In this document: one piece after another, positions 1 through 64,000 of the stretch
How the letters are laid out: every line of letters starts with the position of its first letter
Numbering within the stretch: the first letter of the stretch is position 1
Assembly: GCA_963971405.1 (NCBI GenBank)
Contig: OZ020489.1
Span: 15,960,290-16,024,289, forward strand
DNA length: 64,000 nucleotides
Source of the DNA: Psococerastis gibbosa
Taxonomy: Eukaryota; Arthropoda; Insecta; Psocodea; Psocidae
Direction of reading: 5' to 3'
The notes under the pieces: model-generated
What the model saw: the letters and a program-made list of their open reading frames with translations, nothing else
Told to the model about the DNA's origin: nothing
Database searches by the model: none
Translations under genes and position numbers: made by a program

Positions 1-420
1 CCTGTAAATATCACGTAAACTTCAATATGAAGCAGCAAACATGTGCTTTAGGTAGAGAAAGAGCTATTCTTGAGCAGATTCAGCCAATATTCTATTGTGA
101 AATTGAATGAATTGTGTATTCTATAAAATGTATGTAGGTTACTGTACAATATGTGACGAAGCAGTAGATAGGCTGTGCCGTTCTGAAAGCGTAAATCCAC
201 ACGTTTCTTCATCATCTGCGGTCGACACCTTCAGAGGAACTGAAAGCCTTTGTAATTATACCTGCTACAATGTCAGTGGTAGGCAAGTCTGAGCATTGGT
301 ACTTTGAAGAGTGAACGCTTCGCCAACATCGACGACAACATCTGCGGTCGACATATTCAGTGGAACTGCGTAGACTTCTAAGATTGTATCTCGGAGGCTC
401 AGCAGCGACTGACTACTTAC

Positions 421-1310
421 TAGGTTGTGGCTCAGAGGATATCTCTGAAGGTTCTTCTTCAGTGCTGGAATCGCGTAGTGCAGATACCATTTGGCCTTGT
501 AATGTAGAAAACACTCGTAAGAATTGCGGCAGAGTAAGCAGTCGATGACTGTCAACTTTTGAAAAATTTGAATCCATTTGGACGACAGCGATGCGAATGG
601 TGGCCCGCCATAGTAATGTGTCATCCGTGCCCTTCTTAACAGCAAAGAATAATTTCTTTCCATTATGATTTGTAACGTGCTTAGATCTGTGGATAAGATA
701 GTTTTCATGCATTATTACTAACGTCCACCAGATGAAAAACAGAAGGTTATCATACTTGAATAACATAACCCCCTTCATTCGCTTACCGGATACGATTTTG
801 TCGACTTTCCCTGGTCTTGAATTTTCAGCCATATAGGCTTAAACCGGGAGGGGGGGGGGTTATTATGAATTATGTAGGTAGGATTTTAAAGAGCCAAATT
901 TGCGACTTATGCATGGGGCTGGGTAGATTTTATACCCGGGGTGAGCATACATCAGAGAGCAGGAAGTGGGCTTAGAGTTATTGATGTGTCTCATAAAGCA
1001 TTCTCGTGATTCATATGTTCGTCTATTCAATCAGTCTGTCCACTATTTAATACTTATACCTGTGTATTGACTTCCCAGTTGGCATTGCTGTGGGTGCGAA
1101 GTTCTTAACCTTATACAGTATGCTAATAATACTATGATTTTGAGACAGCACTTACAAGGCATTTAATTCTTTCAAACAATTTTGAACGTCCTCATAACTG
1201 CAAGTTGTAGTGGCAGACAGCTGTCTGGCTTGTCGAAATACCTCTTCCTGAATTTTATCAACAGATAGAATTGACGCAGGGTCAGATAAAACAGCGTTTG
1301 CTTGTCCCAT
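421..1310 (-). CDS. RNF141: RNF141 (RING finger protein 141), 5' part, runs off left edge
   Basis: Two coding exons on the minus strand: 1310-1156 (start codon 1310-1308, donor GTAAGTG) and 686-421 (acceptor after TTATCCACAG, donor GTAAGTAG). Phases match (2 into 2), giving 140 codons and then phase 1. The product starts MGQ, as in vertebrate RNF141, where this is a candidate N-myristoylation signal. A CSYEDVQNCLKELNAL stretch matches the conserved SLTYEEFLGRVAELN region. Exon 2 carries the central conserved block (LFFAVKKGTDDTLLWRATIR, then RLLTLPQF) and the acidic SSTEEEPSE tail that precedes the RING finger in the family. The RING itself (C3HC4, E3 ubiquitin ligase activity) is not in positions 1-418, so it lies beyond the left edge. 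The identification rests on recalled family similarity, checked over two exons with compatible splice phases. Confidence 0.85.
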
Positions 1311-1665
1311 ATTAATTTTAAGAATTAATAATTAAAGCATGCACTTAAAAGTTGCAGTTACATGCAGTGCCCATGTAGGGCAAGTCAGTCATTTAAGCCA
1401 AAAATGAGTAAAAACTAAAACTAGTAAAAAAATTAAGGAGTTGACGCATGCAGTCGACGCGACGCACGGCACAAAAGTCACAACAATATTGAAATGAATA
1501 TATACAAACTTTTTTCAGGGCTCTTGGAACCATAATGTCAGGGCCTTGTGAGCCTGTTGTTTATTTGACTATTTGTGAAAAATCACTTTTGGATTTGGTT
1601 GAGGCGACGAGGGACGAGGCGTTCAGTGTTGAGGATAAAGACTATTTAAGTCAACCTTAACCAAG
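1311..1665. promoter_or_regulatory. Shared RNF141/API5 head-to-head promoter region
   Basis: Only 355 bp separate the divergent start codons of RNF141 (minus) and API5 (plus). No recognisable repeat lies between them, unlike almost every other intergenic stretch here. No TATA box is obvious. The region is inferred to be a bidirectional promoter with two short 5' leaders. Transcription start sites cannot be read from the sequence. Confidence 0.5.
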
Positions 1666-4600
1666 ATGAGTACGGATACCGAAGCAATTGAATTGTTGTA
1701 CAAAAATTTCTCTATATTAGCTGATTCTAAAGAGGGAATTTTGGAGGTAAGTTATCCTATAAGTATAGTAAAGTGATTCCTTCTTTCATAGCAGCTATTT
1801 TAATATCAATATGTGCCGGACTGCCGGTCAGTATATAGCAGTACTGCCGACGTAGCAGTGCTCCTCTTCGTTCAAGTGGTCGGAGAGTTTGTAAAGCCAT
1901 TTTTAAATTTTCAATTAACCTATGTTTTAATTAATGTAATCAATCATGTCTGCTGAGAGGTCACTAGGCGCTAGACCATAAAGTCTGGTTTGATTCTGAC
2001 TTCTTCCGGACAAATCGTCGGTAAATTAAAACATGGAAACACAAGCGGCGCATTGATTCACCATTCAGGCTCTAAAGTTGCCAAAAGCGCAAGCACCATA
2101 TTATATGGTCCATATATGACAAAATTTTAGTGAAACATCTGGCTTTATGAATAATTTTTGATCAGTATTTACTTTTCGTGTGAAAAAACTGATAGCCTAC
2201 CTAATGTTTATGTTAAGTATCCTTCAGGCAAGTAATTAGTTATGTGGCCAATATTGCCATCTGTGATTCTTTAATTTATTTTTCTTTTAGCACTCGAAAG
2301 AGTATTTGGAGATCCTTGCAGCAGTCAAAGGAACTGGGAAGGAAAAGATTTTAGCTTCACAATTCATTACCCGGTTTTTCAAGAGCTTTCCTGACCTTGC
2401 CAATGATGCTATCGAAGCGTTACTTGACCTTTGCGAGGATGAAGAAGTTGCAGTAAGTTACAGTACTTATGAGCCTTTAACGCCTTATTAAAAATACATT
2501 TTTTTTTATTTCTAGTTAAGTGCCCAAGTACCACTAACCCGATATTTTTTATTTATAGATTCGCAAGCAAGCAATAAAAGATTTGCCCGCACTGTGTAAA
2601 GACAATAAAAACTACACCCAGAAAATTGCTGACATCCTTGCCCAACTCCTTCAGGCCGAAGACACCGGAGAGCTCGCTGTCGTACACAATTCATTAATGA
2701 CACTGATGCGGCTGGATCCCAAAGGATGCCTCGGAGGAATTTTCAGTCAAGTAATTATTATTTTATGTATTGGTTAAGACCTAAGGATGATCCTGGTCAT
2801 CCACCTGAGAGTGGACAACTTTCCTATAGAATTACCTGCTGTCATTGGGTGGTCGATTCCCAATTATAGCGCACATGATCAGAGGGGCATTCGGTTCTTA
2901 ACTAAATTTCTATTTACTTTCAGATTTTGTCTGGAGATGACATGGTTCGAGAAAAATGTCTGAGGTTCCTTTTGGCAAAAATCAGATCTGCGGGTAAGGA
3001 GTTCATGACTAAAGACTCAGAAGAATTCATGATTACAGAAGCAAAGAAAATTTTGCAGGTACGCATATTTTTACAGAAAAGGAAAGCCATGACGGTTTTC
3101 ATTTCAATTTAATAATTTATTTGGTAGTCATTATTCCACATTATGTTTTCTGGGAGGCTCTTTGGACTGCCCCTTAATGGTCCCTTAAGAAATGAAGACC
3201 GATAGTAGCCTATCCAACGAAAATTGGGTGACGTTCCTACTCTTCATGGTCTTGATGAAGATGTTTTTGAGAGATAGGCTCCTGGCTGAGCTTGCCGCCC
3301 TATTTCTCAGCAGTCTGTCCCTATTTCCCTTGTGGCTATATGCATCAAGAATCCGTAGGCATTTGGTGTAATTTCATTTACCCAAGGTATTTTATGTAAG
3401 TTTATTTCTTTTTATTTAGGACGTAAATGCCCTTGAATTTAATCTTATCATGGAGCTACTGGGAGGCACACGTCTGGGCTCTACGGTGTCAGGCCAGCAA
3501 GAACTAGTAGACCTTGTAGCAGAGCAGGCAGAAATAAACCAGCCGTTCAAACCAGGTGTTGGGGAAGAGAGTGAACTGTTGGATCGACTTATTAACTGTG
3601 TTCGCCACGCTCTCCCTTTCTTTTCGGTATGTACTATGGAAACATGTAGATCAGCGTTTCTCAACCGGTGTGCCGCAAAAAAAAGAACATTTTGTGACAT
3701 TAGTTGCGACCGTTAGTTGTCACCCGGTAAAATGCGGTTGCTCACATAGGTACTTTGTTGTACTTGTGAAGGATCCGAGTACGCTGATTACGTGATGACT
3801 CCTGGCGTAGCAAAGTCGCTTTTTATTTAATTAAATCATTATTTTATTTTATTTTATTAAATCTTAATATTTGTTTTACCACTAGTAGTATGGTTGGACA
3901 CAGTCCCAGGCCACGGTGTGGGCCCATAGGACAGGGGACCTCCTGATTATAGTGGATTCCGAACCACTTGGGAAACACAGTGAAGTCACACGATTAATTC
4001 GGAGGTGACCAGGACAAGTCCTACCATGTTTCCCTACCGGCACTGTGCACACTACCAAGTTATCTGCATCTTTGAACCTGCTCTGGTCCACTGGATTCAA
4101 CTTGGTAATGCGGCCGGCTGTTTTACCACTAACAAGGAGTTTTTCATTTGTTTAACCTAGGAAACATACCATGTATTACTATTTTCTAGTTTTGCCTAAC
4201 TGAATGTAATGAAATGATAATAACATAGTGTGCCGTGAGGTAAATAAGGTTGAGAAATGCTGATGAAGATGATAATTTAATAAAAGATATAGAATAGATG
4301 GCGTCTAATCATAAGCTAAGTTAGGCGGGGAAACTTGGACAAAAATGAAATAGGATGTGTGGCCGTGTTTGTAGGGTTCCAACAAACAAAATAATGCGGT
4401 ATAGGACAATCCCGCAGGCAGGGCTGACAACAGAAGAAGGCACAGTAAGTTCTGCCCACTAGATCTCATGGCAATCTTAATAGCTTCATTTTGACTATTT
4501 AGCTTGTGGTGAGAACCTCCAAGCTCAATCTCGATTATCACAACTTTTTGCTGCTTCATTGTATGTGGTGTAGATGCCCACCGTGCCCGCCTGAATATAA

Positions 4601-7600
4601 CAAGCCTCGATACATATACGATTCACAACGATATATTAACATATTGATAATTGTGACATTTATTTTGTAAAAATACGTATTGTACTTTATATTATATTTT
4701 CATGCAATATTGTGGCCTTGACTGTTGTTCATCAGTTCTCTTTTTGGGGTATTGTTTTTTTATTCCTTTAAAAACTTCAATTATTCTAGAGTCAAATCCC
4801 TTCGACTAAATTTGCGGTGTACATAGTGGATAATGTACTACCTCAATTGGATAACCTACTTGGCAGCGAAGGAAACAGTTCAGTCGAATTGGAGTTACTG
4901 AAAATATTTGCTGAGCTTACATCCCACTGCGGCATCATCGACGATCTTTCAACAAAGCTGAACGCAATTTATCAACGCCTCCTTGTAAGTATATCATTGT
5001 CTTCCATTCGTTGGTCAGTGGCAAATCCAGCTAAGAAAACATCGTTGCGATCTTAACGTGGCGGTGGCGAGGTGGTAGCATGATTGATACTTGAGAGTCA
5101 GAAACAAGTGCAATAACAGTACAAGAGCAATCTTAAAGCTGAATACTAATGCATGCGCGCACACACATCCCCTCACACACGCACACACCCCATATTATAA
5201 AATCAGATACTCCTTGTGACGGACCAAGGAAGTAGGCAATGACGTCGATTCTCTGATGCAATGGGGGGGGGGGGGGAGAATTCTATAGTAGGATAGAGCA
5301 GGGGTTCCCAAAGTGTGGTCCACAGACATATATCAGGTGATCCACGGACCAAAGGAAGACATAAGAAAATAAATTAGCTGAAATATTGGAAATTTGAAGT
5401 AAAATACAGTAAGTCTTGGCACTGAACTATAAAATCCAACCGATACCCCTCCTAAACATTTAATACTAAAAATATTAGCATTTAATTCTAGGTATAAATC
5501 ATCCTAGAATTTGACGATTTTCCTGTCACAGCTATGGTGGCCCACGGAAAATCATAGAATAATGTAGTGGTCCACGGACAAAATGTTTGGGAACCCCTGG
5601 GATAGAGGAAACAAAGTGGGATAGAGGAAACAAAGAAAGAAGTACGGAGTTTATATAATGCTATATAACTTTTGTGGCTCCCAAATTCACTCCCCGGTTC
5701 ACTCCCCGGGTTCACAGTTTCCCGCCCCGGTAAGATATTTATTTATTAAGAGTGTACGGCCCGTAGTAAATTAGCAGCCCGAAATTTAGTACTTTTTATT
5801 TTTTATTTAATTAACTAAGCAAGTTATTAAAGCCTACGGGCTGTACACTCTTAACCTGAATGGAGGTTTAATCAATTAATTGTATTGACAGAAATATCTG
5901 CCTCTGCCACCACCTGATGTCTCGGACATCTATGTACAAGAACCGCGATTGGAGTTTTCCCACGTGGAATGTCTAATGTACTCATTCCATCGACTGCTGA
6001 AACAGTGCCCGGAATTCGTGAGTGACCCTGACACCCTAAAAGACTTCAAACTCAGGTAAATATTATATTCAGAGGGAAAATTAATTGATTTTATTAGGGA
6101 TAAACGACATTGCAATGGAGAAACTCGTACAGTTTTATAAATTATATTGAGATAGCTATCAACTTTCTGCTGTTTCCAACGCCTGCTTTCGGCATTTCTG
6201 CTTTAAGCAACCATGTCAGCCTGGCGGGGGGAGTGAGTCTGTTTGTTAACTTGAGGCACCCTAAGGGCAGGCTCTTTCACCTCGGGGGAAAGGGGAGTTG
6301 ACTGACAGGGTGGACCTCCTGATTACAGCGTATTCCGAAACACTTGAGGAACATGGTATAGTCACACGATTAAATCGGAGGTGACCAGGACTCGACACGC
6401 ACTTAGGACTGACTAGTATAGTCTTGGCGCGTTATCATGTCCCACCATGTTCCCCTGCCAACGGTGTGCACACTACCAAGTTTGCCGCAGTTTAAAACAC
6501 GCTCTACTCTCATGCATTCAACATGGTAAGGCCGTCAGCGCAATCAACGTTCTTAGAATGTTATTAGATTTAAGCTAGATTTCCAATTTATTTAACATAG
6601 AGATAGTTGAACCTACAGTACATTGCCTGTTGTGTTACCAGTAAATAAATAAATAAATATATTATTTTGTTAAATTCTAGAATCAAGTAATCAACAAGAA
6701 AGTAATCGTCAAAGTTAGATAGTGTAGCCATTGTCATAGTTCTAGTGCCTCAGTGACAGTGTAGAAAGCTTTCTCGAGTCATAAGAGAGAGCCTCACAGT
6801 CATTGAACAATTAAGGTGGAGCCCGTTGTCAGTAATGACTTCTAACACAACAGGCAATGTAAGTACAACTCATAGAATAAATATTTACTACTACTAACAA
6901 CTAACTGGTCGTTACATAATATTACACCAGTGCAAATGACCTTCACAATGAATTAGATTTGCAACGATATCTATATGCTTTTATGTCCCTCTGTTTTCAA
7001 ACCTATCTACCTTGAATTTTCCTTAATTGAAGGTTGCAATACTTCGCACGTGGAATTCAAGGGTATATAAAGAAGCTACGTGAAGCATTGGCTGGGAAAA
7101 CAGACGAAGAGTTGAAGTCTGAAGACAATAAACTGAAAGTGGTCGCACTCAAGACCACCAATAATATAAATATCCTAATTAAGGACCTCTTCCACTCCCC
7201 ACCGAGCTTCAAGAGTGACGTCACTCTTAGCTGGAAAACGACATCTGGGAAGCCAAAGGAGGTATGTTAGAGTTGAATTGAATTGAATTGAAAACGACTT
7301 TATTGAATAAAAACAAAACAAAAGGCGAACAATAAGACTATAAAGTCTTCTTTTCATCCAAAAGAACCGGTACTAGTGAACCCGTAAATGCGTTCATATT
7401 TATCCATTAGGCGCCAATACCATTGACCGGCTAGGGCTATTTCCAAAAACAGTGACGTGGTAGCAGACATTCAAGACTTAGGTTGCGTTTCCACCGATCT
7501 CGCATTGCAGAATGCAAGTGACATTGACGGAAATTAGAATTTTTCTTTTTATAGAAATCTATTAAAATGTTTGTACTTAACATATCCCAAGACGCCATTT

Positions 7601-10574
7601 TTTAATTTTAGTTTGTTTGTTTGTGATTTTACTGTATGATCATTGATCAATTTTAACTATGGCATAGAGGAAAATAAACATTTCTGTCAATTCTGCAATG
7701 CGAGGTCGGTGGAAACGCCACCTAAGTCTTGAATGTCTGCTACCACGTCACCGTTTTTGGAAATAGCCCTAGCCGGTCAATGGAATGGGCACCTTAGTAT
7801 AGGTACCGCGCCGCCATAGAAAGGTCTTCGATGGCATAGTGGTAGCTTGTTCGTACTTGTGTGAGTCTCTACACATCATGCGATCGGTGACCTGTCGTAA
7901 CTCAACACAGGTATTACCTACAGAGGCGGCTGAAGAGGTTATTCGGATACATTCATTGAATTGTTTGTAAGCGAATAACCTTTAAAAGAGAAGAAGATAT
8001 GAGTAATTATATGGTAAATAATTGTCCTAAGGTTAAATTTCAGTTGCCCACTTTCCCTATCCCAAAGCACGGAATTGATCGACGGAACGATTGTATAGTC
8101 TAGAACGGGGTTGGAGCTGTTTTGGAGATAACCATTTTAATAGTTTTTTTTTGTAGTTTTTAAAGGGCAAAAGAAATAAAAATGGTCCCGAAATATGATT
8201 TTTGTGAACATACTTGCCAAATTCCATAAAAATCCATCGAGTATTTTACCCATAAATGGACGAACAGAGAATTGTTTACCATGGAACTAACTCATATTAT
8301 CTATCTCGGTGCCTATACTAATTGATAAATAGGAAACCCTGTACGGGTTCTATTGGTTCATCAAAACGTAAAAGTCCACTGAAATGTTCCAATCGAAAAT
8401 TTGGACCACCACAAAGATTAATAATAAAATAATAATTATTGAAGAAATTATCGACAATTCATGACCCAATACATTGCATACCCTGGCATTATTTCTTTGT
8501 TGTATTATATTGTTCTGCCCCTTCTAGACTCTACAATGTCCCATCTATCAATTCAGTGCTTTGGGGTAGGGAAAGTCGAGGCAACTGAAATTTAACCCTA
8601 GGACAATTATTAACCCTGGAACTACTCATATACATATACAGTATATCCCGGCACCTATACCAATAATTGATAACTGGGAAACCCTGTACGGGTTCATTCA
8701 TTCCGGTTCTTTTGGTTCATCAAAACGTAAAAGTCCAATGAAATGTTCCAATCGAAAATTTGGACCACCCCAAAGCTTTCCTATTATACTAAAGTATAAA
8801 TAGGAAAGCAATAAACCATTTCCTCAACGCAGATATCATGATGTTACTAGTAAAAAGTTAATATTAACGATCTATCCATCAAGCTCTCTTTTTCACTCTA
8901 TTTTGGGTTAAATTCACTTATAAATAAATAAATATGGACTTTTTGTTGTTTCTATTACTAAGCCAACCTAGCGGAGTTAGGGCTATAAAGCCCTCTCTTA
9001 CACTAAACTACGAAGGCCCGGGACCGCCTGCTTTACATGCCCTCCGAAGCATGGCCAGAAAATGTAGCCAGTGTGGGACTCGAACCAACAACCTTTCGGG
9101 TGAAAGTCAGGGTCCATACTACGCTACATGTCTTGACTTATACTTAAAACGCGGAATTACTGTCTTACTGCAGCCTGATCATGGCGATTATATTACCGGT
9201 ATTTATTTAATCCCCTGGTATTAAAAATGTAAACAAGATAATTTTATAATGGAAAATGCTATTGAAAATTTGTTTACATTTTTAATACAAGGGGATTAAA
9301 TAAATACCGGTATTATAATCGCCATGATAAGGCTGCTGGTAGAACTAATATTTTAGTTTATTTGCGGTCTGAAAGTGGTTGTGCAAACTTTTCAATGCCA
9401 TTTATAATGTGTGGTTAATAAATATTTTAGAGAGTCACAGAGGAATCTAAGGCCTCGTCTGGCACAAAACGACATACTCCTATTACGTTTTCTGATGACA
9501 AGGCGCCGGGCTCTAAAAGGTCACGTGAACTCTACCAACCTCCCGGGGGGAAGTATAGCAATAGAATCTCTGCAACAGGTGAGTCAACCGAATATTTTTA
9601 AGGAATTTTACGTATTATTTTGGAACTGAACGGCTGAATCGTTAATTATACGATCGAAAAAAAAAACAGTTGTTATTTAAAAAACAGATTTCATTATGAT
9701 CCAAGCAGCAGCGTGATCGAGGCGATTATAATACCGGGGTTAAATAAATACTCTAGGATTATAACTGTTAACAAACAAATTTTGAATAGCACTTTCCGTT
9801 ATAAAATTATCTTGTTTACCAGGGGATTAAATAAATACCGGTATTATAATCGCCTCGATCAGGCTGCTGGAACACAATCTCAGACCCCAACTCTGAATAT
9901 CCCAGTTACTCCGCATAAATACTTATCGGCCCTTCATTTGAGCTTTGAATTTTGAATTCGAAAATTATTGACGATATCTAGAGATGGTTGGTTATGACTA
10001 GGCTAGAAATTTTTTTTTACCATTGACAACAGTTATTGTGGCATTTTATTTTGCCATGATTTATTTTATCATCCTAATAAATATTTCGTTTCAATCTGAC
10101 GCTATCTTTAATTACAACTAACTAAAGTAAATTATAATTAACAACTGAAAACTACTGGCAAATATACTGTACATCTATTAGTACTTGTAGGAGTAATTGT
10201 ATAAGGAACAAACCTAAAACCGCCAAGGGCAGTGTGACTACATAGCCAGTTCTTGAGGGAAGATTGTTATGTTCGCCATGGGGTTCTCCTGGACGCCAAT
10301 TATTCCAAGATGTCGCCGGTGATGACGTCATAGGGCTGGGCAGCTAGTTAAATTGTACCAGCCTCTTCTTCTCTGCAGAGCCGACAGATTGTCTCCCCCG
10401 CTAAGCCTAAATGTACATTATCTATTACTCTGCATAGCATTTAAATGTCTTTAAAAGCAGCAGCCTGTTATTATAATAACTTTTATTTGCCTAGGAGCAC
10501 GTAGCAGTGGTGGCGGCGGAGGCGGAGGCCGCGGCAGAGGTCGATTTCGGAGGAATTACGGACGACCCTACTAA
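1666..10574 (+). CDS. API5: API5 (apoptosis inhibitor 5 / AAC-11), complete, 10 exons
   Basis: Coding exons: 1666-1746, 2291-2452, 2559-2750, 2924-3058, 3420-3626, 4790-4984, 5892-6055, 7033-7261, 9431-9578, 10495-10574. All have GT-AG borders and compatible phases, totalling 531 codons (530 residues plus stop; human forms are about 510-524). The family is a nuclear HEAT/ARM-type helical-repeat protein linked to apoptosis suppression and mRNA export. Conserved blocks visible include FITRFFKSFPDLA, LLDLCEDEEV, RKQAIKDLP, DLVAEQAEI, LQYFARGIQGYIKKLREAL and the highly conserved KVVALKTTNNINILIKDLFH. Exon 9 holds basic nuclear-localisation-like stretches (GTKRH, GSKRSRE) and a PPGGKYSNR motif. 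Exon 10 ends in a poly-Gly/RG tail. Introns 5-8 carry many transposons, one only 25 nt from the exon 5 donor. Possible polyadenylation signals AATAAA lie at 10833 and 10961. Confidence 0.96.
3652..4262. mobile_element. hAT-type non-autonomous element with 8-bp target duplication
   Basis: Terminal inverted repeats begin CAGCGTTTCTCAACC on the left and end GGTTGAGAAATGCTG on the right. The flanks ATGTAGAT (3644-3651) and ATGAAGAT (4263-4270) match at 7 of 8 positions, the size of a hAT duplication. It has no transposase. Its interior is occupied by an interspersed repeat of family R at about 3882-4113. It sits in API5 intron 5. Confidence 0.75.
5299..5599. mobile_element. hAT MITE, 301 bp, perfect 8-bp duplication
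   Basis: Left end CAGGGGTTCCCAAAGTGTGG, right end TTTGGGAACCCCTG. GGATAGAG is duplicated exactly at 5291-5298 and 5600-5607. A CCACGGACC-type subterminal motif occurs at both ends. No coding capacity. In API5 intron 6. Confidence 0.85.
6168..6540. repeat. Interspersed repeat family R, copy in API5 intron 7
   Basis: A 250-390 bp repeat that recurs across the window. Related copies lie at about 3882-4113, 12510-12757, 13745-13998, 18428-18662 (inverted), 40243-40434 and 62540-62930. Shared landmarks are CACCCTAAGGGCAG-like text, GACAGGGTGGACCTCCT, GTGGATTCCGAACCAC and ACGATTAATTCGGAGGTGACC. Two subfamilies differ in the 5' half. No internal polymerase III boxes are certain and no protein is recognisable, so the class is unresolved. 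Confidence 0.7.
7410..7794. mobile_element. Harbinger-derived MITE, group H1 (API5 intron 8)
   Basis: Ends are GGCGCC...CCATTGACCGG and the inverse, flanked by TTA on both sides, the 3-bp duplication typical of PIF/Harbinger. Inside are the core GACGTGGTAGCAGACAT and, in inverted orientation, a start codon followed by about 17 codons resembling the N-terminus of the MADF gene at 24720. A second set of GGCG-type termini lies nested inside the first. Confidence 0.8.
7818..7992 (+). repeat. Interspersed repeat, tRNA-SINE-like (family B)
   Basis: GATGGCATAGTGGTAG resembles a polymerase III A box, and a degenerate B-box-like GATCGGTGACC follows about 50 nt later. The tail contains CGGATACATTCATTGAATTGT. 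Further copies lie at 36306-36465 and 54476-54645, each with the ATACATTCATTAAATTGT tail and an A-rich end. Confidence 0.6.
8040..8795. repeat. Repeat family G, degenerate copy
   Basis: Shares long blocks with 11085-11875 and looser ones with 15392-16240 and 42784-43621, including CCTGGCATTATTTCT, ATCTATCAATTCAGTGCTTT and the AACCCTGTACGGGTTC end. It has no open frame of note. Lies in API5 intron 8. Confidence 0.6.
9165..9345. repeat. Foldback element, family Q
   Basis: An inverted repeat in which CAGCCTGATCATGGCGATTA followed by TACCGGTATTTATTTAATCC is mirrored about 70 bp later. Sister copies are at 9700-9875 and 37284-37620. A compact foldback MITE with arms of about 70 bp and no coding sequence. 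Confidence 0.7.
9700..9875. repeat. Foldback element, family Q, second copy in the same intron
   Basis: Ends CAGCAGCGTGATCGAGGCGA and its near inverse at 9835-9872 bracket about 90 bp. It starts about 120 bp downstream of API5 exon 9. Confidence 0.65.
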
Positions 10575-11060
10575 TTTCCTGATTCACTCATTTTACAACA
10601 AAGTTTACTACTTTATTAGTTTTTAAGTTAGAATGTATTCTTTACGGGAATACATACTTCCTAAATAGTAGTGTGCACTCTCTTTTAGGCATTTAAACTG
10701 TAGCCTCGCAAAGTTTTAAAGCCTGGCAAAAATTACCGAATTTGGTTCGGTACTATCCGTGATATAAATTGAAAGTTCTTTTGTATAGAAACATAATAGG
10801 GCTTGCCTATTAATTATACGCTAGGCAGTGATAATAAACTGAGTAAAAAGTAACATGGCATAGGTTTTTATGTGCCCGAATCATAAGTTACTGGGAAGCT
10901 AATGAAAACAAAGCTCAATTAATGCCTTGCTGTGACGTTGTGCAGTGGGGCAATAATTGAAATAAATTGAAACTATCTTGTAAATTACTGCTAATTATGT
11001 TTCTTTAAAAAAAGAATACAACTCTTGAACATTGTGTTTTGTATCGACATGCAAAGAGAG
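10575..11060 (+). other. API5 3' untranslated region and downstream flank
   Basis: Follows the API5 stop. Two AATAAA motifs (10833-10838 and 10961-10966) are candidate polyadenylation signals. There is no repeat of the families described elsewhere in this window. Confidence 0.5.
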
Positions 11061-11084
11061 CGCCTCGAATTTTAAACATTTATT

Positions 11085-11875
11085 AAAAATTTAACATTTG
11101 CCATTTTATTGCTTTCCTGTTTATACGTATGAGGAAAGCTTTTTCGATTTCGAAATTTCGTGGATTTACACCACAAAAAGTGTTTTTAAGAAATTTCTGT
11201 CTGTCTGTTCGTCGATTTGTGGGCAAACTACTCCGTGGATTTGGATGAAATTTAGCAGGTAGGATCACAAAAATCATACCTCGGGACCATTTTTTATTAT
11301 TTTAGGCTAACTCAATTTTGGGAGCTTTACCCTCCAGCAAACTAAAACAAAACGGCTCCAACTATTTTCTTAGAATTCACAAAGTCATATTCGTTATTAA
11401 TGTTAACAAAACCCAATGGGTAGCTTGCCCCTTGATTGTTTGGTTCTGGGGATAAAAAAAAAAAATAAGACTCAATTTTCATGAAAAATTACTATAAAAA
11501 AAATTTATTTTGAGCCTTTCAATCGATGCTTTCTAACTTCACGTAGGCCTAGTTGATTCATAGAGGAATTGATACGACAAGGCTGCAGTTTCGGTTTTGA
11601 ATAAAATAATAATTATTGAAGAAATTATAGACAATTCATGACCCAATACATTGCATACCCTGGCATTATTTCTGTGTTGTATTATATTGTTCTGCCCCTT
11701 CTAGACTTTACAATGTCCCATCTATCAATTCAGTGCTTTGTGGTAGGGAAAGTCGAGGCAACTGAAATTTAACCCTAGGACAATTATTAACCCTGGAACT
11801 ACTCATATACATATATATCTCGGTACCTATACCAATAATTGATAGGTAACTGGGAAAGCATGTACGGATGCCTTT
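11085..11875. repeat. Repeat family G
   Basis: Carries the family landmark CTGTCTGTTCGTCGATTTG, followed by AAACTACTCCGTGGATTTGG and GGGACCATTTTTTATTATTTTAGG-type text. The second half matches 8400-8790. Non-coding and partly degenerate. Confidence 0.65.
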
Positions 11876-11905
11876 ATTTTTATATAAAAAGATAATTTCA
11901 TCTAA

Positions 11906-12243
11906 GGCGGCAATTCCACCGGCGATTTTACTTCATTTGTGATTTGAGATTTTTTTTTTTTTTTTTTTTAAGGACACTATTATGTAGATACTTAACTTAT
12001 CTATTATAAATTAAGTTATAATATAGTAGCAGACATCATTAATAAGTCTCTACCATATTATTAAACTTAATTTATAATAGATAAGTTAAGTATCTACATA
12101 ATAGTCTCCTGAAAACCGTACAAACAAAAAATGTCAAATCACAAATTATAATAATAATAAAAATTCTTTATATTCAATAAATACAAATACACATCGAATT
12201 CAATTAGGGCTCCTGAAGTAAAATCGCCGGTGGAATTGCCACC
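11906..12243. mobile_element. MITE, group H4
   Basis: Termini GGCGGCAATTCCACCGGCGA and its inverse, preceded by TAA. The centre is a large inverted repeat built on TAGATACTTAACTTATCTAT. The core GTAGCAGACATCATTAATAA is present. The sister copy is 47914-48181. Confidence 0.75.
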
Positions 12244-12509
12244 AAAGGGCTGAGGTAAAATCGCGGTATGACATGCAGCCAGTCATTGTGCTTGGGCATC
12301 ACGGACAGCATAGAAAACTTTCCCTATCAAGTGGTTATAATGTATGCTTACAATTTGTCGATTTTTTTACTTATAAACTTTCCATGTAACTTCATTTTTC
12401 GTCATTACTACAATATAATCATTAAACGTAAGTCGCAAGAAAGAAGAAACAAATCATCAAGACTGGAATTGAATCTAAAGGCTCATGATTGGTGGTTGTA
12501 AATGTAGTA

Positions 12510-12757
12510 TTCCACGATGCCGGCCGCCTTACCAAGTTGAATCCAGCGGACCAGAGCAGGTTCAAAGATGCAGATAACTTGGTAGTGTGCACAGTGCCGG
12601 CAGGGAAACATGGTAGGACTGGTCCTGGTCACCTCCGAACTAATCGTGTGACTTCACTGTGTTTCCCAAGTGGTTCGGAATCCACTATAATCAGGAGGTC
12701 CCCTGTCCTATGGGCCCACACCGCGGCCTGGGACTGTGTCCAACCATACTACTAGAA
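12510..12757. repeat. Interspersed repeat family R (subfamily 2)
   Basis: Near inverse copy of 3882-4113, with shared text such as GGTAGTGTGCACAGTGCCGG and GTTCGGAATCCACTATAATC. Any open frame through it is a property of the repeat, not of a host gene. Confidence 0.7.
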
Positions 12758-13744
12758 TTCCACGATGAAGTTTTGAAGCTGTTGAGTCGCCGGTTGTGGT
12801 GTGTTATATGTTTTATTAAGAATGTACGTCCGGTAGGAAATTGGCAGCCCGAAATTTAATACTTCCTATTTTTCATTTCATTAACTAAGCAAGTTATTAA
12901 AGATTTGGCTCATTTAAGATTTAATTTGTAGAAGACTACTTCAGGCATCATATAGTAGGGTATTGTGGTTTGGTGTTTTTTCATGGTATCATCTATTTTA
13001 CGTGAAATTTTAGCATAATTTCTCCATTAATTACTATAATTTGTTAAAGGCAGTCCAAAATTTATTCTAAGAACCTTTACATGCAAGTGGACTATTTGAC
13101 TGCACAGTTTCACTCAAATTTTACCTGGCTGTCGCAAGAAAGTATTCAGACGGTTCAAATCTTTGGCACAGCAGGGGCGCCCGCACAAGTTCTTCCAATA
13201 TTAAAAGGCCGTACTTAATAGTGTAAATCGGTATTTGTTTGGTTTTTCTCAGTCGAAAAGTTTACTAATTCTCATGTTTTGCGTTTTTATGCCTACTATG
13301 TCAAGAAAGTTCAAAGTTCGTAAAAGGCTCGAAGAACAAATTCAGATTAGATTGTCGTTAATAATCAATTAATCATATTACCTTTATCGATTCAAAACTA
13401 TAATAAGGAAGGAAATACAGACATATATATTCTGTGTTATCTATAAGAGGATTCTGTTTCATTCGATTGTTATTTTACTTCTATCAATTTTTTATGTAAT
13501 TTTTCAAATTCGTCAGGGCCCTCCGGTCTTCTTGCGGGCGCTCCGTGCATATGGGGTGGCACGGTCCAACGAATACCTGGCCCCTATGCGGTTTAATTCA
13601 GTGATATAGTCAAAAGTTAAGTATACTTCAAATATATAAACATTAATCATTGTCTCATGTATTTTTGTAATTCTTAAATTATATAAAAGTGTAGGGTAAC
13701 GTTTATTTGTATTCCTTAGCCTGACGCATTCAAAATTGAAATAA
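12758..13744. other. Gene-free stretch, nothing recognised
   Basis: AT-rich intergenic DNA between API5 and MED7. I see no exon-like frame with splice signals, and no repeat that recurs elsewhere in the window beyond an 80-bp stretch near 12815-12900, which also occurs near 5755-5850 and 35225-35285. Confidence 0.4.
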
Positions 13745-13998
13745 TTTGTTTGCTTTCCAATACCTGCTTTCAGCATTTCTGCTTGAAGCAACCCTGTCAG
13801 CCTGGCGGTGGAGGACAGAGTCTGTTTATTAACTTGAGGCACCCTAAGGGCAGACTCCTTCACCTCGGGGAGTTGACGGACAGGGTGGACCTCCTAATTG
13901 TAGTGGATTCCGAACCACGTGGGGAACAATACAAAGTCACACGATTAATTCAGAGGTGACCAGGACAAGTCCTGATATAGTCTCAGCAAGTTATCATT
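13745..13998. repeat. Interspersed repeat family R
   Basis: Contains GCAACCCTGTCAGCCTGGCG, CACCCTAAGGGCAGACTCC and GTGGATTCCGAACCACGTGG, as in the 6168 and 40243 copies. Confidence 0.7.
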
Positions 13999-14626
13999 TT
14001 ACCCTGAAAATTGATTAGGACTTGGCTTAGCATACCTGAACTATAAAAAGTGCAACCAAACATCGAAAAAACGGGCCGAATCCATCCTCAATACTAGTAA
14101 TAATAACAAGTGTATTAGTATTAGCCATAAAATTAAAATAAGGCTTAAGTGAACACGCTACGTACAGTACGTACCCCAATTGAGGAAAAAATAAATAAAA
14201 ATAATATAGTTTATTTGTGAAAACAGTCGTTACAGTCCGAATTTTCGAGTACATTAAAAACATGCTTATGTGACTTTCCTTCCGTTGAATTGAAAAGCAA
14301 TAATATAATTCTTGAACATGGATACAGCTAAAAATATCGCTCTATTCTAACATCTTTGAAGAGTCAGTGAAGTCATTAAGCTTAGGCATAATATGAAAAT
14401 TATTTGAAAAAAAAAAAAAAAATATCTGTGCATAGAAATAATTCTAAATTCTAATTGCCTTTTCAAACATGTTGGGTTTGGTAGAAGGGTCGGTACTCTA
14501 ATAACAGAAAGTAATTTCATACGCAAGCTGTCATTCACAAAATCGTTAGAAACACATAAATTAATCCTTACTCAAATATTTTCCAAGTAAAGTAAATGTA
14601 GTTACGGTATCATAAAATAATAGTTA

Positions 14627-17600
14627 TTACAAAGCATCGACAATTTCACACATTTGTCTATCTAACTCAGAAAAGGGATCCTCGGGGCTGGTGCCAGGTG
14701 CTGCAGACTCCTGCTCGTCGGATAACTCTGTATTTATCAGCAATTTGTTATCTTGCTCCGCGGTATCAGGAAGATTACGAAGAGCTGTGTTCAGAATTTC
14801 CATTACCTAAAACAGGCACGTTTACAACAATTATTTTAAAGGAAAACAAATAGTAATTCACGTGAAGGTAGGGAGACGGTTTTGTAGTCATCATCTGTAA
14901 TAAACTCCACCAGTCACCCGAGTGTGATGTAAAAACCCTTCCCCTCCCTTACTTACTACTTACTTACTAGCCAACGCCCACCCTTGGCATGTCGGCCATT
15001 TGGTGACGCGCTGACCACCTCACCACTCCGGTTCTTTTTCAGTGTGGTATATAAATCCACCATCACCAAACTCAAAGTTGTACTGGCCTAATTGAGGAAT
15101 CCTTCCGTAAAAACACAGTCAGTAAATAGTCACTTGATTTTAAAAGCTGTGGTGCTTCTCACTTAATTTGAAAATATTCGATATTTCGAATATTCATATA
15201 TATTTCCATGGTCCGGAGAGGTACCAAGGTAACTTACCAAGTAAAATTACTGTGATTAAAATTGTAAACACATCGTACAGTTTTAACGCTAACGTGCTAC
15301 GGCTGCTGCTCCCTTACAATAATATGCTATTACCTGATAATCAAAACGTTGTCTCTAGTGATTCGTAAGGAGGAGACATAAATTAGGTTTATTGCTTTCC
15401 AATTTATACGTAGTATAAGGAAAGCTTTGTGATAGTCGAAATTTTCGATTCCGAGATTTCAACGGATTTACAAGTTTCGAGGTCCCAGGAACCCAAAAAG
15501 TGGTTTTTACGAAATGTCTGTCTGTCTGTCGCTCTGTCTGTCTTTTCATCGATTTCCGGACAAACTACTCGGTGGATTTGAATGAAATTTGGCATGTAGA
15601 TTTATAAAAATCATGCCTCGGGACCATATTTTTTTATTTTGGGCTAACTCAATTTGGGGGGGTTTTATTCTCAAAAAACTCCAAAAAAACGTCTAAAAAA
15701 ATATTTCTCAAAAACGGCTCCAACGATTTCTTTTAAATTCACATATATTGTAATCATTATTAATGTTGATAAAATGCGGGGGGTCGCTTGCCCCTTGATA
15801 GTTTGCTTCTGGGGGTAAAAAAATAAAAGTAACTATATTTTCATGAAAAATGACTAAAAAATAATTTTTCTGCGAAACCTTTCTACCGATGATTTCAAAC
15901 TTCAGGCTTGTTTTAGGTGTTAAATTGAGTAACGAAACAGGACAGTTTGCTTTCCCAAAAAACTATTGGATTTTGTGCAAAAAAATTTTTTTTTGAAAAA
16001 TTCACGCTCAAATGCATTGCGTGCCCTGACATTATTGCTGTGTGGTAATGTGTTGGTCTGGCCTGACCTATCTAGAATTTACGTCACCTTCAGTGACGTC
16101 AAGTGGACGACGCGCCCCCCCCCCCCCCCCCCCGTGTTATCGGAAATTTAGGACAATTATTTACCATGAAATTAATTATTTTCTCTCTCTACTAATCGAT
16201 AAATTGGTGAACATGTTCGAGTAAACTCGGACCGGTTCTTTAAATATCATTTATTTTCAATGTCACCTGACCTTAACTACAGGGATATGATTGACTTTTT
16301 ATTATAAAATTATACTCCGAAACCTACCCTCTCAAGATGTTTCTGAAATCGTACAGTAGTTTCGATCCGCTGCCTTCTTTGCATTTCCATCATCACCCGC
16401 AATGTTTCTCGTGCTTGATGCGGTCTAAATTCATTCAATAAATGATGAATATGAATGAACAGCAGACTTAAATCCTCAACTTTTTCGGCTCGCTTCGGAG
16501 AATCTGGGCATAGAACAAGTAAATCAAGAAGATCTAAGAAATTGACCAGAAGAGAGTGGTTTAATTTTCGAAGTTCGCGACGCCGGTCAAAGTGCTGCGG
16601 ATACAACCTCTTGATACCCTGTATAAAATAAAAAGTGTATTAGGCTATTATGTTTTATCTGTGCATTTTTTTTTTTTTTTTAATTTAACAAGGTTTAGGT
16701 ATATCTTTTTCAAACAGTACGGTATCAGTCAGAGGATAGTAATATAAATCCGTGATGGCAATGCTGTGAACGACTAATACAGGATTCAAGGACTAAGGAG
16801 CCCGTGTAAATATAAAGCCAACGATGTTGAAGATTACTGGCACAGGGTATCATCCCATCAAATATGCTGCAAGAGCCAAAGTCATCCAGGAAATACTGAT
16901 GAGCCAAAACTATTATAAAAGTTTAGCTTTTTTATTCCTTTTTCAGTTTTTACTGGACTCATAGCGTAGCGTGAACATTAAGAGCGTTCGATTTCCAACA
17001 TATTTTGTATCTGAGAATTAAAAAAACAATCATGAGATCTCTATGCTTAGGCGGCGTTTCCATTGACCTCGTTTGTGAAAGCTACCGTGATATTGACGTG
17101 GTAGCAGACATTAAAGACTGTCTAAAAATGTCTGCTACCACGTCAGTATCACGGTAGCTATCACAAACGAGGTCAATGGAAACGCCGAATTAGAAGTCAT
17201 AGATATCAGATAGTTATGCCTACCCCTATTAGACAGGGACGGATCCAGCCCATTTGGGGGGGGGGGGGGGTTGTTGGGGGTCAAAACAGGGGAAAAGAAT
17301 ATGTAGGTTCGATTTAAATCAGACCTTAATAAATTAACTTACAATATAGAATTGCTTAATTTTGGGGGAGGGGCAGCTACCCCCCTGTATTCGTCCATTC
17401 CAGTAAATAAATGGGCATTATAAATTCTTAGTAACTACAGCAACCACACTTAACTTACCTGGCTTTCCAAAGGTCTTATTATAGTATCATCGGCACTAAA
17501 TGTATTCCCAAACATGCTATAGTTATCATGTACTGGAGGAGGAGGTCTCGGGACACGTTTAAGTCGAACATTTTCGTCCGTGTATAAATTTATATACTGT

Positions 17601-17656
17601 ATAGGTGGCAACGGCAAAGAGCTCACTTGAGCCACGTCGGGATTATTACTAGCCAT
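14627..17656 (-). CDS. MED7: MED7 (Mediator complex subunit 7), complete, 3 exons
   Basis: Coding exons on minus: 17656-17459, 16618-16328, 14806-14627. Both introns are phase 0 and GT-AG. The total is 223 codons, 222 residues, against 233 in human. The protein belongs to the Mediator middle module, which bridges activators and RNA polymerase II. Diagnostic stretches are [18 protein letters not shown] near the N-terminus, [46 protein letters not shown], and the near-invariant [20 protein letters not shown]. The C-terminal exon ([13 protein letters not shown], then an acidic tail) is less conserved, as in other species. Intron 1 (16619-17458) carries an H-type MITE; intron 2 (14807-16327) carries a family G repeat and a poly-C run. 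The gene has a neighbouring repeat-rich flank on each side. Confidence 0.96.
15392..16240. repeat. Repeat family G, near full length (about 850 bp), in MED7 intron 2
   Basis: Starts TTGCTTTCCAATTTATACGT and ends AAACTCGGACCGGTTCTT, the same limits as the 838-bp copy at 42784-43621, so these look like true element ends. Internal landmarks are a TGTCTGTC run, ACTACTCGGTGGATTTGAAT and GGGGGTCGCTTGCCCCTTGA. No terminal inverted repeat, poly-A tail or protein is visible, so the class is unknown. Confidence 0.7.
17050..17186. mobile_element. MITE, group H3-like, foldback
   Basis: GGCGGCGTTTCCATTGACCT and its inverse, with almost complete self-complementarity over 137 bp. The core TTGACGTGGTAGCAGACATT lies at the centre. 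Preceded by TTA. In MED7 intron 1. Confidence 0.75.
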
Positions 17657-17864
17657 GAAAAGACAAATTAAGTCTGTGCAAAAAATACTAAATATCGTCT
17701 TTGTCTAAGACAAAATGTCATATATCAGTAAGAACAGTGTGCTGGAGAAAATTCAAATAAAAATAGATCTTCGACATTTGACAGGATACGCCATTTTGTT
17801 TATTGACAAGCTTCTTCGGAGCTCTCCAGTTTCGCCTGCTATAATTTTTTGGGCCTACTTCGGC

Positions 17865-18427
17865 TATCCATCGACCTGCTAGTGCTATTTAAATTACAAA
17901 AACGGTGACGTGGTAGCAGACAATCAAGACTTAGGTGGCCGTTCCATCGACCTCGCATTGCAGAATTCAAATGACATTGACGGAAATTTGAATTTTTCTT
18001 CTTGTAGAAATCTATTAAAATGGTTGTACTTAACATATCCCGTGACGCCATTTTTTAATTTTAGTGTGTTTGTTTGTGATTTTACTGTATGATCATTGAT
18101 CAATTTTAACTATGGCATAGAGGAAAATAAACATTTCCGTCAATTCTGCAATGCGAGGTCGGTGGAAACCCCGCCTAAGTCTCGAATGTCTGCTACCACG
18201 TCACCGTTTTTGTAAATAGCCCTAGCCGGTCGGTGGAATGGGCGCCCTATTATACAAATACGGTGACGTGGTAGCAGACATTCAAGACTTAGGCGGGGTT
18301 CCATCGACCTCGCATTGCAGAATGCAAATGACATTGACGGAAATTTGAATTGTTCTTTTTATAGAAATCTATTATAATGTTTGTACTTAACATATCCCAT
18401 GAAGCCATTTTTTAATGGGCGCCTTAG
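17865..18427. mobile_element. Two adjoining H1 MITEs (one full, one half)
   Basis: 17865-18246 is a full H1 unit. 18240-18427 repeats its left half and ends GGGCGCCTTA. Both carry the inverted MADF start-codon remnant (at about 18051 and 18403) and the nested inner terminus. Confidence 0.7.
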
Positions 18428-18662
18428 ACAGTAAAAGTCGAGTCATGGTCACCTCCGATTTAATCGTGTGACTTTACCGTGTTCCCCAAGTGGTTCGGAA
18501 TCCACTATAATCAGGAGGTCCACCCTGTTAGTCAACTCCCCTTTCCCCGTGGTGAAAGAGTCTGCCCTTAGGGTGCCTCAAGTTAACAAACAGACTCACT
18601 CCCCCCGCCAGGCTGACAGGGATGCTTAAAAGCAGAAATGCTGAAAGCAGGCGTTAGAAACA
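18428..18662. repeat. Interspersed repeat family R, inverted copy
   Basis: Reverse-oriented relative to 6168-6540, with shared text GGTTCGGAATCCACTATAAT and CAGGCTGACAGGG. Confidence 0.7.
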
Positions 18663-18830
18663 ACAACAACGTCAAAAACATTTACTATTACTATTGACGT
18701 TGGTGAAATCCCCGCCTATGCATAATAATGGCTTTTCTGTAAGGTGTAAGGCGGTTATTCCACCGACGTCAATAGTGATAGTAATGCTGATCTTGACGTG
18801 TTAGCATTGACATTTGTGATTTAATTTTTT
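18660..18830. mobile_element. Back-to-back MITE or Harbinger ends
   Basis: A right-type end (TTGACGTTGGTGAAATCCCCGCC, split here across 18690-18714) is followed at 18750 by a left-type end, GGCGGTTATTCCACCGACGT, preceded by TAA. The second is a candidate left terminus for the large Harbinger element to its right. Confidence 0.5.
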
Positions 18831-19196
18831 TAAATTCGGCAACCCTCATTCTGGACAGATTTATGCAGGCAACCCTACATAATCGTATTAGCAATAAAAC
18901 CGCTTATTTCTATGTTTACTTTATCCATAAAACAATTAGGTGAAGATAACTATATTTTTAGTAGACTAGGTACCTGTTTAAACCTTGGCAACCCTATTTA
19001 TGGCCAAGAAAAATATAGGCATCCCTACGTTTTCATACTCTATAGGCTTAGTACCGTACGTCTTATGGCTAGTGTAAAAAATATTCGTTAGGTGAAAATT
19101 CAACGAAACATTGATTTTTGAATTTTGAATTAATGGCAGCCTCGCCTGGATTTTTTGCACGCAGCCCATTATTTTTATGATCTTTAGCATACTAAA

Positions 19197-19418
19197 TTGC
19201 TTTTCATCCATGAACAAATCGGTGAAGGTCGATCTTACTTCGGATATTATGGAAAAAAAGAATTTTTACTTCTTTGTACATTGGGGATTGCCTACTGTGC
19301 CCTTAAAAGAAAACACAAGCGAAAATCCCCTGACGTTTGGGTTCTAGAGGTGGGGCGTTCCAGGTATTCTGAGGAACTTGCGTTATCAGTTCCAGTTACT
19401 AAAAAAAACGGTTCTTAA
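19197..19418 (+). pseudogene. Possible N-terminal piece of Harbinger transposase
   Basis: An open frame with a hydrophobic stretch (FLLLCTLGIAYCAL) followed by the basic run KRKHKRKSPDVW. This layout resembles the N-terminal region of PIF/Harbinger transposases before the core. The text around 19200-19245 recurs inside the MITE at 52041-52497, which links it to the transposon rather than to a host gene. The connection to the core at 20207 is not proven. Confidence 0.4.
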
Positions 19419-20741
19419 TAAGCGTTCTTTTGAGTTGGGACTAAGTAATTCCGTTTTTTCTACATGTTAGTTACTTTCTCGTTCTTTCTTATAATCAAGG
19501 CCGTGTCCAGATGGGGGGGGGGGGTGCAAGGGTTCCTGACCCCATCCCAAATGAGGGGGCTTTACACTGGACAGAATGGACTTTCAATAGCAAAAATGAT
19601 ATAAAAAAATTTTGAGATCAAAACAAATCATGAGACCCCCCCCCCCCAAAAAAAAAAAAAAAACGGCACGGTCTCTCTTATACTCTTTGATTAGTTAGGA
19701 ATTTTTGAAGGACTTTCTGTGGGCCCATTCCTACTACTATATGGCAACTGACATATAGGTTCTCGATGACTATGTGGTTAAAAAGTTCCAAAGTGTTATC
19801 AATCGCATTGGTACCGGTACCTACGCCTAAATAAAATCTACTGCAATATACAACGGTAGCTGGCCTGGCTGCTTAGTGCTTACTGCCAATCTTTAAAAAT
19901 GTGTTTAAGGTAAAAAATGGATTTCAGAACGACTATCCCCGTTTCTAATGCTTCGTCACGTTTTTTAAATAATAATAATAATAATAATAATAGACTGAAT
20001 AAGATTTATTGCACTATCATGCTCCCTCACTGACCGCCACAATTAAGTTTGTTGCTGATTTGAATTGGTTGTGCTTTGGTGGATACAAGTTGGTAAGGTT
20101 GTGATAATGTGCATGCATAATTTATTATAAGTATATTGTATACTATAACCCATTTGGTTCGAGATTGGGTGGCAAAAAGGAAAACGCTTGGTGTACATGT
20201 AACCCTTTCAAAAGAACTAGCGGACACTGACAAGAATGCTTTTGCCAATTTTTGGCGCATGGACGTGGCTACATTCCAGTTTATTTTGTCGAAGGTTGGG
20301 CCAAAGATGTGACTACCAATTGTCGCCCACCAATAAGTGCGGAGGAGAGGCTGCTGGCAACCTTACGTTGTTTGGCAACAGGCGAAAGCTATACTAATCT
20401 ACAATATAGCACTATAATTCCAAAGTGCAGTCTTTCAAGGCTGATCCCAGAAACCTGCCGTGCCTTATATGTTAACATTGAAAGAAGAGCATTTGCAGGT
20501 AGACAAAAAACCTTTTATTGAACAAAAAAACGCACACTTGTAACAGTGACCCCACTACTACGTGGGCTGCCTCGAGAACGGGCAATCAATGGAGTTTACT
20601 CTTTCGCTAGGTCCCGGGACGTTCTAACTGTAGCCATATCAAGATACATTGGTTTCCGTACTAAATTATGGTGCTGAAGCGGAGCCTCCCATTCCACTCC
20701 CAGACCTCTCGACTCTTTAAGGGAGTAACATCATAACATTT

Positions 20742-23700
20742 CTAGCTAGAATCAGAGAGTGAATTTTGCATGTTCAAGAGTATTTGAATTATTGACTGCT
20801 TTGCAATTTTGTAATTGTCTATGCTCCTGTTCTTACACGCCCTCAATTCGCTGTCAATGAAGGCTACGAATGTGGCAATCTCGTCTGGATCCTTTCTAAC
20901 TTTACTATTTTCTATGATTGAGGTCATTAATCCAGCGCAGTTAATCAGTACTTGTTCAGGAGCAATTTCTTTTGACACTTTCTTTTTCTTTTCTGCAGGT
21001 GCCTAAAACAAAGGAAGAGTGGTTACGTATAGCTGAAGAGTATCGTAATCAATGGCAGTCGGTGAACTCTATTGGATGCTTGGAAGGGGAAACATATACG
21101 TATTCAGGGTCCATCTCAATCAGGGTCACACTTTTCGAATTACAAAGGGTGCAATTCAATAATTTTAATGGCATTGACAGATCCAAATTACAAGTTCATA
21201 ATGATTGACGTTGGGACGAAGTCGGCGACATTGGAGTTTTTGCTAAAAACAAAAATAAGGGAATGCTTGCTGAACAAATCACATTTAAATATTCCATGCG
21301 AGGGAAAGCTACCGGGGACGCAGACATCAACACCGTTTGTTGCATTAGCAGATGATACCTTTCCACTCAGTCATACAATAATGAAACCTTACGCAATGCA
21401 AGGAATACAGACTGATGAAAAAAAATGTAACTACCGACCCCCACGAGCACGACGAATGGTAGAATCGAGTTTTGGCATTCTAGTCACCAGATTTCGTGTG
21501 TTTTCGACAACCATAGCTCTGTATGTCCTCCAGAGGTAACTCTCCAGGCCTACCACTCACTTGTAATGAGCCATATAAACTACGGCATATGGGGAGGGAC
21601 CTCCGTAGGCAACATGGACGCTGTACTCAGGCTTCATAAGAGGGGAGTGCGCTACATGCTAAAACTGGAACCTCGTGACAGTTGTCGCTCTCACTTCAAA
21701 TCATTAAAAATCATGACAGCCCCAAGTCTGTACATATTTAGCTGCATCTTACGTATCTTAAAGCCTGAGGTGGGGGGGACATTGGAACAAACTCACACCT
21801 ACAACACGAGGCAACGGGGAGACCTTGTAAGGCCAGCGCCACGCACAGCCAAGTGTGAGCGACTGGATCCTATGCTACAAGGTTTCGCCTACCTTAGAAA
21901 ACTCCCGATTGAACTGAGAGCGGCGAGAAATGCTTCCAACTTCCCTAAATTGCTTAGAAACCGTCTCTTAGAGAAAGCTTTCTACACTGTCACTGAGGCA
22001 CTAGCACAGTGACAGAACTACCTGATTTTGACGATACTCTGACGACTTTATCTTATAATTTACATGTATTGTATAATTTAAAGGAAATATCGCTCATGCA
22101 CGAGAAAGTGACACATTTCAAAAAATTGCAAAATTGAGTTATTTATACAAAAATGTCGAGGAAAATATAGCGAAAAGTGTCACATATCTAGTTTTATTTG
22201 TTTCCATAAGATTGCGTTTTGTCACTGATCCATTGTCAAGTATGACTACTTCGGATTTGGCAATACTGACATAATTAGGAATGTGCTCCAGGCGTTGACG
22301 TGGTAATTACACTTCTCTTTCAAATAAACTGTCACATCTCAAAAGTATTAAGTGCCTCGATAGTACTACAAGTAAAAACTAAAAAATGGTCAGAACTAAA
22401 ATTGGGATTTTCTCAAAAGTCAATATTTAGAAATGTGTCACTTTTCTCGTGCATGAGCGGTATATATTGTATTGTATTGTACCACCGGAAACAGTCACAG
22501 ACCTGACCCTAGCATGTTGTGTTCTACACAATCTGCTTGTAGAAAAGCGTAAGGCTTCCTATACGAGAATGAAATAATACATTCAAACTAAATGGTGTCT
22601 CCTATATCGAATGTCAATCCAGTGAACGACATGAAGATATGGCTCCTTTATGCACACAGGTTGACCAAGGTTTTGCCCGCCAGGGTAAGGAAATACGTGA
22701 CAAATCGAAGACTTACTACAACACCATCGGTGCAGTTCCATGGCAAAATGAAAAAATTAATTAAGTTGCGTTCATAAATTTTTTGTTCACTTTGCATTGT
22801 AATAAATGATCTACAAAATGTGCTGGATAATACCTGGATATCAATAGTCAATGTAGGCTATTATAGCATTATTCAAAGTAATTTTTAAATAAAAAGACAT
22901 GGGCTTGGCACAGTCATAGACAAAACACCAAGCACAGATTGCGATAAGTTGTCACACTCAATGAACTCGTTCACGGAGTAAGAACAACACCACTGGATCA
23001 ATGTCTTCACCCATTTTTTGAAATTTGGTTCAGTAATATTGGAATATTTTACAGAACGCACTAAGTTGTTGAAGGAATCTTACCGGTGTTATAGTTGCAG
23101 GCTGCTCTTCCAAATACTCCCCTTGAAACTCAATATTATCAATAGAATCGTCAGCTTGTGTTTTCGCCACTAAAAACTGCATTTTGTCCCACCACCAAGC
23201 AGTTGGGGTATATGCGTCGCCAGCGTCGGTGCCAGTTTTAGTGGCTAACATCTGGGAAACAATTTTAAACTTAATTAGTGTAATTAATAAAGTCAATTAT
23301 TATCAATTATATGAACATTATATAAGAATGTTAAGAAAGATTCAGCTCATCTACGTTACCAGTTAAAGGGGGGAATAACAGGTAATTGATTAAGGAAATT
23401 AATAGGGCATAGCATGGCAGAACCAGAGCAAAGTAGAACAGGGCAAATAGGTCACCAATGACAGTTGAGTTGAGCCGGCAAAAGTCTGGGAAACATGAAG
23501 GGGGTAAGCAATGAAATAAAATTCTGAATTTAGTATCATTTTAATAGCAATAGAGGTCAGAATTCTAGGGGGTCCGGGCCAGTATGCAGACGGGGTAAAC
23601 CCCCCTCTATCGCACCCTTTCAGCTTGTAAGACTGTCTCATTGAGAGAAAAAATGCATAGTAAAAGAAAAGAATACCTTTGCCTTCTCTCTGCTAAAGCT

Positions 23701-24720
23701 TAATTTAAGGGCTTGCCACTTTAGCTGTATGTCCACATTAGTAACATTTGGGAACCCAACAGATGCCAACAAGCTTATCAAATCATTTATTTTCTTAGCT
23801 CTCAGGAGCTTATTTTTGTATTCGTTCATATTATCGTTGTATAAGCATTCGTTTTCTTCGAAATATGTGATTAATATACTTGTGCTTGTATTATCCCATA
23901 CAAAGCCAGGTTCCACCTTATTATCATCCAGGAATTGCAGGAGTGGCCACCACCACGCGGTTGGCGTATAGCCATTACCCTCCAGGCGCGCTGCTGTGGT
24001 CCGCACCTGGAAATGTATGCACACTAGTAATAAGCTATAACATGTTATGTGTGGCTAGTAACCTAGTTACTATCGGAGATTGTACGGGAGATTACGTTTC
24101 TATACAGGAATTGCATGTCAAATTTTTGCATTGGCAGATTTAGGGACTTAATGCTTGTAAGAATTTCTATGGGGAACATGTCCGACTGTGCAAGGCATGT
24201 AGATTAATGAAACCCCGCCTAAAATATATACCTAACTTGTATTGCTAATAAATGGGACACGTACCTTTGCATGCACTATTCATCCTACTTATAGTACAAT
24301 GGGATAGCTACAGCAAACCTTTACATATCACACCTAATGAAATCCAATATTACAAAAATGCAATGATAATAGAGTAGTAGAGTAGGCAAGGAGTAAGGGA
24401 TTCACGGAATTTTGGTTCGAATTAAAATTTTAAGGATACTTCTGCAAAGCGGTTCCAACAATGGTAAGCATACAGAAATTACATGTACACACCTTAGCTT
24501 TTTCGGCGTTAAAATTTGTCTTAAGAGAATTCCATTTCTTCCTAATGGCTGTCTCGTCAAAATTGAATCCCTCCAAAGACAGGAATTCCTCCAATTCTTT
24601 TAGCTTCAGCTTTCTCTTTCGACCATTTCTATAGTCTGCATGACTATCTTTGTACAAAAATTCGTTCTTTTTATAAAAATCGATTACAATGTTAGTACTT
24701 AACATATTCCATGACGCCAT
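20742..24720 (-). CDS. Harbinger accessory protein, double MADF/trihelix-like, intact 4 exons
   Basis: Coding exons on minus: 24720-24493, 24006-23677, 23251-23084, 21002-20742. All introns are phase 0 and GT-AG. There are 329 codons and no internal stop. Harbinger elements encode, besides transposase, a Myb/SANT-MADF-like DNA-binding partner that helps nuclear import and end recognition. Exon 1 has one such unit (FYKKNEFLYKDSHADY, KKWNSLKTNFNAEKAK). Exon 2 has a second (YFEENECLYNDNMNEY, KWQALKLSFSREKAK) preceded by YTPTAWWWPLLQFL. Exon 3 repeats the YTPTAWWW motif, so the exon unit was duplicated. Exon 4 is a lysine-rich helical tail starting APAEKKKKVSKE. Exon 4 lies within the intron of the opposing transposase and overlaps its exon by 4 bp. 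It is intact although the transposase is dead. It could be a recent arrival or a retained gene; expression is unknown. Confidence 0.75.
21510..22481 (+). mobile_element. LINE fragment (reverse-transcriptase C-terminus) inside the transposase
   Basis: 5'-truncated non-LTR retrotransposon inserted in the transposase coding sequence. It encodes the end of the RT region (VTLQAYHSLVMSHINYGI, RLHKRGVRYMLKLEPRDSCR, SLYIFSCIL, HTYNTRQRGDLV, LRKLPIELRAARNASNFPKL). The 3' end contains ATTTAAAGGAAATAT and TATATTGTATTGTATTGTA. A second copy is at 49439-50095 on minus. Short 3' fragments occur near 6719-6800 and 29490-29630. It resembles Jockey/CR1/Rex-like LINEs; the clade is not determined. Confidence 0.85.
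22091..22459. mobile_element. Small terminal-inverted-repeat element inside the LINE tail
   Basis: Ends CGCTCATGCACGAGAAAGTG and the exact inverse CACTTTTCTCGTGCATGAGCG (22439-22459 region). The 49.4-kb LINE copy lacks it at the same place, which shows insertion. This gives three levels: Harbinger, LINE, foldback element. Confidence 0.8.
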
Positions 24721-24847
24721 TTTAGTTTTTATTGTTTGCATTATTGCATTGCATTTTGCAACGACGAGTCGGTCAGCGTAACACCTGTGCTTGCACCATT
24801 CGTTTGCACTACGCATGCTCATGGACTCCAACCACAGAACATCGTAT

Positions 24848-25709
24848 ATATTAGGGCTGCCATATTCCGTGGTTTACCTCAGAATTCCGTGGGAAATAAT
24901 TCTATTCCGGGATCAACAATTTTTGAGTACCTAAGAACAGTGGGTACGTAGGTACGTAGGCTACAGTTCAATGTGAAGGGTTGTAATACTGTAATTTACT
25001 TTCGGCCTACGGTACTGCATGCTATTTTGGTGTTCTGTGCTGCTGACTATTCTGTAAAGTGCAGTGAAGTTTTCAATTGCAAACACTATTTAAGTCTAAT
25101 TAATTTTTAATTGTGGAATTTTAATTTTTCCGTTAATTATTTAGTAATATCAAAACACAAGCTTCTTTAATCCTATTTACATAATTTGAAATTTAGGTGT
25201 GTCACTGCTTCATCATTTAGCTTATTAGGTGCAGTAGTAGAAAAAAAAAAACTAAATGCACTAAATACTAATGATGGTAGGCTACGACGAGTACCAGGCT
25301 GGGCAGCCAAACGACTCCAGCCGTATTCCTAACTATTTTTAAATAATTCACGGAATACGGAATACTCCGGAATTTTTTAAAATGTTGGTCCCCTTTATAT
25401 GATATGATTTTTTTAACTCTCATCTGTCCATGGCCCTGGTTCCTAATCTTATCTGGTGATTTTAAATTTTAATTGTAACTTTAAATTGCAGCCGATAAAA
25501 AATACCCGTCAGCTTCAGATTCAACCATCACAAATTGACATGATTCCATAAATTGGCATACAAATATTGGTATGCATAGGTATTTCCCCAAAAGTCCACA
25601 GAAAAACCTCAAAAATTGTTGATCCCGGAAATTTCTCGGAATAGAATTATTTCCCACGGAATTAAGTTTCCCACGGAGTTAAACCACGGAATGTGGCAGC
25701 CCTAATATA
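24848..25709. mobile_element. DNA element with TTAGGGCTGCCA termini
   Basis: Arms of about 90 bp. TTAGGGCTGCCATATTCCGT and the ATTCCGGGATCAACAATTTT block at 24848-24932 are mirrored at 25612-25709. The interior is AT-rich and has no recognised gene. The flanks (CAACCACAGAACATCG and its inverse) and a further 60 bp each side are also inverted copies of each other, so the element sits at the centre of a larger palindrome upstream of the MADF gene. Confidence 0.7.
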
Positions 25710-25794
25710 TAATTATACGATGTTCTGTGGTTGATGCGCAGTGCAACGAATGGTGCAAACACAGATGTTACGCTGACCGACTCGTTTTGCAACG

Positions 25795-26022
25795 CGTGAT
25801 TATAAGGCGCGGTTACCACCGACCTGCAAGTGCAAAATACACATACGGTGACGTGGTAGCAGATATCATTAATAAAGGCGGGCTTTCCATCGACCTCTCT
25901 TTGCAGAATGCAAATGACACTGACGGATATTTAAATTTTTATAGTAGGCCTAAATCTAATAAAATGTTTGTACTTAACATATCCCATAACATCATTTTTT
26001 TATTTTAGTTTGTGATTTTACT
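25795..26022. mobile_element. H1 MITE, left half only
   Basis: Begins GGCGCGGTTACCACCGACCT, carries the core GACGTGGTAGCAGATATC, the nested inner end and the MADF start remnant, then stops before the right half. It may belong to the terminus of the adjacent Harbinger region. Confidence 0.65.
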
Positions 26023-26159
26023 CTGGAGACCGTTATCAATATGGCTGCTAGTGTAGCCTGCACAAGAGAAGTACGCAATTTGGCGGGGAAACCCAGTGAT
26101 AAGTGTAGCCGTTACAAGCTAAGTACAATGTTTTGACCTAGCTGGTCCAGGTATCCGTT

Positions 26160-27530
26160 CTGTAAGCCTGCCAGATTTATTTAAAAAACAAACCGGGAGG
26201 TTTCAGTTTGGCTTATGCAGTATACACTATTTATAGTAGGTATACAACTATTTTTCTCCCCCGGTAGAATTTTTTTGAAGATTTTTTGAAACAGGGGGGC
26301 TCGAGGGTCCCCCCCTCCCGGTAGAAAAATTTGTAAAACTTGGCATAAATTAATGGGGTTTTACGCATAGTAACATTTACATTTTAAAGGCGAAAAATAC
26401 AATTGCACATAAGGGGGCACGGGTGCTGGGTCCAGGACAGATTCTCGGAGAGGGCCATTCGATCTGGGAAAAGTGGGTGCAACCTACCAAGCCAAAGGTC
26501 TTTTAGCGATTGTGCAAATGCTTTGTGAGTTAGTTAGCGAAGCAAGACACATATTCATTTACAGTGCATTACTTGAAATGCAGATGCAGAAAGGTAGGCC
26601 TACCAATGGGGGGTCCGGGGAAAAATTTGAAAATATAAAGGGCAAAATAGTGGGGTTTTACGTATTTTAACAGCAGGAAAGTATAGCTTTTTTAAAGCTG
26701 ACAAAGGAATGCTTAAATGCTTATTCATATTGCCGGAAACAGGGGGCACAGGGGTCTCCCTCGGGGGGAAAATTTTTCAAATTTTAAGTGCAAAATAGTG
26801 GGGTTTAAGGTATTTTACCAGCAGGAAAGCATAGATTTTTTAAAGCTTACAAAGGAATGCTTAAATGCTCATTCATATGGCCGGAAACAGGGGGACACGG
26901 GCCGGGGTCTCCCCCAGGTGAAAAATTTGAAAAAATATGTTCAAAATAGATTTTTACAACAGTATAATTTATAATTTACATGGAAACATGGAAGACATAA
27001 TATTCATGTTACCATCATACTAAGGTTTTTGTTTAGAATGTACCCTATTTTATATAGGCCTAGTGTACGCTAATTTTTCTCCGGGGGGGGGGGGGCTGAA
27101 AAATTGGCTTGATGTTGTGGAGTTTTACACATTTTGATAGCAGTAACGTTCAGATGAATTAGGTAGGTAGGTAGTTGGAAACAAGGAGGGGGGGCGGGGT
27201 CTCCCCAGTTGAAATTTTTTGAAAAACAGGCCTCAAATAGTGGGGTTTTACGCAGATTGATAGCAGTAACATTAATTAGAATTTACTGGCGATGACGGAT
27301 GAATAGGCCTACAATTGCACACAATTCGATTAAAATTTATACTTAATCGTAAAATTACATCATATCACTTAATTTGATGTTTTAGAAAAACACTAAACAG
27401 GGAGATTTTCCGGGACATTTTCCAAAACCGGGAGATTACGGCCTCCCGACAACATTCACCCGGGAGCCGGGAGATTGGGCTGAAAACCAGGAGCCTCCCG
27501 GGTAAACCGGGAGGTATGGCAGGGTTACCG
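26160..27530. repeat. Tandem-repeat-bearing DNA element
   Basis: About six degenerate copies of a 110-130 bp unit with GTGGGGTTTTACG, TTTTAAAGCTGACAAAGGAATG and ACAGGGGGCACAGGGGTC-like text. The block is bracketed by opposed GCCTGCCA...CCGGGAGG and CCGGGAGGTATGGCAGG ends, suggesting an element whose interior expanded in tandem. The short open frames through it follow the repeat period and are not genes. Confidence 0.6.
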
Positions 27531-27717
27531 TTCTCAGTTCTGCTATGCTGCAATGCATAAAACTTCGATATTTTTTGCGTTGGTACTTAGGCTATCTCTG
27601 ATAGTTGGCTTATGGTTAATGGGTGCCTCGTAAAGCATATTATCGCTCCCGCCGCTCCAGTTAATGTATTTCTATGATTTCATCTCTTTTTATTGCTTTC
27701 CAATTTATACGTAGTAT

Positions 27718-27915
27718 ATAAGGCGGGGTTTCCACCGACTGGCTAGGGCTAGTTACAAAAAGTAGCAGACATTCAAGACATATTAGGTGGCGTTTCCACC
27801 GATCTCGCATTGCAGAATGCAAATGACATTGACGGAAATGTTAGTTTTACTCTATGCCATTGTTAAAATTGATCAAATCACAAATTAAAATAAAGAAATG
27901 GCGTCATGGGATACC
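27718..27915. mobile_element. H1 MITE, truncated
   Basis: Starts GGCGGGGTTTCCACCGACTG after TAA, with the core and nested inner end. It is rearranged near the MADF start remnant AATGGCGTCATGGGATA. Confidence 0.65.
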
Positions 27916-28500
27916 CTATATAACTGCATTTTTTTTTTTTTAATTTTGAGATAACTGCACCATTGTCTTCCTGGAGCACTCCAATTTTAGAGGCCAATCA
28001 GTATAACTGTAGCATGCTCAGTTCGGGAGTAAAATGCATTTGAAAACCAGTTCATCAATGTAAAAGGTTACAGTTTCTTAATTAATTTCAAGTGCGTTTA
28101 TCTCAAAATGAGTTTGACTTCAGTTGTATGCTTTGGCTTCTATACGCCTCTCAATGTCCTGCATCAAATTTTATGTGAATTTTTTTATCTGACCACCCTT
28201 ATATAACTTTGCAACTGTAGAACGAGAAATTAATTAATTTCGTCAAGAATCCACGGCCATTTCTGGTTTTCATTCAATATTTTGAACTTCTTTGAGTAAA
28301 TATCCTGCATAAATACCATAAAAACTAAGTTTTAGGAAAATTGAGTTAGAAAAAAGAGAGAATTTGTATAAGATGAAATTTATCGCCTTTTATACCTTCA
28401 TATTAAACCAATTTTTAAACCTGCCGCTCTTTTTAAAAGGCGGCGATAAAAATATACACAGAAAATGCATTAATCATGATACAAGGCAGTGACCAGGCGC
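27916..28500. other. Gene-free stretch upstream of COPB1
   Basis: AT-rich, no exon-like frame. A phrase near 28185-28260 (ACGAGAAATTAATTAATTTC) recurs near 34515-34545, so at least part is repetitive. Confidence 0.4.
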
Positions 28501-28573
28501 GTATGGAAGGCAGTCCTCGCTCGACACGTCGTCGGTCTTCGTAAATATTTATTTACATTTTTCACTTGACAGG
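28500..28573 (+). other. Possible 5' non-coding exon of COPB1
   Basis: A GC-richer patch ends at a good donor, ACAGG/GTAAGC (28573/28574). The first coding exon is preceded by an acceptor, TTTTGTTTTAG, at 29064-29074, eight bases before the ATG. The pairing is inferred. Confidence 0.35.
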
Positions 28574-29081
28574 GTAAGCAAATTTTTATATATTGTTATT
28601 TATTAGAATATTAGTATCCTCAGTGGTTCGACCTCTCCCCCTGAGCTTTGCATATTATTATATTACAAATGCCAATAATTAGAAGATTATTGTTATTTGG
28701 AAAACTCTACAATGTAATAATGGGTGGTTGCTTTCGTGTTATTGCAAACGAGTCAGACTGTTCCACTTAGCACTACGCACTGCGGCATCAGTTTCGTAAA
28801 GTTAAACTATCGCAATGGCGTTCAGATCATTAAATTCTTGCATGTGCAATAATTAAGATATGCTAGAGTACCCTCGGTGATTACTGGGTACTTGACCCGA
28901 AAGGTTTTCTTGTGTATACCTACATTTTAACATCTTGGAAGTTGGAACACTATGGTTCTCCAATGACATATTCTTAATTTTGGGTTCTTTGTCCACAATT
29001 TCGGTGCCAACCATTGGGATTACCTATCATTTCATTACTGTGTTTAACAGTTTCTGTTTTTCGTTTTGTTTTAGTTGAAAA

Positions 29082-32000
29082 ATGTCGGAACAACCGTGTT
29101 ACACCCTGCTTAATCTTCCGTCAGATTCTGAACAAACTAGTGAGCTTCAGTTAAAAGCCGACTTGGAGAAGGGAGATGTCAAAACTAAGATAGAGGCATT
29201 GAAGAAAACAATCCATTTAATTTTAAGTGGCGAAAGGCTTCCAGGCATCTTGATGACGATCATTCGTTTTGTCCTACCTTTGCAAGATCATATGATAAAG
29301 AAAATGCTGCTAGTTTTTTGGGAAATAGTTCCTAAGGTACGCAAATCTCAAACTCTACTGATTGTAATGTATACATAATTGCGAGAACTGTCACCGGTAC
29401 CGGAAATTTTCGGAAAGGAAATGGGTAAATACCAGTGGAAACTTTTATTATTGTGGCTAAGTTGCCCGTTGACAGATTAATTTCTTGTTTCTCTTAGAGA
29501 AATCTTTCTGCACTGTCACTGAGGCACTAGCACAATGACAATGACAGAACTACCTGATTTTGACGAAATTTTGATGATTTTACTTAATACTTTCTTGTCG
29601 ATGACTTTTTGATTACTTGATTGTATAATTTGACAAATATATATACAATATATATTTATTTGTTTATGTAGACGACTCCTGATGGAAAACTTCTCCAAGA
29701 AATGATCCTGGTCTGCGATGCGTATCGAAAAGATCTCCAGCACCCGAATGAGTTCCTCCGTGGCTCCACCCTACGCTTTCTCTGCAAACTGAAGGAGCCC
29801 GAGTTATTGGAGCCCCTGATGCCTGCAATTCGTGCTTGTTTAGAGCATAGGCATTCATATGTCCGCCGCAACGCTGTCTTAGCCATATTTACAATATACA
29901 GGTAGGTCATAGTGGAAACTGGAAATTCTCCCTTTAGAATTGGCAGTTTTTAAGAGAACTCTCGTCAACAGCCATTATAAAGAGCTTGAAACGGTATGTT
30001 GGTTACCTCCCGAATTGCGGGTTTCGAAGTAGTTCATCTACCCTCAGAACGGATGGGGGTTACATAAACTGAATGTCGGTAGAGAGACGACTCGAACGAC
30101 CAGCCCTGGTTACTGGTCATGGTTTGGTCAGAGCCCTCATGGCGAAATGGGGTCATGGAGGTCCTACCGTCTGCCGGCATTGCAAAGAGTCGGAGGAAAC
30201 CGCGGAACACGTGGTTCGCCACTGTCCAGCCCTGTGGCGGGCGCGGTTGGACTGTTTTGGGGCTGCCTACATCGACCAGGTCGATCTGATTGACTTGCAG
30301 TTGACGGACATAGTTTGTCTTTGCTAACAAGGTTTAGCCGCTGTTTTTCGACAGTTATTAATTGGCAATGGTCATAGTATGAATGATTGGGGTACACTGA
30401 TGTGATACTAGTGATTATGCTGTTCAAAGGTTCCCCAGACCTATGTCAGCTCAACACTCAAAATAATAATAAAAATAATAATAATGCCATAGTGCATAGT
30501 GCACTCTTAATTTTAAAACATTATCTTTCCAGAAACTTCGAGTTCCTTATCCCAGACGCGCCCGAGTTGGTGGCCAATTTTCTGGAAGGTGAACAAGACA
30601 TGTCATGCAAGCGTAACGCTTTTCTCATGCTTCTTCACGCTGATCAGGACCGCGCCTTGGCATATCTGGCATCATGTCTCGATCAAGTGTCTGCATTTGG
30701 GGACATACTGCAGCTCGTCATAGTTGAACTAATCTATAAGGTAGCGCCATTGTATAGGGCATTGCGAATAGGCGGCTATTCCACCGACGTGGATTTTCAA
30801 TGTGAGTGTGTCATGACGTGGTTGCAGACATCATTAATACGTCTCTACCATATTATAACTTAATTTACAATAGATAACCACGAATAAAATACCACGTCAT
30901 GACACATTCACATTGAAAATCCACGTCGATGGAATAGCCACCATAGGCAAAATGAAGATTTGGAATAAAATTTTCTGTAGCTTTCAGAAAGCTGAAATAT
31001 TGTTTTGATAGACAAATAAGATAAATAAATAAAATAAAACCGTATTTCTAAAAAAAAAAAATGTCCATTCGTGGGATCAGTTTCTTAGTACTTGAATTGT
31101 TGATCTGTGTAAATTTTAGGCTACTTGTCGTGTTCATTTTCGTTAAATACGCTACTATTTTCAGGTATGTCATGCGAATCCAAGCGAAAGGTCCCGGTTT
31201 ATTCGATGTATTTATAATTTACTCAATTCCAACAGCCAAGCGGTGCGATATGAAGCGGCTGGAACACTACTTACTCTCTCAAGCGCACCTACAGCTATTA
31301 AGGTAAGATTCAATGCATCTGTTTTTTACTTGTTGATTTATTAATTTGTCATAATGGCACTTGATAAAGCAAATCTCATGTCCATATTTTGCCGATTTTG
31401 TAATACTACAAATGTCCAATATTTCTTTTAAATCACATAATCGTTTCTTGCAGTAACATTTATTCGAATTCTTTTGTTTTAAGGCCGCTGCGAGTTGTTA
31501 CATTGAAATCATACTTAAAGAAAGCGACAATAATGTTAAATTGATTGTGTTGGACCGTCTTGTCGCTCTCAAGGAGCACCCTACTCATGAACGCGTTTTG
31601 CAAGATCTTGTAATGGATATTCTACGTGTTTTGGCAACTCCTGATCTAGAAGTGCGTAAAAAGACGTTAAATCTTGGTAAGTTGACGGAGCTTAAGAGTG
31701 GAGACTCGCTCTACTCACTCACTAGCTTGATATTTTGGACGTATTTAGGAAGGCTTGTAAAAATATGCGTAGGAATTTACGAAATGGTCCAAAAGAGGGC
31801 ATACAATACTCCATGTACTGATTAGAGTGCCAGCGTGACCGGTTCAGATGGTTTCGTCTTGTTATATTGTTATATCGTATCTGTACTTGGTTAAGTCATG
31901 CTTTCGCCTGTTTCGTTGCGTCAATAGAAAGCTTGTGTGAGCTTGTCCATTATCGCTTGAAGCCGGTGTAGGTTGACATCGAGAACGTATACCAGTTTGC

Positions 32001-35000
32001 CAATGGCCAAAAATGCATACGGAAACATTACAAATAATGTCCGAAATCAATGGGGTTGTTGGCATTGGACAGGGGACCTATGGGCCACTATAAGTAGGCC
32101 TGGGTCCATAAAAAGTCCTTATAAAATTACTAACTAATTACTGTATTCTTATATATATATAGAAAACCGAAGTGAGAGGATATGAAAAAAACCGGGCTTG
32201 CGGGATTCGAACCCACGATCTACGCCTAACCGGGGCGTCGTCTTAACCGCTTAGGGCTTGTGGTCCAGCGGTTAAGACGACGCGACGCCCCGGTTTTTCC
32301 ATATCCTCTAATTTCGGTTATAACGAGGAGGATCAACCAAAGTTAATTTAATGTCAGTGTTATATATACCATATAATACTACTATATATAGATAAATAAG
32401 ATATTCTCGTATGTTGTTATAGTTTGCCTTGCCTCATGGTCATAGTTGAGGAAAACTTCTATGAAGTACCATAGAGACAGTAAAAATAAATGGTAGTGGC
32501 GATGTGAAGGCCCCCAGGGCAGTAGAGTATTAAATGAATTTCGTAGAAGACATTGTATAAAATGTTTTGGACATAACAGCTGCCAGCCTTTTTAAATTAA
32601 AATTCAACCCAATATTTGTTTCCTTTTCTAGCTATGGAACTAGTATCCTCACGAAACATTGAAGAAATGGTGCTCGTCCTCCGAAAAGAAGTGAGCAAGA
32701 CCCATAATGTGGTAGAACACGAGGACACTGGGAAATACCGTCAGCTGCTGGTGAGGACACTGCACTCTTGCTGCATCAAGTTTCCAGATATTGCGGCTAC
32801 CGTGATCCCCGTTCTTCTCGAGTTTCTCTCTGACAACAACGAGCAAGCGGCCACTGATGTCCTTCTGTTCATCAGGGAGGCCATTCATCGTTTTGAACAT
32901 CTACAGCCCTTGATCATATCGAAGCTCCTTGAATCATTTGGTTCAATCAAGGTAATGTAATTATATTGCAATATTATATGGTAAATAATATAAGACTGAC
33001 ATTAAATTTACTTTGGTTGTAGATGTAACCTCCTGGATCCAGCGGTTAGGCGTAGATCGTGGGTTCGAATCCCACCAAGCCCCCTTTTTCTATATCCTCT
33101 AATTTTCGGTTATAACTTATAACGAGGAGGTTCAACCAAAGTTAATTTAATGTCAGTGTTATATATACCAAGCATTGCCTTTGTGGCATAAAGTGAGCTC
33201 ACAGACTTGTTCGGATAGATAGCCGTGCTAACCTGTCCCGCAATACGAATCATGTCAATACGGGCATATATAAGTATAGAACATAATATCAACTGTTCTT
33301 GTCAGGGCTTATGGCCCAGCGGTTAAGATGACGCCCCGGCTAGGCTGTGGGTTCGAATCCCCCCAAGCCCAGTTTTTCTATATCCTCTAGTTTTGGTTAA
33401 GGCAATGTAACCATTATTTTTATTGTTCAGTGCATCAAATATGTTAGAATTTCCTATTTTTTATTTTCTCTTTGTGGAATCTTCTACTTATGCAGTTATA
33501 GCTGGTTCTAAAATGTAAATGACTGTCACTGTAAATCAATGTAAAGCATTCGGTGCGTGCCATTGTTCAGGAAGCATAGGTCGTTATGGTGGGAGAAAAT
33601 GGACATTTGGGACAGTTGCTGGTATGCAAATGTCCCACAGTGTGGAAAAAATGAAGGACAAGTCTCAAGACTGACTAGTAACGGAAATCTAAAGTTTTAT
33701 CATCTATTTATGTCATAACCCATCCTAACTTCGGAAATGTTTTGTAAAAATAAGTAATATTGTTGGTTTTACAGTCAGTGAGAGTGCACCGAGCAGCTCT
33801 ATGGATCCTCGGCGAGTACGCAGCTAGCCAAGATGATATGGAAGCAGTAATGCGTGAGGTGAAGACCGCGTTGGGAGAGCTGCCCCTTGTTGAAGACGAA
33901 TTGAAGCGTGCTGCCGGGGAACAGCCTGAAGCTGAGCCTGCGGCCACGGCTGTTCAACAGTCTGCCCAGAAACTTACGTCTGACGGTACATATGTCACAC
34001 AGTCTGCCTTCACTACCGCCGTGTAAGTAGACATTCTTGTACTGGACTGGATTGTATGTATGATGTTATGAAATTTTCAACTTACTTGAGATAAAATGCA
34101 GCCATGCATTTTGGAGGATTACAATAACTGTCATTCAATGAAACCAGCATGTGATCTTAAACTAGCCTTAATAATTATGTTTCAATAATTAATATTTCAA
34201 TATAATAAATAATTAATATTTCAAAATGTTTTGTAAACAAGAATGGATTTTTGACGGAATTAATTACTTCCTCGTTTCACAGTCGCAAAGTTATGAAAGT
34301 GGTCAGATGAAAAATTCAGAAAACAATGCAAGCTTTCGAAGGGAGTTTACATTTTCAAAATATTACTTCTGAAAACTCCGATAAATGCATGAAACAGATT
34401 TTATTGAATAGTCTTAAATCAGTCGAGGAAATACTAGTAGAATGCTTTAGTAGAAAAATTTAATTTTTTATGAATTTTTCTTCTGACCACTCTCATATTA
34501 TCTCTGAAGCTGTGGAACGAGAAATTAATTAATTTCATCACAAATACACGGCGATTCCTTGTCAATAAAATATTTTGAAATCAGTCCCTTAATATAACAT
34601 ACATTTTATTCCCGCAATTGTTATTACAATATGATTTAAGGTTGCAAATTAAATAGGAAATACTACAGATAATGTAAAGGACATTGAACTTATTATGTAG
34701 GCCATAAAAGGACCAGAATCAAATCAAATGTATTTAATTCTGTCTCAAAAGTACAAGACACAAGAAACGAGAAAATATTTTTTAATCAAACTTGACTTGC
34801 AGGGTGAGCAAAAAGGGTGAAGTTCGTCCGCCCCTCCGCCAGTACTTGCTTGATGGGGATTTCTTTATCGCCGCTGCATTGGGGACGACATTGGCCAAGC
34901 TTGTGCTCCGATACAACACAATAGTACAAAATAAAAGGCAGCAGAATCGATTTACAACTGAAGCTATGCTTGTTATGTAAGCTGAGGTTATGTTATATTT

Positions 35001-38000
35001 TACTATATATTTCAGTGCGTCTGCAAAATTTAGCAAGTCCCGTATAGTACGGACCAAATCCATTCATATGTCCGCCATATTTTATAAACAATAACTTTTC
35101 ACGTATAATCGATTTTATAAAAAAACTACAATTTCGAAAACTGAAAATACCTTATTATATTATGATGCATGAAGTAGTCTTCTACAATTTCGATGAGACA
35201 AATCTTTAATAACATGCTTAGTTAATTAAATAAAAAATAAAAAGTATTAAATTTCGGGCTGGTTTCCTACGGGCTGTACACTCTTAAATTAAAGCGTATT
35301 AGGAGACATAAATAATTAGATTACTCGTGACTTCGTGGTATTTCATTTTAATAACCAAAAAATAACAAAAACTTAGAGTTTTAGAAAAACTTGTTATAAC
35401 AACTCGAATTAGTAAAACCCAAATAAACGTTAAGAAATTAACTTTGTCTAAGAAACCCACTTGTGTTAGTATAAAACCCTGAGCGCTTTCGGCAAGAACT
35501 GCATCTTGCATCAACATTTGCATCTTCTCCTCGAGTTGAGCAAGTCTCAAATCGCAGATAAGGTGTAACTGTGCTAGGGGGTTTCCCTCTGTAGATGGCA
35601 GTTCTTGCCGAAAGCGCTCAGGGTTTTATACTAACACAAGTGGGTTTCTTAGACAAAGTTAATGTCTTAACGATTATTTGGGTTTTACTAATTCGGGTTG
35701 TTATAACAAGTTTTTCTAAAACTCTAAGTTTTTGTTATTTTTTGTTTACGTATTAGGAGCATGAATGCAAAAGGCGATTAGTCACAAAAATAATTTTTGA
35801 CTGCTACAAAAGATTTAATAAAAATTCCAATTCTATCCCTATATTATCAAAGAATATTAATTAAAATATTACATCCCATAATTTAGAAGCATTTAGATTT
35901 TAAAAGATTTCTGTCTCTCACTACATGTACAGTTTCATGTGACAAATCACCGTTTGCATTCATGCTCCTCATAATTTAGTAAACTATTTATTTCTGCGAG
36001 CCACTATCCGTCGCTATTTCAGAGATGTGATAGTGGATACGTTACTTATAGTTTATTTAGTCATTATAACATCAATATAGATAGATAATTAGTGTATTTA
36101 TCTTAAATACAATACATACATACAATATCATAAATACACATCAATAGCAATAACAGTCATATTATTTAAAACTTATGAAAAATATGTGGAGAACAAAGCA
36201 GACTATTGCCATGTTATTATAATACAACAATTACGCATTGCGACATGCTCGCTAATCGTTTCCTATCCAATGTGTAATTTAAGGAAACCATTATTTAAAT
36301 TATTATCCGGCTCGGTGGCGCGCTTGTGCTTGTGCAAGGCTCTACAAACCACGTGATCGGAGACGTTTCATAACAACACGGGTACTAACATATAAATGCG
36401 ACAAAAGAGTTCAATCGAATACATTCATTAAATTGTATGCATGCAATTAACCTTAAAAAAAGAAAGAAACAATTCGAAATATTTCACAACAATAAACCAA
36501 TGTTCTGTTGCAGGAGTTCGCTACTGCATTTTGGCAAATCTGGCTTGTGTACCAAAGCTATGACTAACGACGATGCTGACCGTTTATTTCTTTGTCTACG
36601 TGTTCTAAGCGACAGTTCTCCAGCAGTCCTTGAAGTATTCAACCAAAAGTGTCGGGAAGCTCTGACTATAATGCTTGCATCTAATGCGCAGCAAGACGCT
36701 AGTGCACAAAAAGTAAATTATGTTCCGAATTTTACATTTCAATGTAGGCTAGCAGTTTCTAATTTTAAAATTATTATAAATTAAGGAAAAGTCTTGGTGA
36801 TGAAGCTCTTTTTAGAAAAACCATAGAATAAATATTTACAAAAACTTTTCACGATCGATTTGGTTATTAGATAGTGCATTTTATTACCTAAGCATTGGAT
36901 TATTATTTGATTCTTCTTTGTATATTGGTATATTCCGTAAACTCGGCTTTACATTTCAGGTTAAAGATAAGAATAATCTCAATACGCAACCTGACGAACC
37001 CATCGCTTTCCTCGCTCTGTCCGGCCGGGGCGGAAGTGAACTTGGCGGAGAAAATGTGTTTGAACTGTCGCTCAACAAAGCGGTGGTCGGTGGGAGGCAG
37101 GTGTCTTCAGACTCAAACATTGCCTCAAGTCGACTTAACAAAGTTACGCAACTTACTGGATTCAGCGATCCTGTTTATGCAGAAGCTTATGTCCACGTCA
37201 ATCAATATGATATTGTGTTGGATGTCCTTATCGTCAATCAGACCGGTAAAATTATCTTTGGTCAATTCTATTTTAGCTATTTTAGCCCGATCATGGCGAT
37301 TGGGGTTTATTCAATTGTTTTAAACAAATGAGTGCAAATTGCGCGGGAAATTCAAATTGATAAATTATTATTTTTGGCGGGCTATCAATTTTTTCTCCCT
37401 TAGATGTATAGATACATTAATTAAAATTATTATTCTATTTCAAAATTCTACCTGCAAATTTTATGTTTATTATTCAACTATTCTCTTCTATTCTAATAAT
37501 TTATAAATTTGAATTTCCCGCGCATATTTTAACACCGTCACGTGACACCTTACTACTGCGGCATTAAAAAATAAACCCCGGTATTATAATAATCCCAAAT
37601 CGCCATGATCGGGCTGCTGGTAGATAACAGGGTACTCGTGTGAACACAAGAAGGAGGTAGTTTCCGGAACTATAGATAGTACAAAATAAGCAGGCAACTG
37701 ATCGCAATAAGTTACAACCAGTTCGACACTTCGATTCGTTCGACACACACCCGACGACTGATGTAACATGTTGATATACCTTCTACAAAAGGCTTCTTTA
37801 GCACAATTGGTTGTACCCTACCACTGGCAGTGTCATTCATATCGGGTATATTTGTTTTGCATAGTGGGGGCTTTAAAAACGAACATTTCATTTGTATAGT
37901 AGTATTTAGCATTGTTATGATGTACTAAATCGTAAATCGTGTGTATTTCGTGTCATTTTGCCTCCAACCAAGCAATCCATGGTTGCAGCTCGACGTCGTC

Positions 38001-41000
38001 GTAAAAACAAATTGCAAGTACATATACGTACCTAATAAATTAATAATTAACTGTTCGCGTTTTGTGTCCTAATTGTCAAAAAATAAAATACAAATACCTA
38101 ACAAAACAAACAAACAACTTAATGCCTAACAGCCCTGAAGAGTGGTTTAAGAAGTAAGTCTCCATGAACTCTTTAAAGGAATAGGGACAGACTGAGACTA
38201 AAAGATTTCTGAGCCTAGATTTTAATGCCTTATGAGGCAGGCTCACCATCTCCAAGGGGAGCTTGTTCAGTATTTTGGAGCCAAGATGTGCTGGTTCACG
38301 TGTTGTGGCCACTATCCTCTTTCTTTCGACAACCAGTCCGTCCCTGTTCCTCGTATCGTGTTCATGAATGTCACAATTTCGACGGAGCGGCAACTGGTGT
38401 GCGTGTACAGCTAGTCCCAGGATATGTAAGGTTGGGAGTGTCAAAATTCCCAGTAATGGAAAAAGGGGACGACATGACACCCTTTGGTCCCAGGTCCCAT
38501 TCAACGCCCTGATGGCCCGTTTCTGGATCTTAAAGATGCGAGTAGCGTCGGAAGAACCTCCCCAGCACTCGACACCATATCGTAACCTGCTCTCAAACAA
38601 TCCATAATGTGGCTCGTCGAGCTGCCAAAAAGCTTGCGAAAGTCTCGACCCCCAATAATAAAATAAATATCTTCAAGTTATTGAATCTCTAACTAACTAA
38701 TTTTCGTAAATGATTATTGTTATAGGTGACACCCTGCAAAACTGTACATTGGAACTGGCTACATTAGGGGATTTAAAACTTGTTGATAAGCCTCAGCCGT
38801 TGGTTCTTGCGCCACATGACTTCTGCAATATAAAAGCCAACGTCAAAGTTTCATCCACAGAGAATGGAATAATTTTTGGAAACATCGTATATGATGTAAG
38901 TTTTTCAATAAAAGAACTCATTAGTTTCATTTATTCAAAAATTAAAAGACAATCGGAAGAGGAAAAGACTTACAAGTGTAAAATTTAAATATTATAAAAT
39001 ATCAGTTCGTACAGTTGTCGTAATATCAGGACAGACAGAAGAAATTTTTTTCTTGACATTTTCGTATGTGGTATGTGCTCCTTTCTAACACAGATTGGCC
39101 ACACTTATTGAATTTGTACAAGAAACTATTGATGTGGTGGTCCCGAATGAGTTCAAGAACTGTGGCCAATTGGTGTTAGTGAAGACCACATGTCATATAT
39201 CGAAATGCAAAGGATATTTTTGGATATTTCCTGTGAAAATCGACTTTGTACAAAAACTCATAGTGGGGGTAGGCTACTCCGATTTGCTCTTAAAGAATTC
39301 TGTTAAGAGATTCCCAAAGGCCAGTGCAGTGAGTTCCGAACCCGCTAGCTGGATGGCCTTCTGCATCGCATGGAATGGAACGACAAAAAGTTGTTTTCTA
39401 GTCTGAGTGGGTGGTTCGCGCCATAAGCCCAAGACAGTCAAAAAGAAGCTATTTAAGATGACCTGGGACTCAAGGTCAAGTGCGCCGAACTTAATGCGCC
39501 TGTATTCTGTTTTCTGCCATGCCTTTTGGATTGTTCATTGGTTTTTTTCTTTGCCGTTATTTTCTTTTTTTATGTTGTAACCCTACAATCCTGAAATATT
39601 TTCTTTGCCATTTCCTTTGACTTTTCCCCCTACTACCGATATCGACAATACTTAGCTTATGATTGACTCGTATCTATACTTGGTTAAGTCGTCTCAGCTT
39701 GTGCATTATAGTTTGCTGCCGGTGTAGGTTGACATCGCGGACATGTACTAATTTGCCAGTGGCAAAAAGTTGTCACTGCATTTTCCCAAAGGTAAAACAT
39801 TCGTGTACCGAATTATTCAGACAATCGAAATTTTTACGATTATTTGACGCACAATAGTAGCTCTCCAACATTGCTCCTTACATACAGTATATGTAGATAA
39901 TAGCATTGTAAGCGAACGTAAGTACCAGCAATTCTATAATTCATTATGGTATATTCTATAATGTGATTTGTAGGTAAGTGGTGCAGTGTCGGACAGGAAT
40001 GTGGTCGTTCTTAATGACATTCACATCGACATCATGGACTACATTCTACCTGCTTCGTGCAATGACACCGAGTTCCGACAGATGTGGGCCGAGTTTGAAT
40101 GGGAAAACAAGGTGTCCGTCAATACTAACCTCACAGAGTTGCACGATTATTTGCAGCATCTTATCAAAAGTACCAATATGAACTGCCTCACGCCTCAAAA
40201 GGTAAGATTTATAATTTAAAACAAATTGTCAAGTTGAAATTGAATAATTTGTTTGCTTACCAACGCCTGCTCTCAGCATTTCTGCTTTAAGCAACCCTGT
40301 CAGCCTGGCGGGGGGAGTGGGTCTGTTTATTAACTTGAGGCATCCTAAGGGCAGACTCCTTCGCCTCAGGGAGAAGGGGAGTTGACTGACAGGGTCGACC
40401 TCTTAATTATAGTGGATTCCGAACCACAGAGGGGAGTCTCTTAAGGAATTTCTTCGTTTTGCTTGCCACTGTCTCAACTAAGTCCTTTTTAATTTGTTTA
40501 CTTCGCTATGGTTAGGGCATTCCAACCGTAGTGGAGAAACACAATGCCTTCTCAATGCCTTGTCACAATTATCAAATCCTATGAGATCAGCTTGTGTGTC
40601 ATGTCTGGCATGTTACTTTCAAGATCTATCATATACACGGTCATTGGGGCAATCGAACGTAGCAGTATATTGGATGCAGTTTTTTCAGATTGGTCGACGA
40701 CTGGAAGTTGCTGCAAGTCATGATTTCCGATAAGCACTGTGTTCCCTAAATGTCTGGCCAATGACTAAGGACCTGTTGATTGTTTCAGGCACTTTCAGGC
40801 CAATGTGGGTTCATGGCGGCCAACATGTACGCCAAGTCAATATTCGGTGAGGATGCCCTGGCCAATTTGAGCATTGAGAAACCAATCAACAAACCTAACG
40901 CTGCAGTTGTTGGTCATATCCGCATACGAGCTAAAAGTCAGGTACGTGCTGCACAAACTCTAATTTTTATTCCTACCTAAAAATGTTTGATAGAGCTGGA

Positions 41001-44000
41001 GATCTATATCGGAGAGATGGGACATTTGCTGTCTGATTGGTGCCGCCTGCCACGTCTTTTATTACCGCTGACTGGTCAATGAAGACGTGGCATGAGACCC
41101 AAGAAATTCATAAAATATGTCCCCTCCTATATAGAACTCTAGATGGAGCCTTATTTAACATTGATTTTGTGCCCAACGCCATTGCCCACTGCCTTCAATT
41201 TCTGTGACTGACAAAAGCCGAAATTAGAGGATATGGAAAAAACTGGGCTTGGCGGGATTCGAACCCACGATCTATGCCTAACCGGGGCTCTAATTTCGGT
41301 TATAACGAGGAGGTTACCTCTTCAACCAAAGTTAATTTAATGTCAGTGTTACATATACCATATAATACTACAATGTAAGGACTGACAAAAGGACTCTACC
41401 AATATCAATGTAATGCTGCTTTTTTACATTAGAAATTACTGAAACCCTCAGAACAAGTTACACTCACGGTATTGCATTTTTATTGTTGCAACCTACCCCA
41501 TCTCATATTGCCCTACACAAACCTGAAGTACGACTTGACCTAACCTTCAAACATGTATTATAAATATTTATGCCCCGTAAGCGTGCAGTAATACAGGTTG
41601 CTCTTATAATATGATTTAACAAAACATTATATTATTAATATTTATGTACCCGTAAGCATGCAGTTTCCGGTATAATATAGTATAATATGACTCAACAAAT
41701 GTAAATAAATACAGTGGACCTTAATCCGACGCTGCCTTCTCGAATCACGGCCGACAGAAGCAGTGGTTGGGGTTGCACTAAAGCGGGGGCACAATCAGCG
41801 CACCGTTGTTTTTACTGGGGTTGTTGCTCAACATTTTTTATTCAATATAATTATTCTTTCCACACTGAATCTCCATCACACATGGTTTTTTAAAATCGTT
41901 CAACATCGAGTAATACAATGGGTCTTCTCAGTATTGTATATTGTATTGCATATGCAGTAAAGAGCATACAAAATGACTAATGAAGACACAAGTGCAGCCG
42001 TTTGCATAAAAGCAAAGTACTACAATGGACAACTTTCATATACCATAGGCCATATAGAATTATCAGCTGTGATTGGGTTGTCAATTCCCAAACATAGTGC
42101 CCATGATTAACTTAATCGTCGCTTGTTGATTGTTGATTGTTTGGCTTGGCCCCCCATAATTAATTTTTGAATTTACAGCAACTTAATTTTTAACTTACAC
42201 CAAAATTATATGCTAATAATCCAATGACAGTTATTGATTTTAAGGATTACTTCATTATACAGGGTTTGTCCGGAAAGTAATGTCAGTGAATTTTTTTTAC
42301 GGAGACTGTACGCGCAAGCGCGCGCTTTACTGGCTCAGATTTTGTTGGGGGGATCTGGCTTTCGACGACGATTGCCTTTCGGGTAGGCAATTTTTCCGTT
42401 GGCACAAGGCCTTCGCAGAAGGTCGGGAAGACGCGAACGTCGAGCCCCGCGCTGGACGGCCATCAACATCCACTACCGACGACAATGTGCAACATGTGCG
42501 TGACTTGTTGAACACTGATCGTCGTGTAAGTGTCCGTTTGATTTTCGACTAATTAAACATTTCTAAAACCTTAAACAGTAGTGGAGGTTAGGGGCCGCCC
42601 AGCGCGGGGTCGTCGTTGGTGTCTTCCCGACCTTCTGCGGAGGCCTTGTGCCACCGGAAAATTTGCCTACACGAAAGGCAATCGTCGTCGAAAGCCTTCT
42701 TCAACATTATAATGGTTTCCGCAGCACTCTTCTCCAGTTTTACCCAAAACTAGATCGCCATCCGTTGCTCAAGCGAACACTTTTTGCTTTCCAATTTATA
42801 CGTAGTATAAGGAAAGCTTTGTGATGGTCGAAATTTTCGATTCCGAGATTTCAACGGATTTACACGTTTTGAGGTCCCAGGAACCCAAAAAAGTGGTTTT
42901 TACGAAATGTCTGTCTGTCGCTCTGTCGCTCTGTCTGTCTGTTCATCGATTTCCGGGCAAACTACTCGGTGGATTAGGGTGGAATTTGGCATGTAGGTTC
43001 ACAAAAATCATACCTCGGGACCATTTTTTTTTTATTTGGGGCTTTTTATTCTCAAAAAACTCCGAAAAAACGTCTAAAAAATTATTTCTCAAAAACGGCT
43101 CCAACGATTTCTTTTAAATTCTCATATATTGTAGTCGTTATTAATGTTGACAAAATGCGGGGGGTCGCTTGCCCCTTGATAGTTTGCTTCTGGGGGTAAA
43201 AAAATAAAAATAACTACATTTTAATGAAAAATGACTAAAAAATAATTTTTCTGCGAAACCTTTTTATCGATGATTTCTACCTTCAGGCATGTTTTAGGTG
43301 TTAAATTGAGTAACGAAACCGGATAGATTGCTTTCCCAAAAAACTATTTGGTTTTGCACAAAAAATTATTATTTGAAAAAATGATAGAGAATTCGCTCTC
43401 AAATGCATTGCATGCCCTGCCATTATTGCTGTGGTAATTAATGTGTTTGTCAGATCTATCTAGAATTTACCTCACTTCCAGTGACGTCAGGTGGACAACC
43501 TCCCCCCAGATATCGGAAATTTAACCACTAGAAAATTATTTACCATGAAATTACTCATGTTCTCTATCTACTAATGTTGATAAATTGGAAAGCATGTTCG
43601 AGTAAACTCGGACCGGTTCTTTTCTCTTTGCACCGGGTTACTGTACCGACTCACATGGAACAACTGATGTGACCACTACAACGACCGGTTGCCAGCTGAC
43701 GCTTGTTGGAACTTGTTGAGCCAGTAAAGCGTGCGCTTGCGCGTACCGTACCGCGTCTCCGTAAAAAAACAATTCACTGACATTACTTTCCGGACAAACC
43801 CTGTAATTCAAATGATCAATATAGCGAACTACTATTTCTTCGTAAAATATATTACAAGCGTGTATGTATGTAATAAAATAAAATGTGATACAATATTCCT
43901 GTTCCCATAAGTCAACCATGGGCGTTATTTTTCGGAATCAGTCAGATAAGGGCATTATGCCACATTGTTTTTATTCAATACATAGTTGTATTATATGGTA

Positions 44001-44312
44001 TATATAACACTGACATGAAATTAACTTTGGTTGAAGAGGTAACCTCGTTATAACCGAAATTAGAGTGTATGGTTATACGTTAAGCGGTTAGGCGTAGATC
44101 GCGGGATCCGAATCCCGCCAAGCCCAGTTTTTTCCATATCCTCTAATTTCGGTTGTTTTTATTTTATTTCTATATGCAAGTTGTCAATTAATTTATATAC
44201 AGGTGAAATGAGATATTATTCTCTCTGATTTTAGGGCATGGCACTAAGCTTGGGAGACAAGATCAACATAACCCAGAAAGGACCACAGAAAATAGTCAAT
44301 GCAACAGGATAG
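29082..44312 (+). CDS. COPB1: COPB1 (coatomer subunit beta), complete, 14 coding exons
   Basis: Coding exons: 29082-29336, 29672-29901, 30533-30740, 31165-31302, 31484-31676, 32632-32951, 33775-34022, 34803-34976, 36514-36712, 36960-37245, 38726-38895, 39974-40201, 40789-40941, 44235-44312. The total is 960 codons, 959 residues (human 953), with all phases compatible. This is the beta subunit of the COPI coat, which forms Golgi-to-ER and intra-Golgi vesicles on membranes with ARF1. The N-terminal adaptin-type HEAT solenoid covers about residues 1-530 ([49 protein letters not shown]). The C-terminal appendage follows ([68 protein letters not shown]). A Gly-rich linker near residues 675-690 differs from vertebrates. 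The exon 3 donor is weak (GTAGCG), and a MITE begins 30 nt beyond it. Confidence 0.98.
30064..30327 (+). mobile_element. LINE fragment, post-RNase H zinc-knuckle region
   Basis: The open frame reads [18 protein letters not shown], then [22 protein letters not shown]. This C-x2-C...H-x4-C pattern is typical of the C-terminal region of R1/I-like LINEs. In COPB1 intron 2, same strand. Confidence 0.7.
30771..30942. mobile_element. MITE, group H2
   Basis: GGCGGCTATTCCACCGACGT and its inverse GCCACC end, flanked by ATA on both sides. The core is CATGACGTGGTTGCAGACAT. It starts 30 nt after the COPB1 exon 3 donor. Confidence 0.8.
32161..32385. repeat. Two tRNA-derived SINEs, head-to-head (family A)
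   Basis: The left copy is on minus (GGGATTCGAACCCACGATCT at its B box) and the right copy on plus (TGTGGTCCAGCGGTTAAGAC at its A box). The body ATATCCTCTAATTTCGGTTA is present on both sides. The heads meet near 32255. Confidence 0.7.
33035..33405 (+). repeat. tRNA-derived SINE copies, one with a full tRNA-like head (33305-33370)
   Basis: 33305-33370 folds like a tRNA: GGGCTT pairs with AAGCCC, the A box is TGGCCCAGCGG, and the B box is GGTTCGAATCC. It is followed at once by the SINE body (TTTTTCTATATCCTCTAGTT), so it is a SINE head and not a tRNA gene. 33035-33172 is another copy lacking the 5' half. Further copies lie at 41214-41359 and 43992-44155. In COPB1 intron 6. Confidence 0.8.
35345..35740. 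repeat. Foldback element with about 145-bp arms
   Basis: The arm 35350-35495 (AAAACCCTGAGCGCTTTCGG region) is mirrored almost perfectly at 35596-35732, with about 100 bp between. A detached copy of one arm lies at 63698-63806. In COPB1 intron 8. Confidence 0.8.
35751..35970. mobile_element. Small inverted-repeat element
   Basis: AGGAGCATGAATGCAAAAGG on the left and TTTGCATTCATGCTCCT on the right enclose AT-rich DNA next to the foldback element. No coding sequence. Confidence 0.5.
36306..36465 (+). repeat. Interspersed repeat family B (SINE-like)
   Basis: Begins CCGGCTCGGTGGCGCGCTTG and shares GATCGGAGACG and the GAATACATTCATTAAATTGT tail with 7818 and 54476. It ends about 50 nt before COPB1 exon 9. 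Confidence 0.55.
37284..37620. repeat. Foldback element, family Q, with larger interior
   Basis: AGCCCGATCATGGCGATTGG is mirrored at ATCGCCATGATCGGGCTGCT. An inner pair of inverted stretches, GCGCGGGAAATTCAAATT and AATTTGAATTTCCCGCGC, lies between. It starts about 40 nt past the COPB1 exon 10 donor. Confidence 0.7.
38076..38600 (-). mobile_element. LINE fragment, reverse-transcriptase C-terminus
   Basis: An uninterrupted 174-codon frame with [60 protein letters not shown] and ILNKLPLEM. This is the standard end of a Jockey/CR1-like RT protein. It is a different family from the 21.5/49.6 kb LINE. Antisense in COPB1 intron 10. Confidence 0.85.
40243..40434. repeat. Interspersed repeat family R, partial
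   Basis: Contains GCAACCCTGTCAGCCTGGCG and GTGGATTCCGAACCAC. It starts 40 nt after COPB1 exon 12. Confidence 0.65.
42262..43803. mobile_element. Tc1/mariner element, rearranged and interrupted
   Basis: Terminal repeats CAGGGTTTGTCCGGAAAGTA and the inverse end in TA target duplications (TA/CAGGG and CCCTG/TA). The plus frame at 42280-42552 gives the start of a mariner transposase ([20 protein letters not shown], then [13 protein letters not shown]). At 42590-42783 the same N-terminal region recurs on minus ([20 protein letters not shown]), making an internal hairpin. The right end repeats the 5' terminal 60 bp in inverse. The catalytic DDD domain is absent. A family G repeat interrupts it. 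In COPB1 intron 13. Confidence 0.85.
42784..43621. repeat. Repeat family G, full copy (838 bp) nested in mariner
   Basis: Begins TTGCTTTCCAATTTATACGT and ends AACTCGGACCGGTTCTT. Because it splits the mariner, both borders can be read directly. It closely matches the copy at 15392-16240. Confidence 0.8.
43992..44155 (+). repeat. tRNA-derived SINE, family A, composite copy
   Basis: An inverted body segment (GGTAACCTCGTTATAACCGA) precedes a head fragment with GATCGCGGGATCCGAATCCC and the normal tail CATATCCTCTAATTTCGGTT. Ends about 80 bp before COPB1 exon 14. Confidence 0.65.
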
Positions 44313-44385
44313 ACTACAATAATCCACCTACTGTTTTACATTATTTACAATGCCTACCTGCATATATTAATATAATATTCACGTC

Positions 44386-44391
44386 ATTAAA
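44386..44391 (+). terminator. Candidate COPB1 polyadenylation signal ATTAAA
   Basis: Lies 74 bp after the stop and is followed by a T-rich stretch. A second candidate, AATAAA, is at 44926-44931, beyond the MITE. Confidence 0.45.
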
Positions 44392-44602
44392 GAAAAGCTT
44401 GTCGTTATATTTTTCTGTATTTTACTGGCCGGGGTCTAGCATACATGATGACCGTACGTACTATTTCGTGTTGCCATGTTCATTGTAGTTTACAATCTAA
44501 TTTCGTCTTAAGGTAGACAGATTTCTACCTAAATTTGCTTTCTATTGGTTTATTTTGGACTACTCGAATTGGGCCAAACGCTGAGTCTCTGTCATACTCT
44601 TA

Positions 44603-44820
44603 GGCGGCTATTCCACCGACGTGGATTTTGAATGTGAATGTGTCATGACGTGGTAGCAGACATCATTAATAAGTCTGCCATATTTTAAGAAGACTATTTT
44701 GTAGATACTCAACTTACCTATTATAAATTAAGTTCTAATATGGTAGAGACTTATTAATGATGTCTGCTACCACGTCATGACACATTCACATTCAAAATCC
44801 ACGTCGGTGGAATAGCCGCC
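44603..44820. mobile_element. MITE, group H2, complete with TTA duplication
   Basis: GGCGGCTATTCCACCGACGT and the exact inverse, TTA on both sides, and arms of about 75 bp with CATGACGTGGTAGCAGACAT. A young-looking copy immediately downstream of COPB1. Confidence 0.9.
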
Positions 44821-44931
44821 TTAGAGAAAAACTAGAAGCAAATCAAATCTCTGGACGTGCCTGCCACATACTGACGGAGTTCCAGAATCAATAGAAATGC
44901 AAGGTTTCTCATATCCTAGTGTACGAATAAA

Positions 44932-46885
44932 GAAATTTTTTGATAAATAAAAGTTAAAAATTGTAATTAATATGTATATAATCATAGGTATGACAATGCA
45001 GGACCATTTTTGAATGAAAGAGCTAGCGTAGCCTTTTTAGCACGAAGTGTCAACAAAACAAAATACCACATACAAATAGGACGTACATGGTAATAATGTG
45101 AGTGGAATATGACGCCATATTGGGCTCAATATGTGATAGCTATACAGGTATATTATGTTTCTCTCTTCGATTATCTTAAATATTTAAGCTGTGCATGCAA
45201 ACCATTGATTAAAATAAGGCTGTGAGTTATCGCGTCTTGGCAGGCTGCCATACTGGATTTATTTGAAACATCTCCACTATTAAGTTCTTTTGTGTTGCAC
45301 CAAGGGAACAAAATATGTACTGTACGAATATTCTTTACCTAGAAAAGCTCATGTAAACTAACCTTTTGTGTAGAAATTCAAAATGCCCGCTATTCATGCA
45401 CCATTGAGAGATCACGTGACCTTCAAATTTTTTATTGGCTGGCCACAAGCACTCTTCTATACGAAAGAGGTACCTACATTGCCAATAAATTAATTGGGTA
45501 CCTACTCTTTTATCTTCCATAAAAAAAGTAGGTGCAGTTGGCGTACGTTTTTTTTTATTGTAGCAAATGAGCTTGGTGAATGGTTGGTGCAAAACCACTG
45601 AGTCTACTTTAGAAGATTTCTATGAGCTGGCGTGTCAGCGGGGACTTTTGTGCGGTCGGCTTCACGCAACTCGTGCGTGCCGAATCGTTCGTGCGTGCCT
45701 GGCCTATGGTTCATCGATTCATTTGAACTCATTTGAAAATGGGTTAGTGACTGGAACTGGAAGCACACCCATCCTGTCGTCAAAATAAACAAATGGCCCT
45801 GATTACACACTCTAATATTTATTAGATTATTATGGATATTTATTAGATTTAAAAAATATTTGGAATGTTCATATTGAAGTTCACGATTTGAATCTGAATT
45901 TAGGTATTGCACTTTCCAATATTTCTACAACCATATTTATTTGGTAAAAATAAATAAATAAACCTATATTTCTGTTAAATTATACAATCAAGTAGGTAAT
46001 CGACAAGCATAATAATATTCGAGTGTGTAATAGGGGGGGCATACCGTAATCGCATTATTTCCCAATATGTTAATGCCTGAAATGTAAGGGGACGATATCC
46101 ATGCGGTTTCAAATATTCTCAATTAATTCAATTAATACATCATTTAAAATAAAAAAATATAGGCCTAAGCTATAGGTGCGGTACCTATTGTCACGATTAT
46201 GGGGTATTAGGGGTATTGAAAGCGATATCATATGATGCGTAATTAGGTTTACCCGTTTACGTATACATTATGTACGTGTATATGACCTGTTATGCGAAGG
46301 CCCAATCGGAGTCCCCCCTCTCCCGTGGGACACCAACTTGTTTTTTTACGAAGACAAATTTCACCGTTATAAATATTTATATTGTAAAGCTATAAAAAAA
46401 GATCTTAGACTTAGAACAACTACTTCTGGAGATTTCGGTGCATTAATTAATGAATGAATAGTTTATTTTCCATCTATATACAAAACAATAAATATACAAT
46501 GTAAAAAAGAACAGTTTTGCCCTATGGGCATACCAAAGCATTAAATTGTTGTGACCACAATCGTCAGAATTGATATGTACAAAATGGCGCCCGGGCGCCA
46601 TACCAACAGTTGTTTGTTTAAATTCATTCTAGTGACGGTCATATAATTTATTATGTATCAAAATGTTGAGAAAAATTTATTCTATTGCCCTAGATATCTT
46701 TTTTAGCTCTGCAATGAATTTTTACTCTGAAATTTGACATTGCACAAAACGCGAGTGGTAGCCTATTTGGTAGTTGGTATATTAGGTGGCAGGTATTTGA
46801 AAATCAAGAAAAAAAAAAAAATCCCTTTCCAGATTATCGATTTTGAACTGTATACAGATCAAGACCTACAGTTTGCATTTTATAA
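44932..46885. other. Gene-free stretch
   Basis: AT-rich DNA. 45793-46036 shares end sequences (GATTACACACTCTAATATTTATT-type, inverse at AATATTCGAGTGTGT) with 58388-58989. No exon-like frame with flanking splice sites is seen. Confidence 0.4.
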
Positions 46886-47015
46886 GGCGCTTATTCCACC
46901 AACGTCAATAGTGATAGTAAATGTAGTAGTAGCAGACTTTTAGACTGTCTTTAATGTCTGCTACCACGTCAATACTACATTTACTACCACTATTGACGTT
47001 GGTGGAATAAGGGCC
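46886..47015. mobile_element. MITE, group H3, complete with TAA duplication
   Basis: 130 bp, nearly a perfect hairpin. GGCGCTTATTCCACCAACGT and the inverse, TAA on both sides, core GTCTGCTACCACGTCAA. Confidence 0.85.
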
Positions 47016-47913
47016 TAACTTTGACCATCCCTGTCATTGGGACTCTGTCTCTGTGTTCCAGTCGCTAGGGACAGGATTTTGGGCTGAGCTGCATTAAGTA
47101 CCGTAAACTTTTAATTTGGGTGATCGTCGCAAGGTTTATTTATGCTTAGCTCTCTTTTGTATGTGGGTGTAATTGTAATAATTCTTTACGTGAAAAGAGA
47201 GGCAGTTATAGGATAAATATCTTGTCTCTACAATCAATACCATGTGGCATGGTCACTTTGAGACGAAAACCAGGCATTTTTCTCTTAGTAAGTTTATGTC
47301 ATCTTAAATTAAGTTATGAAATTTAGACTATAGTCACCGGTCACATTAATAGTAGGCCTGTAAACATAGGCATCACCTACCGGTACCTATAGCCTATGTA
47401 GCACGATTTATAAATAGGTACCGGTAGTCATCAATTTTTACTTTCTTTTTCAATTAAATCACTTAAACGTTCTTAATTAGCTCGAAATGTAACATTGCAT
47501 AGGTAGATTGGTCGCGTTTATTGTCAATAGCTTACCCGGTCTATCTAGCCTAGTGGCCTATCAAAGTCTCCTTTTCAGGTTTTCTATGGCCATGTAAGTT
47601 ATCAATTTGATGATTGACCTCTAAGGAAAGACATTATCAGTGTTGCTGCTATAAATATGCCAACTATTTCACTTGGTGCAGACAGTTGAAAGTAATGTGA
47701 TCAGCGGCGGTGTTAAATCATGCATTATTTGGTAAGTGCTACATATTAGGCCTACAGTAAACCAGTGATGTATATGTATAATATTTTCAAGAGGGGTACC
47801 AGATCGAATCTAGCTATCAACTTCTTCGTGTCTAAATTTATTAGATTTAAAAAAAAACTATGTAGCCTATTACTTATTCCTCTTCTAATGCCTCTACTAT
47901 CGAAGTCTGATGA
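47016..47913. other. Gene-free stretch
   Basis: AT-rich with many TAGGCCTA-like words. No gene or shared repeat is recognised. An upstream exon of the gene at 48798 could lie here, but I could not place one. Confidence 0.35.
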
Positions 47914-48181
47914 GGCGGCAATTCCACCGGCGAATTTACTTCATTTGTGATTTGAGAGTTTTTGTTTGTTTTGTTTTAAGGAGACTATTATGTAGATACT
48001 TAACTTATCTATTATAAATTAAGTTATATTATGGTAGCCGACATCATTAATAAGTCTCAACCATATTATAGCTTAATTTATAATAGATAAGTTAAGCATC
48101 TATATAACAGTCTCCTTAAAACAAAACAAACAAAAAATCTCAAATCACAAATGAAGTAAATTCGCCGGTGGAATTGCCGCC
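47914..48181. mobile_element. MITE, group H4, complete
   Basis: GGCGGCAATTCCACCGGCGA and its inverse, with a central palindrome on TAGATACTTAACTTATCTAT. Cleaner than the 11906 copy. Confidence 0.85.
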
Positions 48182-48797
48182 CTCATCATGGCAATTGTAG
48201 TCATGATGACTTTACTAGGGGATTGTAATGCAGTGGTTTCCCTTTGCCCTCTGCATTCTTAAGTCGTTGACTCTTTAAGAGGACAGGCTTCGTAGAAAAT
48301 GAGCACCCCAGAATTGGTTGTTTTTATTGATTTTTTATTTTTTTATTTAATTAACAAAGCAAGTACTTTTTGATACCTTAGTTCTTTCATAAATACCAGA
48401 CAGGACTAAAATTTCGCGTATTCTGGGATTTTTTGGAAGAACTACAAAACCGAAAATTAAAAATACACGATTATATATTATATGATGCACGAAGTAGTCT
48501 TCTACAACTTAGATGAGCCAAATTTTTATAATAACTTGCCGAGTTAATGAAATTAAAAGTATTTAATTTTGGGGTGCCAATTTTCTACGCAATTATCCTC
48601 TTAATTAATAATTATTATATTTTATTTTGAAAACTTATAAATAATGCCTGTTGCTACTAATCCATCAATAGGTTTTCTATGAAGCCTATATAACTTGAAG
48701 TACACGGTGGTTGGCGCCAGTTGAAAATGGCTAACTTGAAAAACAATTGGGTTTCTCTATAGCCCATAATTTTACTAAGGTACGTTTTTTCCTTTAG

Positions 48798-51700
48798 AAA
48801 TGTCCCATCAGTAACACCATCCTAGCATGGACACTAATGATGCTGTTGGAATCTAGCAGTTCTCACTGCGATACGAAGCACATTCGGCTTACATACCTTC
48901 TCGCCTGCTCTGCTAAGAAAAAACGAGGAGGCGTAAACTTTTATAACGAAATAGAAAAGGGACGGAAGATATCCCGACGATTTTCAGCGGGTAACTCCTT
49001 CCTCAATGCATTAACTGGCGTTACTGAAGGTAAAATAATATATTTGAAATGCTCCAATGCCATATTGAGAACCTAGTTAACTTACTATACTCTACCTACC
49101 TATAAGGACCACTCCGATTAATTAAATCCGATGGACAAATTTGGGATGCCATGCAAATCTATATTTCTAATAATATATTTTTAATTTCTAGACGTGCGCT
49201 ATTGATCGCAATATTGAAATCTGAGTTAGGGGATGCGTGAAAACAGAGATTTCAAAATGGTTGAAATGAATGAATAATTAATTCCTCGTTCCTATAAATG
49301 ATATGAAAATAGTCGAATGAAAAATGCATTCAAATTACAAGCTTTTGCAATAAATTAACATTTTCTGACTGATATAAATTTATTTATATTATATTATATT
49401 ATATTGAATTATTCATTATTCTTTGCGGCTGTACAATACAATACAATGCAATATATATTTCCTTTAAATTAAACAATACATGTAAAGTATAAGATAAAAT
49501 CGTCAGAGTATCGTCAAAATCAGGTAGTTCTGTCATTGTCATTGTGCTAGTGCCTCAGTGACAGTGTAGAAAGCTTTCTATAAGAGATGGTTTCTAAGCA
49601 ATTTAGGGAAGTTAGAAGCATTTCTCGCCGTTCTCAGTTCAATCGGGAGTTTTTTAAGGTAGGCGAAACCTTGTAGTATAGGATCCTGTCGCTCACACTT
49701 GGCTGTGCGTGGCGCTGGCCTTACAAGGTCTCCCCGTTGCCTCGTGTTGTAGGTGTGAGTGTCCCCGTTTTGTTTAAATGTCTCCCACACCTCAGGCTTT
49801 AAGATATGTAAGATGCAGCTAAATATGTACAGACTTGGGGCTGTCATGATTTTTAATGATTTGAAGTGAGAGCGACAACTGTCCCGAGGTCCTAGTTTTA
49901 GCATGTATCGCACTCCTCTCTTTTGAAACCTGAGTACAGCGTCCATGTTCCCTACGGAGGTCCCTCCCCAGGCCAATATGACGTAGTTTATATAGTTTAT
50001 AGTTATTTTATATAACAAGTGAGTGGTAGGCCTGGAGAGTTACCATCGGAGGGCACACAGAGCTAAGGCGCCTGACGAAGAGGCCACTATATATATTTTT
50101 TTTAATAGCTCAGCCCCGTGTTTATTCCAGTTTAAGTCCTTGTTAACTTGCATTCCTAAGAATCTGACGCTGTGAAATAAGAAGTTTCGTTTACAAACTA
50201 TTTTCAAGTCTGTCTCTTAAGGCATCATTGTAATTTTTTATATATTGCTGACTAGCAACGAGCAGTATTGCCTGCTTCATGTAGGTCGCTAGTGAGTCAA
50301 CAAACATGCACTAGACTACTATTAAGTAGGGTAGTGCTTGAGGATAACACGTACAATAATTGTCATATTTAGACTTACCTGTACTGTATTTAAAAGGATC
50401 CGTTCGAAATCGAAATTGATTGGTTTGTAAATAGGCGCAACTGCATAGCTCTCCACCAGCATGTAAGTACATTGTATGGTATAAGCCCCCCCCCCCCCCC
50501 CCCCCCGTGCTCTGCTATATACAGGATTGTCTGTTGCCGGTTGAATACTGGAATGGGGCTTCAATGTGTCTATTAAATTATCTAGTTCCCTGAAGTTCCC
50601 TGAATGGAGAACCAGTAGAATCCGGGCTGATGGGCTGTGGTCGAATTGAAAGTGAACTTCCAAACGTTTCGTCAACATCTGCGGTCGACATCTTCAGTGG
50701 CGCTGCGTAGACTTCGAAGGTTGTACCTCGGTGGCTCCGTAGCGAGTGAGTGAGAGGAGCCACCGAGGTACAACCTTCGAAGCCTACGCAGCGCCACTGA
50801 AGATGTCGACCGCAGATGTTGACGAAACGTTTGGAAGTTCACTTTCGATTCGACCACGGCCCATCAGCCCGGATTCTACTGGTTCTTCATTTGACTCCGG
50901 CCGTGAAAGCTTTTGCAGTTACATATCTAGTTCCCTATTACCTCATTTACAATAATTTTAAAGTGACAGACAATTTCAATGTTTTGTCAATGACTTACTG
51001 TAGATGTGTTTTAGGGTTTGATGAAGCCGACAATGACGAGTTAATGTTTCACGAGGACACACTGAAAGAAGCAAGGGAATCTTTGAAAATGGGAGACGGT
51101 GGTGTGGCGCTAGGAGGTAATGAAATGATAAGATTTAAAGAAAATACCAATAGGCCGACAACAATAGGCTTACAATTCTAGTATTTAGCCTACTTATTGG
51201 TCCTACCATACATACAATTTCCTTTCATTTGTACTGACTGGTTTGAATGTCGGATGGCAACGGTCATTTGACCAATTACAGCCGAACCATTTAAAATTCC
51301 AAATGAGTCCTCACTGTAAGTTAAGAGTAAACGGATGTGGAACGAAATTGGACAAAATACGATAAGTCAATATGCATATCATTGTACATAATAAAAAATT
51401 ACAGCATTTAAAGTTAATTAAATATTTACACTTCAAATAACAAAATATAGGCCTATTGTAATTATTTGGATTTTATTGTGGAATTGAGGTTTATATTATA
51501 TATTTATATTTTATATTTATGTAGTAGGCAACAGCCCACCTGCAATAAAGTTGTTTTGTAAACTTTTTAACATTTTCTCTATCGTTGCCATTAAAAAAAA
51601 AAAATATTTTTTCCGACAAATCGCCTTTTACATTCTTGCTGCTCAACTAGGCTACAATATATTAAGCACCGACAGTATGCTATGTAAGTATGAGTCTAAG

Positions 51701-51877
51701 TTTTCCGATGACTTAATGTTTGCAGGGATGATGAAAGAAGACTCTTTGTACATTCTAAGTGACCTACTAGACGACGATGTTGTTAACAATGTTATTAGTC
51801 GGAGGGAGATATCGGAATTGATCGACAAATGCTGCAAGTTTACGTGCTCTGCTATAGATTTCATTAAGGCGTGTTAA
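48798..51877 (+). CDS. Insulin-superfamily peptide, gonadulin/Ilp8-like candidate (5' exon missing)
   Basis: Exons 48798-49029, 51015-51116 and 51726-51877 (stop 51875-51877). Both introns are phase 1 and GT-AG, giving 161 visible residues. The first exon opens with a hydrophobic signal-peptide-like stretch (ISNTILAWTLMMLL), then a B-chain-like HCDTKHIRLTYLLACS followed by a KKKR cleavage site. A further ISRR site occurs. The last exon has SRR, then ELIDKCCKFTCSAIDFIKAC at the very C-terminus, which is a canonical A chain, CC-x3-C-x8-C. The B-chain cysteines are 12 residues apart instead of the usual 11. Insulin-family prohormones are secreted and cleaved at dibasic sites. The missing GIV(E/D)xCC form and the A chain at the extreme end argue for gonadulin over arthropod IGF. 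The initiating ATG must be in an upstream exon, or be 48837. It is adjacent to, and convergent with, the Ilp7 gene. Family 0.8, subtype about 0.5. Confidence 0.72.
49439..50095 (-). mobile_element. LINE fragment, second copy of the 21.5-kb family
   Basis: RT C-terminal frame at 50018-49578 (WGGTSVGNMDAVLRFQKRGV, LKLGPRDSCRSHF, HTYNTRQRGDLV, LPIELRTARNASNFPK) followed by the 3' end down to 49439. Intact at the site where the other copy holds a small inverted-repeat element. In intron 1 of the insulin-like gene, antisense. Confidence 0.85.
50610..50888. repeat. Near-perfect palindrome, family F
   Basis: Two arms of about 135 bp (50610-50745 and 50753-50888) around a 7-bp spacer. The arms contain CATCTGCGGTCGACATCTTC and TACAACCTTCGAAG. 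Diverged single-arm relatives lie at 190-415 and 61235-61385. Not coding. Confidence 0.85.
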
Positions 51878-52040
51878 ATATACTGTATTTATTCCTTATT
51901 ATGAAAGTATTTATCAATCCCCCACTCAAGCACTGTCTATTATTCGTAGTTCCATAGGCTAATAACAGTATACAGTAGCGTGCACATAACAATTTTTTAG
52001 AAGGCAGAGGCCAGAAGACTGCCCCTAGCAATTAACTTCT
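51878..52040. other. 3' flank of the insulin-like gene
   Basis: Short AT-rich interval. No AATAAA is seen directly after the stop. Confidence 0.3.
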
Positions 52041-52497
52041 TATGACGCATATTCCATATAGGTACGTCAATATCCAATAGTAAATGTGGTATTGACGGAC
52101 ATTTCAATTTTACTCTATGCCATTGTTAAAATTGATCAATGATCATAGAGTAAAATCACGCGCTGCAAACAATAACAAAGTTAAGTACAAACATTTTAAT
52201 AGATTGTTTATAAAACAGTTTTCATCCATTAACCAGATCGGTGAAGGTCGATCTTACTTCCGATCTCCTACTATTATTAGGTTTTATTAAAAATAATAAG
52301 TGTACGAAGAAAACAAACAAAAAAAATTTAAAAAAACAAATGCAAACAAATTTCAAAAATTTGGCGCATACGTGTCAATAGAAGAAAAGTGATCAATAGT
52401 TGAAAAAACATGTGGAATGTAGTGTAAAAATGAAAAATTGAAATTTCCGTCAATACCATATTTACTATTGACTATTGACGTATATGGAATAAGCGCC
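52041..52497. mobile_element. MITE, group H3, long form with a transposase-region remnant
   Basis: Ends ACGCATATTCCATATAGG and TATATGGAATAAGCGCC. The interior at about 52212-52262 matches 19199-19246 (ATCGGTGAAGGTCGATCTTA), the presumed N-terminal part of the Harbinger transposase. It is therefore an internally deleted copy. Confidence 0.7.
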
Positions 52498-53586
52498 TAA
52501 TGCGAGCCGACGACCGGGACGAGTCGTCTCGGCTCTGTTAATGCTACTCCTAGCCTTAGACCGGATTACTGTCATAAATTATACATTTTCTTATTAAAAA
52601 AAGGCGACTCCTTTTTCCTTTTCTCGGATTCTCCAACTCCTAACTTTCGTCTCCTCGTGCAGTTCTCTATACCCACAGGACCGAGCCGGCATCATAAAAA
52701 CCCCATCCGCAACAAACATTAAAATATATATACATAACTCATAACATCATCCTGGCAAGAAGGTCCGGGCCGGTCGACGTATGTTACCTTAGGTTTTTAT
52801 ATGTAGAGCCTATACAAATAAAAACTTCCTTGGGAACTCATTTGGATTAACTAGATGTCGTCTTATAAATAAATATAATTTTTGTTTATTCTTTAAACCC
52901 CTAATTTCTGGCATAATTGAATGTGTTTAATTATTTAATTTTGCATTTTACATTACAGGGTAACATGAGTTCAGATAGATCCCCCCCCCCCCGAAAAATT
53001 TCAGGCTACGGCCTTGCTGCGGGTTAATTGCAATTGCAATTCCGCCAATTTCGCTTTAAATAATCGATTTGACGATTTCATTTCCTTTAATTTTTAATTT
53101 TCATAATAAATTATAACCATAAGATTTGTTCTAAATAAGTGCAACGTAAAATAGTGAATTTATTTATCAAAATACACTAAAATATGAGGTGGTTATTCCT
53201 AAAATTATTGGTATGGCCCGGGCCATACCAAGCCTTATAGAACCGGCGCCCATGCCGGGTACCGCTCACTGTTGACCCGAACATCTATTAGATCTGGTAA
53301 ATTATGCATTGCAACAATTAACTCACATTAGTTAATTGTGGCTTACTTTTTCTCCCCCCCCCCCCATATAGCCTACGCCACTGACCGTATAGAGTAGTCA
53401 ATTCCAATTGAGTATAATATGGTATATTGTGCATTAAATTCACTTAATTAGAGAAACAGCCTCCACAGTATATATCCGATAAAGAAAATCAAGGAAAACT
53501 GGACAATAGAATTGAAAATTCAATAAATTCAAATATGGCAATAAGCCACTCACAGACTTAGTTTAGAATGGTTTATACTGTTGTGA
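52498..53586. other. Gene-free stretch
   Basis: AT-rich, with short poly-C runs at 52980 and 53356 and similar flanking text (CTCCCCCCC...TAGCCTACG) to about 57000-57180. No gene recognised. Confidence 0.35.
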
Positions 53587-53981
53587 GGCGCGGTTTCCAC
53601 CGACCGGCTAGGGCTAAATACAAATACGGTGACGTGGTAACAGACATTCAAGACTTAGGCGGGATTTCCACCGCCCTCGCATTGCAGAATGCAAATGACA
53701 TTGACGGAAATGTTTGTTTTTCATTTTATTGAAATCAATTAAAATGTTTGTAATTAACATATCCCATGACGCCATTTTTTAATTTTAGTTTGTTTGTTTG
53801 TGATTTTACTCTATGATCATTGATCAATTTCAACTATGGAATAGAGTAAAACAAACATTTCCGTCAATGTCATTTGCATTCTGCAATGCGAGGTCGGTGG
53901 AAACCCCACCTAAGTCTTGAATGTCTGCTACCACGTCACCGTATTTGTATTTAGCCCTAGCCAGTCGGTGGAAACCCCGCC
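53587..53981. mobile_element. MITE, group H1, best-preserved full copy
   Basis: GGCGCGGTTTCCACCGACCG and its inverse, TGA/TTA flanks. Both halves show outer termini and nested inner termini (GGCGGGATTTCCACCG). On minus, from 53773, it reads M-A-S-W-D-M-L-I-T-N-I-L-I-D-F, matching the MADF protein start. Confidence 0.85.
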
Positions 53982-54254
53982 TTAACATAAGTAGTATATA
54001 TACTTGTTGACTAGCATCATGTACCTAGGGAACTAAGAGATAACTTTGCAGGTGGAACAACAGATAGCGTAACACCTGTAAGGTATAGAGCGTGGGTTCA
54101 AGTCCAACTCTGTCCATTTTTTTCATGGTTTAGGCTGTAGAGTAGACTGTACCTTCCTTACACAACCTATCATGTACAAGCCTATCCGTCAAACTAATGA
54201 ATCCGTAGACCTTATTTTGATAATAAAATTGAAGACAAAAATAGATTGAATAAT

Positions 54255-56762
54255 TTATTTTTGGGGTGGAAAAGTTTGTATCCTGTGATTGTAGGGGCAA
54301 TACTCGGCGTACTCTTCCCAGGTGCATCCGCCCCCGCTGCAGCACTCGTCAGTAATACTGCCTGTAGAAGGTCGCCGGGAACGAAGAAAGGTCCGAGCAT
54401 TTTTCTTGGATATTAAATGCATTTTTTGCCAATCTAATCCTATAAAAATAAATCTATTGGTTTATACTTCGGTGCCAAGGTGGTAGTGAGCATGTACTTG
54501 TGCGAGTATCTGCACACCTTGCGGTCGGAGACGTGTCACAACTCGACACAAGTACCTATTAGGTGACTTAGTGAGGCGATTGAAAAGGTTAATTGGATAC
54601 ATTCATTAAATTGTTGGTACGCGATTTAACTTTTTTTTAAATAAAAAATAAAATAAAAATACATGAAAATTAATTTTGATCGAAAAAAAATTTGATTTTA
54701 TACCTAACAAAGGTTATTATTCAACCCAGCCTCGAACTCTAGTAGGGTCTTAGGGGAAGACGCGCTCCTACGCTTAGGAATGAGCTGTCCTATGCTGTGC
54801 TACCGGGCCGTTTTCGCGCCAAATATCCTTACCCCAGTTGTACAAGTATCTCCTGTAGGAAATGTCTGAGAAAAATTTCCATGCTGCTCCTCTTCTAAAA
54901 GGTTCCTAGATACGTGCCTGTATTAATGCAAATGTTCCCTATTTCAGTACATATAGATAGTACGTATCTAAAGAGCAATAAAATTAGGCCTATAAATACA
55001 TTGACGTAATGAGATAAATTGCCTTGTAATATTTTCATGCAGATCCGATAACGTTATGCTTTTACGAGAACTTCGAGTATTTGGTATAGGCCTAGTGTAG
55101 AAAGCTTAAATCGTATATCTGACGTCATTTGCTTAGGATAATCGAGAAGACTGGGCTTAAGTGGCACTAACAACGTAATTAGACATCCTCTCATCGGGTG
55201 ACCGCTAAGGTGCCACACTTGCCTATTCCTCTTGTTGATCCTAACCAAATAACGTCAGATCCGAGCTAAACATGTTCCACTCAGTGGCGGAACGTGAATG
55301 TGAGGCGTGCAATGCCGCATTACACTCAACAAATCTTTAGAATGGATTAAGAGTTTCGTTGATATCTATAGGAAGCCGCGAGCAAAAAAGATTGTATGAG
55401 AATGATTTTATCAACGCAGTCTAAGAAAATTAAGAATCTCGTCACGTTAGAATTCGAATGTTTTCTTTTTATTGTTATCAATTTTTTACTTTGTATGAAG
55501 ATAGAACATGCGCTATATAAAATGATGCGTGTTTTTTTTTAAGCTTAAATAACTATTTTCAAGCATTACACTCGCAATTATCCCACGCTCCGCCACTGGA
55601 CTTCCACTATAAGTCTATACCATCCCAGTGGGTTTTGCCCACAAACTATAGGTTTTTCTCACCATAGTCAATCCTCTTTCTCCTCGAAACTTTGTAAATG
55701 TCCTTTTCACAAGCCCAATCCAAATGTTTGGCAAGACTTTCACGACAGCGAACATGACTCTCCTGGTGCCATACGGAGGCCCAGTCTTGATCCGACCTAT
55801 TAAAAAATAAACCAAAAAAACAATCGATTAGTATTGATATTTTATTGGGAGGAAATGTACCCACACGCACCTAATAAAAATAAAAATCACAATAAAGAAC
55901 AAACCAGTTGAATTTTCTACAATATAACAGTCACCGGCTGGAATTTGGGGTTTCCTGTACCTATCTTACACAATGACTTCTAAAATTTAATTTCAAAATA
56001 AAAATGTATTTAGCAATCAATTCCACAGCTGTTTCGATGATATTGGTGTTATCACTGCTGTTGCTGATTATACTTTAAATTTCAAATTAAATTTTATAAT
56101 TTTTCGCTTCCGCTAGACTAGACTAGAAACCCTCACTTTGGTTACAATACCTTCTCTGCTTCTGAATACATGAAAGTGTGCTGACCCTCCACCTTCAGGT
56201 AGGCTAGGTAGATACTGATTTAAATGTAAGTTATTTATACATAAATGCATCCAATTACTTAAAGCAGTAAAAATATGACATCAACATTCCTACTATTATT
56301 ATTATAGTGAGCTTTCGACTACCTATTGAGACGGTGACCAATGATTGACTTTCGGAAAATTTCTTCATAATGTTTTATTTCATCGCCCCTGAGCCTAAAT
56401 TATATATACTGTATGTAGGCCTATATATTAAATATTTGTAATGTATATACTGTATGTATACATATGTAGGCCCTATGTACATATGCATGTAATATCCATA
56501 TTAGGAAACTCTGTGGATTCCGACTGATGCTCCCCCATGGTTTATTCACAATGTATGGTTGAATAATGCAGGATTCCACTTTCCGTAAGTTTTCTACCAA
56601 ATGAGTGATACTTACAAGACAATGTAAGAATTATAAATTAATATACAGTACCTACCTTGCCCGGAAAAGCCTCTCTTGTCGTTGTTCTTGTTCAGTTAGT
56701 GAAGCGAGGATTGAATCCTGCACGAGGAGATACAGAGCAACTGATATTTTAGGCAAATTCAT
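54255..56762 (-). CDS. Ilp7: Ilp7 / relaxin-like insulin-family peptide, complete, 3 exons
   Basis: Coding exons on minus: 56762-56656 (signal peptide), 55796-55663 (B chain), 54439-54255 (C-peptide end and A chain). Phases are 2 then 1; the phase-1 intron in the C-peptide is the hallmark of the insulin superfamily. There are 141 residues. Signal stretch LPKISVALYLLVQDSILA. The B domain contains WHQESHVRCRESLAKHLDWA with C53-x11-C65, then CEKDIYK and the RRKR cleavage site (74-77). FLRSRR (98-103) precedes the A chain TDECCSGGGCTWEEYAEYC (cysteines 113, 114, 119, 128; CC-x4-C-x8-C). This combination, especially CTWEEYAEYCP and WACEKDIY, matches Drosophila Ilp7 and arthropod relaxins, which are secreted neurohormones. 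An acceptor at 56781 suggests a 5' non-coding exon. It is convergent with the insulin-like gene at 48798. Confidence 0.95.
54476..54645 (+). repeat. Interspersed repeat family B (SINE-like)
   Basis: GTGCCAAGGTGGTAGTGAGC, GCGGTCGGAGACGTGTCAC and the GGATACATTCATTAAATTGT tail, then A-rich. In Ilp7 intron 2. Confidence 0.6.
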
Positions 56763-59700
56763 CAGAAATTTTATTCAACCCTGAAATATCAAATATGAAG
56801 AAAATAAGAAGTAGTGATCAATAATAAGCAGCTTTATACAACATATACACACATCAAACATACATATACATACAGTACGTATACATACGTATATATATAA
56901 CATACTGTACATACATATACATGTACAAGCGATACCGTAGCCTAATTCAAGTTGAGGAGCCTTATTACACCTTGCCAGTGGCGTATATATGAAATATCTT
57001 CGGGGGGGGGGGGGCAAGAAACCAGATCGCCTCTAGCTTCAACTTTTCAATCGCCACGGGCAGAGGCCCGAGACGAAATTGAATTCTACCAACCAAAGCG
57101 CTTACCGCTCAAACAACTCACATTAGTTAATTTCGTCTTATATTTTCTTATCTTGGCACCCCCCCCCCCACGCACCTCGCTGAACATTTAATGACTGATC
57201 TTACGTGTCAGAATATACTATACATTTACCTATATGTATCTACTTTAATTGTAGGCAATAATTTTGTAGGCTTATTAAGTTTCTTGATTTTCCTGTTGTG
57301 TTTCTCATATTATTTATTTATTTTTCCATTTCATCTACTGTAGAATCTACGAATCTCGTAGATGAAACGTGGATGCTAGTCACTTTTATAGATCCTCATT
57401 ATTTCCTTCATTAAGTTATTATAATTAGCGTATGATGCAATTATAAAGCTACTTACTGTTCGTATAGTATGATATATACAGTAGATTACAGTGCTGGAGT
57501 GTGGTGTACAAACTAAGTGGAACCTTTTTCGGCCATTTGAGTACATTAACTAATTCGCATTGTTCTCTGCACTGAATGGTCATGTCTTCTTCGGCTATAA
57601 TACATCCTATTCCTCGAGATTTGACTCTTGTTATAACGTTATAACATCCTCATGTATACATAAACAAGCCTGTACCTGTACTAGGGTCACTATTGGGATT
57701 CTTATATATTGTAGTTTTCCCATTTATACCTTAGAATGTGATTTCAAACGAATTGCACATTTTGAGTTGCTAGGTGGGCTACCGGAAGAAGTAGGTTAAC
57801 AAAATGTGTGTCGGTTTGCGGGGTTTCTGCCAAATTACTGAACGTTTTATTATTTTAAATTCAGCATATTAATATTAATTATTCTGAATTGACCTACTGT
57901 AGGTTCTGTGATATTGATTAAACAAAACTCACTAGGCTGCTTTCCCCCTGATAGCTCAGGTTGTTAAATAAAATGAAATAAGTGATGGCTCAATTTCAAT
58001 GGAAAATGATTTAAAAAATAACTTGGTCCAGAACCTATCCATCGATGCTATACTAATTCATGATTGCGCGACGTGGAATAGATTAACAGATTGCTTTCTA
58101 AAGCATTTTCGGATTTTTTTTTAAAATAAAAATCTGTAGTATCCTTATGTAATATACGATAATGTATTTTATACCGTGCTATTGTAATGTAGTGTTAAAC
58201 AGTAGCTTGCCCATTTAAATATTAGTTTTCCTATCCAATTGTTTCATCTATCAATTCAGTGCTCAAGAATAGGGAAAATCGTTGCAGCATAAATTTACCC
58301 TTAGGATACTCATAGTCATTTTTCGTTCCTCAAGACATGTTAGTTTCAGTTTCTTAACCGTCAGCAGCAACTCTGTATTCATCCAATGACCCTCCGATTA
58401 CACACTCTAATATTTATTCAATAGAAGAAAAGAATACTTTTTCTGAGCCTACAAGAAAATGTATTTTTGAACACTCTCCAATATTTTTAGTCTGCAAACT
58501 ATTCAATTCCCTTCCAATAGAGATAAAGGTTCTCCGCTCAAGTAAGAATTTTTTAAATACATCTAAAAATTTCATTTATAAAGCTGACAATAAACATTTA
58601 CTTCAAATATTTCAGAATTCTTCATAGATCTCTTCCCAAACAATTTTGTGCCCATTGTACCTATAGAGACTACAAGTTTTAATTGCATTTTTTATTCTAC
58701 TAAATTTTACACTTTTTGGATTGTAAGCTAAAAAAATTAGGGCCTATGTATTGTACTAAACTTTTGACCCAAGGGTGACAAGTCATTTTTGTACTTAGTG
58801 CTGGGGATTTATGCTTTGATTTTTATTGATTGTTCAATAATTGAATATAATTATTATATATATATACTTACTTACTTTACTTACTTGGATTGCTTATGAA
58901 TCTAAATTTAGGTATTACACTTTCGAATTATTCCGTACCTATATTTACCCACATTTATTGTTCCAATATTCGAGTGTGTCATAGGGGGGAATAGATAAAG
59001 AGGAAAGCCAAATACATATATATATATATATAATATAATATATAATATAATATAATATATATATAATAAATATGTACTGTACATATATCCACTAGTACCA
59101 GTTCTTTTGAAACACAGTAATCTTCACCAAATACACGTAGTCTAGAAAGATGAAATTGGAACCTACTTCATATACCCGTATGCGAGTATCGCTAGTTCCG
59201 CGTATCTTCAAACTGGGTTTAATAACAGAAATAAATAAATGTAGGGCTAAATAAATAAATAAATTATATTTTTACATTCTATATTACTTTTTTTTTTTAA
59301 AGGCGCGGGACTTTTTCGAGTATTTGCGCCGGTCGGTGTGACCAACATTTTCTATACATACATTTTATTGGGTAGTCTGTACTGTTTTGTAGAGCTGACC
59401 GTATTTTCTGGCCTAAAATAAAATATATGATATTAATTGATGAGATAGGTCCTTTTGAAAAGCCCACCTGGACCTATTTTAGACTATACTATAGTAGTAT
59501 CTTATTTCCCTGACTTTTTCAACCGTCGGTTGCAAGAGACCACCTACGGCAGGAAATTGCAGTCGGTTTGATAAATTTATACCCTCTTCAATGGTTACAA
59601 TGGATACAATCACTGAAAAATAAACACTGCTGTAAAGGAATTGGAAACTGCCAGTGGTGGCCAGTGTGGGTTTACAAATAACAACTGAAGGTTACAAATG

Positions 59701-59875
59701 ATCTGAGGAAAATGAACCACTCTAATTAAATAACCAATTTTATTATTATTACAACCATCCAAAAGTATTAAAATAATTAACAAGCTGCTTAAGTTTTAAT
59801 TTAACAAAAATTGTTTCTGCTTTCTATAGTGTTATTTTTCTTGGAGTAAGATAGGTACAGAATAAGCAATATTTA
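56763..59875. other. Long gene-free region upstream of Ilp7
   Basis: Contains a dinucleotide/ATAC-rich patch (56380-56480 and 56860-56930), poly-G and poly-C runs near 57000 and 57165, a degenerate family G remnant (57940-58320, with CATCTATCAATTCAGTGCTC), and an (AT)n block near 59020-59070. Regulatory sequence for Ilp7 may lie at the left end, but I see no specific motif. Confidence 0.4.
58490..58626 (+). mobile_element. LINE remnant (RT extreme C-terminus)
   Basis: Frame CKLFNSLPIEIKVLRSSKNF followed by LNTSKNFIYKAD and a stop, the typical end of a LINE RT protein. It lies inside a block with inverted ends (58388-58989) shared with 45793-46036. Confidence 0.55.
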
Positions 59876-60381
59876 GGCCCGATCCGACGATGATAATTAT
59901 CATTTAAGTGGCACTTAGGTTGTTATTATTTTTATTATTAATATTGAATCGGCTCACATAGGCTAACTACGTCAATAATGACAACAGAAATAATAACATG
60001 AAAAGCGGCACTTAAATGACATATCTTCGTCGGATCGGGCCTTAACATGTAAGATCTTGTTAAACATTTTGTTAGCCTATTATTATTTATTATTATTATT
60101 GAATTGGCAGACATAGGCTCGGCTAACTACGTCAGCCGACTCAAAAATAATAACAAGATACTCGTAAGCTTCACTTAAATGATAATTAATTTCGTCGGAT
60201 CGGGCCTGAAAATTAAAGATCTTGTTTAACATTTTGTTATTATTACTATTTAATTGGCAGACATAGGCTCGGCTAACTACATCAGCCGACTAAAAAATAA
60301 TAACAAGACACTCGTAAGCTTCACTTAAATGATAATTAATTTCGTCGGATCGGGCCTGAAAATTAAAGATCTTCTTTAACA

Positions 60382-60424
<43 letters not shown>

Positions 60425-60690
60425 GAATTGATAGACATAGGCTCGGCTAACTATGTTAGCCGATTCAAAAATAATAACAAGACAAGCTTCTCATAAGTAT
60501 CATCGTCGGATCGGGCCTTAAAATGTAAGATCTTGTTCAACATTTTGTTATCAATATTATTATTATTATTATTACTGAATTGGCAGTCATAGGCTCGGCT
60601 AACTATGTCAGTCGATTCAAAAATAATAATAATAACAATATACGATAAGATAACTTAAATTCAAAATATCAGGTAGCCGTTGGTTCGGGC
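59876..60690. repeat. MITE end expanded into a tandem array
   Basis: The first unit, 59876-60042, has inverted ends GGCCCGATCCGACGATG and TCGTCGGATCGGGCC. The right half is then repeated about four more times (right ends near 60207, 60357, 60518 and a degenerate one near 60690), at periods of about 150-170 bp. Each unit has ACATAGGCTCGGCTAACTA and an (ATT)n tract of variable length. Not coding. Confidence 0.8.
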
Positions 60691-61234
60691 ATTAGTGTCC
60701 CGAAAATTTTATTTGGCATTGGCCACATAATTTACAACCACACACTTTTAAGGATACACAACCATACACATGCACTTAAGGTTAACGTGACAAAAGACAC
60801 TAAAATTGAATGGATTAGGTACGGTACTGTAACATTGCGGATGGCCCTAGAGCTTAATATTCTACAACTTTATGTCATTGTATCCCCCCCCCCTCAGCTG
60901 TTTGGGAGGGGATCCAATGATATAAATTTGTAGAATAGTAATCTGTGTTGGTGCATAGGTCTACTGTATCTCTGTAAATTGTGTTATTGTGAATAAATTT
61001 ACTTTACTATACTTTAGGCCTACAGTTTGCAATGGGTAATAATTAACCCACCTACCCAATGAGTAATATATTTCAGTATAGATAAGTACCTATAGCAAAA
61101 AATACAGTACAATATCGATAGTTTAATCGTAATAAACCCAAATTTAACATATCAATCACAATCAGGGACAAGGATACCTCCACTTCATAGTATAAATATT
61201 AGCCCTCCTTGCTACTGAGACTGAAATAAACAAT
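60691..61234. other. Gene-free stretch
   Basis: AT-rich. A short inverted pair at 60855-60940 (AATATTCTACAACTTTATGT / ATAAATTTGTAGAATAGT) flanks a poly-C run. Nothing else is recognised. Confidence 0.35.
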
Positions 61235-61385
61235 CTTAGAAGTCTACGTAGTAGCACTGAAGATCTCGACCGCAGATTTTGACAAACCACTTGGAAGTAC
61301 GCTTTCAGTTCAACCACGGCCCATTAGCCCGGATTTTACTGTTTCATTAACTGAATCCGGCCGTGAAAGTCTTTGTAATATATTA
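61235..61385. repeat. Family F repeat, single diverged arm
   Basis: CACTGAAGATCTCGACCGCAG, TTGACAAACCACTTGGAAGT and GCCCATTAGCCCGGATTTTA correspond to the right arm of 50753-50888. Confidence 0.65.
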
Positions 61386-61841
61386 GCCTCTAAAGTGGGC
61401 AATATACTGTATGTCTATAATATGTTAATTATTGGAACATGAGACAGTGTATACTGTATGTAGCCTATGTATTTGTAACAGTATATACTAGTAACTAGAG
61501 TGTATATTTTGAACGATAGGGCAGTTGGGAAGTGTGGAGGTGTTACACTATAAAAACACATACGAGTACTACCTATGGGTAATAAATACATAATATTTTC
61601 ATTGCATTTCGCATATCGTACATAATGTTGTGTATAGTATAATTATAATAAATATATAATTAACCTACTTATTGCCGTTTCAACAATAGTATATCACCAA
61701 ATTCAGAAATTGACAGCTACAGGGACTATCTACCTAATTAAATAAGTTATATTTTATTGTAAGTACCAATGAGTACAATAGACTAATAAACAATAAACGA
61801 CCGCAATATTTATAAGAACGATGACTGATACTGTCTCTTAA

Positions 61842-61983
61842 GGCGCTTATTCCACCTACGTCAATAGTGCATAGTAAATGAGGTATTGACATGGTAGCAG
61901 ACATTAAAGATAGTCTAAAAATGTCTGCTACCACGCCAATAACACATTTACTATTGACTATTGACGTAAGTGGAATATGCGCC
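61842..61983. mobile_element. MITE, group H3
   Basis: GGCGCTTATTCCACCTACGT and its inverse ending GCGCC, TTA/TAA flanks, core TTGACATGGTAGCAGACATT and its inverse. 142 bp. Confidence 0.85.
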
Positions 61984-62539
61984 TTATTATATTCTAGAAT
62001 CATATTATACAATACGGTATGTAGTAGATTTTGGCACATCTGTAGGTATCCATCTCGTACATATTTACTACATTTAATACTATTAAGTTTACTTATGTTT
62101 TAATCAATAAAATGCGATAAATACAATATGGAAAATGCTTGATTTAAAACAATATGTGACATATTGTAGACAGCAAAACATTAGTAGGCATCTAGCTATT
62201 TATAAGGTAAATTTTAATTAAAATTATTTAAAAAATAAATAAGGACTTTTTTTTTCTTTAAAAAAAAAAAGATAAATCGCATACAAACAATTTAATGAAT
62301 GTATCCGATTGTTTGTTCTATTATTGTACTAACCCAACCTATTTATAATGTTAATAAATTGCAATGATGTATCAATAATAAGCTGCGATGCTGCCCATTA
62401 CAATTTAGATCAATGCCGTTGACTAGTCTAGTGGGATGTAGCACCCCAGTGGATACTTGACGCTTCGTACTTCGTAGTATATATGATCAGAAATAGCCAA
62501 AGTGGTACTTGAACCATTAATAGCCTTTTAGGTGAGGGG
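61984..62539. other. Gene-free stretch
   Basis: AT-rich. A family B tail fragment (inverse of GATACATTCATTAAATTGT) is at about 62283-62312. Confidence 0.35.
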
Positions 62540-62930
62540 CAGCAGTCCTTATTACACTATTTCAATTCGCTCTGGCCAACGGTCATACCAGGTTGAATCC
62601 ACCAGAAAAGAGCCTGTTCAAAACTGCAGCAAACTTGGTAGTGTGCACAGCTTTGGCAGGGGAACATGGTGGGGCATGAGACTGCCAGTAAGTGCGTGTC
62701 GAGTTCTGGTCACCTCCGAATTAATCGCGTGACTTTACTATGTTCCCCAAGCGGTTCGGAATCCACTATAATCAGGAGGTCCACCCTGTCAGTCAACTCC
62801 CCTTCTCCATAAGGTGAAGGCGTCTACCCGTTGGGTGCCTCAAGTTAAGAAACAGACTCACACCCCCACCACGCTGATAGGGTTGCAGAAATGCTGTAGG
62901 AAAGAGTTGGAAAGCAAACAAACAAATATT
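62540..62930. repeat. Interspersed repeat family R
   Basis: Inverse relative to 6168-6540, with shared TTCGGAATCCACTATAATCA, GGAGGTCCACCCTGTCAGTC and GGTGCCTCAAGTTAA. Confidence 0.7.
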
Positions 62931-63439
62931 TCAATTCGTTCTCACATGGCATCTAATGTTCCTAGGCTATATTGGGACTAGAATATAATCCTTGATACAG
63001 AAAAACCTTGTTTACTGTTTACTGTTTACTTGTTTACTGTTTACTCCAATTCACTGGAACAAACCAAAATTAAAAAAAAAAAAAAACATTGACTTTATGG
63101 CTATAGTATAAATCCCTTTCCAGTTGTCCTTAGATGGGAATTAGAAACGCCTGCCCCAAAGTAAAAAATAAATGGATCACGGTTAAAAAGAGCATACGAT
63201 TTTTAAATTCGCGAAAACCCATTTTTTGCCTATACTTCCATATTGAAATGCTCAAGTGTTATAAAGAGTTGGTAGCTAGATATTATAATGTGAATATAAT
63301 ATTGCATTATAGTTGATTATGAAGAATGTCACTCCAAATCCCATCAGCTGTAGCAACCTAATATGAGCTATTCATTAAGATTCTTTAGCCCTTAACTTGC
63401 TCCCAAATTTCGTCTGCCATTTTTTTGTCATGTTTAACC

Positions 63440-63627
63440 TTAAATCCAGCCTCCCTTCTTCTTCTTGAGCTCTCCAGGTGGCCTCCCTCGAGGGCTGCCC
63501 GGTGAGACCAGTTGCTCGGTGCTGGAGAAGCTGCCGTGGTAACTCTCGGGGGATGCTGGAACCGAGGGGATTACTGGAACTCGTGACACCAGAGGACTTG
63601 GAGGGGCTACGGATATTGCAGGGTTTC
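63440..63627 (-). CDS. Last exon of an unidentified Pro/Ser-rich protein, runs off right edge
   Basis: One exon on minus with a good acceptor (CTTTATTGCAG at 63638-63628), entered in phase 1, with 61 codons and a stop at 63442-63440. The product reads ISVAPPSPLVSRVPVIPSVP, then a Ser/Glu-rich stretch (SPESYHGSFSSTEQLVSPGS), a GRPPGELKKKKGGWI tail, and stop. GC content and codon use are clearly higher than in the surroundings, which supports real coding sequence. There is no cysteine and no recognised domain. Upstream exons are not within 63628-64000, which is repeat. It could be the tail of any cytoplasmic scaffold, or the extension domain of an insulin-like growth factor; neither can be shown here. 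Confidence 0.55.
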
Positions 63628-63697
63628 CTGCAATAAAGATAATTACAATAGTTTTTTAGAAAACAATTGAAAACCCCGGTACGAATGAACCCGTACT

Positions 63698-63806
63698 AAA
63701 CAAAAAATAACAAAAACTTAGAATTTTAGAAAAACTTGTTATAACAACCCGAATTAGTAAAACCCAAATTATCGTTAAGAAATTAACTTTGTCTAAGAAA
63801 CCCGTA
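63698..63806. repeat. Detached arm of the 35.3-kb foldback element
   Basis: TAGAAAAACTTGTTATAACA and TTTGTCTAAGAAACCCGTAC align to 35350-35470 at high identity. Confidence 0.8.
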
Positions 63807-63983
63807 CTAATTTATCTATTAGTGTAGGTACCATAACAGATAAAATAGTTCCATGGTACCGATATTACTAAATTTTGGAGCCTTCGATTTTCTTTATACT
63901 AAAAGAATAAATGATGTACACACCACTCGTGATGTTCTGTTTTCGTTATCGTGCTATGTTTAATACAACCGACTTCAATTGGG

Positions 63984-64000
63984 CGCATATTCCACCTACG
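63984..64000. mobile_element. H3 MITE left end, cut by the window edge
   Basis: GGCGCATATTCCACCTACG, the same as the H3 terminus at 61842 and close to 52041. The rest lies beyond the window. Confidence 0.65.

Follow-up and report, generated by a model that had tools for sequence, protein, structure and literature searches.

Does the pair of insulin-like genes that lies tail to tail in the Psococerastis gibbosa genome represent what is left of the gonadulin-aIGF-relaxin cluster? In the available text of the published accounts, this cluster is present in cockroaches, termites, stick insects and a mantis, partly in spiders and locusts, and also in ambulacrarians (PMC7357564, PMC8286064, PMC8220825, PMC10148640, PMC11874938); an ancient hormone gene cluster of this kind is already known from sea urchins and from insects other than this one. 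The stretch of DNA analyzed here (64 kb, hereafter "the window") contains a minus-strand gene and a plus-strand gene that an earlier note described as convergent and about 2.4 kb apart, and we found their stop codons to be separated by 2,377 bases (51878..54254).

The minus-strand gene (54255-56762) is an intact Ilp7, or arthropod relaxin. Its three exons splice in frame to a product of 141 amino acids. Exon 1 (56762-56656) carries the start codon and signal peptide and ends in a phase-2 donor, exon 2 (55796-55663) encodes the F domain (DW...WHQESH), a B chain with the cysteine spacing C-x11-C and an SRRKR site, and exon 3 (54439-54255) encodes the A chain, CCSGGGCTWEEYAEYC, which contains CTWEEYAEYCP. 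Among 41 candidate proteins, 39 were homologues at E <= 1, the best with an E value of 1.2e-31. In an alignment of the window's Ilp7 with nine of these 39 homologues, 41 columns were invariant, and the F domain, the B chain and the A chain (CTWEEYAEYC) were all conserved. The introns are in phase 2 and then, within the C domain, in phase 1. The same pattern is reported for ambulacrarian dilp7 orthologues in the text available from PMC8286064, and this agreement supports the Ilp7 identity. Homologues, conserved chain residues and intron phases thus fully support the earlier Ilp7/relaxin call.

The plus-strand gene includes the three exons given in the earlier note (48798-49029, 51015-51116 and 51726-51877, the last with the stop codon), numbered 2 to 4 here. 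Both introns joining them are in phase 1 and have GT/AG ends, and the product, counted from the lysine at 48798, is indeed 161 residues long. A candidate exon 1 (47720..47731, M-H-Y-L, phase-0 donor GTAAGT) is a prediction only. Within 46000-48780, two ATG exons of at most 19 codons are followed by a phase-0 donor GTAAG/GTGAG, this one and another that begins at 47249; TATAAATA sits 70 bases upstream of the candidate. With this exon the predicted precursor is complete at 165 residues. Exon 2 (48798..49029) encodes the rest of the signal peptide, a B-chain-like C-x12-C segment, and KKKR with further basic sites. Exon 3 (51015..51116) encodes part of the C domain; it has 102 bases and phase 1 at both ends, and skipping it would preserve the reading frame. 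Exon 4 (51726..51877) encodes the end of the C domain, an SRR cleavage site and an A chain, CC-x3-C-x8-C, whose last cysteine is directly followed by the stop. This is the sole strict match of the motif in the window. The earlier observation of the gene pair is confirmed. No strong splice donor was seen by eye beside the stop.

The plus-strand precursor accordingly has two cysteines in the B segment, four in the A segment and basic sites between them (KKKR, KGRK and two SRR). One additional cysteine falls in the predicted signal peptide; the leader is hydrophobic, its Kyte-Doolittle mean over 9 residues peaking at 2.21. The B-like pair departs from the usual insulin spacing C-x11-C; cysteine spacing is reported to vary between ilps, and C-x11-C is therefore not strictly defining. 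Insulin genes are reported to share a phase-1 intron in the C domain; the plus gene has two phase-1 introns.

The gap between the two stop codons has no A-chain motif, and hence no gene was recognized in the middle. By motif, there was no third insulin gene in the window, no further A-chain motif in the 60 kb to its right and 40 kb to its left, and no aIGF across these 164 kb. The motif scan is blind to an A chain that has different spacing or is split by an intron, and profile coverage of the flanks comes from a genome-wide PF00049 search alone, which also missed the exons of the window's own Ilp7. Two loose C-x-C matches on the minus strand, at 31408-31458 inside COPB1 and at 51630-51674, were rejected as not insulin-like. 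A COPB1 tree placed the host as sister to Pediculus and Polyplax (SH-aLRT 99), a position near lice that by itself points to Psocodea as the probable group. The window contained no tRNA genes and no Rfam families at gathering score. For an insulin-like gene elsewhere in the genome, at C14:18.3 Mb, the B-chain exon was not recognized within 31 kb upstream. An LDLa search of the genome gave 150 scored matches, which are not receptor-specific.

Assignment of the plus gene to the insulin superfamily, as in the earlier note, is favored by the architecture of the gene but has no backing from profile searching: the 161-residue product had no match in Pfam, even at E <= 10. That note had itself taken the lack of an insulin signature in such a search as a refutation, which formally applies. 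This clause is weak, however, because the undoubted Ilp7 next door, the positive control for PF00049, is also under the Pfam cut-off (18.7 vs 23 bits), and because the first gonadulin-type peptide from a decapod, whose C peptide contains several RR sites, is described in the available text as having no significant BLAST matches (PMC5618481). A PF00049 match is moreover a means of detection rather than part of how the superfamily is defined. None of 45 word-sharing candidates, drawn from 5.8 billion proteins, was a homologue of the plus product at E <= 10, and its single PDB match (E 3.8) was judged to be due to chance. Searched against the 409-Mb assembly at E <= 10, the protein matched only its own three exons (all three candidates scored); no second copy or paralogue was found. 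The B segment was no more similar to the Ilp7 B chain than were shuffles (p 0.84), and the A segment was weakly insulin-like (p 0.027 against Ilp7 and 0.023 against an insulin-like exon elsewhere in the genome). The missing Pfam match and homologues could be caused by an incorrect gene model, in which three open stretches resemble an insulin precursor by chance, as could the modest codon scores of exons 2 and 4, which are equalled or exceeded by 8% and 6% of null stretches, respectively. Among the three long exons, exon 3 scores best for codon use, but it has just 33 whole codons. Against 265 open stretches of 50 codons or more from intergenic DNA, the entire plus coding sequence has a higher codon-use score than 252, and the true Ilp7 coding sequence a higher score than 229. 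An A motif no more than three residues away from a stop occurred in 150 of 18,007 order-2 Markov windows, but the full configuration (a B-like exon with a dibasic site and phase-1 donor upstream, a phase-1 acceptor, and the A motif near a stop) occurred in none of the 18,007, by criteria fixed after the gene had been seen. As a control on real DNA, a slightly looser A pattern had one match in 140 kb of fetched genome, which was another true insulin-like exon. Exons, phases, stop and basic sites are all arranged as in an insulin precursor, and the gene lies at an expected place, 2.4 kb away from Ilp7; we consider a chance resemblance to be quite improbable.

The plus gene is probably a fast-evolving insulin-like gene of the gonadulin (Dilp8) type. 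This label is based on the adjacency to Ilp7, the lack of recognizable similarity, the several basic sites in the C domain, the absence of a C-terminal extension, and the phase-1 C-domain intron. The neighborhood can also be read differently. Clustered gonadulins in published accounts adjoin aIGF, which counts against a gonadulin here, where relaxin is the neighbor and no aIGF motif was found in 164 kb; synteny with aIGF and/or relaxin, however, lends support to a gonadulin without defining one. With the IGF gene in the middle of published clusters, it is the IGF that adjoins Ilp7, and the plus gene could instead be a reduced aIGF or a short IGF-related peptide (sirp). Its LIDKCCKFTC is somewhat like the IVDECCKKSC of the insulin-like exon mentioned above, and only one insulin RTK is present in the head louse, whose insulin-like peptides are not clearly split into insulin and aIGF. 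However, aIGF is described as having a C-terminal extension on two further exons, and the plus gene has neither extension nor extra exons. Moreover, its C-x12-C segment lacks a CG after the first B cysteine, its C domain is long with several basic sites, and the tail of the published aIGF faces gonadulin and not Ilp7. We regard an IGF-related identity as unlikely.

That the locus consists of Ilp7 and gonadulin, a remnant pair of an ancestral gonadulin-IGF-Ilp7 triplet, seems to us a reasonably probable reading. In this reading both tail-to-tail genes encode insulin-superfamily hormones, Ilp7 from the minus strand and, most likely, a gonadulin prohormone from the plus strand, with a signal peptide, a B domain, a multi-site C domain and an A domain whose last residue is its final cysteine. 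Removal of the signal peptide and convertase cleavage would leave an A-B product with a predicted three disulfides. The gonadulin may be secreted from the gonads and perhaps other tissues, and Ilp7 from neurons, with putative action through relaxin-type receptors (LGR3 for gonadulin and LGR4 for Ilp7). According to the available text of two crustacean reports, the main sites of expression of a lobster gonadulin-type peptide are brain and eyestalk (PMC5618481), and a shrimp gonadulin has been modeled as binding the insulin receptor (PMC13283809); both count against this scheme. The present pair would most likely have arisen by loss or movement of the middle IGF gene. We advance only tentatively the further proposal that, in this louse-related insect, the triplet lost or expelled its IGF, with the two ligands of relaxin-type receptors left as direct neighbors.

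Because the middle member was not found, what this lineage shows can be no more than a remnant pair. The "direct evidence for triplication" claimed earlier shrinks to that, and evidence of this kind already exists, the full triplet having been published for several insects and for ambulacrarians. The new elements are a further insect lineage and a gene pair lacking the IGF gene that is central elsewhere. We found no gonadulin from this insect group in the open-licence literature. The locus supplies a candidate, gonadulins being hard to find by similarity, and shows one way in which such a hormone cluster can decay. It extends to another insect lineage the published gene-cluster argument on how two types of receptor came to serve insulin-like hormones, and leaves the published picture unchanged. 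If the middle IGF was indeed lost or expelled, this would be a natural case of two GPCR ligands staying linked without the receptor-kinase ligand.

The following comparisons refer to the available text of the papers cited. The arthropod triplet (Blattella, Zootermopsis, Timema, Tenodera and others; PMC7357564, PMC10148640, PMC11874938) likewise has Ilp7/relaxin beside a poorly conserved six-cysteine insulin-like gene, with aIGF in the middle; here Ilp7 and the plus gene directly adjoin each other, tail to tail, and no aIGF was recognized between them or in 164 kb. The ambulacrarian octinsulin-IGF-dilp7 cluster (PMC8286064) also combines a dilp7 orthologue having phase-2 and phase-1 introns with an insulin-like neighbor. 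Octinsulin, however, has eight cysteines and one coding intron; the A and B domains of the plus gene together contain six cysteines, and its coding sequence is interrupted by two or three introns. The locust pair (PMC8220825) consists of gonadulin and aIGF with about 42 kb between the stops, in contrast to the present locus, in which Ilp7 is one of the two and aIGF was not found; it too consists of two triplet genes that share a scaffold and lie tail to tail. Likened by description, the decapod ILP2/gonadulin (PMC5618481) resembles the plus gene in its lack of BLAST matches, its several dibasic C-peptide sites and its C-terminal A chain.

The minus-strand gene at 54255-56762 is almost certainly Ilp7, the arthropod relaxin. 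Its exons (56762-56656, 55796-55663 and 54439-54255) splice to a precursor of 141 residues, and 39 of the 41 candidates in a protein search matched at E <= 1, the best being ladybird Ilp7 (E 1.2e-31, 47% identity). When the protein was aligned with nine of those 39 homologues, 41 columns were invariant; among these are the tryptophans of the F domain, the six cysteines and CTWEEYAEYCP. It deviates at some near-invariant sites, lacking the PW of the C domain and having H in place of K after the A chain. The introns are in phase 2 and phase 1, the pattern that a passage of PMC8286064 gives for dilp7 orthologues. Homologues, invariant chain residues and published intron phases thus bear out the earlier note's Ilp7/relaxin identification.

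Tail-to-tail with Ilp7 lies a second gene, on the plus strand, with exons at 48798-49029, 51015-51116 and 51726-51877, GT/AG ends and phase 1 introns. Its product runs from a hydrophobic leader through a B-like segment (C-x12-C), KKKR and further basic sites (KGRK, SRR and SRR) to an A segment, CC-x3-C-x8-C, with the stop codon at its end; this ending, with its dibasic sites, had been correctly described. Upstream, the stretch 46000-48780 contains just two ATG exons of at most 19 codons with a phase-0 GTAAG or GTGAG donor, one at 47249 and one at 47720. We predict from the sequence that the latter is the first exon: it reads MHYL followed by GTAAGT, has TATAAATA 70 bases ahead of it, and gives a leader, MHYLKCPISNTILAWTLMMLLESSSS, that by eye is more typical than the 47249 alternative, in a precursor of 165 residues.

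Across the six reading frames of the window there is a single strict A motif. An A motif within 3 residues of a stop was found in 150 of 18,007 order-2 Markov windows, and the motif combined with a B-like exon, phases and order in none of the 18,007 (0/400 in a smaller run), by criteria fixed after the gene had been seen. In 140 kb of real DNA from the genome (100 kb of flanks and 40 kb from elsewhere), a slightly looser A pattern matched once, in a typical insulin-like A-chain exon, RGIVDECCKKSCTLSEMKGYCRP, that belongs to a further gene. This exon (L001:1492-1761 = G000:C14:18318639-18318743, minus strand) lies 2.3 Mb from the pair on C14, the contig carrying the window (C14:15960290-16024289; the assembly has 409 Mb in 68 contigs). 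The gene is probably a short IGF-related (neuroendocrine) insulin, and no B exon was recognised for it. By codon scores trained on COPB1 and MED7 (854 codons), the plus-strand coding sequence beats its own five other readings and 252 of 265 intergenic open stretches of at least 50 codons, of which Ilp7 beats 229. Exon 3 has the top score, yet is short (33 whole codons against at least 50), and exons 2 and 4 score modestly, with 8% and 6% of the stretches as high.

The earlier note had proposed a profile search. Ilp7 matched PF00049 below the Pfam cut-off (E 0.0036, 18.7 bits against 23), and for the plus product Pfam gave nothing at E <= 10. Of 45 word-sharing candidates, none was a homologue at E <= 10, in a search limited to relatives that have short exact words in common, and no paralogue was found in its own genome, where just its own three exons matched at E <= 10. 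A PDB match at E 3.8 was judged to be chance. With cysteines fixed, the A segment is slightly closer than shuffles to the insulin-like exon (p 0.023) and to Ilp7 (p 0.027), and the B segment shows no likeness to Ilp7 beyond shuffles (p 0.84). Cysteine layout, phases and simulations favour the insulin superfamily, whereas profile and sequence matches do not; we consider membership very probable. Passages of PMC7357564 describe gonadulins as six-cysteine peptides too unlike known ilps for easy recognition, and part of PMC5618481 reports no significant BLAST hits for the first decapod gonadulin, whose C peptide has several RR sites. Since gonadulins resemble known ilps so little, the failure to match is expected of one; it agrees with that reading but proves nothing. 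By inference, we lean towards a gonadulin.

Three large, near-perfect inverted repeats (47914-48181, 50603-50891 and 53586-53982; arms of 122-136 bases, 95-97% complementary) look like foldback or MITE-type elements. Two lie inside plus-gene introns, though for one of these that depends on the proposed first intron, and the third lies between the genes. Two similar open frames, GGTSVGNMDAVLR..KRGVRYMLKL, at 49578-50039 (minus) and 21431-22012 (plus), look by eye like retroelement remnants, with no Pfam match at E <= 0.01; one sits in a plus-gene intron. A plus-strand frame at 42244-42552, with a helix-turn-helix match under the Pfam cut-off, resembles by eye the beginning of a mariner-type transposase.

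To the left, COPB1 (29079 to about 39000, plus), MED7 (16310-16639, minus) and API5 (4790-5056, plus) serve as synteny anchors. In a quick COPB1 tree of 46 rows (the window and 45 of 120 listed homologues), the window was sister to the lice Polyplax and Pediculus (SH-aLRT 99), and its nearest row was 95% identical. Lice belong to Psocodea. This sequence-based placement in Psocodea is probable rather than shown, because one long row, Cephus, grouped oddly with mayflies and the tree omitted 75 of the listed homologues.

The sequence shows how both genes are built and how their precursors are laid out. By analogy with their families, both precursors would be cut at basic sites, and the hormones, their A and B chains held by disulfides, would be secreted. 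A gonadulin would then act on LGR3 and Ilp7 on LGR4, the receptors stated in parts of PMC8286064 and PMC10148640. Against so simple a split, a shrimp gonadulin was modelled binding the insulin receptor (in a passage of PMC13283809), and Ilp7, in part of the literature, may also act via a receptor kinase.

The two stop codons are 2,377 bases apart. A motif scan found no A-chain motif in this gap, elsewhere in the window or in the flanks (60 kb on the right, 40 kb on the left). Should the plus gene be a gonadulin, then the arthropod IGF (aIGF) gene seems to be missing from its middle position. It may exist elsewhere in the genome unseen, since the scan worked by motif and the genome-wide PF00049 search (two candidates scored), whose sole reported match at E <= 0.001 was the exon at C14:18318639-18318743, missed the window's own Ilp7. 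Open-licence literature yielded nothing for Psocodea with gonadulin or with insulin-like peptide. The earlier note saw in a surviving pair direct evidence of an ancient triplication; there is at most a remnant pair here, and stronger published cases already supply that evidence. Passages in one group of papers (PMC7357564, PMC8286064, PMC8220825, PMC10148640, PMC11874938, PMC5618481, PMC13283809, PMC9890075) describe gonadulin, aIGF and relaxin as adjacent in cockroaches, termites, stick insects and a mantis, gonadulin and aIGF together in spiders and a locust, and, for ambulacrarians, a matching triplet whose middle gene is IGF.
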